A DNA stretch of 41,539 nucleotides, from positions 1 to 41,539 of IMG/VR virus record IMGVR_UViG_3300046168_000016; one strand, 5' to 3'. Under the pieces are notes generated by a model. The model saw only the letters and a list, made by a program, of their open reading frames with translations. It did not search any database and was not told the DNA's origin. Each line of letters opens with the position of its first letter. Within the stretch, counting starts at the first letter, position 1. Made by a program: the position numbers and the translations under genes. The stretch comes from a virus. Of the stretch, positions 1 through 41,539 are shown one piece after another.

Positions 1-23
1 CCACACTGTCACTATATATATTA

Positions 24-215
24 TTATATTAATATAGTATCTAAATTTAATTCATCAGTTTCTATTATATATTTAATATTATTATTATTTAATATTTCAA
101 TTGTGTTATAGAAATCATCAATTGTATTTTCATATAGTATAAATTCTGATTTGTTATTATCATTGTAGTGAATTTCATCATTTGGTAGTAGTGATTGTAA
201 TTTTGTAAAAGTCAT
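24..215 (-). CDS. Small hypothetical acidic protein (63 aa)
   Basis: This is the only credible minus-strand gene. It starts at an ATG (complement of 213-215) behind an A/T-rich leader and ends 23 bases from the window edge. The product is Asn- and acid-rich with no signal peptide, membrane segment or motif I recognise. A pattern of short hydrophobic stretches separated by polar ones suggests a small folded domain. It faces away from the fibre cassette across a 424-base non-coding gap, so it may be the last gene of a leftward unit. Its codon use is as AT-rich as the rest of the window. Such a short AT-rich frame could be chance, hence the modest confidence. Confidence 0.45.
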   Translation of the reverse strand: MTFTKLQSLLPNDEIHYNDNNKSEFILYENTIDDFYNTIEILNNNNIKYIIETDELNLDTILI

Positions 216-639
216 ATTGTATATTGTTTTTTGTTACATATATATTATCCAAGTGAACTCGTATTTACATTGTAATATGTATTAGTTAGTTTATAATATG
301 TAAAACATAAACATGTATTTATAAAATAAGAAAAAAGGTAAAACATTTTTGTAAAATTAAAAAAAACATTGGGGGGCCCCATAATTTAAAATCATTTTGC
401 GTAACACGTTGGTAGTCAGGAGTATAGGGGTAACACCATAATTCTATATAACCAACAACTTTTTAAAATAAAAACAGTGACATAAGCCTATTAAGGTAGT
501 ATAGTAACAGGCTATTGTCACACTTTTAAAATATGCATCTATATATAAGAGTAAACCTAGTTAAAAACGTGTGATATTACTAACCATAGTGCGCTTCAAA
601 CAAAGCCCGCTTCAGAATAATGCAAATAAAAAAAGAAAA
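216..639. promoter_or_regulatory. Divergent non-coding region upstream of the fibre cassette
   Basis: This 424-base stretch has no convincing gene. It separates the minus-strand ORF from the first rightward structural gene, so it should hold promoters for one or both directions. Visible structure: a very AT-rich left half; an isolated G6C4 run at 371-380 containing the palindrome GGGGCCCC; short complementary arms GTTGGT (409-414) and ACCAAC (451-456); and a hairpin at 477-521. A GTG at 571 opens the downstream frame early, but the conserved start of this protein family is at 640, so the true leader reaches 639. I could not identify a promoter consensus with confidence. Confidence 0.5.
477..521 (+). 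repeat. Hairpin carrying copy 1 of a 16-bp direct repeat
   Basis: The arms GTGACATAAGCCT (477-489) and AGGCTATTGTCAC (509-521) are complementary at 11 of 13 positions around a 19-base loop. The left arm with its flanks (476-491) reads AGTGACATAAGCCTAT. It recurs with one change (G to A) at 14223-14238, on the other side of the fibre cassette and again in an inverted repeat. Function is unknown; a regulatory stem, a terminator relic or a recombination site are all possible. Confidence 0.6.
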
Positions 640-1260
640 ATGGCAATAATCTATTCTTACCCTACCTTAACCCCACAACTCGGTGATAAAGTACTTGGAT
701 CAAACATATATGATGCCCAAGGTATGCCAGTTCAGGGTAATCCCACTGTACAATACACCTTTACAGCCGTAAAAGAGCTAATAGATCAGCAATACATCGA
801 AAAACTATCTTCATCCAACACAGGAGTAATCACTCCTGGTAACAACAATACAGGTTCTCCTATCATTTTTGGTGCAGCACAGGGTTCTTCAAGCGATGAA
901 GTCATGATAGCAGCTGATGGTAAGGTCACATTCAACAGGCCTGGTAGCTATATTATAGATCAAATTTACTATGCACAAGCTACTAGTGGAAACAACATCA
1001 TATTAAACTTTAAAACAGTGCAAGACGGATCAATTCAAGTTGGACCAACCACCACTGTTAAATTTTTATCTAATTCTAGTACAGCAAGGCAAAGAGTGGA
1101 TATAAAATCTTATGTAAATATAGTAAATTCTAACTATTATTACTTTTGGATACAAAACCCAACATCAGGGGCTGCAGCAACACTACAACCTGAATCAACA
1201 GCTGCTTCGTGGGGAACAGATGTACCTTCTGCACAAGTAATTATAACAAAATTACAGTAA
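640..1260 (+). CDS. Fibre/adhesin-type virion protein, MAII(Y/F)SYP family, short member
   Basis: About 206 aa from the ATG at 640. I chose this start because the first residues MAIIYSYPTLTPQLGDKVLG match the starts of the next two proteins, at 1262 and 2583. The open frame extends back to a GTG at 571, but that extension is unlike the relatives. An A-rich leader without a Shine-Dalgarno sequence precedes the ATG. The shared N-terminal ~45 residues probably anchor the protein to the virion. The C-terminal half is rich in beta-prone, aromatic and Ser/Thr segments with no charged coiled coil, and could be a compact jelly-roll type receptor-binding head. That fold is a guess. The next paralogue starts 1 base after the stop. 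Confidence 0.65.
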   Translation: MAIIYSYPTLTPQLGDKVLGSNIYDAQGMPVQGNPTVQYTFTAVKELIDQQYIEKLSSSNTGVITPGNNNTGSPIIFGAAQGSSSDEVMIAADGKVTFNRPGSYIIDQIYYAQATSGNNIILNFKTVQDGSIQVGPTTTVKFLSNSSTARQRVDIKSYVNIVNSNYYYFWIQNPTSGAAATLQPESTAASWGTDVPSAQVIITKLQ

Positions 1261-1261
1261 A

Positions 1262-2564
1262 ATGGCTATTATATATAGTTATCCACTGGCTATACCAGAT
1301 ATAGATGACCTAGTTATAGGTACAAAAATAGAAGGTAGGCCAAGGTATAGCTGATAATCAAACTGTAAACTACAGTATTAGAAGTGTATTGAGCCTTATT
1401 GCATCGACAACAGGGCAACAAAACTTACAACAGGTTACTAACGTTGGTGCAACAACTAATTTACCTGTTACTTTTGAAAGTGACATAAAAGTTTCTGGTA
1501 GATATTACGATAGTTTAAACTCTCCAGGCACAATAGGACAAATATTAAGTTCTACAGCAGGTGGAACCAAATGGATCAACAGTCCAGCATCTGGTGTTAC
1601 ATCAGTAACTGGTGCTTCACCCATAACATCCACAGGAGGTACAACGCCTCAAATAGGACTAGCTGACACAACAGTGAACCCTGGTAATTATACTAATACA
1701 AATATAACTGTAGATGCAAAAGGTAGAATAACGAATGCTTCTAACGGTGCAGCAGGTGGTATATCAGGATCTGGTGGTGCTAATCAAATAACATTTTGGG
1801 ATTCTAATAGTACTGTAACAGGTGAATCAGACTTTGTTTATGAAATAGATTTAAATAATAATGGTCATGTTGGTATCAATGTATCTGATCCTAATAGTTA
1901 TTTTATTGGAACAGATACTTTGGTTATATCAGCGGGTGGAACAGGTTATACTGGAGTAACATTACTAAGTACAGCAAATGCACCTTCTAGTATTAATTTT
2001 AGTGAAGGAAAAACAATTACTGATCAAAAAGGTGGTATAAGCTATATACATTCACCTGGTAGTAATAATGGTTTAAGGTTTAAAACCGATCAAACGTTTC
2101 AAATGGAATTGTTTAAAAATGGTCAATTTGCTTTAAATACATATGGATCTGGCACGGTAACAGGTACTGCAACTTATAACTTATCGGTTGACGCATCAGG
2201 TAATTTAATTGAAACGGCAAACCCACTAACAAGTAGCTCTATACAAACTCTTACACCTTATACTATAACAGCGTCAGCTGGTGGTAGTAGTACTTACAAT
2301 GCTAATAATAATATGGTTTACATTAGTTGGACAGGTGGATCTGGTGAATACCAATTAACATTACCATCAGCATCGTCAATACCTTATAGGTTAATAAGAA
2401 TATCCAACGATGGTAGTGTAGATGCTAATAATAAAGTAGATATATTTTCTCCTTCTCCACAGACAATAGATGGTGGAACTTTTTATAGAATAAATAAAGA
2501 ATATAATGGTATACAATGCTGGTCAGATGGTTCAAACTGGGTGGTAATACAAGCAAAAGCATAA
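1262..2564 (+). CDS. Fibre/adhesin-type virion protein, MAII(Y/F)SYP family, frameshifted
   Basis: The gene begins at ATG 1262 with MAIIYSYPLAIPDIDDLVIG, matching its neighbours, but that frame stops at 1354. The continuation (…IADNQTVNYSIRSVLSLI…) is in another frame, open from 1332 to 2564. Removing one base around 1331-1339 joins them into a protein of roughly 433 aa whose first 45 residues align with the paralogues. A TTG at 1389 gives the longest single-frame product, 391 aa, without the anchor. The body contains the linker GQILSSTAGGTKW, also seen in the 2583 product, followed by Gly/Ser/Thr-rich shaft sequence. The C-terminus ends in a beta-rich tip rich in aromatic residues (GIQCWSDGSNWVV). 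The break is probably a sequence error, but a phase-variable or programmed shift is not excluded. Confidence 0.65.
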
Positions 2565-2582
2565 TAAATAAAAAAAATAAAG

Positions 2583-5500
2583 ATGGCAATAATATTTTCA
2601 TACCCAATCGTTAATCCTACAGCAGATGATTTACTGTTAGGAACAGATGTTAATGCTTCTGGTAAACCTACTAAAAACTTCACCATACAAAGTGTTATTG
2701 ATTTAATACAAGGTGATGCTGAAGGTTTAGCTGCGGTATTAGCAAAGTCTGACGACGGTGGTGGTTTAAACATAACTAATGTAGGAACTGTAACTGGTTC
2801 TGGTGTTTTTACAGCTGGTGGTTTTACTGATGGTACATTATCTATATCAGGTGGTAATCTTACTACTAGTGGTAATGGTGTGTTTAATCAAATAACTGGT
2901 ACACTTCAAACAGCAGCACAACCTAATGTAACTAGCTTAGGTACATTAACCGGTTTAAAAATAGGTAGTAATACCCCTGTAATTTCTACTATAACTTCTT
3001 CTATTATTGGTGGTATTGTTGCTCCCGGTGTTGATACAGCTTTTGCAACAACAAAAGCAATAGTTGATTATGTATTAACAAACCCAGGTGGTGCAGAGTC
3101 TTTATCAGCAACATTGTTAGTTGGTAACGAAACAAATGCTACAAAAATAAGTGTAAACAAAAATTCAATAGGCGAAGGTGGTGGTGTTGATTTTGTAGAC
3201 GACTCTTATTTAACTTTTGGTGATAATGCTGATTTAACGGTTTTTCACAGTGCAACTGGTAATAAAAGTTATATTAAAAATAGTCAAGGCATAGGACTAG
3301 GCCCGTTTGAAATATGGTCAAATGAGTTTAGTTTAAAAAACGCAGGTGGAAATAGAACACAGATAACATCTAACTCAACAGGCGCTGTACAACTTTATTA
3401 TAACAACTTTCCAAAATTTGAAACGTTAACCGGTGGTGTTAAAGCAACTGGGGATTTACAAGCTACTGGATCAGGTACATTTGTTAATATTTTAAATACA
3501 GGTTATTACTCTGATTCAAGTGGTGATGTTGGTGTTGCAGGCCAAATATTATCTTCTACAGCAACAGGTACTAATTGGATAAATAATGATCCATTATACA
3601 CTTGGAGCTTAGAAGGTACAACAATACCTAGTGGCACGGCTGTTACAATTACAGACGGTGCTAACATAACAACAACTTGGGATGCTGCTAATTTTGATTT
3701 AACAATAGCAACTAACTCAGATGTTGTTACAGGATCAGGAGCTGCTAATCAAGTTACATATTGGACAGGTGCTCAAGCTATAGATGGTGGAGCAGGATTT
3801 ACATTTGCAGGCGGTGCAACTGGTCAAGTGACTGTAGCTGGAACACTACAAGCTGGTACATTATCAGATGGTACTTTTTCTGGATCAGCTGGTACATATA
3901 CAGGTGGTGTTAGTATAACATCTAGTACTTTTACCGCAACAAATACTCCAATAGGTTTTATTGGTAACGCAAGTACAGCAACAGCTTTAGCATCATCTGG
4001 TGCTATAGCTTTTAGTGGTGACGTTGGAACAACAGGTGGACCTTATACTTATACAAGTGGTGGTGCTTTAAATATTGTAACAACTATTTCAAATACAACT
4101 GTTACTGGTAAAACTTTAGATGGATATACTGCTGGTACGGCTGGATCAATAGGTGCTGGTGATACTATACTAGAAGCTTTTGAAAAAGTTCAAGCTAGTA
4201 TTACAGCAACCACGGGTTTATCTTATGAAGGAACATGGGATGCTAGAAACTCTGCTGAAGGTGGTTCAAGTGATGGTGGTAGTCCTAATTTAACAGATTC
4301 GGCTTATAAAGTAAATGGACATTTTTATATAGTAAACAACCCTGGTAATGCAGAGCCTAACGGTGGTAGTGGTACTCAATTATCTCCTTGGGCAAACGGT
4401 GACTGGGTTATATATGTTGCTAGTTCTGGTACGACTGAATGGCAAAAGCTAGATCAATCAAATGAGGTACTAGGATCTGGTACTGCTCAAAAAATAGCAT
4501 TATGGTCAGGAACTGTAGGTAATACTTCTCAAACATTAGCATCAAGTCTTATAGAGCAAAACTCTGCTAATAACCTTATAACAATAGGTAGTTCAGCTAA
4601 TCTTTTAGTTCAAGGTAATTCTACATTTGGTGATGCAAATACCGATACAACAACAATTAAAGGTCCTGCTACTTTTGAAGAATCGTCACAATTTGACGTT
4701 GGTATTTCATTAGGTTCAAATAATTACGGTACAGCTGGATTTGCTTTAACATCAGGCGGTGCAGCAAATCAAGTTAATACATGGACGCAGCTTACTACAG
4801 GTACAGTTACAAGTGTTTCAGCTACTACAGCCGGTGATGCACTTGATGTTGCGGTTACAAACCCTACAACCACTCCAGCTATAGCTTTAACATGGGCTGG
4901 TGGAGCTAGTGGTGCTACTAAGTATGTAAATGGTTTAGGTAATTTAATTACTTTTCCAACTGTAGATAATTATGTTAGCTGGACACTCGCTGGTGATACA
5001 GGATCTTCTCAAACTATAAGTTCTACCAATACGGCTACTTTTGCTGGAGGATTTGGTATTAGTACAGTTGCTAGTGCAACCGATACATTAACAACAGCTA
5101 TTGATATAGTAGGTGCAGATAATGCAATTGCAGGATTAACTGCAGCAGCTCCTTTAGCCACAGATACTTTATGGTTTAATGATATAAGCGATTCTAATAC
5201 TATTAGAAAAGCAACTATATCAGATATTGTAGCTTTAGGGGATCAAGGTTTACCTGCAGTATTAGCTATTAACAATACATCTGGTGGTACTGATATTGCT
5301 GTAAGTGCAAACGATGATATAACACTTACAGATTCTAGTAAAATAAAACTTTCTGGAACTAGTCTTGAAATATATTCAACAGGTTCGGGAAATAGTTTTA
5401 TAAAAGGTCCAACATCTGGTAATTTAAATATTACATCTGATATATTAGTGTTACAAAAATCTAATGGTGATTATATGCTTAGTCACGGTGGTCAAGGCGT

Positions 5501-6221
5501 ATCAATATCTTACAGAGGAAGTACAGATCCTGGTGTTAAATTTATCACTACAAGTACAGGTATTAGTGTAACAGGATCTGTTACTGCAACTAACTCAGGA
5601 ACTGCAGGTGTTTTTAATTCAGGAACTACTAATGTTGTTGCAAGTTTTACTAGTACAGATGGAACAGGTGTTATACAATTAGCTGATAGTGGTGGAAATG
5701 TTGAAATAGGAGCAGCAGGAAATAATTTTGTAGTGCAACCTGCAGGTGGAGTTGCCCAATTAACAGTTGGAGCATCATCTTCAACTTTTGCAGGTAATTT
5801 AACTGTTGATGGTAACTTAACTGTTGATGGTAGTATAATCCACGGTGGTGGTGGAACTACAAAAGGTGGTACGTTTACCGGAAGTTCTGCTCTTACAGAT
5901 GGTGTTCAAGGAAATTTATTTACTTTAACTAGAGCCAATACAGGTACATTGATGTTTGACGTTTGGTTAACATCAGGAGATAACACCACTGAATCAATAT
6001 GTAAAAGATTTACGGTAGCTAGATCATACGGTGTAGTTAGTCCTCCTTTTAACAAATTAATAGATACAGGACCAGTAAGTGGTAATGATTTTGCTGTAAG
6101 CTTTGTAGGAGACTCTACAACAGGTGTTATATGTAAAGTAACACCTAGTGGTACTAATCAGACTATAAGTTATACTGTGATGGTTGGTTTTGATTCTGTT
6201 AATACACTTACTGTTTCATAA
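2583..6221 (+). CDS. Large fibre/adhesin-type virion protein (1212 aa), MAII(Y/F)SYP family
   Basis: This uninterrupted 1212-aa protein starts with the same anchor (MAIIFSYPIVNPTADDLLLG) as the two genes before it. It is then almost wholly made of Gly/Ser/Thr/Asn-rich, charge-poor sequence with recurring TFAG, GTFSG, LSDGTFSG and GQILSS…NW elements, as in long trimeric fibre shafts. The last ~100 residues are less repetitive and hold the only Cys residues I noticed near the C-terminus, so they may be the receptor-binding tip. No S74 chaperone domain is visible. No signal peptide is present, as expected for a phage virion protein. It lies in an unbroken run of fibre genes with 9-19 base gaps. 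Receptor specificity cannot be read from the sequence. Confidence 0.7.
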   Translation: MAIIFSYPIVNPTADDLLLGTDVNASGKPTKNFTIQSVIDLIQGDAEGLAAVLAKSDDGGGLNITNVGTVTGSGVFTAGGFTDGTLSISGGNLTTSGNGVFNQITGTLQTAAQPNVTSLGTLTGLKIGSNTPVISTITSSIIGGIVAPGVDTAFATTKAIVDYVLTNPGGAESLSATLLVGNETNATKISVNKNSIGEGGGVDFVDDSYLTFGDNADLTVFHSATGNKSYIKNSQGIGLGPFEIWSNEFSLKNAGGNRTQITSNSTGAVQLYYNNFPKFETLTGGVKATGDLQATGSGTFVNILNTGYYSDSSGDVGVAGQILSSTATGTNWINNDPLYTWSLEGTTIPSGTAVTITDGANITTTWDAANFDLTIATNSDVVTGSGAANQVTYWTGAQAIDGGAGFTFAGGATGQVTVAGTLQAGTLSDGTFSGSAGTYTGGVSITSSTFTATNTPIGFIGNASTATALASSGAIAFSGDVGTTGGPYTYTSGGALNIVTTISNTTVTGKTLDGYTAGTAGSIGAGDTILEAFEKVQASITATTGLSYEGTWDARNSAEGGSSDGGSPNLTDSAYKVNGHFYIVNNPGNAEPNGGSGTQLSPWANGDWVIYVASSGTTEWQKLDQSNEVLGSGTAQKIALWSGTVGNTSQTLASSLIEQNSANNLITIGSSANLLVQGNSTFGDANTDTTTIKGPATFEESSQFDVGISLGSNNYGTAGFALTSGGAANQVNTWTQLTTGTVTSVSATTAGDALDVAVTNPTTTPAIALTWAGGASGATKYVNGLGNLITFPTVDNYVSWTLAGDTGSSQTISSTNTATFAGGFGISTVASATDTLTTAIDIVGADNAIAGLTAAAPLATDTLWFNDISDSNTIRKATISDIVALGDQGLPAVLAINNTSGGTDIAVSANDDITLTDSSKIKLSGTSLEIYSTGSGNSFIKGPTSGNLNITSDILVLQKSNGDYMLSHGGQGVSISYRGSTDPGVKFITTSTGISVTGSVTATNSGTAGVFNSGTTNVVASFTSTDGTGVIQLADSGGNVEIGAAGNNFVVQPAGGVAQLTVGASSSTFAGNLTVDGNLTVDGSIIHGGGGTTKGGTFTGSSALTDGVQGNLFTLTRANTGTLMFDVWLTSGDNTTESICKRFTVARSYGVVSPPFNKLIDTGPVSGNDFAVSFVGDSTTGVICKVTPSGTNQTISYTVMVGFDSVNTLTVS

Positions 6222-6229
6222 AATAAAAT

Positions 6230-8443
6230 ATGGCTAATTTATCTAATATAAATAATAAGTTCATCGTAGCTGATGTTGCAACCGCAACTAGAGTTTCTAT
6301 AGGTATAACTACTACTAATAATTTATTAACTTTATTTGGTACTGGTGCTGGCAATGCAACATTACAAATAGAAGGTGAAGGTGGAGCTGACCCTTATATT
6401 AATTTTTTAGCTAATAATGCACAACATTGGTCTTTAGGTGTTGACGATTCAGATAGTGATAAGTTTAAATTATCTGAACATTCGGCATTAGGTACAAATG
6501 ATTATTTTATTGTTGATACTTCTGGAAAAGTCGGGATCGGGACGACTAATCCTTTTGCAAAACTTGAAGTTACAGGTAATTTATCAAATAATTGGGCAGG
6601 AAGATTTGAAAACACTAATTCAATTGGTTATGGAATTTTAGCAAAAATAAATTCAACAGATTCAAGTGATTATATATTTCAAGCAAGAACAGGAAGTACA
6701 AATGTAATGACTATTTTAGGCGACGGCAACGTCGGGATCGGAACTGATTCGCCTGTTACAAAATTAGAACTTAAAGGTTTGATTGCTGGTAGCGTGACTA
6801 ATGATAGAGAAACTACTACTTCTTCTTTTGTTATTAATGGTATAACTGAAAACATGTCTTTACAGTTTGGCCTTGGTGGTTCAGCTTTAAATTATGGTAA
6901 TTGGATTCAATCTGGTTACGACAATGGTGTACCCACAGCTGCAAGTTTATATTTAAACCCAATTGGAGGAAACGTCGGGATTGGAACGAGTTCGCCTACA
7001 AATGGCAAATTAGAAGTTCAGCAAACTGCAACAACTGCAGGATTATGGGTACAAACTGGAGGAACAACAAATTCTTATACGATAGCAGATTTTAGAACAG
7101 GAACTAATCTTTCTGCACTTGCAATAAAAGGAGATGGAAACTCAACTTTTGCAGGCGAAATTAGAACAGCAAATAGATTAGCAATAAAAGAAACTTATTT
7201 TGGATATTCTTCAGGTTATAAAGTAATTCAAGTTGGAGAAAGTGCTTCTACTAAAGCAATAAGTTTAGGGTATGATCCTTCTGGAAATACAAGTGGTAGT
7301 TTTAGTGGTAATGAAATACTAATACCAAATAATATAAGGGTATTAGCACCTGCTGCGGATAATAGTGGGTACTACGGTTTAATGATGTTAAATAGCAGTA
7401 ATAAAGTACTGCTTGGGTCAAGTAATTATTTAATAGAAAATAATTATATAATGGCTTTAGACCCTGCTACAAAAAACGTAGGAATTGGAACGAATTCGCC
7501 TGAAGAAAAATTACATATTGTAAATGCTGCAAATGCAAGTGTAGATAATTTTATGCTTGAATTACAAAATACAACAACTGTAGCTGATTCAAGGTCAGGA
7601 ATATTATTTTCCACTAATAGTGGCACGGGGTCAAGTAGGGCAGGGTGCGCAATACAAGGTTCAAATAATGGAATTGATGGGACTGGTCATTTACTTTTTG
7701 GTAGTGTTAACAGCAATACTTTTTCAGAAAAAATGCGTATAGACAGTAATGGTAGTATCGGAATGGGTGCAAATAGTGCTGCATATAGATTAAGGGTAAA
7801 ATCTGACGCAACGGTAGATAATGGTATTTATCTAAGTGCAGGAACAGGGAGTGGTAATCACGCTTTGTATGTAGAAAATAAAGATGGAACTGCTGAATTT
7901 TTTGCAGTTAGAGGAGACGGGGAAATTAGATTAAATGCAACAAGTGGGCATACTTACGCCGCTCAAGGAATTAGGTTTGGTGCAAATGCTTCAGCTAATA
8001 ACTTAGACGACTACGAAGAAGGAACTTGGGATCCACAGATTGCTATGTCAGCTTCAACAATATCAGTTTCATACTCTTATAAATTAGGAACTTATACAAA
8101 AATAGGTAGAATGGTAATGGCAATGTTTGATTTGAATGCTACTGTTTCAGGTACTATGTCTGGGTTCGCTAGTGTGAATGGTTTACCTTTTACAGTTGGT
8201 TCTAGCGTAGCAGGTGGTGGTGGAATGGCAGGTTATAGTGTTGCACAATGGAGATCATCAAGTCTTTTTAATGCGGGTGGAGCAAACCAACAAATAAAAG
8301 GGTTTCCAAACCAAAACACCACTTATATATATTGTCAATTAGATGATAGTGGAACTACAGGATTTAGCGGTGGCGCTGGAGCAAGTTGGAAAACTGGAGT
8401 TTTAGGCAGGGTTACAGGTTACACAATGTACTTTGTAAACTAA
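6230..8443 (+). CDS. Tail fibre/adhesin with GNVGIGT repeats, MA(N/K)LSNIN family (737 aa)
   Basis: This founds the second N-terminal family in the cassette: MANLSNINNKF resembles the starts at 8727 and 11436. Four copies of the (G/K)NVGIGT(D/T/N)SP-type repeat are encoded at about 6530, 6731, 6974 and 7478, each followed by a KLE(V/L)- or KLHI-type beta strand. This pattern is common in Bacteroidetes and phage trimeric fibres. The C-terminus differs from the other two family members. It lacks an S74 domain and instead carries a LDDYEEGTWDP motif (near 8004-8036) leading into a ~140-residue Gly/aromatic-rich domain. That motif and domain recur in marine phage tail proteins as I recall them. 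It is probably a receptor-binding fibre. Confidence 0.75.
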   Translation: MANLSNINNKFIVADVATATRVSIGITTTNNLLTLFGTGAGNATLQIEGEGGADPYINFLANNAQHWSLGVDDSDSDKFKLSEHSALGTNDYFIVDTSGKVGIGTTNPFAKLEVTGNLSNNWAGRFENTNSIGYGILAKINSTDSSDYIFQARTGSTNVMTILGDGNVGIGTDSPVTKLELKGLIAGSVTNDRETTTSSFVINGITENMSLQFGLGGSALNYGNWIQSGYDNGVPTAASLYLNPIGGNVGIGTSSPTNGKLEVQQTATTAGLWVQTGGTTNSYTIADFRTGTNLSALAIKGDGNSTFAGEIRTANRLAIKETYFGYSSGYKVIQVGESASTKAISLGYDPSGNTSGSFSGNEILIPNNIRVLAPAADNSGYYGLMMLNSSNKVLLGSSNYLIENNYIMALDPATKNVGIGTNSPEEKLHIVNAANASVDNFMLELQNTTTVADSRSGILFSTNSGTGSSRAGCAIQGSNNGIDGTGHLLFGSVNSNTFSEKMRIDSNGSIGMGANSAAYRLRVKSDATVDNGIYLSAGTGSGNHALYVENKDGTAEFFAVRGDGEIRLNATSGHTYAAQGIRFGANASANNLDDYEEGTWDPQIAMSASTISVSYSYKLGTYTKIGRMVMAMFDLNATVSGTMSGFASVNGLPFTVGSSVAGGGGMAGYSVAQWRSSSLFNAGGANQQIKGFPNQNTTYIYCQLDDSGTTGFSGGAGASWKTGVLGRVTGYTMYFVN

Positions 8444-10933
8444 AATAATTAAAATAAATAAAAACACGATGAGTTTATCAAAAAAAAGAATACAAGATCA
8501 AATAGAAATAGTAGGTGAATACAAAAGTATTCAAGTAAGATATTCAGATCAAATAATTGAAGATGGTAAAGTTATATCAAGTTCTTATTATAGAATAGTT
8601 GTTGATTGCGGTGATGATGCAAAAGCTATTGAACACAATGTAAAAGCTTTAGCTGATATATACTGGACAGATGAAATAAAAGAAGCTTATATAAAAAGTT
8701 TAGAAATAGTAGGTTAAATAAAATAAATGGCAAAATTATCTAATATTAATGGTAAATTTGCGGTTGAAGATACCGGTGCTATAAGATTTAGTGATCAAAC
8801 TGGTACCACAGGCCAGATATTAAAATCAAATGGTAATTCAGCACCAACTTGGGTTGATCCAAATACTGTTGGTACAGGACCTTGGTTACCTTTAGCTGGT
8901 GGTGTAGTTTCTGGCCCTACAACTTTTCAAAGTAGTTTAACCGTTGGTGGGTTATTAACAGGAGCTAACGCAACGTTTAATGGTTTAATGAAGCTTGATG
9001 CTGGAGGTATTTTGCAATTTGCCGCAAATACTACTACACCATCAATGGGTGTTGCTATTCATAGATCAGCAGCTGACACTTTAAATTTTGTTACTGCTTC
9101 AACAAATAGATTAACAATAGATGATGACGGAAACGTCGGAATCGGTATAGACACACCAACTTTAGTTGCAGGAAAAATTGTACATATACATGGAGTAGCA
9201 GCAGGGGTTCATTTAACAGATACAGCTTCAGGAACAACAAGTGGTGATGGTGGTTATGTGGCTTTTGATAATCCAAATTTATATATACAGAATAAAGAAG
9301 CAGGTTCTATGTTTTTTGAAACTAGCGGAACAACTGCTTTAACCATAGACAGTGACGGAGATGCAACCTTTGCAGGAAATGTAACGTCTAACTTTCAAGC
9401 CACTACATCAAGTGGTTCAATTAATATAAATTCTTCAGACCCTACAATTAGATTTAATAGAGTAGGCGGTACAACAGATAAATCTATTTATGAATTAAGA
9501 GCAATTGCAGTGGGCGGAACAAATGATTATTTTCAGTTAAGAAAATGGAATGATGCTCAAACAGTTGCTTCTGAATTAATGAAAATAGACAATTCTGGAA
9601 ACACAACTTTTACAGGAGATGTTAGAATATCTAAAACTGATGCAACATTACAAATTAATAATTCAACAGCAACTTTAACAAATGCTGATTTATATATTTC
9701 AGTTGAAGATACTGGACAAGCAGATGTTAGGCAATATGGTGCATACCCTTTAGCATTTTGGACTAATAATACAGAAAGAGTGCGTATAAACAGCAATGGA
9801 AATTTAAATTTGTTAAACGCAACTTCAACTGATAGTAAACATTTTGGAATAACCAACGCAGCAGGAACTACAGGTTGGACATTTGGCAATGGAGTAATTG
9901 CCAATTCACATCAATTTGTTATTTATGACAATACAGCTGGTGCTGCTAGAATGTTAATAAACAGTTCAGGAAACGTAGGAATCGGAATAACGCCTTTTGC
10001 ACATACATTAGGGACGTCTGCTTCATTGGATTTAAAAGGTAATGGTGGAATATGGGGTTATGCTGGTGCAACTTATGTAAATTCAAATGCTTATTACGAT
10101 AGTGGATGGAAATATAAAACAACAGCTCCAGCAGCGGTTTTACAAGTAGGTGGTTCATCACAGGAATTAACTTTTAGACAAGCGGTAAGCGGAACAGCGG
10201 GTAATGCTATAACATATACTCAACCTTTTACAATAGATACTTCAGGCAAAGTCGGAATCGGTCGAACTGCTCCAGATTATAAATTAGTAATTTCTAATAA
10301 TAATGCTGAAGGAATTGAATTTGGGCCAGGTTATATTTCTGGTTGTAATTTATGGCAAAATTATAATAGAACAACTAGTACATATGTAAAAGAAACGCAT
10401 TATGGTTCTGAATATCATTTTTTACCAGCTGGTGGAGCCACGGGTAACGTCGGGATCGGGGTGACTTCGCCCACTCATAAATTACACGTATATTCAGCTG
10501 TTCCTACTGGAGGTATTGGTTTAAAAGTTGAAAGTGGTAACGTTACAAACTGGATTCAAAATAAAAGCACCGGAAGTAGTTGGCAAATAGGTAGTACAGG
10601 AAGTGGATTTCAGTTGTATAATGATGATACCTCTTCTTATAGATTTATAGTAGAAAATGGTGGAAATGTAGGAATCGGGACGACTTCGCCTGAAACTCAA
10701 TTGTCAATAGGAGATTACACTGATTCTACAGAAACAATTACAATAGCAACCTCAAGTAATGGTACTGGTAGAATAAATTTTTACGATAACAATAATACAG
10801 AAGGAGGTAGTATTAGAGTTGTTGGTGAATTAGGTGGTTCTAAAATGTATTTTTCCAACAGATGGAATACAGATAATGATAGAGTTGTTTTTGATTTAAA
10901 AAACGGAAACGTAGGACTCGGAACGACTTCGCT
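6530..10933 (+). repeat. Dispersed GC-rich 24-bp repeats encoding VGIGT(T/D)SP
   Basis: Inside the fibre genes a short block recurs with unusually GC-rich codons, of the type GTC GGG ATC GGG ACG ACT TCG CCT. Copies start at 6530, 6731, 6974, 7478, 9135, 9975, 10251, 10449, 10668 and 10911, with weaker ones at 11493 and 12233. Elsewhere the window mostly uses GTT/GTA, GGT/GGA, ATA/ATT and ACA/ACT. The blocks therefore stand out as DNA, not only as protein. Confidence 0.75.
8469..8717 (+). CDS. Small conserved-looking protein inserted between two fibre genes (82 aa)
   Basis: This 82-residue mixed-charge protein (MSLSKKRIQDQIEIVGEYKS…) contrasts sharply with the low-complexity fibres on each side. 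It starts at ATG 8469 after an A-rich leader and stops 9 bases before the next fibre. Predicted content is a beta-rich first half and a helical second half (DDAKAIEHNVKALADIYWTDEIKEAYIKSL). I see no signal peptide, membrane segment or known motif. Its position suggests a fibre assembly factor, fibre chaperone or adaptor, but that is only context. Confidence 0.65.
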   Translation: MSLSKKRIQDQIEIVGEYKSIQVRYSDQIIEDGKVISSSYYRIVVDCGDDAKAIEHNVKALADIYWTDEIKEAYIKSLEIVG

Positions 10934-11435
10934 TGGTACTATATCTGGCTCTTGCAGTGCAATGACATTTGGATCTACTCACAATGCTTTATCAGGTGGT
11001 GTTATGTTTCAAGCTAATGGTACTAATGTAAATGGTACATACTGGGAAAGCAACAACATGAGATACCAAAATATCGGTGATTTTAGCCATACTTTTTATA
11101 AAAATAACACAACTGTTTTATTTACAATAGCAACTACAGGAACAGTAACAGCTGTTGGAAATGTTGTGGCTTATTCAGATAAAAAATTAAAGAAAAATAT
11201 TAAAACTTTAGATGGTTCTAAAGTATATGAAATGAGAGGTGTTAGTTTTGATAGAATAGATACAAATAAAGCAAGCTCTGGAGTTATAGCACAAGAAATA
11301 CAACAAGTAGCACCTGAGCTTATTGATAAATCAAAAGATGGCACACTAGGTGTAGCATATGGAAACTTAACGGGTTATTTAATTGAAGCTATAAAAGAAT
11401 TAAAAGCTGAAATTGAATTATTGAAAAACAAATAA
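8727..11435 (+). CDS. Tail fibre with C-terminal S74 intramolecular chaperone domain (902 aa)
   Basis: The start MAKLSNINGKFAVED matches the family anchor. The linker TGQILKSNGNSAPTW follows within the first 45 residues. The shaft then carries at least six GNVGIG-type repeats (encoded near 9135, 9975, 10251, 10449, 10668 and 10911). The last ~90 residues are a typical peptidase S74 / endosialidase-type chaperone. They run from SDKKLKKNI, with candidate self-cleavage between Ser817 and Asp818, through GVIAQEIQQVAPELI, and end in a coiled coil (LIEAIKELKAEIELLKNK). In this family the domain drives trimer folding and is then cleaved off. The stop at 11435 abuts the next fibre's ATG at 11436. Confidence 0.85.
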   Translation: MAKLSNINGKFAVEDTGAIRFSDQTGTTGQILKSNGNSAPTWVDPNTVGTGPWLPLAGGVVSGPTTFQSSLTVGGLLTGANATFNGLMKLDAGGILQFAANTTTPSMGVAIHRSAADTLNFVTASTNRLTIDDDGNVGIGIDTPTLVAGKIVHIHGVAAGVHLTDTASGTTSGDGGYVAFDNPNLYIQNKEAGSMFFETSGTTALTIDSDGDATFAGNVTSNFQATTSSGSININSSDPTIRFNRVGGTTDKSIYELRAIAVGGTNDYFQLRKWNDAQTVASELMKIDNSGNTTFTGDVRISKTDATLQINNSTATLTNADLYISVEDTGQADVRQYGAYPLAFWTNNTERVRINSNGNLNLLNATSTDSKHFGITNAAGTTGWTFGNGVIANSHQFVIYDNTAGAARMLINSSGNVGIGITPFAHTLGTSASLDLKGNGGIWGYAGATYVNSNAYYDSGWKYKTTAPAAVLQVGGSSQELTFRQAVSGTAGNAITYTQPFTIDTSGKVGIGRTAPDYKLVISNNNAEGIEFGPGYISGCNLWQNYNRTTSTYVKETHYGSEYHFLPAGGATGNVGIGVTSPTHKLHVYSAVPTGGIGLKVESGNVTNWIQNKSTGSSWQIGSTGSGFQLYNDDTSSYRFIVENGGNVGIGTTSPETQLSIGDYTDSTETITIATSSNGTGRINFYDNNNTEGGSIRVVGELGGSKMYFSNRWNTDNDRVVFDLKNGNVGLGTTSLGTISGSCSAMTFGSTHNALSGGVMFQANGTNVNGTYWESNNMRYQNIGDFSHTFYKNNTTVLFTIATTGTVTAVGNVVAYSDKKLKKNIKTLDGSKVYEMRGVSFDRIDTNKASSGVIAQEIQQVAPELIDKSKDGTLGVAYGNLTGYLIEAIKELKAEIELLKNK

Positions 11436-12047
11436 ATGGCAAACTTATCAAATATAAACGGTAAATTCGTTGTAGAGCAAACAACAGGATATGTGGGTGT
11501 AGGAACGACGGATCCGGAATATTTATTACATGTTAATAGTTCTGATATCCCAAACGGAACTAGATTAACAATAGAAAATACAAATGGAAGTGGTAAAAAA
11601 TATGGATTAATATCTGACAATACAGGCGTTTTTACTGTTAGAGATTTAACGGCTGGTTCAGATAGATTTTCTATATCTAATCTTGGTAACGCAACTTTTG
11701 CAAAAAATGTATTATTAAATGGATATTTAAGTGTTGAAGGTACTACAGGAAATACAGGTGGTGCAACAGATAGATGGATAGGTGGAGATGGAACAACAGG
11801 AACTTGGTTTTATAATGTTCCAACAGGTTCAAGTCATTTATTTGGAATAAATAATTCTAATGTTTTAACTTTAAATGGAACAGGAGCAGCTTTTACAGGA
11901 AATGTTTTTGCAAGACGTGGAAGTTTTGGAACTGCTTCTAATTTTAATTTTGATTTATATTGTAATGGAAATGCTTATATAAATGATGAACTAACAGTTC
12001 AGGAAACTCAACCTTTGCAGAAAGTGTTGTTATTGGAACATCGATAA
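11436..12047 (+). CDS. Tail fibre, N-terminal fragment (frameshifted; continues at 12107)
   Basis: This is the third member of the MA(N/K)LSNIN family, beginning MANLSNINGKFVVEQ with no gap after the previous fibre. A GVGTTDPEYLLHV repeat is encoded near 11493. The frame runs into a stop at 12047. The next frame carries an uninterrupted continuation (FAESVVIGTSINTGIPLVVQ…) from about 12010. Adding one missing base near 11998-12015 would fuse this fragment with 12107-13795 into a fibre of about 786 aa. The final ~12 residues of this fragment as read (QKVLLLEHR) are therefore probably artefactual. Confidence 0.7.
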   Translation: MANLSNINGKFVVEQTTGYVGVGTTDPEYLLHVNSSDIPNGTRLTIENTNGSGKKYGLISDNTGVFTVRDLTAGSDRFSISNLGNATFAKNVLLNGYLSVEGTTGNTGGATDRWIGGDGTTGTWFYNVPTGSSHLFGINNSNVLTLNGTGAAFTGNVFARRGSFGTASNFNFDLYCNGNAYINDELTVQETQPLQKVLLLEHR

Positions 12048-12106
12048 ATACTGGTATTCCTCTTGTTGTACAAGAAACAACTGCAGATGGTTTTGCTATT
12101 GGTTTT

Positions 12107-13795
12107 ATGAGAAATACCAATTCAACAAACGGTAACGGTTTAGTTGTAGATGTAAACAGTACAGGTGGTGTTTATATACAAGATTGGAGGCAAGCTGGTA
12201 GCGTTAAAATGAGGCTAAAACAAAATGGAAACTTAGGAATAGGAACTGATTCGCCTTTAGCTTTATTAAGCATAAAGGGTACTGGAGATGCTATCAGGGT
12301 TGAATCAACAAATACAGGCGCAGGTGGCGCTCAAATAGATTTATTACATTTTACAACAAGCCCTGCTGATAATGACACTTTTGCTCTAATTAATATGGGT
12401 GGTTATTATACAGGAACAACATCTGTTTATGGAACATCAATTAAAAGTATATGGACTGATGTGTCAGCAAGAGATGCAGCTTTAACTTTTTCAACTAATA
12501 ATGGAGGTACGCTTGCAGAAAGAATGCGTATTACAAGTGCAGGAGGAATATCATTTGGATCTACGGGGACTGCTTATGGAACTTCAGGTCAAGTATTGAC
12601 TTCAAATGGTAATGCTGCCCCAACTTGGCAAGCAGCTGGAGGCGGAACTGTAACTTGGCCAAATGTGGGTGCTGGAATAAGAACAGATTACATTTTAGGT
12701 TTTAAACCCCCAGGTTCAGGTTATGCAGGTTTTTATTTTCAAACTGCGGCAGGTGGACATGCTGGTTATTTATTAATCAGAGGTACTAGTAATGCTGGAC
12801 AAATTTATAAAGCAGAAGGTATTACTTTGGTTTCAGATTCTAGTTGGGTGACTATAGCTTCTAGAACAACAACCAACGCGGGTGTTAGATTAATGAGTGG
12901 AGCTACTTCCGCTGAAAGACTAGTAATTCAAGACAATGGCCATTCATATTTTCAAGGAAATCTTGGAATTGGCACTAGTTCAACTAGTTTTAGTAGTGAT
13001 TATGATAATTTAATAGTTGGTAGTGGTAGTGGTAATAACGGTATTGGTATATACTCTTCTAGTACAGGTAATTCAACTTTAGCTTTTCTTCCTACAACAG
13101 GTAGTCAGAGTGATTTTGAAATTAGAGTAGAGCATGACTATCCTTTTGGCAATATGGAAGTGTATTTTCAACATAGCAGTGATTATTATCTTAGAATGTT
13201 TGAAAGAAACAATGGACAAGATCCAATAATAAAAGTTGGCCATAATAATATTCCTGTAGGTATAAATTCAGGTGATGATGCTACAATGCAGTTTCGTCCA
13301 GATAGTAATAATTGGTACCCAGCTATAGCTATCAACGCTGAAGATAGTCAGGGTAATAGTAGAGGTTTTATTGAAATGAAATCTAATCGATCTAACACTT
13401 TTCAAGCTGACTATTTTTTAAAATTTTTTAATTATAATGGAAATGAAATAGGTAGTATTAGAGTTAATAACAATAATAACAATGTTGCATACAATACATC
13501 TTCTGATTATAGGCTAAAAGAAGATTTAAAAGAGTTTAAAGCATTAGATACTATTTCTAAAATAAAAGTTTACAATTATAAATGGAAAAATGATTCAAGT
13601 GGTTTTAGAGATCAAGGTATTTTAGCTCATGAATTAGATGAATTAATACCTCAAGCTGTTTCAGGAGAAAAAGACGCTACAGACGAAGATAATAATATAT
13701 TACCACAAAGTGTTGATTATTCTAAAATAGTACCTCATTTAGTTCAATCAATACAAGAACTAAAAGCAGAAATAGAAATATTAAAAAACAAATAA
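12107..13795 (+). CDS. Tail fibre, C-terminal fragment with S74 chaperone domain
   Basis: This is the continuation of the gene starting at 11436. The ATG at 12107 is internal (…GFAIGFMRNTNSTN…), and the frame is open upstream to about 12010. It carries a GNLGIGTDSP repeat near 12233, a degenerate LGIGTSSTSF near 12961, and the linker SGQVLTSNGNAAPTW shared with the 8727 fibre. The end is an S74-type domain. SDYRLKEDL holds the candidate cleavage Ser466 (fragment numbering), GILAHELDELIPQAV follows, and a C-terminal coiled coil LVQSIQELKAEIEILKNK closes it. This coiled coil is nearly identical to the one in the 8727 fibre, which suggests duplication or exchange of the chaperone. Confidence 0.8.
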   Translation: MRNTNSTNGNGLVVDVNSTGGVYIQDWRQAGSVKMRLKQNGNLGIGTDSPLALLSIKGTGDAIRVESTNTGAGGAQIDLLHFTTSPADNDTFALINMGGYYTGTTSVYGTSIKSIWTDVSARDAALTFSTNNGGTLAERMRITSAGGISFGSTGTAYGTSGQVLTSNGNAAPTWQAAGGGTVTWPNVGAGIRTDYILGFKPPGSGYAGFYFQTAAGGHAGYLLIRGTSNAGQIYKAEGITLVSDSSWVTIASRTTTNAGVRLMSGATSAERLVIQDNGHSYFQGNLGIGTSSTSFSSDYDNLIVGSGSGNNGIGIYSSSTGNSTLAFLPTTGSQSDFEIRVEHDYPFGNMEVYFQHSSDYYLRMFERNNGQDPIIKVGHNNIPVGINSGDDATMQFRPDSNNWYPAIAINAEDSQGNSRGFIEMKSNRSNTFQADYFLKFFNYNGNEIGSIRVNNNNNNVAYNTSSDYRLKEDLKEFKALDTISKIKVYNYKWKNDSSGFRDQGILAHELDELIPQAVSGEKDATDEDNNILPQSVDYSKIVPHLVQSIQELKAEIEILKNK

Positions 13796-13796
13796 A

Positions 13797-14168
13797 ATGG
13801 CAATAACTTACAAATGGACAATTAACCAAATGAATGCACATATCCAAGCTGAAGGCGAGGACAATGTGATTTTTACAGTACACTGGACGTATTCTGGATC
13901 AGAAGATGTTAGTGGAAAAATTTACTCAGCAAGTCAAATAGGTGCTCAAAGTTTTACTTATGTAAAAGGAGATCCTTTTGTTCCTTATGCAGATACTGAA
14001 GCTTTTGAAAACGTAGTCATTGGATGGCTTGAAGGAGCATTAGATGTATCATCTATGCAATCCAGTATTGAAGCTACTATTCAAAAAGAAATTACACCTG
14101 TTAACGAAGATTTATACTTTACATGGCAAAACCCACCTGCACCACCGGTACCACCTGTGGAAGAATAG
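13797..14168 (+). CDS. Small conserved phage protein closing the fibre cassette (123 aa)
   Basis: The product starts MAITYKWTINQMNAHIQAEGE, contains VIFTVHWTYSG and ends in a Pro-rich tail (PPAPPVPPVEE). Small proteins of the pattern 'ITYxWxIxxM…VxxVxWxxxG' are frequent beside tail-fibre genes in marine phages as I remember them; their role is not established to me. The fold looks all-beta in the first ~70 residues. It starts 2 bases after the preceding fibre's stop, so it is almost certainly co-transcribed and probably translationally coupled. A virion decoration or fibre-associated protein is the most reasonable guess. Confidence 0.65.
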   Translation: MAITYKWTINQMNAHIQAEGEDNVIFTVHWTYSGSEDVSGKIYSASQIGAQSFTYVKGDPFVPYADTEAFENVVIGWLEGALDVSSMQSSIEATIQKEITPVNEDLYFTWQNPPAPPVPPVEE

Positions 14169-14208
14169 TGTAAGTTTGTAAAAAAACAAGTGATAGTATA
14201 ACTAAACC

Positions 14209-14231
14209 TATGTCACTGTGGTAGTGACATA
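14209..14231 (+). terminator. Perfect 9-bp hairpin after the fibre cassette
   Basis: The arms TATGTCACT (14209-14217) and AGTGACATA (14223-14231) form a perfect 9-bp stem around the loop GTGGT. No clear U-tract follows, so it may be a terminator, a processing site or an operator. AAACCTA flanks the stem on both sides. Confidence 0.5.
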
Positions 14232-14238
14232 AACCTAT
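14223..14238 (+). repeat. Copy 2 of the 16-bp direct repeat flanking the fibre cassette
   Basis: AGTGACATAAACCTAT here matches AGTGACATAAGCCTAT at 476-491 in 15 of 16 positions and in the same orientation. Both copies form one arm of an inverted repeat, and together they bracket the whole fibre cassette. Confidence 0.6.
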
Positions 14239-14271
14239 AAAATAATGTTTAACCCTTAAAACCTAAAAACA

Positions 14272-14598
14272 ATGACTTATTTTTATTCGTTGAGCTCAAG
14301 TATGGGCCAACCACAACAACCACAAGTTACCGAAGAAACTATTAAATATTGGAAGCATTTAGCTGAAAAGAAAAACTGGAGAATTGTTCAGTTACCTAAT
14401 GGTTATTTTCAAACCGAGTACAAAGACCCAAATTGCACGTGTGATCCTAAAGAAGATCCGTGTTGCGAAAAATGGATAGACGTAACGAGGCGTGAAACTA
14501 TGGAAGCCGCTGAAACTGCTATTGATGGTAGTGTTGATCACTACGGTAAAAAAGTAGATTTCTTAAAAGGACCTAAAGTAGTTAAGACGTTTAAATAA
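14272..14598 (+). CDS. Cys-rich small protein upstream of groEL (108 aa)
   Basis: Not recognised. The protein begins with a short hydrophobic stretch (MTYFYSLSSSMG), then mostly soluble sequence. A cluster CTCDPKEDPCCEKW places four Cys within 11 residues and could bind a metal or form disulfides. The C-terminal third is charged and helical (TRRETMEAAETAIDG, then basic). An internal Met after the hydrophobic start (SSSMGQPQQ) is an alternative start. If so, the protein is shorter and fully cytoplasmic. It sits alone between the cassette hairpin and the chaperonin genes, 32 bases before groEL. Confidence 0.6.
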   Translation: MTYFYSLSSSMGQPQQPQVTEETIKYWKHLAEKKNWRIVQLPNGYFQTEYKDPNCTCDPKEDPCCEKWIDVTRRETMEAAETAIDGSVDHYGKKVDFLKGPKVVKTFK

Positions 14599-14630
14599 TA
14601 TCAATCAATCAAATCAAATTAAATTAAATT
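14599..14630 (+). promoter_or_regulatory. Unstructured ATCAA/AAATT-repeat leader of groEL
   Basis: The 32 bases before groEL consist of short ATCAATCAA then AAATTAAATT repeats ending directly at the ATG, with no Shine-Dalgarno sequence. Comparable CAA-rich leaders ending in AAATT precede the genes at 18766 and 19255. They are probably SD-independent translation leaders for highly expressed genes. Confidence 0.5.
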
Positions 14631-15485
14631 ATGTCAAATGCAATTGTAAAAAATCTGAACTTTGGTTCGGATGCTAAAAACAATGTGTTTGCTGGTATTA
14701 CAAAACTTACACAAGCCGTTAGCTCCACACTAGGAGCTAGTGGCAAATGTGTTATGTTGGAAGATAGTACTGGTCAACCTATTATTACAAAAGATGGTGT
14801 AACTGTAGCTGAAGCTATTACACTTCTTGATCCTGTTGAAAACATGGGAGCAACATTACTTAAACAAGCCGCAAAGAAAACTGTTAGTGAAGCAGGTGAT
14901 GGAACCACTACAGCAACCGTATTGGCTCATGCTATACTAAGTGAAGCATACAAAGTAATAACAAAAGAAAACTCAAGAGAAGTAAAAGAAAGTATACTTA
15001 CGGCTACAAACAAAGTAGTTGATTACTTAGATTCTATAGTAACACCAGTAGATGGTGATATGATAGATCAAGTTGCTACAATATCTACAAATAATGATCC
15101 TATACTTGGTAAAATTATTGCAGATGCTTTTAGATCAGTTGATCAAACAGGTGTAGTGATGCTAGAGGTTTCTGATTTACCAGAAACTAATTTTGAAACT
15201 ATTGATGGTGTACAATATGATAGAGGATTAAAAAATATACATTTTGTAACTAATCAAGATACTAAAACAGCTGAACTAGATAAACCTTTAGTTTTAATCG
15301 TAGAGTCAGAGGTTGAAAATGTAAGAAAAATACAAAGTGTTTTAGAGTATGCTATAAAAAATAAAAGAGCATTGCTTATTATTGCTGATGTTGATCAACA
15401 AGTTATGTCAGCTTTAGCAATGAACAAAATAAAAGGTAATATTAAAGTAAATGTTATCGATGCACCCTATTTATGGTGTAAATAA
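14631..15485 (+). CDS. groEL: Phage chaperonin GroEL (Cpn60), N-terminal part (frameshifted)
   Basis: This is the large chaperonin subunit, whose family forms ATP-driven double-ring folding chambers in the cytoplasm. This part holds the equatorial, intermediate and first apical segments. TLGASGKCVML aligns with the TLGPKG region. TKDGVTVA carries Asp55, equivalent to E. coli Asp52, and AGDGTTTATVLA carries the ATP-binding Asp90. NVIDAP then corresponds to VKAPGFG. The frame breaks there. TATTTATGG has one extra T in the run 15470-15472; with TATTATGG the protein reads APYYGVNKKETLEDLALLTG, matching the GroEL consensus, and joins 15451-16188. The restored protein is about 518 aa, against ~548 in E. 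coli. The stop at 15485 is therefore probably artefactual. Confidence 0.9.
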   Translation: MSNAIVKNLNFGSDAKNNVFAGITKLTQAVSSTLGASGKCVMLEDSTGQPIITKDGVTVAEAITLLDPVENMGATLLKQAAKKTVSEAGDGTTTATVLAHAILSEAYKVITKENSREVKESILTATNKVVDYLDSIVTPVDGDMIDQVATISTNNDPILGKIIADAFRSVDQTGVVMLEVSDLPETNFETIDGVQYDRGLKNIHFVTNQDTKTAELDKPLVLIVESEVENVRKIQSVLEYAIKNKRALLIIADVDQQVMSALAMNKIKGNIKVNVIDAPYLWCK

Positions 15486-16188
15486 AAAAGAAACACTAGA
15501 AGATTTAGCGTTACTTACAGGTGCTACAGTTATCAATGAAGATCTTGGAGATGATATTGATTTAATACAACCTGAACAACTTGGTGAATGTAAGAAAACA
15601 ATAACTAGTGAGCATGAAACCATATTACAAGTTCATGAGGTGAGTGAAGAGGTAAAAGATTTAATTGAAGATATAAAAGCTAAACTTAAAACAGCTAAAC
15701 ACCCAGGTATTGTAGTTAATAACGAAAAAAGATTAGCTAGGTTATCAGGTAAAGTTGCTGTTGTAAAAGTTGGTGCTAATTCCGAGGTTGAATTAAAAGA
15801 AAAACGTGATAGAGTTGAAGATGCTATCTGTGCTACTAAAGCTGCTATTAAAGAGGGTATTGTACCTGGTGGTGGTATTGCTTTATTAAACGCATCAGAC
15901 AAAATAGAAACTTCAAACTCTTTAGAAAAAATACTTTTAAGAGCTGTTAAAGCCCCTTTCAATACAATACTTGCTAACGCTGGTATTAAAAATGAAAAGT
16001 TTTTTAATCAAGAAGGTAAAGGTCTAAACGTTGTTACAGGAAATATGGTAAATATGATTGAGTCAGGGATTATTGATCCTTTACTCGTCACAAAAAGTGC
16101 ATTAAAAAATGCTAGCTCTGTGGCTAGAACTATTTTATCAACCGATTGTGTAATTAATAATCTTAGAATTAATGAAAGCAATAGGTAA
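15451..16188 (+). CDS. groEL: Phage chaperonin GroEL (Cpn60), C-terminal part
   Basis: This continues the gene from 14631 after the one-base slip at 15470-15472; the ATG at 15451 is out of frame in the restored gene. Clear GroEL hallmarks are AVVKVGANSEVELKEKRDR, then RVEDAICATKAAIKEGIVPGGGIAL with the hydrolysis Asp of the VEDA motif and the signature Gly triplet. GNMVNMIESGIIDPLLVTKSAL is the conserved pre-C-terminal region. The protein ends soon after CVINNL, so the flexible GGM tail of bacterial GroEL is absent. The end overlaps the groES start by 17 bases, so translation is likely coupled. Divergence from bacterial GroEL looks substantial, consistent with a long phage history rather than recent host capture. 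Confidence 0.9.
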   Translation: MLSMHPIYGVNKKETLEDLALLTGATVINEDLGDDIDLIQPEQLGECKKTITSEHETILQVHEVSEEVKDLIEDIKAKLKTAKHPGIVVNNEKRLARLSGKVAVVKVGANSEVELKEKRDRVEDAICATKAAIKEGIVPGGGIALLNASDKIETSNSLEKILLRAVKAPFNTILANAGIKNEKFFNQEGKGLNVVTGNMVNMIESGIIDPLLVTKSALKNASSVARTILSTDCVINNLRINESNR

Positions 16189-16432
16189 TAATTTAATAGT
16201 AAACATGACAAAACAAGGTGTCTCTGAAACCAAAGGCGGTTTGTTTTTAGCAGAAAAACAACGAGAAGATATAAGATATGCTGAGGGTACTGTATTATCA
16301 GTTGGTAGTAATGTGTCAGGAGTTAATAAAAATGATGTTATTTATTTTGATAAAAATAATACTCATCAAATAGAAATTAAAAAAGAAATATATCAAGTTG
16401 TTAACATAGCACACGTAGTTGTTGTGTTATGA
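16172..16432 (+). CDS. groES: Phage co-chaperonin GroES (86 aa)
   Basis: GroES caps the GroEL chamber as a heptamer. The sequence follows the family end to end: AIGNNLIV for the PLxDRVLV strand, a mobile loop QGVSETKGGLFLAEKQRED with GG-LFL in place of GG-IVL, EGTVLSVG, then NKNDVIYFDK…HQIEIKKEIYQVV and a C-terminal HVVVVL. The segment between LSVG and the ND(V) motif is only about 8 residues, clearly shorter than the ~20 in E. coli. The roof beta-hairpin is therefore missing or minimal, as known for T4 gp31. The order groEL-groES with overlap is reversed from the usual bacterial operon. It also overlaps the next gene by 4 bases. Confidence 0.85.
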   Translation: MKAIGNNLIVNMTKQGVSETKGGLFLAEKQREDIRYAEGTVLSVGSNVSGVNKNDVIYFDKNNTHQIEIKKEIYQVVNIAHVVVVL

Positions 16433-16872
16433 GATTAGAACCAAGTGATATTAGAAATCAAAATCTTTTAAAACATTACAGGATCATAAGAAAATGGGCT
16501 TGTAAGAATAATGATTTAAACGATGCTGATTTAGAATTACTAATTTATTTCGATTGCATGGATCTTTTCACTAGAGAAGATTTTAAAATCGGTACATATT
16601 CTTATAGTTGGGATAACAGACGCTGGAACAGATTACTTAAAGAAGGTTGGATAACGGTTTGGAGAAAACACAACCGCACAACACAAAAGTATAATATTTA
16701 TAAAGTTTCCTTTAAGTGTAAGCAACTAATAAGTCGCATGTACCGTATCATGCTTGGTAAAGAAGATATACCAACTTCTACCGCTAGAAATAAAATAATG
16801 AAAGGTAAAACTTATATAGACAAAGTTATGATTACGTCTATAAACCACGTTAATAAAGATAAAAACAGATAA
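16429..16872 (+). CDS. Probable winged-helix (MarR-like) phage protein (147 aa)
   Basis: The ATG overlaps the groES stop (ATGA type), so it is cotranslated with the chaperonins. The sequence reads HYRIIRKWACKNNDLNDADLELLIYFDCMDLFTREDFK, then SYSWDNRRWNRLLKEGWITVWRK, then TTQKYNIYKVSFKCKQLISRMYRIMLG. A helix, a turn, a second helix ending NRLLKEGWI, and a beta-wing of alternating strands are what a winged-helix protein looks like. Small basic proteins of this pattern recur in marine phages next to structural genes as I recall them. A DNA-binding regulator of late genes or a packaging accessory factor is plausible; neither is shown. Confidence 0.65.
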   Translation: MRLEPSDIRNQNLLKHYRIIRKWACKNNDLNDADLELLIYFDCMDLFTREDFKIGTYSYSWDNRRWNRLLKEGWITVWRKHNRTTQKYNIYKVSFKCKQLISRMYRIMLGKEDIPTSTARNKIMKGKTYIDKVMITSINHVNKDKNR

Positions 16873-16874
16873 TC

Positions 16875-16979
16875 ATGGGAAAAAAAGAAAAAAAAGTAGA
16901 GGTAAAAGAACTATCTTCAATAGACAAAAAAATTAAAAAGCTAGAAGATAAAATTAAGCTTTTAAAGTCTAAAAAATAA
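16875..16979 (+). CDS. Very small Lys-rich coiled-coil peptide (34 aa)
   Basis: This ORF begins 2 bases after the preceding stop and its TAA shares the A of the next gene's ATG (TAATG). The product is a Lys/Glu-rich amphipathic helix (IDKKIKKLEDKIKLL) with heptad spacing, so a short coiled coil is likely. Tight packing between two genes supports it as real. Lys-rich peptides are also easily generated by chance in AT-rich DNA. Confidence 0.5.
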   Translation: MGKKEKKVEVKELSSIDKKIKKLEDKIKLLKSKK

Positions 16980-17245
16980 TGGAAGATATAAACAAACAGA
17001 TCAAAGAGTCTATACTTGATCCAATGAGTATGGATAAAGCTAATGATATGTTTCAACCTTTTGAAATAAAAAATAATTTTATTTCACCTAAGGATCAAAT
17101 GTCTATGAGTTCTAAGTTTAATACTAAAAACATAGATAGAAGTGGAAAACCGATGATTTCTAATCCTGAAATACAAACAGCAGGTGAAATAGAACCACTG
17201 GGTGATCCTATAAAAGTTCCAGAAGAAAATATTCAAACTTTATAA
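16979..17245 (+). CDS. Hypothetical protein, Met/Asn/Pro-rich (88 aa)
   Basis: Not recognised. The polar, low-hydrophobicity sequence (MEDINKQIKESILDPMSMDK…) looks largely disordered after a short N-terminal helix. There are no Cys, membrane segments or catalytic motifs. The ATG overlaps the upstream stop, which argues for a genuine coupled gene in a run of small genes leading to the endolysin. The C-terminal Pro/Glu-rich end (IEPLGDPIKVPEENIQ) could be a binding tail. Confidence 0.55.
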   Translation: MEDINKQIKESILDPMSMDKANDMFQPFEIKNNFISPKDQMSMSSKFNTKNIDRSGKPMISNPEIQTAGEIEPLGDPIKVPEENIQTL

Positions 17246-17255
17246 AAAAAATATT

Positions 17256-17426
17256 ATGGCAAAAAATCCAAGTCAAACAGGTGCTAACGCGGTATGGGGT
17301 GGACCTTTATCAGAAGAAGGTAGAGCAACGTTACCAGGTAATTCAAGATATGGTAAAAACTGTATGCAAGTATTAAAAGCACCTTGTGATTACAAAGCAG
17401 GACCAATTAGCTCTTTAGCAAAGTAA
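17256..17426 (+). CDS. Small Gly-rich hypothetical protein (56 aa)
   Basis: The ORF starts at ATG 17256 after AAAAAAATATT, a leader like those of real genes here, and ends 12 bases before the endolysin gene. The product contains NAVWGGPLSEEGRATLPGNS and two Cys in CMQVLKAPC. There is no membrane segment. Its composition differs from noise in AT-rich DNA (Trp, Cys, several Gly and Pro), which supports it as real. Function unknown; a small virion or lysis-associated protein is possible. Confidence 0.55.
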   Translation: MAKNPSQTGANAVWGGPLSEEGRATLPGNSRYGKNCMQVLKAPCDYKAGPISSLAK

Positions 17427-17438
17427 AAACTCACTAAA

Positions 17439-17903
17439 ATGAGTGATAGAATAAGTGAACACATCTCGCTTAAAGAAGGAATTAAATCTAACACAGCCAC
17501 TAGGTTAAATATTGACAATACACCTCGTGATTTAGATTTAATTAACATGAAAACTATTGCTGAAAAAGTGTTTGAACCTTTACGTAAATTTGTAGATGGT
17601 CCAATCGCTATTAATAGTTTCTATCGCTCACCCAAATTAAATTCTGCTATTGGCGGAAGTACAACCTCTCAACATTGTATAGGTTGTGCGCTTGACCTAG
17701 ACGACAAGTACGGTCATAAAACTAATGCAGAGATGTATGAGTATATTAAAAATAATTTAGATTACGATCAAATGATTTGGGAGTTTGGAACAGAAAATAA
17801 TCCAGACTGGGTACATGTAAGTTATGTTTCAGAGGATGTTAATAGAAGACGGTGTTTACAAGCTTACAAAGATAATGGTAAAACAAAATACAAAGTAATA
17901 TAA
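17439..17903 (+). CDS. Endolysin-like M15 peptidase (154 aa)
   Basis: This is a probable zinc peptidase that cuts peptidoglycan cross-links during lysis. NSFYRSPKLNSAIGG leads into the M15 motif SxHxxGxAxD at residues 77-86 (Ser77, His79, Gly82, Ala84, Asp86). The C-terminal signature WVHVS holds His126, and a possible catalytic acid, Glu115, lies in IWEFG between them. These are the ligands and acid expected of the M15A family. Length is typical for a single-domain phage M15 enzyme, with no separate wall-binding domain. No signal peptide is visible, so export should depend on the holin, encoded about 2 kb downstream. The stop overlaps the next ATG (TAATG). Confidence 0.85.
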   Translation: MSDRISEHISLKEGIKSNTATRLNIDNTPRDLDLINMKTIAEKVFEPLRKFVDGPIAINSFYRSPKLNSAIGGSTTSQHCIGCALDLDDKYGHKTNAEMYEYIKNNLDYDQMIWEFGTENNPDWVHVSYVSEDVNRRRCLQAYKDNGKTKYKVI

Positions 17904-18190
17904 TGTACAGTCAACAAAATAATCCTTTTTCTCCTCTTGAGAAAAGACTTAGAAAAACAACTAAGGGTAAAGGCAGAAACTTTAGAACAACTAAAGAAGG
18001 TGCTGGTATGACTGCTAAAGGTGTTAAAGAATATAGGAAGAAAAATCCTGGTAGTAAATTAAAAACTGCTGTAACGGGTAAAGTAAAACCTGGTAGTAAA
18101 GCTGCTAAAAGAAGAAAATCATTCTGCGCTAGATCAAAAGGTTGGACCGGTGAAAGAGGTAAAGCTGCTAGAAGAAGGTGGAAATGTTAA
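17903..18190 (+). CDS. Small basic Cys-containing phage protein (95 aa)
   Basis: Highly basic (many Lys/Arg) with a conserved-looking core: GAGMTAKGVKEYRKKNPGSK, then KVKPGSKAAKRRKSFCARS, and a C-terminal RRRWKC. I associate this pattern with a DUF (possibly DUF6321) seen in marine phages and some bacteria; the name is from memory. The basic charge suggests nucleic-acid or DNA-in-capsid binding. The terminal Cys and the FCARS Cys are characteristic. Coupling with the endolysin gene (1-base overlap) does not imply a lytic role. Confidence 0.65.
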   Translation: MYSQQNNPFSPLEKRLRKTTKGKGRNFRTTKEGAGMTAKGVKEYRKKNPGSKLKTAVTGKVKPGSKAAKRRKSFCARSKGWTGERGKAARRRWKC

Positions 18191-18210
18191 AATAAAAAAA
18201 AATAAAAAAA

Positions 18211-18729
18211 ATGATTAGAAATTATTACACTGACTCTTACAAGTCTGGAATACCTGTAGCACCAAGTGATACATTATTGATAGACGGTAGAACAAAAGCA
18301 GATACTCCGATAGGGGCTTGGAAGCAATATAACTTATACATTGGTAGCTCACCTAGTAGTTTACCAGTAACAACAACAACAGATAATAGTGCTGTTTCAG
18401 GTGTAAATGTAGGTTTAAAATCACCTAATCCACTTATAAAAGCAGGTATGATAGTAAAAGGAACTGGTTTACCAGATGCTGGTACTGAAATTGCTTCTGT
18501 TACTAATGCTAGTAACTATGTTTTATCAGGTGGATCTGTAACAATAGCAGCTGACGCTACTTTAACATATACATACGCTGATGAAGCAGCTATTAAAGTT
18601 CATACGATTAACAATGAAGTAATAACATTTGTTAATCCAATAAAAGGATCTATACTACCAGTTAGTGTGGTTCAAGTTTATAGTACTGACACCCAAGGAG
18701 GTGTTACAGATATTGTAGCTTTAAGTTAA
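18211..18729 (+). CDS. Beta-rich structural-type protein (172 aa)
   Basis: Not recognised as a named family. The N-terminal ~45 residues (…SGIPVAPSDTLLIDGRT…WKQYNLYIGS) and the C-terminal ~45 (AIKVHTINNEVITFVNPIKGSILPVSVVQVYS) are compact beta sequence. Between them lies a module LIKAGMIVKGTGLPDAGTEIASV…TLTYTY. Similar modules occur in the 32530 nozzle protein (GMRVSGTGILGVPVIASV…NLSYT), so this one may have been inserted into a smaller virion protein. A leader of pure A/T precedes the ATG. A minor capsid or decoration role is plausible. Confidence 0.6.
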   Translation: MIRNYYTDSYKSGIPVAPSDTLLIDGRTKADTPIGAWKQYNLYIGSSPSSLPVTTTTDNSAVSGVNVGLKSPNPLIKAGMIVKGTGLPDAGTEIASVTNASNYVLSGGSVTIAADATLTYTYADEAAIKVHTINNEVITFVNPIKGSILPVSVVQVYSTDTQGGVTDIVALS

Positions 18730-18765
18730 CAACAATCAACAATCAACATTCAAAAAAACAAAATT

Positions 18766-19209
18766 ATGGGAAAAAAAGGACACACTGTAGGTGGCGGAAT
18801 GCCAGGACCAGGTAAATCAATTATTTCAGGAGGTCATGGAACTGGAAAATATGGACAACCACACAAGTTTTATGACAAAAGTATGGCTAAGTATAAAGGG
18901 CCACACAAAGAATTAAAAGATCTTTCAGGTGATGGTAAAATTACAAAGAAAGATGTTTTAATAGGAAGAGGTGTATTAGAAGGGCCTAAAAAAATGTCAG
19001 GAGAATCTTACGACATGAAACAAGCGTATAATAAAGATCTAACAAAAGGAGCTAGATTTAATTATTTAAAAAATGCTTTACATGATAAAGGTGGTATGAG
19101 CAAATACAAAGCTGAAGGACCTGGTAAAATGAAAAAAGACAAGCAAAAAATATCAAAGCAACAAGATGATGTTTTAGCTGGTATGGGTAAATACAAATGT
19201 GGAAAATAA
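18766..19209 (+). CDS. Gly/Lys-rich protein with one EF-hand-like calcium loop (147 aa)
   Basis: The sequence is rich in Gly, Lys and Met with little hydrophobic core. Residues 52-63 (DLSGDGKITKKD) match the EF-hand/dockerin loop consensus, with ligands Asp52, Ser54, Asp56, the Lys58 backbone, Thr60 and Asp63. VLIGRGVL follows as the exit helix. A single such loop in a disordered Lys-rich protein suggests Ca2+-dependent binding or assembly. An enzyme is unlikely. Similar 'DLSGDGKxTxxDVLxGRGV' proteins occur in marine phages as I recall. A CAA-rich, SD-less leader precedes it, as for groEL. Confidence 0.65.
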   Translation: MGKKGHTVGGGMPGPGKSIISGGHGTGKYGQPHKFYDKSMAKYKGPHKELKDLSGDGKITKKDVLIGRGVLEGPKKMSGESYDMKQAYNKDLTKGARFNYLKNALHDKGGMSKYKAEGPGKMKKDKQKISKQQDDVLAGMGKYKCGK

Positions 19210-19254
19210 TTAACAACAATCAATAAACATTAACAACAAACAAAAATCAAAATT

Positions 19255-19542
19255 ATGGCAAAATTTATCTCAATTTATTCATCAGGATCAGGTCTTGATG
19301 GAGGTGACATTCTAGTAGGAGTTCACAGCATCGTAGGTGTTGACGCAGCTTCAGGAACAAGTACAGTTATTAAAATGAATGGCGGTGTATTAGATGAGTG
19401 TACAATTACTCATAGTTCAACAGGAACTACTCCGTCTGTAAGAGACGCGATTAATTATGCATTAACTGCTAACCCAGGTGGTGTAAAAGCTAAAGTAGCT
19501 TTACCCTCAGGAATTACAGTTTCTGACATTGTATTCTCTTAA
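19255..19542 (+). CDS. Small beta-rich virion-type protein (95 aa)
   Basis: Soluble, Gly/Ser/Val-rich and free of Cys: MAKFISIYSSGSGLDGGDIL…SIVGVDAASGTSTVIKMNGG, then a helix SVRDAINYALTANPGG and two more strands. The fold looks compact. A 45-base unstructured CAA/AAATT leader in front and a strong hairpin after the gene are signs of a highly expressed transcript unit. A capsid decoration or cement protein would fit, but I do not recognise the family. Confidence 0.6.
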   Translation: MAKFISIYSSGSGLDGGDILVGVHSIVGVDAASGTSTVIKMNGGVLDECTITHSSTGTTPSVRDAINYALTANPGGVKAKVALPSGITVSDIVFS

Positions 19543-19560
19543 TAATTAATTTATGATATG

Positions 19561-19590
19561 CTGCAGGGTTTATACCCTGCGGCTTTCATT
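19561..19590 (+). terminator. Rho-independent-type terminator hairpin
   Basis: The arms GCAGGGT (19563-19569) and ACCCTGC (19574-19580) make a perfect 7-bp stem with loop TTAT, followed by GGCTTTCATTATT. GC content is high against AT-rich surroundings. It lies after the 95-aa protein and before the HExxH protein, whose ATG is at 19598. Confidence 0.7.
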
Positions 19591-19597
19591 ATTAAGT

Positions 19598-19906
19598 ATG
19601 GCTTTCAAAATTAAACCGTTTTATACTATTAACAATACTTCTATTACGCACATGCCAATGGAAGATAACGTTATGGGTAGAGCTGATAAAAAAGGAAATA
19701 TTCTTTTAAACAAGGATATGAAGAATCCTAAAGATATTAACGATACTATAAACCATGAGCAAGTTCATATTGATCAAATGAAACGAGGTGAACTTTATTA
19801 TGATAATCAAGCTGTTTATTTTAAAGGTAAAAAATATCTAAGAAAAGAGTTTGATGAGTCAAACAAAAAATTACCGTGGGAAGCACCCGCATATAAAGCA
19901 GGTTAA
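19598..19906 (+). CDS. Small HExxH-motif protein, putative minimal metallopeptidase (102 aa)
   Basis: I chose the ATG at 19598. The open frame reaches back to an ATG at 19553, but that would translate through the terminator stem. The key motif is NHEQVHIDQMKRGEL, with HEQVH at residues 53-57: His53 and His57 as zinc ligands and Glu54 as catalytic base. After the motif come basic and aromatic segments (YFKGKKYLRKEFDES…PWEAPAYKAG) that could supply a third ligand. About 100 aa is very small for a zinc peptidase. It is directly followed by the holin gene (2-base gap), so a lysis role or virion protein processing are both possible. Confidence 0.65.
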   Translation: MAFKIKPFYTINNTSITHMPMEDNVMGRADKKGNILLNKDMKNPKDINDTINHEQVHIDQMKRGELYYDNQAVYFKGKKYLRKEFDESNKKLPWEAPAYKAG

Positions 19907-19908
19907 TT

Positions 19909-20361
19909 ATGTCTAAACCTAAAAAAAAATTTAAAGATACTAAGGTAGGAAAATTTCTACTAGGTAAATCAGGTATTATAAATGTAATAGGAGATATATT
20001 ACCTGATCAAGGTGCACTAGGTATGGTTAAAAACCTTATAGACAAGGATGAAGACTTACCACCACAAGACAAAGAAATAGCTCTTAAATTATTAGAGCAA
20101 GATATGACTGAACTACAAGAAATTTCAAAACGTTGGGAAAGCGATATGAAATCAGATAGTTGGTTATCTAAAAACACACGACCAATGACATTGATATTTT
20201 TAACAACATCTCTTGTTATTTTTATTTTGTTAGATGGTTTTGATATAGCATTCAGTATTGATACTGGGTGGATTGATCTTTTAAAATCACTTCTAATAAC
20301 CGTTTATGTTGCCTATTTCGGTTCAAGAGGTGCAGAGAAATTTAAATCAATAGGCAAATAA
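19909..20361 (+). CDS. Holin, 3TM-type family (150 aa)
   Basis: A holin makes the membrane lesion that releases endolysin. The first ~75 residues are basic then amphipathic (LPPQDKEIALKLLEQDMTELQEISKRWESDM). SWLSKNTRPMTLIF then begins a hydrophobic helix at about residues 93-109 (IFLTTSLVIFILL), and a second helix lies at about 121-137 (IDLLKSLLITVYVAYFG). The RWESDMKSDSWLSKNTRP stretch before the first membrane segment is characteristic of the phage 'holin of 3TMs' family as I know it. The short basic C-terminus (GAEKFKSIGK) would be cytoplasmic. It lies about 2 kb from the M15 endolysin. Confidence 0.8.
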   Translation: MSKPKKKFKDTKVGKFLLGKSGIINVIGDILPDQGALGMVKNLIDKDEDLPPQDKEIALKLLEQDMTELQEISKRWESDMKSDSWLSKNTRPMTLIFLTTSLVIFILLDGFDIAFSIDTGWIDLLKSLLITVYVAYFGSRGAEKFKSIGK

Positions 20362-20375
20362 TTAAATTTAATAAA

Positions 20376-20633
20376 ATGAGTGAAGCAAAACAAATGATTA
20401 CCGAAGACCAACTGAAAAAAATTCAAGGCTTTCAAAAAGACTTAAACAAGTTATTAAATGAAGTTGGATTTTTAGAAGCCCAAAAAGCCCAAGTATTAGG
20501 AAAATTTGGTGAAGTCAACAAACAAACTGAAGATTTCAAAAAAGAGTTAGAAAAAGAATACGGATCGATTAACATTAATCTTGAAGACGGATCTTTTGAA
20601 CCTATCGAAAAAGAAGAAGACAAAAAAGAGTAA
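20376..20633 (+). CDS. Coiled-coil small protein (85 aa)
   Basis: A single long helix with heptad-like hydrophobics (QLKKIQGFQKDLNKLLNEVGFLEAQKAQVLGKFGEVNKQTEDF) is followed by an acidic tail (EPIEKEEDKKE). There is no membrane segment. Location after a holin raises the idea of a spanin or antiholin, but neither a signal peptide nor a lipobox is present, so this is not supported. Acidic coiled-coil proteins of this length are common near terminase genes in marine phages as I recall. The stop overlaps the next ATG. Confidence 0.6.
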   Translation: MSEAKQMITEDQLKKIQGFQKDLNKLLNEVGFLEAQKAQVLGKFGEVNKQTEDFKKELEKEYGSININLEDGSFEPIEKEEDKKE

Positions 20634-20860
20634 TGTCATCTGTTATTAGAAAAATTAGCATTGGTTCTGATTATAAAACCGATGCAATGCATTATTCTTT
20701 AGCCCAGTCAGTATATGGAGGTCACACTATATCTCATATACTCTTTGATGCAAAAGATAATTCTTATAACATTTACATTAAAAAACAAGACGAAGTATTG
20801 CCGTGGAAGAAGTTTAATTCTAACATGGCAATCTCCGTTGAGTATGATTTAGAGTATTAA
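20633..20860 (+). CDS. Small hypothetical protein (75 aa)
   Basis: Not recognised. The sequence MSSVIRKISIGSDYKTDAMHYSLAQSVYGGHTISHIL, then DNSYNIYIKKQDEVLPWKKF, looks like a compact alpha/beta domain. It contains several His residues but no recognisable zinc pattern. Overlapping start and stop codons on both sides (TAATG at each junction) place it firmly in the operon between the coiled-coil protein and the GroES-like protein, and argue for coordinated, roughly equal expression. Confidence 0.6.
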   Translation: MSSVIRKISIGSDYKTDAMHYSLAQSVYGGHTISHILFDAKDNSYNIYIKKQDEVLPWKKFNSNMAISVEYDLEY

Positions 20861-21465
20861 TGAAAAGCGTTTTTGATTTTATCGTTGAGCCATTAGGCCA
20901 GCGATATAATAATGAAATTAAAGTAGGTGACAAAAGCCTTATAATTAATACAAAACTTGAAAGCTTTAAGTCAGTAAACAATATAGCAAAAGTTATTCAA
21001 GTTCCTTTAGCTTATAAAACAGTTATTAAAAAAGGTGATAAAGTAATGATTCATCATAATGTTTTTAGAAGGTTTTATAATATTAAAGGTAAAGAAAAAA
21101 ATAGTAAATCTTATTTTAAGGATAATTTATATTTTGTTCAACCAGATCAAATTTATTTATATAAAACAAAAGACAGATGGATGTCGTTTAAAGATAGATG
21201 TTTTATAAATCCTATAAAAAATAATGATAATGTAAACGCTAGTTTAGAGCAAAGCCTTATTGGTATATTAAAATATGGTAATAGTGCATTAGAAGCGCTA
21301 GGAATTAACGAGGGAGATCTTGTAGGTTACAAACCATATGGAGAGTTTGATTTTTTAGTAGATGGTAAGCGTTTATATTGTATGAAATCTAATGATATTG
21401 TAATTAAGTATGAACGTCAAGGAAACGAAACAGAATATAATCCTAGCTGGGCACAAAGCAGTTGA
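20860..21465 (+). CDS. Protein with GroES-like C-terminal half, possibly a tandem GroES-like protein (201 aa)
   Basis: The second half reads like a co-chaperonin: FKDRCFINPI (as DRVLVKP), IGILKYG (as GxVxxVG), INEGDLVGYKPYGEFDFLVDGKRLYCMKSNDIVIKYE (as GDxVxxKxYxGxExxxDGxxYxxxxExDILAxxE). The first half has parallel elements: FIVEPLGQRY, IAKVIQVP, IKKGDKVMIHHN and LYFVQPDQIYLYK. It may therefore be two fused GroES-like folds. No clear GGI(V/F)L mobile loop is visible, so it might have a structural rather than capping role. It sits 4.4 kb from groEL/groES, between lysis and terminase genes. The assignment is pattern-based and unverified. Confidence 0.55.
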   Translation: MKSVFDFIVEPLGQRYNNEIKVGDKSLIINTKLESFKSVNNIAKVIQVPLAYKTVIKKGDKVMIHHNVFRRFYNIKGKEKNSKSYFKDNLYFVQPDQIYLYKTKDRWMSFKDRCFINPIKNNDNVNASLEQSLIGILKYGNSALEALGINEGDLVGYKPYGEFDFLVDGKRLYCMKSNDIVIKYERQGNETEYNPSWAQSS

Positions 21466-21685
21466 GGAATTAATAAAAGTTGCTAAAGAAGCTATTGTTG
21501 ATTCTGATGATGATATATCAGCTGATAGATTAAAAAATGCTGCAGCTACAAAAAAGCTAGCTATATTTGATGCTTTTGAAATACTTAATCGTATTAAAGA
21601 AGAAGAAGATATGTTAAACGATAAACCAAAAGAAGAAAAGAAGAAAGAAGCTTTTGGAGGTTTTGCAGAAAGACGATCTAAATAA
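21410..21685 (+). CDS. Possible small terminase subunit (91 aa)
   Basis: The protein is mostly helical: ETKQNIILAGHKAVEELIKVAKEAIV, then DISADRLKNAAATKKLAIFDAFEILNRIKEEEDML, and a basic/Gly tail (KKKEAFGGFAERRSK). Its last base is the first of the terL ATG (TAATG). Size, helicity and position directly before terL fit a small terminase, but no helix-turn-helix is certain. The start overlaps the GroES-like gene by 56 bases, unusually long here; both frames look meaningful in the overlap, and no other Met lies before residue 68. Confidence 0.55.
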   Translation: MNVKETKQNIILAGHKAVEELIKVAKEAIVDSDDDISADRLKNAAATKKLAIFDAFEILNRIKEEEDMLNDKPKEEKKKEAFGGFAERRSK

Positions 21686-23889
21686 TGTATAAACAAACAT
21701 TATACCAAATAATTGATCACATAAAACCACATGTAATAAAAAGATTAAACAAATCTAAAAAGTGGGAGTATGGTTATAACAAAGAACACGATGTTATTGT
21801 TATATCTAAAACTGGTCAAATAGGTGATATATACGAAATACAAAACTTAAAAATAGCGTTACCAAAAGAAAAAGATGTTGATAAAGAACATGATAGGTGG
21901 AAGCCACATGAGTACCCTAAGACATTAAAAAAGATTAAAACAATATTTGACTGGAAACAATATCCAGATGATTTTAAAGATAAATGGTATGCGTATATTG
22001 ATAGAGAATTTGCCAGGCGCCACGAAGGTTATTGGTTCACTAATAAAGGTAAAGCTACTTATATTACTGGTACTCATTATATGTACTTGCAGTGGTCCAA
22101 GATTGATGTTGGGCAAGCAGACTTTAGAGAAGCAAACAGATTATTCTATATATTCTGGGAAGCTTGCAAGGCAGATACAAGATGTTACGGAATGTGCTAC
22201 CTCAAAAACAGACGGTCTGGTTTTTCATTCATGGCATCTGGTGAAACTGTCAACCTTGCAACCATCTCTAGTGATGCTAGATACGGTGTGTTATCAAAAT
22301 CTGGATCTGATGCAAAAAAAATGTTTACCGATAAAATCGTACCCATATCAGTTAACTACCCTTTTTTCTTTAAACCAATACAAGACGGTATGGACAGGCC
22401 AAAAACCGAGCTTGCATACAGGGTTCCAGCCAGTAGGTTTACAAGAAAAAAATTAGATACTAACGAACAGTTAGAAGAGCTTGAAGGATTAGATACAACT
22501 ATTGACTGGAAAAATACAGGGGATAACAGTTATGATGGTGAAAAATTAAAACTACTTGTACACGATGAATCTGGTAAGTGGGAAAAACCTGACAACATAT
22601 TAAACAACTGGAGGGTTACAAAAACTTGTTTACGATTAGGTTCTAGAATTATAGGTAAGTGTATGATGGGATCAACGAGCAATGCTCTTGACAAAGGTGG
22701 TAGAAACTATAAAAAAATATATGATGACTCAGACGTTACCAGAAGAAACCGCAATGGGCAGACTAGCTCGGGATTATATAGCTTGTTCATACCTATGGAA
22801 TGGAACTACGAAGGATACATTGATTCTTATGGGTTACCTGTCTTCGAGACGCCAGAAAAACCAAAAAAAGGTCCAGACGGTTTCCCAATTGAAATCGGTG
22901 TTATCGAGCACTGGGAAAATGAAGTAGATGGCCTTAAGGATGATCCTGATGCACTTAATGAATTATACAGACAGTTTCCACGTACTGAAAAACACGCTTT
23001 CAGAGATGAAACAAAACAATCTTTATTTAATCTAACTAAGATTTACGAACAAATAGATTATAATGAAGATTTAAAAAATTCTAACGTTGTAACTCAAGGT
23101 AATTTTCAGTGGATTGATGGGATTAAAGATACTAAGGTTCGCTTTGTACCAAGTAAACAAGGTAGATTTTATGTTTCATGGGTACCTAATATGAATCAAC
23201 AAAATAGAGTTGTTATAAAAAATGGTAGAAAGTATCCTGGCAACGAACATATGGGAGCTTTTGGTTGTGACAGTTATGATATATCAGGTACTGTAGATGG
23301 TAGAGGATCAAAAGGTTCTTTACATGGTTTAACTAAGTTTAGCATGGAAGACGCTCCACCAAATTTATTCTTTTTAGAATATATAGCTAGACCTCAGACC
23401 GCAGAAATATTTTTTGAAGATGTACTTATGGCTTGCATATTTTATGGGATGCCAATACTTGCAGAAAATAATAAACCTAGATTATTATACCATTTTAAAC
23501 GTAGAGGTTACAGGGGTTATTCTATGAATAGACCTGATAAAACAATACATAAAATGTCTATAACTGAAAAAGAAATAGGTGGTATACCTAATTCAAGTGA
23601 AGACGTAAAACAAGCTCATGCCGCAGCTATTGAAGCCTACATTGAAATGTTTGTTGGATTTAACAATGAACAATACGGTACAATGTATTTTCAAAGAACA
23701 TTAGAAGACTGGGCGGCATTTGATATAAACAATAGAACAAAACATGATGCATCAATAAGCTCTGGCTTAGCTATCATGGCTTGCAATAAAAATAAATATA
23801 GACCAGTTGCTGATGTTACAAAAGCAAAACTTAATTTAAATTTTGCTAAATATGATAACAAAGGGTTTGAATCAAAAATAATTAATTAG
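21685..23889 (+). CDS. terL: Terminase large subunit (734 aa)
   Basis: This is the packaging motor ATPase and headful/site nuclease. The ATPase half has a Walker-A-like motif LKNRRSGFSF at about residue 173. Walker B is LLVHDESG, with Asp294 and Glu295, followed by a coupling motif MMGSTSN. The nuclease half has GCDSYDISG with Asp529 as a likely first metal ligand, and TKHDASISSGLA with Asp688 as a likely third. At 734 aa it is longer than many TerL proteins, because of ~150 residues before the ATPase (…EHDRWKPHEYP…GYWFTNKGKATYITGTHYMYL). The reading frame is intact. The next gene, portal, begins directly after the stop. Confidence 0.9.
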   Translation: MYKQTLYQIIDHIKPHVIKRLNKSKKWEYGYNKEHDVIVISKTGQIGDIYEIQNLKIALPKEKDVDKEHDRWKPHEYPKTLKKIKTIFDWKQYPDDFKDKWYAYIDREFARRHEGYWFTNKGKATYITGTHYMYLQWSKIDVGQADFREANRLFYIFWEACKADTRCYGMCYLKNRRSGFSFMASGETVNLATISSDARYGVLSKSGSDAKKMFTDKIVPISVNYPFFFKPIQDGMDRPKTELAYRVPASRFTRKKLDTNEQLEELEGLDTTIDWKNTGDNSYDGEKLKLLVHDESGKWEKPDNILNNWRVTKTCLRLGSRIIGKCMMGSTSNALDKGGRNYKKIYDDSDVTRRNRNGQTSSGLYSLFIPMEWNYEGYIDSYGLPVFETPEKPKKGPDGFPIEIGVIEHWENEVDGLKDDPDALNELYRQFPRTEKHAFRDETKQSLFNLTKIYEQIDYNEDLKNSNVVTQGNFQWIDGIKDTKVRFVPSKQGRFYVSWVPNMNQQNRVVIKNGRKYPGNEHMGAFGCDSYDISGTVDGRGSKGSLHGLTKFSMEDAPPNLFFLEYIARPQTAEIFFEDVLMACIFYGMPILAENNKPRLLYHFKRRGYRGYSMNRPDKTIHKMSITEKEIGGIPNSSEDVKQAHAAAIEAYIEMFVGFNNEQYGTMYFQRTLEDWAAFDINNRTKHDASISSGLAIMACNKNKYRPVADVTKAKLNLNFAKYDNKGFESKIIN

Positions 23890-25716
23890 ATGATTAATAC
23901 TAGTGTTAACAGCGCATTTCCAAGTCAGATGGTATCTGAGGAAGAAAAGAAAAGTTTAGAGTATGGTTTGCTAGTTGGGCAAGCTATTGAATATGAGTGG
24001 TTTAGAGGCGGAAAAGTTAATAGTAACAAATGGCAAACAGGTTATCAAAATTATAACAGGCTAAGATTATATGCTAGAGGAGAACAATCTGTTCAAAAAT
24101 ATAAAGACGAATTATCTGTTAATGGTGATTTGTCTTATTTAAATTTAGACTGGAAGCCAGTTCCAATTATACCTAAGTTTGTAGATATAGTAACAAATGG
24201 TATTGCATCTAAAGATTATGAATTAAAGGCTTATGCTCAAGATCCTTTTTCTTTAAAACAAAGAACTGATTATGTAGGCGGTATATATAGAGATATGATG
24301 GGTCAAGAATATCTTGATGAAATAGAACAGACTACAGGAATGAATTTATATAATTCTGATAAAAAAACATTACCACAATCAAAAGAAGAATTAGAAATAC
24401 ACATGCAATTAAACTACAAGCAGTCTGTAGAAATTGCTGAAGAAGAAGCTATAAATAATACGTTAGCATTTAATAAATATCAATTGACTAAAAAAAGATT
24501 AGTAGATGATATTGTTACAATTGGTATTGGTGCTGTAAAAACTAGTTTTAACAAATCTGAAGGAGTTGTTGTAGATTATGTAGATCCTGCTAATTTAGTT
24601 TATTCTTATACTAATGATCCTAATTTTGAAGATATATATTACGTTGGTGAAATTAAATCTTTAACATTAGCTGAAATAAAAAAACAATTTCCTTATTTAA
24701 CAGAAGACGAATTACAAAGATTAGTAAAATATCCTGGTCGTCAAGGTTATATAGCTCAACCAAACTACGATAATGATTTAGTTCAAGTATTATATTTTGA
24801 ATACAAAACTTTCGTTGATCAAGTATTTAAAATAAAAAAGACTGATCAAGGTTTAGAAAAAGCTTTAGTAAAATCAGATACTTTTAATCCTCCACAAAGT
24901 GATAATTTTGATAGAGTTTCAAGAAGTATTGAAGTTTTATTTAGTGGTTGTAAAGTTATGGGCGTTCCACAAATGTTAGAGTGGAAGTTAGCTGAAAATA
25001 TGACAAGACCTAAAAGTGATTTAACTAAAGTTAATATGAATTATGCTATATGTGCACCTCATATGTACCAAGGTCGCGTAGAATCGCTTGTAAGCCGTAT
25101 TACTGGTTTTGCTGATATGATACAATTAACGTCATTAAAATTACAACAAGTAATTGCAAGGATGGTACCAGATGGTGTATTTGTAGATGTAGATGGTTTA
25201 GCAGAGGTTGATTTAGGCAACGGAACAAATTATAATCCACAAGAAGCTTTAAACATGTATTTCCAAACTGGTAGCATAGTTGGTAGAAGCTTAACACAAG
25301 ATGGTGATCCTAATAGAGGCAAAGTACCTATTCAAGAATTACAATCATCTAGTGCAAACGGAAAAATAGCATCACTTGTAAATACTTACCAGTATTATTT
25401 ACAAATGATTAGAGACGTAACAGGTCTTAATGAAGCAAGAGACGGCAGTTTACCAGACAAAGACGCATTGGTCGGATTGCAAAAAATGGCTGCCAATGCT
25501 TCAAATATAGCTACTAAACATATTGTAGATGCGAGTTTGTATTTAACATTAAGAGCTTGTGAAAACATTTCATTACGATTAGCTGATGCTTTGGAATTTG
25601 ATTTAACTAAACAAGCGTTAATGCAAAGTATTTCATTAACTAATACACAAAATTTAGAAGAATTAAAAAATCTTCATTTATATGATTTTGGTATTTACTT
25701 AGAACTTAGAGCCTGA
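23890..25716 (+). CDS. Portal protein, main part (frameshifted near the C-terminus)
   Basis: The portal is the dodecameric ring at the capsid vertex through which DNA passes. The 608 residues begin directly after terL. They include ARGEQSVQKYK, WKPVPIIPKFVDIVTNGI, DYVDPANLVYSY, a long helix-rich clip/stem region, and MIRDVTGLNEARDGSLPDKDALVGLQKMAANASN, the crown-like helix typical of short-tailed phage portals. The frame ends artificially at 25716. One extra base at about 25708 separates it from EPDDEEKAMLEQNIQ, and a further missing base near 25810 leads into the Gln-rich tail ending at 26289. The restored protein is about 799 aa. Confidence 0.85.
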   Translation: MINTSVNSAFPSQMVSEEEKKSLEYGLLVGQAIEYEWFRGGKVNSNKWQTGYQNYNRLRLYARGEQSVQKYKDELSVNGDLSYLNLDWKPVPIIPKFVDIVTNGIASKDYELKAYAQDPFSLKQRTDYVGGIYRDMMGQEYLDEIEQTTGMNLYNSDKKTLPQSKEELEIHMQLNYKQSVEIAEEEAINNTLAFNKYQLTKKRLVDDIVTIGIGAVKTSFNKSEGVVVDYVDPANLVYSYTNDPNFEDIYYVGEIKSLTLAEIKKQFPYLTEDELQRLVKYPGRQGYIAQPNYDNDLVQVLYFEYKTFVDQVFKIKKTDQGLEKALVKSDTFNPPQSDNFDRVSRSIEVLFSGCKVMGVPQMLEWKLAENMTRPKSDLTKVNMNYAICAPHMYQGRVESLVSRITGFADMIQLTSLKLQQVIARMVPDGVFVDVDGLAEVDLGNGTNYNPQEALNMYFQTGSIVGRSLTQDGDPNRGKVPIQELQSSSANGKIASLVNTYQYYLQMIRDVTGLNEARDGSLPDKDALVGLQKMAANASNIATKHIVDASLYLTLRACENISLRLADALEFDLTKQALMQSISLTNTQNLEELKNLHLYDFGIYLELRA

Positions 25717-26289
25717 TGATGAAGAAAAAGCTATGCTAGAGCAAAATATACAAGTAGCTTTGCAAGCAGGTCAAATATACCTTGAAGATGCTATTGATAT
25801 TAGAGAAGTTAAAAATATACATTAGCTAATCAAATATTAAAATACAGAAGAATCCAAAAACAAAAACAAGATCAAGCTGCACAACAACAGCAGATACAAG
25901 CTCAAGCACAAGCCAATATGCAAGCTTCTGAACAGGCGGCTATGAATGAAGTTCAAAAACAAGAAGCTTTAGCTAATACTGAAATACAGATAGAGCAAGC
26001 TAAATCTCAATTTGAAATACAAAGAATGGAACAAGAAGCTATGATTAAAAAACAATTAATGGCTGAAGAATTCAACTATCAATTACAATTAGCTCAAGCT
26101 AAAATAAATACCGATAGACAAAAAGAACAGTTCATAGAAGATCGTAAAGACAAAAGAACTAAAATACAAGCAACACAACAATCAAAAATGATTGAACAAC
26201 GTCAAAATGATTTATTACCTACAGATTTTGAATCGGCTGGTAATGATAATCTAGACGGATTTGGTTTAGAGCAGTTTTCACCTCAATAA
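25709..26289 (+). CDS. Portal protein, C-terminal Gln-rich tail (frameshifted fragments)
   Basis: Two pieces complete the portal. Positions 25709-25824 encode EPDDEEKAMLEQNIQVALQAGQIYLEDAIDIREVK in a second frame. From about 25815 to 26289 the frame returns to that of the portal and gives LANQILKYRRIQKQKQDQ, then a Gln/Ala-rich coiled coil and a tail ending GLEQFSPQ. The longest ATG-initiated piece is 25918-26289. Its heptad-rich, Gln-dense sequence fits the barrel or coiled-coil extension of a portal. It could be an independent scaffold-like gene, but it lacks its own leader. Confidence 0.7.
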
Positions 26290-26320
26290 ACCTATTTATT
26301 AATTTTTATTATATTATATT

Positions 26321-27508
26321 ATGTCAGAAAAAGTAAAAGAAGAAGGTGCTTTTAAAATTAAAAAGAAACCTAAAAATCTAGTAAAAAACGATATTGTTAA
26401 AGTTGATTTATCAAAAACTAAAAAACAAGAAAAAGATGCCGTTCAAGTCGGAGAAACAAAGAAGGTGGCTGTGGAAGAACAAGCCGGAAATAGCCCTCAA
26501 GTGGACAAATCAGTATCAGAGCCCAAAGAAGTTTCTGAAACTAAAGAAGAACAACCAATAATACAAGAGGTTGTTGAAAAAGAAAAACCTAATGAAGAAA
26601 AAGTTGAAGAAGAAATAGTACAATTAGGTGAAAAAATAGAAGAAAAAGTTATTGCTCCTACGCCTGAAGAGGCAAGAGAAGTAGCTAAACTACCTGAAAA
26701 CATCGAAAAAGTCGTAGACTTTATGAAAGAAACAGGTGGAACATTAGAAGATTATGTAAGATTAAATGCAGATTATTCTAATGTAGATAACGATACTCTA
26801 TTAAGAGAGTATTATAAACAAGCCAAATCACACTTAGATTCGAATGAAATTAACTTTATGATTGAAGATAATTTTTCATTTGATGAAGAAGTAGATGAGG
26901 AGCGAGATATTCGTAAGAAAAAACTCGCTTATAAAGAAGAGGTTGCTAAAGCCCGAAAGCATTTAGATGGTTTAAAAAGTCAATATTACGAGGAGATCAA
27001 GTTGAGACCTGGTACGACACAAGACCAACAAAAAGCTATGGACTTTTTCAATCGCTATAATGAAGAGCAAAACACAGCTCAACAACAGCATGAGGCTTTT
27101 AAGTCTGATACTAAACAATATTTTTCTAATGATTTCAAAGGTTTTGACATCAATGTTGGAGAAAAAAAGTTTAGATATGGAGTTAAAAATCCTAATGAAG
27201 TTGCAACTAAACAATCAAATGTTTCTAATATAATTAAGAAGTTCTTAAATAATGACGGAAGTGTTAAAGATGTTAAAGGTTATCACAAAGCTATGTATGC
27301 CGCTGACAATGTTGATTCAATTGCAAAACATTTTTATGAGCAGGGTAAATCCGATGCTACTAAAGATCTTATTGCAAAATCTAAAAACATTACAGATGAT
27401 GTAAGGTCTAAACCTACAGGAGATGTATTTGTTGGAGGATTTAAAGTTAAATCAATCAGTGGTCTTGATTCTTCTAAATTGAAGATAAAATCAAAAAAGT
27501 TTAACTAA
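26321..27508 (+). CDS. Scaffold-like protein between portal and capsid (395 aa)
   Basis: The first ~125 residues are Lys/Glu/Val-rich and low complexity, likely disordered. The middle part is long charged helix (DEERDIRKKKLAYKEEVAKARKHLDGLKSQYYEEIK), and the end is compact and basic (VFVGGFKVKSISGLDSSKLKIKSKKFN). This acid/base-rich helical design, placed immediately before the major capsid gene, is what phage scaffolding proteins look like; the C-terminal basic part would contact the shell. A protease domain is not apparent. Its leader is AT-rich (TTATTATATTATATTATG) without a Shine-Dalgarno sequence. Confidence 0.7.
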   Translation: MSEKVKEEGAFKIKKKPKNLVKNDIVKVDLSKTKKQEKDAVQVGETKKVAVEEQAGNSPQVDKSVSEPKEVSETKEEQPIIQEVVEKEKPNEEKVEEEIVQLGEKIEEKVIAPTPEEAREVAKLPENIEKVVDFMKETGGTLEDYVRLNADYSNVDNDTLLREYYKQAKSHLDSNEINFMIEDNFSFDEEVDEERDIRKKKLAYKEEVAKARKHLDGLKSQYYEEIKLRPGTTQDQQKAMDFFNRYNEEQNTAQQQHEAFKSDTKQYFSNDFKGFDINVGEKKFRYGVKNPNEVATKQSNVSNIIKKFLNNDGSVKDVKGYHKAMYAADNVDSIAKHFYEQGKSDATKDLIAKSKNITDDVRSKPTGDVFVGGFKVKSISGLDSSKLKIKSKKFN

Positions 27509-27525
27509 AAACAAAATTAATTATT

Positions 27526-29007
27526 ATGGGACAAATGACTCCTGTGTTTGGAAGTATTATACCTTCTCAACAACAACTAGCGCTACAGAATAACTACTTA
27601 GCGTTTAATACTGGTGGTGCAAATGACTTTGCTCAGCAGTACCTACCTGAAGTTTACGAAGCTGAGGTAGAAAGATATGGAAACAGAACTTTAAATGGTT
27701 TCCTTAGAATGGTTGGCGCTGAAATGCCAATGACGTCTGATCAAGTGATTTGGTCAGAACAAAACAGATTACACGTTTCTTACAACAATGTAAACCAAAC
27801 TGGTGGTGCAGGTGTTGCACAATTAGAATTTGCTTTAGGTGGTAACCCAGCTGTATCAAATGCTATTTTTCCAAATGATACAATCGTTGTAATGAACCCG
27901 ACTACTGGTGTTACACTAAAAGGTGTGGTAAGAACAAGTTTACCAGGTGGTATTGGACAAAGAGTTATTGCTTATCCATTTACTGCAGCTAACTGGGATG
28001 CTTTAGGAGTTGGAGCTACAAACCTTAAAATGTTTGTATATGGTTCTATTTTTGCTAAAGGATCTGTTGGACCTGTAGATAATGGCCTAGCGGCTGGATC
28101 TTACAAGTCTATTCAACCTTCATTTACTCAATATGCAAATAACCCGATTATCATAAAAGATTCATTCCAAATTAATGGTTCTGATATGGCTCAAATCGGT
28201 TGGGTAGAAGTTGCTACAGAAGATGGTACATCAGGATACTTATGGTATCTAAAGTCTGAGTCTGAAACAAGACTAAGATTTGATGACTATTTAGAAATGG
28301 CAATGGTTGAAGGTGAATTAGCTACTGGTGCTGGTGGACAAAGTTTTGCTGCTCAACAAGCTAATATCCAAGGATTTGGAGGCGGTATCAACGCTTACGG
28401 ATCTGAAGGTCTTTTTGCTGCTATTCAATCAAGAGGTAATATCATGTCTGGATTCTCAGCTGGTACTGGTCTTTCTGATTTTGATCAAGTACTTAAAAAT
28501 CTAGATACTCAAGGAGCTATCGAAGAAAACATGCTTTTCTTAAATAGAGGTCTTGATTTAGATTTTGATGACATGCTAGGACAAATTTCAGGTGGATCTG
28601 TAGGCGGAACAGCTTACGGTTTATTTGAAAACTCTGAAGACATGGCGCTTAATTTAGGTTTCTCTGGTTTTAGAAGAGGTTCTTATGACTTCTATAAAAC
28701 TAGCTGGAAATACTTAAACGATGCTTCTACAAGAGGTGGAGTTGCAGTAAGTGGAATAGAAGGTGTATTAATACCTGCTGGAACATCAACTGTGTATGAC
28801 CAACAATTAGGTACTAACATAAGAAGACCATTCTTACACGTTAGATATAGAGCTTCACAAACTGAAGACAGACGTTACAAAAACTGGATCACAGGATCTG
28901 CTGGTGGTGCTTACACTACTAACTTAGATGCTATGCAAGTTAACTGGTTGTCTGAAAGATGTTTGGTTACTCAAGCTGCGAATAATTTCGTATTATTCCA
29001 AAACTAA
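27526..29007 (+). CDS. Major capsid protein (493 aa)
   Basis: Assignment rests on position (portal, scaffold, this gene, terminator), length, composition and intact frame. It has an N-terminal arm (MGQMTPVFGSIIPSQQQLALQNNYL), a helix YLPEVYEAEVERYGNRTLNGFLRMVG, and many Gly/Ala/Ser/Asn residues with few Cys. A long helix region (WYLKSESETRLRFDDYLEMAMVEG) and a C-terminal beta part follow (RRPFLHVRYRASQTEDRRYKNWITG…). These fit an HK97-fold shell protein, although I cannot confirm the fold. Codon use is slightly richer in C/G-ending codons than in neighbours, as expected for the most highly expressed phage gene. A strong terminator follows. Confidence 0.85.
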   Translation: MGQMTPVFGSIIPSQQQLALQNNYLAFNTGGANDFAQQYLPEVYEAEVERYGNRTLNGFLRMVGAEMPMTSDQVIWSEQNRLHVSYNNVNQTGGAGVAQLEFALGGNPAVSNAIFPNDTIVVMNPTTGVTLKGVVRTSLPGGIGQRVIAYPFTAANWDALGVGATNLKMFVYGSIFAKGSVGPVDNGLAAGSYKSIQPSFTQYANNPIIIKDSFQINGSDMAQIGWVEVATEDGTSGYLWYLKSESETRLRFDDYLEMAMVEGELATGAGGQSFAAQQANIQGFGGGINAYGSEGLFAAIQSRGNIMSGFSAGTGLSDFDQVLKNLDTQGAIEENMLFLNRGLDLDFDDMLGQISGGSVGGTAYGLFENSEDMALNLGFSGFRRGSYDFYKTSWKYLNDASTRGGVAVSGIEGVLIPAGTSTVYDQQLGTNIRRPFLHVRYRASQTEDRRYKNWITGSAGGAYTTNLDAMQVNWLSERCLVTQAANNFVLFQN

Positions 29008-29022
29008 GATTGCTTTAAAGTT

Positions 29023-29046
29023 TATCTCCGTCTTCGGGCGGAGATA
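29023..29046 (+). terminator. Strong rho-independent terminator with UUCG tetraloop
   Basis: The stem arms TATCTCCGTC (29023-29032) and GGCGGAGATA (29037-29046) pair over 10 bp, with one G-U, around the stable loop TTCG; CTCTTTATTTTATT follows. It closes the capsid transcript. Confidence 0.85.
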
Positions 29047-29079
29047 CTCTTTATTTTATTAATTATATTATATTATATC

Positions 29080-29844
29080 ATGTCAAAAACAAAAGAAATA
29101 AAAGCCCCTAAATGGGAGATAAAAGATAGAAGATACTATCTACTACACGGTAAAGAACCTTTAACATATACTTTAAATTCTAAAAATAGTCTTAGACATC
29201 CTTTACTATATTTTAATGAAGAAGTAGGGGAACAACAAGAATTAAGATATGCAACTAATCAAAATTCTCCACTTGTAAAAGATCAAAAAGGAGAAGTAAC
29301 ACTAGGTCATATTATATTTGAAGATGGTGTGTTAGCTGTTTCAAAACAAAAACAAAACTTACAAAAACTATTATCATTATATCATCCAAAGAAAAACATT
29401 ATATATGCTGAATGGGAAGCTGATGTTGTTGCTGAAGATGAATTAGATGATATTAATATTCAACTAGATGCTATGATGGCGGCAAAAGAAATGGATATTG
29501 ATCACGCTGAAGCTGTATTACGAGTAGAAGTTGGATCTTCTGTATCTTCTTTAAGTTCTAAAGAATTAAAAAGAGATATTTTGCTTATGGCAAAGAAAAA
29601 TCCAAAAGCTTTCTTAGAAATAGCTTCTGATGATAATGTAGGTTTAAGAAATATAGGTATTAGAGCTGTAGAACAAAACATACTTAAACTAGCTCAAGAC
29701 CAAAGAACTTTTCACTGGGCATCAAATGATAGAAAGCTAATGACTATACCTTTTGATGAAAACCCATACTCAGCATTAGCTGCATGGTTTAAAACTGATG
29801 AAGGTGTTCAAGTTTTTAAAACAATTAAGAAAAAGTTACAATAA
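29080..29844 (+). CDS. Hypothetical protein downstream of the capsid gene (254 aa)
   Basis: Soluble and intact. The first part (APKWEIKDRRYYLLHGKEPLTYTLNSKNSLRHPLLYFN) looks like a small beta-rich domain. The second is helical: DELDDINIQLDAMMAAKEMDIDHAEAVLRVEVG, then ELKRDILLMAKKNPKAFLEIA. A C-terminal part reads FHWASNDRKLMTIPFDENPYSALAAWFKTDEG. I recall similar proteins beside capsid genes of Bacteroidetes and marine phages but know no established function. Its own terminators on both sides suggest a separately tuned transcript. Candidates are a head-completion, capsid-maturation or head-vertex protein. Confidence 0.6.
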   Translation: MSKTKEIKAPKWEIKDRRYYLLHGKEPLTYTLNSKNSLRHPLLYFNEEVGEQQELRYATNQNSPLVKDQKGEVTLGHIIFEDGVLAVSKQKQNLQKLLSLYHPKKNIIYAEWEADVVAEDELDDINIQLDAMMAAKEMDIDHAEAVLRVEVGSSVSSLSSKELKRDILLMAKKNPKAFLEIASDDNVGLRNIGIRAVEQNILKLAQDQRTFHWASNDRKLMTIPFDENPYSALAAWFKTDEGVQVFKTIKKKLQ

Positions 29845-29858
29845 TATGTAACTATAAT

Positions 29859-29894
29859 ATAGTGAAGGGTCACTTATGTGGCCCTAATCACTAT
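29859..29894 (+). terminator. Imperfect long hairpin, probable terminator
   Basis: ATAGTGA (29859-29865) pairs with TCACTAT (29888-29894). Inside it, AGGG pairs with CCCT across a two-A bulge, and TCAC pairs with GTGG around the loop TTAT. TAATTAAAAT follows. Confidence 0.6.
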
Positions 29895-29910
29895 TAATTA
29901 AAATATAAAA

Positions 29911-30519
29911 ATGGCAATAAACGTAAATACTGTATATCAAACCGTTTTATTAATACTAAATAAAGAACAGAGAGGTTATATGACACCTGTTGAGTTTAAT
30001 AAAATAGGTACTCAGGTTCAATTAGAGATATTTGAAAAATATTTTGAAGACCTTAACCAACAGCTACGTATTCCACAAACTAACACAGATTATGCAGATA
30101 GAGTGCTTAATCTTGATGAAAAAATATCTATATTTAAAACAAACGGTAGTGCTTCTTATGCTAACAATACGTTTAATTTACCAACCTCTAATGGTGCATC
30201 ATATACTTGGACTATAACTTCTTCTGGCGCAACCACTTACACAATAACAAATATTTCAGCTAGTGATTTAGCAGACGGAACAACTACTGTTTATGTTAAT
30301 GGTTTAATAAGACCATCATCAGATTATACTATAAGTGGTAACACATTAATATGGAATAACAACACACCAAGAGGTATTGTTTCTAATACTGTAGTTGGTA
30401 ATGTTGTTCCTCCAAACAAAACAATAACAACAACCACAATAATTCCTCAACCTGATATAGCTGTTGGTAGTTATATTAGAGGTAATACAGTTACTGGTAG
30501 TGTTCGGAAACGCTTCTGA
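29911..30519 (+). CDS. Connector/ring-type virion protein, N-terminal fragment
   Basis: MAINVNTVYQTVLLILNKEQRGYMTPVEFNKIGTQVQLEIFEKYFEDLNQQLRIPQTNTDYADR is a helical domain typical of neck proteins that follow the capsid gene in Bacteroidetes-type short-tailed phages. A beta-rich insert of ~100 residues follows (YTWTITSSGATTYTITN…TVYVNGLIRPSSDYTISGNTLIWNN). The frame stops at 30519 because of one apparent extra base near 30500-30505. Beyond it the other frame continues FGNASDTVNILQNGTG… in the 30464-31120 fragment. The final residues (VRKRF) are probably artefactual. Confidence 0.65.
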   Translation: MAINVNTVYQTVLLILNKEQRGYMTPVEFNKIGTQVQLEIFEKYFEDLNQQLRIPQTNTDYADRVLNLDEKISIFKTNGSASYANNTFNLPTSNGASYTWTITSSGATTYTITNISASDLADGTTTVYVNGLIRPSSDYTISGNTLIWNNNTPRGIVSNTVVGNVVPPNKTITTTTIIPQPDIAVGSYIRGNTVTGSVRKRF

Positions 30520-31120
30520 CACTGTAAATATATTACAGAATGGTACTGGTTTTGGAATAGGTGTAAATCAAGCGTTTATAACAGATACTGCTCAAACTTT
30601 AACACTAGGTGATCCAATAGAATTTATAAATAATATTACAGTTGTTTCACAAACAAATAATTTTTATAGATTAGGTACGGTAACATATGAAGTTGGAGCG
30701 TTGTTACCAACTGAACTACAAAGAGTTGATAGATCAGAAATTTATCACTTAAACGCATCTAAATTAACTAGACCTTCTACTAAATATCCAGTTTATTTAT
30801 ACGAAAATAATAAACTTACAGTTTATCCAAAAACTATACAAAGTGGAATTAATGTTGATTATATAAGAAAACCTTTAAATCCTATATGGGATTTTACATC
30901 CTCTTCTTCTAATAACTATGCCTATGTTTATGATAGCGCTAATTCAGTTAACTTTGAACTTCATGAATCAGAGCAAACAGAAATTATATTAAAAGTATTA
31001 TTGTACGCTGGAGTAGTAGTTAAAGATCCTACTATAATACAAGTTGCTGCTCAACAAGTACAACAAGAAAATATAAATCAAAAAAGTAATAAATTATGCC
31101 TATACCTAATGGTGGTTTAA
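30464..31120 (+). CDS. Connector/ring-type virion protein, C-terminal fragment
   Basis: The meaningful part starts around 30503 (FGNASDTVNILQ…); the ATG at 30464 is out of frame in the restored gene. A typical neck-protein core follows: LPTELQRVDRSEIYHLNASKLTRPSTKYPVYLYENNKLTVYPKTI. Then comes a helical end (SEQTEIILKVLLYAGVVVKDPTIIQVAAQQVQQENINQK). The last residues (SNKLCLYLMVV) overlap the next gene's start. One base changed in the A-run at 31080-31086 would end the protein at TAATAA just before that ATG, so a small indel there is likely. The restored gene is about 29911-31095. Confidence 0.65.
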   Translation: MVVILEVIQLLVVFGNASDTVNILQNGTGFGIGVNQAFITDTAQTLTLGDPIEFINNITVVSQTNNFYRLGTVTYEVGALLPTELQRVDRSEIYHLNASKLTRPSTKYPVYLYENNKLTVYPKTIQSGINVDYIRKPLNPIWDFTSSSSNNYAYVYDSANSVNFELHESEQTEIILKVLLYAGVVVKDPTIIQVAAQQVQQENINQKSNKLCLYLMVV

Positions 31121-31341
31121 TAACCGAAACTAACAGACAATATTACGCTGGATGCACAGCAGTATTAACTTCAGCATGGAGTTGGTATCAAACATTTACA
31201 AGTACGTTTGATACTAATCTAGTTGTTGGTACTGGTAATTATTCTGATCCTGCAACTAATGGTTATAATTTAAATAACTTTAAAATATATACAAGTCCAG
31301 ATGCTAACATTTGGACTGAATTAACACCGCTTCAGCTGTAG
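31096..31341 (+). CDS. Head-tail adaptor-type protein, N-terminal fragment
   Basis: MPIPNGGLITETNRQYYAGCTAVLTSAWSWYQTFTSTFDTNLVVG, then NLNNFKIYTSPDANIWTEL, is a beta-sandwich-like domain. I recall it at the start of a structural protein in marine phages, where it is followed directly by the domain seen here at 31620-32523. The frame breaks after IWTEL (about 31325) and again several times up to 31517. The gene as sequenced therefore encodes only this domain. Confidence 0.6.
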   Translation: MPIPNGGLITETNRQYYAGCTAVLTSAWSWYQTFTSTFDTNLVVGTGNYSDPATNGYNLNNFKIYTSPDANIWTELTPLQL

Positions 31342-31517
31342 CTCACACAGCTTCAAATACTGCTGTTACTAGTAAACGCGGGTGTTGTAACAATTTACCT
31401 ATAACAGTCGGCTAATGCATGATGTTTTAGTTGTATGGTTATAACAAATCATCTACAGGTGCTGTATTATGGAACTGTAACTGCTTAGTAGATACCTCTA
31501 ATGTTTAACATTAATCA
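31342..31517 (+). pseudogene. Frame-scrambled middle of the adaptor gene
   Basis: No frame is open through this 176-base stretch. Coding-like pieces alternate between frames: NTASAVAHTASNTAVTSK (31323-31376), AGVVTIYL around 31380-31405, and YGYNKSSTGAVLWNCNCLVDTSNV (31435-31507). It appears to link the N-terminal domain at 31096 to the body at 31518. The density of breaks is the highest in the window. Confidence 0.55.
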
Positions 31518-32072
31518 TTGATGTGCTATACCTGTAATGGTACTGAATTAAGTATTAGAAGAATTACCACGTGGACTATGTCTAGTCCTAATATAATAAC
31601 AGTACCTCAGGTTTTAGCTGTTAATACTTATGTAAAAATACAACTAAACGAAAATACATTAGATGATGTACACGGTGATTATGAATATACTAGACTTGAT
31701 GATGTTATTAATAACTTTTTAATTGCTTACGTTGGGCCTGGTAAACTTATATCTAGTGTAAAAAGAACCGATGTAATTTTTCACGCTAGAAGAGGATTAC
31801 AAGAATTTAGTTATGATACATTAAAAAGTGTTAAGTCATCAGAGCTTACAGTGCCTAACAGTTTGAGTTTAACAATACCTCAAGACTATGTTAATTATGT
31901 GAAATTATCATGGGTTGATGAATTAGGTGTTTTACATACTATATACCCTACTAATAATTTAAATCAAAGCCCTTATTATACATTTTCTCAAGACGGTGAT
32001 GGTAACCCTATACAAGACAGTAATGACAGTAACACAGAGGTTACTTCACAAATAGATGCCTACATGGAATAA
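31518..32072 (+). CDS. Head-tail adaptor-type protein, central fragment
   Basis: The trustworthy part begins around ITVPQVLAVNTYVKIQLNENTLDDVHGDYEYTRLDD (about 31590). Then VINNFLIAYVGPGKLISSVKRTDVIFHARRGLQEFSYDTLKS follows, a helix-rich core found in adaptor/ring proteins of podovirus-like marine and Bacteroidetes phages as I recall. After it comes a beta domain (SSELTVPNSLSLTIPQDYVNYVKLSWVDELGVLHTIYP). The frame ends at 32072 because of one apparent extra base near 32058-32062; the next fragment continues TWNKTDPRYISGGF. The function inferred is sealing the portal and attaching the tail nozzle. Confidence 0.65.
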   Translation: MMCYTCNGTELSIRRITTWTMSSPNIITVPQVLAVNTYVKIQLNENTLDDVHGDYEYTRLDDVINNFLIAYVGPGKLISSVKRTDVIFHARRGLQEFSYDTLKSVKSSELTVPNSLSLTIPQDYVNYVKLSWVDELGVLHTIYPTNNLNQSPYYTFSQDGDGNPIQDSNDSNTEVTSQIDAYME

Positions 32073-32523
32073 AACTGATCCTAGATACATAAGTGGTGGT
32101 TTTAAAAATGATTTAAACAACGCAAATGTTTTAGACAGAAGTGTTTATAGTAGTGCATTAGGTCAAAGATACGGTTTAGAACCACAAACAAGTCAAAAGA
32201 ATGGTTGGTTTAAAATAGATCAAAGAACTGGTACATTTAATTTTACTAGCAACTTAGCTAACAAATTAATATTATTACAATATATATCAGATGGTAATGC
32301 TTATGATCTTGATGCAAGAATACCTAAGTTAGCAGAGGAAGCTTTATATTCTTATATAACACATGCTATATTATCTGTTTCGTCAGGTGTTCAAGAATAT
32401 ATTGTAAGAAGATTTAAACAAGAAAAAAGTGCTAAATTAAGAAATGCAAAAATTAGATTATCTAATCTTAAACTTGATCAAGTTATTCAAGTAATGAGAG
32501 GTAAATCTAAATGGATTAAATAA
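32056..32523 (+). CDS. Head-tail adaptor-type protein, C-terminal fragment
   Basis: This directly continues the 31518 fragment after a one-base slip; the ATG at 32056 is internal to the join. The sequence reads GQRYGLEPQTSQKNGWFKIDQRTGTFNFTSNLANKLILLQYISDG, then RIPKLAEEALYSYITHAILSVSSGVQEYIVRRFKQEKSAKLRNAKIRLSNLKLDQVIQVMRG. A pattern of beta contact surface and two long helices, ending in a basic tail, fits a T7 gp11/P22 gp4-type adaptor. The stop is 6 bases before the nozzle gene. This part is intact. Confidence 0.7.
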   Translation: MPTWNKTDPRYISGGFKNDLNNANVLDRSVYSSALGQRYGLEPQTSQKNGWFKIDQRTGTFNFTSNLANKLILLQYISDGNAYDLDARIPKLAEEALYSYITHAILSVSSGVQEYIVRRFKQEKSAKLRNAKIRLSNLKLDQVIQVMRGKSKWIK

Positions 32524-32529
32524 TAATAC

Positions 32530-35500
32530 ATGGCAGAAATTAAGAATAGTTTTCTAAGATCCAAGATGAATAAAGATCTTGATGATCGATTAGTTCCTAA
32601 CGGTGAGTATAGAGATGCTTATAATATTTCTGTAGGTAAATCAGAAGAAGATGATATTGGTGCTTTAGAAAATGTCTTAGGTAACAACTTAGAGGTAAAC
32701 TTTCCTGTTGGAACAAGTGTTATAGGTTATTACAGCGATAAAGCTAATTCTATAATATATGTTTTTTTAACAAACCAACAAAACAAAGATGTAAATGTAT
32801 ATGTACCTGACAACGCTTACTGCAGTATAGTTTCTTGGAATGGTTCAACTCTTAATACTTTAGTTTCAGGATCATTTTTAAACTTTACACCAAACTTTCC
32901 TATAACTGGTGTAAATTTAATAGAAAATTTATTATTTTTTACTGATAACAGAAATCAGCCTAGAAAGATAAACGTTACAACCGCAGCTTCTAACAGTGGT
33001 TATTACACAAAAGAAACAGATATATCTGTAGCTAAATATAACCCATACGAAGAAATTAGTTTGTTAGAAACCACAACATCAGTTGTTACAGCTTTAGATG
33101 GCACTAGCCCAACAACTATTTTTTCTGTAGCTGAAAACGACAAAATTAAAGATAATATGACGGTTATAAGCGTTTCTTCAGCAGGCGCTGATAAAATAAA
33201 CGGAGCCGATTATATAACTGTTGCTAGCAAAGTTACAAGCGGTGTGGCACCTAATATAATAACGACTGTTACGCTTTCTTCAGCCCCAAATAATTCTTCA
33301 GATAATTTGGCTATAGGTGATAAAATAACTTTTTTAATATCTACAATGACAAACGAAAGCGATGATGCAACATGGCCTGGTGATCCTAATTATTTAGAAA
33401 GTAGATATGTAAGATTTAGTTATAGGTTTGTTTACGATGATGGTGAAAATTCTTTAATGGCACCGTTTACTCAAATAGCTTTTATTCCAAAACAAAAAGG
33501 ATTTTTTATTAACGGTGATGAAGACGCTGCTTATAGAAGTACTGTATTAGAATTTTTTGAAAACAATGTTAATAACATTAAATTAATAATTCCTTTACCA
33601 GATATAGCTTTAAATTGTCAACCTACTACAGCTGCTAACTATAAAATAAAAGAAATAGAAGTTCTTTATAAAGAATCAGATCAAAACGTTGTAAAAGTAC
33701 TAGATTCAATAAATTATTTACAATGGGAAACTAGTAGTTTAAATTATTACGAATACAATTATCAATCAAGAAAACCATATAGAACTTTATCTCCTACACA
33801 AACTGTTAGAGTTTATGATAAAGTACCTACAAGAGCTTTAGCTCAAGAAAGCGTAGGCAATAGAATAATTTATGGTAATTTTAAAGACAAATATACTCCT
33901 CCTTCTCATTTAAATTATAGAATAGCTGTTGGTGACAAACAAGATAGCGTTGGTTTTGATAATTGGATAGAGTACCCAAACCATTCGTTAAAACAAAATA
34001 GAAATTATCAAGTTGGTTTTGTTCTCGTAGATAAATTTGGAAGACAATCTTCTGTTATACTTTCTAACGTTGATGAATCAACTGGAACAAGTTCAACAGG
34101 TGATATATCAAAAGGATCTACTATTTACAATCCATATAATGGATCTATAAACGATATAGAAATATATACTTGGTTTGGTAACGCTTTACAAGCTGTAGTA
34201 GAAGGAGCGATTACATCAGGTTCTAATAATTTACCTAATACTACTTTTGCAGAACCAGGCTTGTATGCTGTGCCAAAAGGTGGGGTTTCAATTGGTTTTG
34301 ATATAAACGGTGTTAATGCTATTGTTGCTGGAAATCTATATACATTTACCTTAAGTGCAACAGCTGTTGTAGCAAATGCACCAGCAGTCGGTGATTATAT
34401 GAGAGGTGAATATGTTGATTATGTTGAAGTTACAGACGTTCAAACTCCAGGTGTTAATCCTTTAGAATATGTTGTAACAACTGATAACCCTATAAATATT
34501 GATTTATATTCAAATAGTCCTAACGTTTCTGTTGATCCTAAATTTGCTTATAGTATAAATCCTAGAGGTTGGTATTCTTATAAAGTAGTTGTTAAGCAAA
34601 ATGAACAAGATTATTATAATGCATATTTACCTGGTATACTTGATGGTTATCCTCAACAGCCTGGTATATCAACAGCAACAACAAATGATAATTTAGCTTC
34701 TTCAATTGGTGGAAGCACTAGTTTACAATTAGCTACTGCAAACGCAAACATACAACAAGGTATGAGAGTAAGTGGTACGGGTATACTAGGTGTTCCTGTT
34801 ATAGCATCAGTAATAGATGTTCAAACTTATACTTTTAGCACCACACAATATCTTGGAGCTAATGCTAATTTATCTTATACCACATGGGAATCAGGTGTTT
34901 TTCCTGGAAATGAAAATGGTGAAACAGCTAATGTTGTATTAATAAATGATAATATAAATAAAATACCTAGAGATCTTTCAGAGGTTGGTCCTGATCAAAA
35001 ACAATACAGAAGTTCTGTACAGTTATTTGGTAGGGTAGAAAATACTGCAACTGGAAATAAACAATATTTTCCAGGTACATTAACCGATACTGTTGTTAGC
35101 ATATCTAGTGCTGATGATTCTAATATGGATTTAGAAACATTAAGTGACACGGGTGTTGGAAATCTTTATCAATTAGACACAAACCCTTTAATAGCTAGAA
35201 TATCTACTAAAAATCCTATAGGTGTTACTACGGCATCTATGGTGCCATATTTAGCTATATATGAAACTGAACCTGTAGATTCTGTTTTAGATATTTATTG
35301 GGAAACATCTACTGTTGGTTTAATATCTGATTTAAACGCAGATGTAGCTAACGGTTTTGATGGGCCTAGTCAATTATCAAACGTTGTGGTAACATATAAT
35401 GAATCGCTTGTTAGTGGAAATGCTATTACAAATCAATTTCAAGTTCAAAATGCTTCTGGAGCTGATTTAAATTTTCTTGGTAATGGTTTTGGTATAGATT

Positions 35501-37194
35501 CTGTTAATACAGCCGGGCAACCCGGAAACTTTACACTTGCAAGAGTTTCTACAATTCCAGATACTTTTGAAATTAGAGTAGGTGATAACCCTGTATTTGA
35601 TTACGATTCTTTAACAGCATCAACCCCACCTTCTTCAGATAATAACGAATATACAATAACTTTAACTTTTACATTAGCCACTGGTGAGTCTGGAAGTTTC
35701 TTAATAGATGCTAACTTAGGTAACATAGCACCTACTTTAACAAATGCTACGGGAGCTGTTGGTTCTAAAACTTTACCAAATGTTAGTGTTGCTCAAGAAA
35801 CAACAGGAGTGATAACAACAACAGAGCTTGCAGCTGAAAACGGTGCAGGATCTTTAACAGCTGGTGATAGATTACTTGGTTTAAAATATAGTAAAGTTAG
35901 TGAAGTAGATTCTGCTGGAAATGCTACAAGTGAGTTTACAATGGTTGTTTCTAATAACGTTGGGCAAATATCAAAAACATCAGCTAATACACCACTAGGT
36001 GTTTACACATTAGGTATAACAGTAGAAGATGCTTACAATATTACACTACCTGCTTTAGGTACAGGAAGTTTAAGTACTGATACAGCTAATAACAACACGC
36101 CTATAACTTTACAAATAACAGTCGGACCTGAACCCGTTAACTCAGGTGTTTATTCTGGTTGTATAGATAATAGCACTGCTATAAGATCAGCTAATACAGC
36201 TTATCCATTAGGTGTAGCAAATAGCACGCCTAGTGATATAGATGCATGTTGGTATATTTCTAATAATACTTTATCAGCTAGTGATTTACCAGCTCCTTGG
36301 AATAACTCAACAAGAAAAGCCACACAAAATGGAGGAAGTGCATTCCACTTGGGTAATACAACTGTTACTTCAACTAATCCAACTGGTATAAAACAACAAT
36401 TAAACCAAGGTTCTATTGTTTTTACATTAAACTTGTATCAAGATTATAACACCTCTCAACCTTTGAGTTTAGCTTTAACAGCTGGTGTTGATGGGTGGAA
36501 TATTTATCATAGATCTGGGCCTAGTGATCCTAACGGTTGGCAATTAGCTGTAGATATAAATGATGTTAATCAAAATGGTTTTTTAAATACTATGCTAACA
36601 AGTATAGGTTCAGTTGGTAGTTTTGCTTACAATCAAATGGTTTTTGCTTTTAATACACCTGGTGAGTATGCTATTATTGCTACTGGAATAACAACAAATG
36701 GAGAGTTCACTACGGTAAACAATGATGGTATGCCTATGGCTTGGGTTAATGCAGATGATTTAAACTTTGCACAGTGTGTTATTGTTCCTGATGAAAGTGG
36801 AACTAATTATGCTTCAACAACTACACCTAAAAGCTATAGCTATACAGCACATAATCCGCAATCAGGTTACAATTGTAGTGGAAGTGGATCAACCACTGTT
36901 TGGAGTACAACTCCTTATGGTGAATATGTTTCTCAGTTTTATACTCAAGCAGGTTTAACTTCAGTTTGGCAACCATCATCATACGATGTTAACCAAGCTT
37001 ATTATTCTTATAATGTCTCTCAATTCAATACAACACCTTCACCTATTACAATAACACCTTATTCTGGTTACACTTTTAGTGGTAAAATAAGTTCTATTGG
37101 AGGTGTAGTAGATTTATCTGGGTCATGTAATATACAAAACTGCGGAACTTTTGGATCATCTAGTTCTTGTGCACCATTAATAAGAAGTAATTAA
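32530..37194 (+). CDS. Tail nozzle / stabilization-type protein with Ig-like insertions (1554 aa)
   Basis: The start FLRSKMNKDLDDRLVPNGEYRDAYNISV (residues ~9-36), then GALENVLGN and repeated strands, matches the opening of phage nozzle/stabilization proteins (P22 gp10, T7 gp12 and crAss-like relatives), which begin 'MNxDLDxxLVPxGxYxDAxN'. NRIIYGNFKDKYTPP (~443-457) and IEYPNHSLKQNRNYQVGFVLVDKFGRQS (~480-507) are further family landmarks. Around residue 743 is a GMRVSGTG module shared with the 18211 protein. From ~1067 on the sequence is cadherin/Ig-like, and the final ~370 residues are aromatic, Gly/Ser/Cys-rich. The size is about twice that of simple nozzles. The frame is intact. C-terminal domains may contact host surface sugars. 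Confidence 0.75.
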   Translation: MAEIKNSFLRSKMNKDLDDRLVPNGEYRDAYNISVGKSEEDDIGALENVLGNNLEVNFPVGTSVIGYYSDKANSIIYVFLTNQQNKDVNVYVPDNAYCSIVSWNGSTLNTLVSGSFLNFTPNFPITGVNLIENLLFFTDNRNQPRKINVTTAASNSGYYTKETDISVAKYNPYEEISLLETTTSVVTALDGTSPTTIFSVAENDKIKDNMTVISVSSAGADKINGADYITVASKVTSGVAPNIITTVTLSSAPNNSSDNLAIGDKITFLISTMTNESDDATWPGDPNYLESRYVRFSYRFVYDDGENSLMAPFTQIAFIPKQKGFFINGDEDAAYRSTVLEFFENNVNNIKLIIPLPDIALNCQPTTAANYKIKEIEVLYKESDQNVVKVLDSINYLQWETSSLNYYEYNYQSRKPYRTLSPTQTVRVYDKVPTRALAQESVGNRIIYGNFKDKYTPPSHLNYRIAVGDKQDSVGFDNWIEYPNHSLKQNRNYQVGFVLVDKFGRQSSVILSNVDESTGTSSTGDISKGSTIYNPYNGSINDIEIYTWFGNALQAVVEGAITSGSNNLPNTTFAEPGLYAVPKGGVSIGFDINGVNAIVAGNLYTFTLSATAVVANAPAVGDYMRGEYVDYVEVTDVQTPGVNPLEYVVTTDNPINIDLYSNSPNVSVDPKFAYSINPRGWYSYKVVVKQNEQDYYNAYLPGILDGYPQQPGISTATTNDNLASSIGGSTSLQLATANANIQQGMRVSGTGILGVPVIASVIDVQTYTFSTTQYLGANANLSYTTWESGVFPGNENGETANVVLINDNINKIPRDLSEVGPDQKQYRSSVQLFGRVENTATGNKQYFPGTLTDTVVSISSADDSNMDLETLSDTGVGNLYQLDTNPLIARISTKNPIGVTTASMVPYLAIYETEPVDSVLDIYWETSTVGLISDLNADVANGFDGPSQLSNVVVTYNESLVSGNAITNQFQVQNASGADLNFLGNGFGIDSVNTAGQPGNFTLARVSTIPDTFEIRVGDNPVFDYDSLTASTPPSSDNNEYTITLTFTLATGESGSFLIDANLGNIAPTLTNATGAVGSKTLPNVSVAQETTGVITTTELAAENGAGSLTAGDRLLGLKYSKVSEVDSAGNATSEFTMVVSNNVGQISKTSANTPLGVYTLGITVEDAYNITLPALGTGSLSTDTANNNTPITLQITVGPEPVNSGVYSGCIDNSTAIRSANTAYPLGVANSTPSDIDACWYISNNTLSASDLPAPWNNSTRKATQNGGSAFHLGNTTVTSTNPTGIKQQLNQGSIVFTLNLYQDYNTSQPLSLALTAGVDGWNIYHRSGPSDPNGWQLAVDINDVNQNGFLNTMLTSIGSVGSFAYNQMVFAFNTPGEYAIIATGITTNGEFTTVNNDGMPMAWVNADDLNFAQCVIVPDESGTNYASTTTPKSYSYTAHNPQSGYNCSGSGSTTVWSTTPYGEYVSQFYTQAGLTSVWQPSSYDVNQAYYSYNVSQFNTTPSPITITPYSGYTFSGKISSIGGVVDLSGSCNIQNCGTFGSSSSCAPLIRSN

Positions 37195-37220
37195 CAAAAT
37201 AAATAAGTGATAATAAAGTT

Positions 37221-37883
37221 ATGCCAGCAACACTTGAATTAAAATATTTTAACACTTTTTGGCTAAAAAAAATTAAACCAATAGTAGATGTAACACCTAA
37301 CACTGTTGCAGCGCCTAATACAGCTGTATTCGCTAGTCAAGTAGGTGCGGTTATAACTATAACAGCTTCTAAAACTTTAACAGAGTTAAACGTAGGCCAA
37401 GAAGTTAGTTGGCTTGGTATTACTGGAACAGCTTATGTTATTGCTTTGTCTAATAGTTCTGGTGCTAATACAGAGTTTACTTTAAACACATCTCAAACAA
37501 TACCAGCTTCTTCAGTTCTTACATTTGGAGAAATAATTAATTTTGATAATATACCAAAAGCTTATCTTGATCAAAATCATTCTTCTGTTAATGATTGGTA
37601 TTTAGAAGAATCAAGAATAAGAGGTGGTTATAATAATTTAACTGTTGACTTTGGTGTAAAAGCTTATACGGTAGAAGAAGATATTAATCAAAGAAATAGA
37701 TTTAATTCATTAATATACTCTGGAGTATTTAACTCTAGAACTGGTGTTAATGAAACTAATGAGTTTTCTGTTGGTGAAGATATAACAAGAAGTTTAGATC
37801 CTGCTTATAATTCAATACAAAAGCTTTATGCTGAAGATACTAATTTAATTATATTCAAGAAGATAAAGTTAGTAGAGCATTAA
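37221..37883 (+). CDS. Second nozzle-like protein, N-terminal fragment
   Basis: The sequence MPATLELKYFNTFWLKKIK precedes a beta module (VGAVITITASKTLTELNVGQEVSWLG…IPASSVLTFGE). Then comes IPKAYLDQNHSSVNDWYLEESRIRGGYNNLTVDFGVKAY, a region shared by C-terminal halves of stabilization proteins as I recall. …LYAEDTNLIIF should continue as QEDKVSRALIDKDAIYSAEG. The frame instead ends in KKIKLVEH because one base is missing near 37852-37862. The restored gene is 37221-38851, about 543 aa. It probably works with, or is the detached second half of, the 32530 protein. Confidence 0.7.
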   Translation: MPATLELKYFNTFWLKKIKPIVDVTPNTVAAPNTAVFASQVGAVITITASKTLTELNVGQEVSWLGITGTAYVIALSNSSGANTEFTLNTSQTIPASSVLTFGEIINFDNIPKAYLDQNHSSVNDWYLEESRIRGGYNNLTVDFGVKAYTVEEDINQRNRFNSLIYSGVFNSRTGVNETNEFSVGEDITRSLDPAYNSIQKLYAEDTNLIIFKKIKLVEH

Positions 37884-37939
37884 TAGATAAAGACGCTATA
37901 TATTCAGCTGAAGGTAATGCTGTAGTAACTTCAACACCA

Positions 37940-38851
37940 TTGGTTATAGGTCAAATAGTAGCTTTCGCTGGTGAATATGGTATATCAACTGATCCATTTA
38001 GCTTTGCTGTATATGGTTATAGAAAATATTTTACAGATAGAAAAAGAGGTGTAGTTTTAAGATTATCAAGAGATGGTATAACAGAAATATCATCTTATGG
38101 TATGCATGATTACTTTAGAGATATTTTAACTCAAGCTAACGTAACTAAAATAGTTGGTGGTTGGGATAGTCATTCTAAAGATTATGTTATATCTATACAA
38201 GGTGATTCTAGTGCTACAGTGAGTTTTGATGAAGGAGTTTTAGGTTGGACTAGTTTTTTCAACTATATACCATCTTTTTTAACAAGTTTATCATCTACTT
38301 TTTATACATTTAAAGATAATGGTTTATGGAAACATCATACATTAAATCCTACATATCCTAATCAATATTGTAATTTTTACGGCTTTACACAAAAAGCAAC
38401 AGTAACTTTAGTATTAAATGGTCAACCATCTTTAATTAAAAACTTTAAAACTATAAACTACGAAGGAGGAACGGAATGGTCTATGGGCTTTTTACAAGGA
38501 TCAACAATAGCATCTGGTGTTACACCTACTGATGCTCTTTCTGATGTTGTTACAAAAGCATTACCTATAGGTAAGTTTGTACAAGCAACTAGTTTAGGTG
38601 GTTTACAAAACCAATTGTTTGCTAACAATTTTAAAAGAAAAGAAAACAAATACTTTGCTACTTTAGTAAACGACACACAAAAACCTATTGCTGGTGAAAT
38701 ATTTTACGGACAAGATACGTCAGGTATTGAAGGTTTCTTTGCTGTAGTAAGGATGGAATTAGTAAACAATCCTAACGGTGGTACAACAAACGGTATAGGT
38801 AAAAAAGAATTATTTGCTGTTTCTACAGAATATGTAGAATCATCATATTAA
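37940..38851 (+). CDS. Second nozzle-like protein, C-terminal fragment
   Basis: The frame is open from about 37862 (EDKVSRALIDKDAIYSAEGNAVVTSTPLVIGQ); the ATG at 37940 is internal. Notable parts: IVAFAGEYGISTDPFSFAVYGYRKYFTDRKRGVVLRLSRDGITEIS, then GGWDSHSKDYVISIQG and LGWTSFFNYIPSFLTSLSSTFYTFKDNGLWKH. These short beta blades with WxSxxxxY…WTSF elements fit the beta-propeller-like platform of a tail nozzle. The C-terminal ~120 residues read FKTINYEGGTEWSMG, then a Gly-rich end with KKELFAVSTEYVESS. Intact apart from the break at its start. Confidence 0.7.
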   Translation: MVIGQIVAFAGEYGISTDPFSFAVYGYRKYFTDRKRGVVLRLSRDGITEISSYGMHDYFRDILTQANVTKIVGGWDSHSKDYVISIQGDSSATVSFDEGVLGWTSFFNYIPSFLTSLSSTFYTFKDNGLWKHHTLNPTYPNQYCNFYGFTQKATVTLVLNGQPSLIKNFKTINYEGGTEWSMGFLQGSTIASGVTPTDALSDVVTKALPIGKFVQATSLGGLQNQLFANNFKRKENKYFATLVNDTQKPIAGEIFYGQDTSGIEGFFAVVRMELVNNPNGGTTNGIGKKELFAVSTEYVESSY

Positions 38852-38863
38852 ATATAAATTAAC

Positions 38864-39529
38864 ATGGAAGAAATTTTATTAAAAATATTTGAGTTTATGT
38901 TTGGTAACCCTTGTGGTGTTACTATGGCAGTAATAGATCCAGTTATAGGTGGAGCAATAATAGGTGGTGCTGTAAATCTTATAGGTGGACTATTTGGAGG
39001 TGGTGCTGCAAGACGTAGACAAAAAGCTGCATTAGCTGAAAAAAGAAGATTAGAAGGTAAATTAGCTAGCTTAGAAAAAAGCAGACAAGCTATTATGAAT
39101 CCTTACGCTGGTGTAAAAGATATATCTGGTATGGCAAAAGATTTAAGCGGTATGGTTTCTAATCCGTACGCTAGTCTTGGTGTTGCTACTCAAGCTGCTG
39201 AAATACAAATAGAACAAACTGATATTGCGTTAGCTAATACATTAGATACATTAAGAGCAACTGGTGGTAGTGCTGGTGGTGCTACTGCATTAGCCCAAGC
39301 TGCTTTACAAAGTAAAAAAGGAGTTAGTGCTAGTATTGAGGCTCAAGAGGCACAAAATGAAAAATTAAGAGCACAAGGTGAATCACAGTTACAACGTGTT
39401 AAAATGGCAGAAGCTCAAAGAATACAAAACTTAGAAATGAGTGAAGCACAAAGATTACAACAAGCTGATGTTGCTGGTAAACAATTTGTATTTGGAACAA
39501 GAGAAAGAAGAGCAATGCAGACGAATTAA
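38864..39529 (+). CDS. Internal virion / ejection-type protein, main fragment
   Basis: The start carries a hydrophobic Gly-rich helix pair (VIDPVIGGAIIGGAVNLIGGLFGGGAARRRQKAA) followed by long Ala/Gln/Glu-rich helices (AQEAQNEKLRAQGESQLQRVKMAEAQRIQNLEMSEAQRLQQ). This glycine-zipper-plus-helices design, placed after the nozzle, is characteristic of T7 gp14-like ejection proteins, which enter the outer membrane with the DNA. An internal Met at 38924 (ATGGCAGTAATAGATCCA) may be the true start, because the 20 preceding residues include an odd Cys. The frame is lost after GTRERRA (about 39515). The remainder is listed as the next feature. Confidence 0.65.
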   Translation: MEEILLKIFEFMFGNPCGVTMAVIDPVIGGAIIGGAVNLIGGLFGGGAARRRQKAALAEKRRLEGKLASLEKSRQAIMNPYAGVKDISGMAKDLSGMVSNPYASLGVATQAAEIQIEQTDIALANTLDTLRATGGSAGGATALAQAALQSKKGVSASIEAQEAQNEKLRAQGESQLQRVKMAEAQRIQNLEMSEAQRLQQADVAGKQFVFGTRERRAMQTN

Positions 39530-39790
39530 ACAGAAAACAAGCTCAAATAACAGGTCAAGCTCAAGCCGCTGTAGCAGCTAGCCAGGGTTGCCGCTGGAAT
39601 ATACTCAGCTGGATTAGGTTCAATTGGTAATATTTTTGCAGCGTATGCGGGCAATACAGGCATTAATGTGCCTACAATAGATTTAGATGGAAACATGTCT
39701 ACACCTAATTACACAGGCACTAGTCAACCACAAAATTCTTCTAGTTTTAGTGGAAGTTTTGGTGGTTATAGTGGAGGAATGGGGTATTGA
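39517..39790 (+). CDS. Internal virion / ejection-type protein, C-terminal remainder
   Basis: Two compensating slips complete the 38864 gene. Positions 39517-39580 give ADELNRKQAQITGQAQAAVAA after one missing base. From about 39582, after one extra C, the original frame resumes: RVAAGIYSAGLGSIGNIFAAYAGNTG, then a Gly/Ser-rich end closing with GGYSGGMGY and TGA at 39788-39790. The second glycine-zipper helix (AGLGSIGNIFAAYAG) supports membrane insertion. The restored length is about 308 aa. Confidence 0.6.
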
Positions 39791-39822
39791 GGAAGTTAAA
39801 AGTAAATAAAAACTAAAAAATT

Positions 39823-40116
39823 ATGAGTTACGAAAATCCACAAACAGTTATTGATACAGAATCTGCAAAGTATTATGCTCAAGCTATTACTAGCATAGGT
39901 AAGTCAACAGTTGGTTTTATAAAAGCTCAAGGTGAAAAACAAAGAGCTTTAGCTAAAGAAAATAAAAAGAAAAATTTAGAAAATTTAAATTTAAATATTA
40001 AATATAGCGATTACTATTTAGGAGCTGCAAATAAATTAACAAAAAATTTTGATTTAAGAGATTATATAGGTGAAGATTTAAATGAGTTAGTAACTAAAGC
40101 AGCTAATACAAAGTAG
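39823..40116 (+). CDS. Internal virion-type protein, fragment 1
   Basis: Helical and charged: SAKYYAQAITSIGKSTVGFIKAQGEKQRALAKENKKKNLENLNLN, then YLGAANKLTKNFDLRDYIGEDLNELVTKAANTK. The frame stops at 40116. One missing base near 40111-40113 would continue it as VELINTKDPNRRLELKRLNIMYEQFFNGGG… in fragment 2. The restored gene would run from 39823 to 41378, about 518 aa, broken at least five times. It follows the ejection-type protein and precedes a repeat-containing protein, typical for internal core proteins. I do not recognise a catalytic domain. Confidence 0.6.
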   Translation: MSYENPQTVIDTESAKYYAQAITSIGKSTVGFIKAQGEKQRALAKENKKKNLENLNLNIKYSDYYLGAANKLTKNFDLRDYIGEDLNELVTKAANTK

Positions 40117-40172
40117 AATTAATAAACACAAAAGATCCAAATAGAAGATTAGAATTAAAAAGACTAAATATA

Positions 40173-40592
40173 ATGTACGAGCAGTTTTTTAACGGTGGTG
40201 GTTTAGAATCTGCTATAGCTAATTTAGCTGGTGAAAGAGAAGATTTTTCAAAGTATGAACAAAACATGGGAAAAGAAGATGGTTTATCAGCATCAGGAAC
40301 AAATTATAATTTATATTCTGATTTAGGATCTACTTTTACAGGAAGAATTAGAAAACCTTTAAATATTGATTTTGAAGAAGTAAATGGGTCTTTAAATATG
40401 AAGTTAAAGTTCAAAAATGGAGGAACTTATAATGCTAATGCTGATTTTGGCTCTGAAACAATATTAATAAACCCTAATTTATCATCAGTTTTAACTAAAA
40501 CTTTAGAAACAGCAGGTGTTCAAGAAGGTGAAAAAATAAATCAAAGCTCTGCAGGGTATGCCAGCATTAATAACCGGAAAAAAAACTATTAG
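40173..40592 (+). CDS. Internal virion-type protein, fragment 2
   Basis: Open from 40113; the ATG at 40173 is internal. It includes MYEQFFNGGGLESAIANLAGEREDFSKYEQNMGKEDGLSASGTNY, then a beta segment (LNIDFEEVNGSLNMKLKFKNGGTYNANADFG). The end as read (YASINNRKKNY) is probably artefactual. From about 40558 the next frame reads MPALITGKKTIRNGMIFDT, which leads after another slip into fragment 3. Function as for fragment 1. Confidence 0.55.
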   Translation: MYEQFFNGGGLESAIANLAGEREDFSKYEQNMGKEDGLSASGTNYNLYSDLGSTFTGRIRKPLNIDFEEVNGSLNMKLKFKNGGTYNANADFGSETILINPNLSSVLTKTLETAGVQEGEKINQSSAGYASINNRKKNY

Positions 40593-40606
40593 AAACGGTA
40601 TGATTT

Positions 40607-40936
40607 TTGATACGGTTGGTTTACGATCAATTATCGTCGTTATTAAAACCAAATTTAGAAGCAACTATAGGTGGTATAGTTAAATCAGGTAGATCAGGTT
40701 CTGGCGATTTAGGTTATGGTTTAAGACAAATACAAAGTTATGTTGATGATATTATGCCAGAGTATCTTGATAAAGAAATAGGAACATTAATACCAGATGC
40801 ATCAACTTCTCACGGTTTAAAACAAGAAGATTTTGAAAAAATTTCTAAATATATTATAGAAAAAAAACAAAAAGAAATACAAGAAGGTTTAACAAAACTG
40901 GAGACTTTGAAAAATCTGAAATATCTAAAAACTTAG
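40607..40936 (+). CDS. Internal virion-type protein, fragment 3
   Basis: The formal start is a TTG at 40607, but the meaningful sequence begins about VYDQLSSLLKPNLEATIGGIVKSGRSGSGDLGYGLRQIQSYVDDIMPEYLDKEIG. DFEKISKYIIEKKQKEIQEG follows. The frame ends artificially with LETLKNLKYLKT. A missing base near 40894 would continue KTGDFEKSEISKNLGEKIVEEVF, and another in the T-run at 40958-40963 would continue NTIKKTEGDSGIKGTDDVKEKN towards fragment 4. Confidence 0.55.
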   Translation: MIRLVYDQLSSLLKPNLEATIGGIVKSGRSGSGDLGYGLRQIQSYVDDIMPEYLDKEIGTLIPDASTSHGLKQEDFEKISKYIIEKKQKEIQEGLTKLETLKNLKYLKT

Positions 40937-41042
40937 GAGAAAAAATAGTAGAAGAGGTTTTTTCAATACTATTAAAAAAACAGAAGGTGATAGTGGTATT
41001 AAAGGAACAGATGATGTTAAAGAAAAAAATATTAAACTACAT

Positions 41043-41378
41043 GTGGATTATCTCAGAAAAAAGAAAGGTCTAAACATTAAAACTAAAAGAGAAGAACTTG
41101 AAAAATTAAAAAGAAACATAGGTAAGACAGACCCAATTACAGGAAATGAAATAGATGAGGCGTTTATTAATAATTTTGAAGCTACATCTCCTCTTTTATT
41201 TGTATATAATAAAGAAAATAAAAAAAGATTTGACGTTATAGGTTATGATCCTTTTAATAATGAAAGTTTATTAAATATACTAAACGATTATTATTTGTCT
41301 ACAGGCACAGCTAAAGAACAAGTTATAGAAGCTGGTATAGACAAAACCGGTTCCATAGGTGAACTTGATACATTATAA
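41043..41378 (+). CDS. Internal virion-type protein, fragment 4 (C-terminus)
   Basis: Open from about 40964 in this frame; the ATG at 41043 encodes M in place of the likely internal V/L of KLHVDYLRKKKGLNIKTKREELEKL. The charged helix then gives DPITGNEIDEAFINNFEATSPLLFVYNKENKKRFDVIGYDPFNNESLLNILNDYYLS and a short tail. It ends one base before the next gene. It has no recognised motif and is best read as the C-terminal end of the 39823 gene. Confidence 0.55.
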   Translation: MDYLRKKKGLNIKTKREELEKLKRNIGKTDPITGNEIDEAFINNFEATSPLLFVYNKENKKRFDVIGYDPFNNESLLNILNDYYLSTGTAKEQVIEAGIDKTGSIGELDTL

Positions 41379-41379
41379 T

Positions 41380-41539
41380 ATGAAAAAACTATATGATGCT
41401 TTAGTCTCAAATGGTTCTTATACAAAGTCATTTGAAGAATTTCAAAAACAATTTAACAATGAAAATGGTAGTAAAAAATTGTATAATGCTTTAGAGCAAA
41501 AAAAAAGCTATACTAAAAGTTATAAAGAGTTTGTAAATC
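41380..41539 (+). CDS. Repeat-containing virion-type protein, 5' end only
   Basis: The gene starts at ATG 41380, just after the previous stop, and runs off the window. The 53 visible residues contain two copies of a ~22-residue module: KKLYDALVSNGSYTKSFEEF and KKLYNALEQKKSYTKSYKEF, with spacing of 31 residues. Similar LYxAL…YTKSFxEF modules stand at the start of very large internal proteins of marine phages as I recall, often upstream of lytic or ejection domains. The remainder is not visible. Confidence 0.7.
   Translation, partial: MKKLYDALVSNGSYTKSFEEFQKQFNNENGSKKLYNALEQKKSYTKSYKEFVN

Follow-up and report, generated by a model that had tools for sequence, protein, structure and literature searches.

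A 102-residue candidate zinc peptidase encoded beside the holin gene of a marine bacterial virus

The locus and the 102-residue gene

A gene for a protein of 102 residues lies beside the holin gene in the genome of a marine bacterial virus. We studied this gene within a stretch of 41,539 nucleotides (hereafter, the window), in which the original prediction, made from the letters alone, had placed it at 19598-19906 between a terminator and the holin and had noted an HEQVH motif. When the sequence was re-read, the coordinates, the length of 102 aa, and the motif (NHEQVHIDQMKRGEL) were all exact. The gap to the holin is 2 bases as predicted (the last base of the stop codon is 19906 and the first base of the holin ORF is 19909), and the predicted location was confirmed by a hairpin at 19560-19583 upstream and a holin of PHROG 3427 downstream. 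The mechanically defined ORF opens at 19553, 15 codons earlier; the relatives begin at the ATG at 19598 (MAFK...). The features of the locus are as follows.

17439..17903, + strand: Peptidase M15 endolysin gene (PF08291, E 2.6e-13; PHROG 894, E 5.6e-29)
17903..18190, + strand: DUF6321 basic protein of the block (PF19846, E 3.9e-11)
18766..19209, + strand: Gly/Lys-rich low-complexity block protein with one EF-hand-like loop (sequence, neighbourhood comparison)
19255..19542, + strand: small upstream protein, whose family occurs in 77 of 138 peptidase-bearing loci (locus clustering)
19560..19583, + strand: terminator-like hairpin with a 10-pair stem, before the peptidase gene (hairpin scan)
19598..19906, + strand: gene for the 102-aa probable minimal gluzincin-type zinc peptidase (conservation, model, dN/dS)
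19598..19612, + strand: N-terminal MAFKI, conserved in the clade (alignment of relatives)
19754..19768, + strand: HEQVH, residues 53-57, with the proposed zinc ligands H53 and H57 and the proposed general base E54 (conservation, helix 44-63 of the model)
19880..19882, + strand: E95 in PWE-x-x-A, the proposed third zinc ligand (conservation, first residue of helix 95-101)
19909..20361, + strand: holin gene, 2 bases downstream of the peptidase gene (PHROG 3427, E 4.6e-19)
20860..21465, + strand: GroES-like protein of 201 aa, used as an independent seed for peptidase presence (PHROG 13932, E 6e-27)
21685..23889, + strand: terminase large subunit, the query for related viruses (PHROG 6681, E 1.2e-162)

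The hairpin scan gave two terminator-like sites in 1.2 kb, compared with 0.5 in shuffled sequences. In the stem of the hairpin before the peptidase gene, a double change from G-C to A-T was read by eye in two relatives (L002 and L004). The hairpin also resembles DNA inside a 51-aa ORF (GLNIPCGC...) that directly precedes the peptidase gene in 84 loci, and the hairpin in the window may be a remnant of the gene for that ORF.

Of the 44 window ORFs with 60 aa or more, one contains HExxH, with 0.115 expected from residue shuffling, and the motif of the 102-aa protein is not due to chance. The dN/dS of the gene was 0.07-0.26 against 10 relatives; dS exceeded 1 in six of the ten comparisons, and those six values are rough. 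The Pfam matches up to E 1 numbered five; none reached the cut-off, and three were to metallopeptidase families (Tox-MPTase2, 0.014; DUF6782, 0.077; M76, 0.19). NCBIfam gave no match, and no lysis family in Pfam, PHROG, or NCBIfam matched the protein. The profiles of PHROG 16532 (E 1e-07, residues 35-99) and PHROG 10499 (E 4.5e-07, residues 36-100) both matched over a region that spans HExxH and PWE-x-x-A; PHROG 87, named 'metallo-protease', gave no match to the window protein at E 1. Neither a signal peptide nor a membrane segment was seen by eye.

Conserved residues and the predicted fold

Relatives were collected by an initial scan of viral contigs (50 loci), a profile scan (at least 411 confirmed stretches, 80 kept), and a scan with the form from Caulobacter phage Cr30 (at least 559 confirmed stretches, 80 kept). 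Phage Cr30 and Ochrobactrum phage OspM_OC carry distant relatives; when viral contigs were scanned with the Ochrobactrum phage form, no stretch was confirmed. In an alignment of 33 members (A1), which comprised the window and 32 of the 50 loci from the first scan, near-duplicates and the incomplete L048 and L050 being left out, nine columns were invariant: I35, H53, E54, H57, Q60, G64, Y68, E95, and A98. In a 32-member alignment that reached down to about 19% identity, only H53, E54, H57, and E95 were invariant, and the same four were the sole invariant columns among 139 sequences (A4; 120 of the 126 selected references, the window, and 18 T4-like sequences).

We also examined 238 distinct sequences, namely 147 of the window's clade, 21 fused to a long tail (described below), and 70 labelled T4-like. 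These came from 288 matched sources out of 314, with L051, L054-L056, and L208-L212 skipped; the 26 sources without a match were L187, L202, and 24 loci found with the GroES-like seed that have less than 4 kb upstream. H53, E54, H57, and E95 were not replaced in any of the 238 relatives, each column having one or two gap rows; E95 was kept in 237, with one gap. In L050 (5529-5770), the peptidase copy is broken into two frames in the HExxH region, the first piece ending after HEKV, and this copy was scored as a gap in the H57 column. Q60 was replaced in the fused set. The original prediction had regarded HEQVH as a zinc-protease motif in a minimal protein and had named poor conservation of H, E, or H as the observation that would speak against it. 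Poor conservation was not seen in the 238 relatives, and the zinc-protease type of the motif is borne out by the conservation of H53, E54, and H57 together with the downstream E95.

The AlphaFold2 model from the 139 sequences had a pLDDT of 86.6 and a pTM of 0.73. The 102 residues form one predicted domain, of the size of a stand-alone zincin of about 100 residues, in which strands are followed by a helix carrying HExxH (44-63), more strands, and a helix that starts at E95 (95-101). HExxH on a helix with a Glu on the next helix is, in this model, the gluzincin layout. Structure prediction had been proposed as a check for a third zinc ligand, and it yields the conserved E95, at the start of the following helix, as the candidate. 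The original prediction would also have been weakened by a motif buried far from any metal site; the layout of the predicted fold is instead that of a zincin.

Foldseek against solved structures gave no match below E 0.001, and its top seven matches (E 0.05-0.27) were to IrrE/PprI, selecase, and abylysin. The top match in VIA-align was IrrE (3dte), with a modest Z of 6.2, below 8 (rmsd 3.5 over 84 residues, 6-102 versus 28-120). Next, at Z 4.2-6.1, were PprI, SPRTN, a Mycobacterium transcriptional regulator (Z 4.7), ArdC, abylysin, Wss1, and selecase. Although a Z below 8 can mean a mere common arrangement, the protein is probably a true zincin, because the leading matches are mostly zincins of different kinds and the conserved residues fall at zincin positions. 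When the first model was compared with the viral predicted structures of BFVD, the best match (E 1.6e-10, TM 0.87) was to a protein of 301 aa from an uncultured virus, and the first eight matches included three phage proteins named SprT-like (E 4e-05 to 4e-04). Sequence-based searches of solved structures gave nothing convincing, either with the single sequence P0001 (best E 0.8) or with profiles (best E 0.1 for A2 and 0.12 for A3).

The peptidase domain of IrrE/PprI (M78) is thus the best solved-structure match of the window protein, and if the last helix is aligned without gaps, E95 falls on residue 113 of IrrE, which is presumably a zinc ligand. However, the window protein has no PF06114 (M78) match up to E 1 and no room for helix-turn-helix or sensor domains. 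The minigluzincins (abylysin, jannalysin, and selecase) share the size of about 100 aa and the zincin layout (4jiu, Z 4.3; 4qhf, Z 4.2), but they are archaeal and are absent from the sequence matches of the window protein up to E 10. SprT-like/SPRTN and Wss1 are among the fold matches (6mdx, SPRTN, Z 4.8; 5xbn, Z 4.3), but the window protein has no PF10263 match up to E 1 and no room for a DNA-binding or zinc-ribbon part. The M15 endolysin is a different protein, encoded by the separate ORF at 17439; neither PF08291 nor an endolysin PHROG matches the 102-aa protein. According to Iyer et al. 2017 (PMC5512222), the zincin-like MPTase domains of polyvalent proteins likewise have HExxH on one helix and a Glu on the next; they belong to phage proteins, some of which are packaged, and were proposed to process packaged or injected proteins. 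Those domains sit in large multidomain proteins, whereas the window form is a free-standing single domain. In literature searches on minigluzincins, SprT-like phage or HExxH virion metalloproteases, and crAss zincins, the family was absent from the titles and abstract openings of the matches listed.

Gene order, fusion, and distribution

We compared the neighbourhoods of 138 loci, including the window; this set was selected by the peptidase itself and is not a measure of its frequency. The usual order is GroEL, GroES, a variable block, the peptidase, the holin, the genes corresponding to 20376 and 20633, the GroES-like gene, and the terminase. Of the 130 loci having an upstream neighbour, 127 have it on the strand of the peptidase gene, and the downstream neighbour shares this strand in 136 of 138. 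A holin family of 150 aa is present in 116 loci and another family of 126 aa, read as holin-like from its sequence, in 16, never both. In 56 of the 138 loci, the peptidase gene is directly followed by a member of the holin family, at a distance of 2 bases in 19 of the 56, and up to five genes lie between the peptidase and the holin in some loci. M15 is present in 20 and absent in 53 of 73 full blocks. As there are two holin-like families, and blocks with or without M15, the peptidase appears to be tied to the block and not to one lysis partner.

In the 53 loci without M15, the block has 87 unassigned clusters with a length of 90 aa or more; three longer clusters were set aside, and an endolysin was sought among the other 84. 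These 84 proteins matched 8 Pfam and 28 PHROG families, most of the proteins matching nothing, and no endolysin was found among the 8 Pfam families and the 25 of 28 PHROG families listed. Several of the listed PHROG families are tail fibre, tail spike, or virion structural families with one or two members each, and the accessory block can be read, weakly, as a virion block.

Several other properties of the region were observed. The protein at 18766-19209 has a single EF-hand/dockerin-like loop (DLSGDGKITKKD), and comparable single loops (DLDKDGKLNKYE) are seen again in proteins encoded in the blocks of other loci (overall, 28 of 2377 ORFs have one). The DUF6321 protein (17903-18190) ends in a Cys/Arg-rich motif, RRKSFCARSKGW...RRRWKC, and matches the C-terminal part of much longer PHROG profiles. 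GroEL (14631-16188) lies in two overlapping frames of 284 and 245 aa, and in many relatives it is one ORF of about 518 aa; the portal ORF is also interrupted (23890-25716 and 25918-26289). These breaks are either frame errors in the record or real breaks. GroEL is accompanied by two small GroES-type genes, at 16172-16432 (named from its sequence and place) and 20860-21465, and the family of the latter lies beside the terminase in 120 of the 138 peptidase-bearing loci. The 75-aa protein at 20633-20860 is about 75-92% identical in most of the listed loci, above most of its neighbours.

In 31 contigs, and additionally in L141 from a genome bin, the peptidase domain is fused to a long low-complexity tail. 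The fused proteins have 327-679 residues, and one of 315 residues ends at a contig edge. HExxH (as HEDxH) and E95 were kept in all 21 distinct fused sequences. The holin family then follows in all 14 fused loci printed, and DUF6321 was recognised before the fusion in five of the 14. Three tails that were examined were Lys- and Gly-rich, and the tail of L141, the one fused example scanned, had no Pfam or PHROG match. When 12 of the 31 tails were searched against neighbouring proteins of other loci, seven matched the L141 tail, six of them over 53-88 residues only, and no separate block protein matched any of the 12. The idea that the fusion points to the substrate was dropped on the basis of these 12 tails.

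The T4-like relatives differ in several respects. PHROG 16532 and 10499, phage families whose function is not named, have longer profiles (138 and 149 positions) that include an additional N-terminal region, whereas the window form has 102 aa, a MAFK start, and a different gene setting. In the T4-like set (A2), all 33 members matched both of these families, 10 matched PHROG 87 'metallo-protease' (best E 5.5e-05), nine matched DUF6782, five matched SprT-like (PF10263) weakly (up to E 0.01), and one matched PF06114 (M78; E 0.0082). The domain lies in an ORF of 101-189 aa in 74 of 79 T4-like loci. Four neighbour clusters are each present in 16-17 of the 79 loci, and we take them to be UvsX, helicase, polymerase, and deaminase; another, presumably the clamp loader, is present in eight. 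Where the T4-like neighbours could be read, they included neither a virion gene cluster nor lysis genes, so that the family cannot be called a virion family in its entirety.

A terminase search gave 87 records; among the matches listed were one uncultured podovirus at 63% identity and phages of Flavobacterium, Maribacter, Cellulophaga, and Tenacibaculum at 30-45%. The passages found by term in a Flavobacterium phage paper (PMC7077304) contain nothing on virion proteins. In Pfam, the ORF at 37940-38851 matched the crassvirus muzzle families PF25731 and PF25729 above the cut-off, and the 41.5-kb record is therefore related to Crassvirales. Six relatives share the terminase-portal order of the window (L054, L056, and L208-L211), and a profile search of the regions fetched from them gave no copy of the peptidase. 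When the whole phage collection was searched with the protein at E values up to 1, only Cr30 (two records) and OspM_OC were found.

The GroES-like seed (20860) gave at least 80 loci, of which 80 were kept; 15 were already known with the peptidase gene. The 65 new loci comprised 39 with the gene, 24 without it but with less than 4 kb upstream, and two without it. If only new loci with 4 kb or more of upstream sequence are counted, the gene is present in 28 of 30 (11 of the 39 positive loci have less than 4 kb and were left out), and in 34 of 36 when the previously known loci are included; several of the seeded loci are on contigs already in the set (e.g., L144 and L061), so that the counts are not independent. 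The two negative loci, L187 and L202, have 7-8 kb upstream. In L202, the block is missing entirely from the GroEL region to 20376, and L187 keeps DUF6321 but is without the holin, 19255, and 18766 families. Within one clade of Bacteroidetes-type podophages, the peptidase is encoded by a near-core gene.

Possible roles of the peptidase

Judging from the conserved residues and the model, the 102-aa ORF very probably encodes an active minimal zinc peptidase, in which H53, H57, and E95 would hold zinc and E54 would activate water. The gene is set in an accessory block between GroEL/GroES and the terminase, whose genes encode DUF6321, low-complexity proteins rich in Gly, Lys, Ser, and Pro, and some proteins that look fibre- and virion-protein-like. 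Our preferred reading, with a probability of about 0.4, is that a catalytically competent gluzincin-type peptidase processes or acts on the flexible accessory proteins of this block, either during assembly or after ejection. Such a peptidase would be expressed late and may be located in the virion. In a sister group, the peptidase domain itself forms the head of such a flexible chain. The two loci without the peptidase, L187 and L202, are also without much of the block. Few members of the block account for its virion matches, which lowers our confidence in the processing of block proteins. By analogy, the polyvalent-protein zincins described in PMC5512222 offer a precedent for phage zincins that may act on packaged or injected proteins.

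If the processing of block proteins is correct, a widespread, unnamed family of phage peptidases gains an enzymatic identity, and the near-core minimal form in Bacteroidetes-type phages would be an easy test case for a protease dedicated to accessory or ejected proteins. Such a phage protease would act outside classical head maturation. With 102 residues, it would be among the smallest zinc peptidases and useful for enzymology.

The original prediction considered a second lysis enzyme, and a protease co-expressed with the holin might cut the envelope or a lysis protein so that lysis proceeds. The holin family next to the gene in 56 of 138 loci (2 bases off in 19), the M15 endolysin nearby in the window, and the 53 of 73 full blocks that lack M15 and have no endolysin among the listed families of the 84 block proteins are consistent with such a role in lysis or its timing. 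However, the endolysin of the M15-less loci may lie outside the block, and the peptidase is retained whichever of the two holin-like families is present (116 and 16 loci, with no overlap), with or without M15, and with up to five intervening genes. Together with the lack of a lysis family match, of a signal peptide or membrane segment by eye, and of lysis genes among the readable T4-like neighbour clusters, these observations leave the second lysis enzyme without support, and we consider a role in lysis unlikely. A DNA-linked or host-directed protease of the SprT/Wss1/IrrE kind, which would free DNA of proteins or cleave a host regulator, is also doubtful. It would agree with the closest folds (IrrE/PprI, then SPRTN and Wss1 among others), with the T4-like neighbour clusters that we read as UvsX, helicase, polymerase, and deaminase, and with the weak SprT-like matches in five of 33 T4-like members. 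In the window's clade, however, the gene sits between fibre genes and the terminase, the protein is without the T4-like N-terminal region and has no room for a DNA-binding part, and the window protein gave no SprT-like or M78 match in Pfam up to E 1.

Maturation of the capsid or scaffold by a prohead protease had been thought conceivable, and no peptidase family was found in the ten structural ORFs scanned with Pfam. Prohead proteases are encoded with the portal, scaffold, and capsid and have a serine-protease fold. The gene studied here lies upstream of the terminase, not between the portal and the capsid, and the product has a predicted zincin layout. No copy occurs in the fetched regions of the six relatives, close copies in the phage collection are only those of Cr30 and OspM_OC, and the main text of a crassvirus structure paper, on a related order, contains neither 'cleav' nor 'protease'. 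From its position and from the six relatives, capsid maturation is not supported, and we regard it as very unlikely. The suggestion of a pseudo-enzyme, or of a structural protein that keeps the motif by descent, is hardly credible, as E54, the proposed catalytic residue, and the three proposed ligands are the positions that stay unchanged, whereas identity elsewhere in the protein falls to about 20%.

The N-terminal MAFKI deserves separate mention. F3 was present in 139 and K4 in 129 of the 147 clade sequences, and each in 20 of the 21 fused forms; in the T4-like relatives the start is mostly not alignable, the MAFK columns being gapped in 55-59 of 70. A start of the form M[AGSP]F[KQNIT][LIMV] was found in at least 30% of the members of 16 ORF clusters, the peptidase included. 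Some of the other 15 clusters look mutually related and not all are independent; most are low-complexity and near the peptidase. Eleven of 346 cluster representatives match the pattern, which was composed after the sequences had been seen, compared with 1.67 expected (sd 1.3; highest 6 in 500 shuffles). The tagged ORFs numbered 43, of which 23 lie one to three genes after the peptidase, seven lie one to five genes before it, and 13 were not placeable. On reading, the DNA upstream of the tagged ORFs does not look copied. The window has no MAFK-tagged neighbour, nine other fetched phage regions gave two matches only (both on the minus strand of L208), and two tagged neighbours searched in the phage collection gave no matches. 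The shared short starts may come from translation preference or undetected common descent. T4 internal proteins carry a capsid-targeting sequence. By analogy, MAFK[LIM] might be a packaging or ejection tag that loads the peptidase and flexible partners into one particle, where the peptidase would trim them or ready them for ejection; we think this quite unlikely.

One tagged protein of 302 aa (L022, 7242) was considered as a cysteine-peptidase-like cell-wall enzyme; this reading was rejected because neither Pfam nor PHROG gave a match up to E 0.01. Adjoining the 302-aa tagged protein in L022 is a DUF4846 protein (8165-8896; PF16138, E 1.1e-49) with a likely signal peptide, and the DUF4846 family and the 302-aa tagged family each occur in 12 of the 73 full-block loci.
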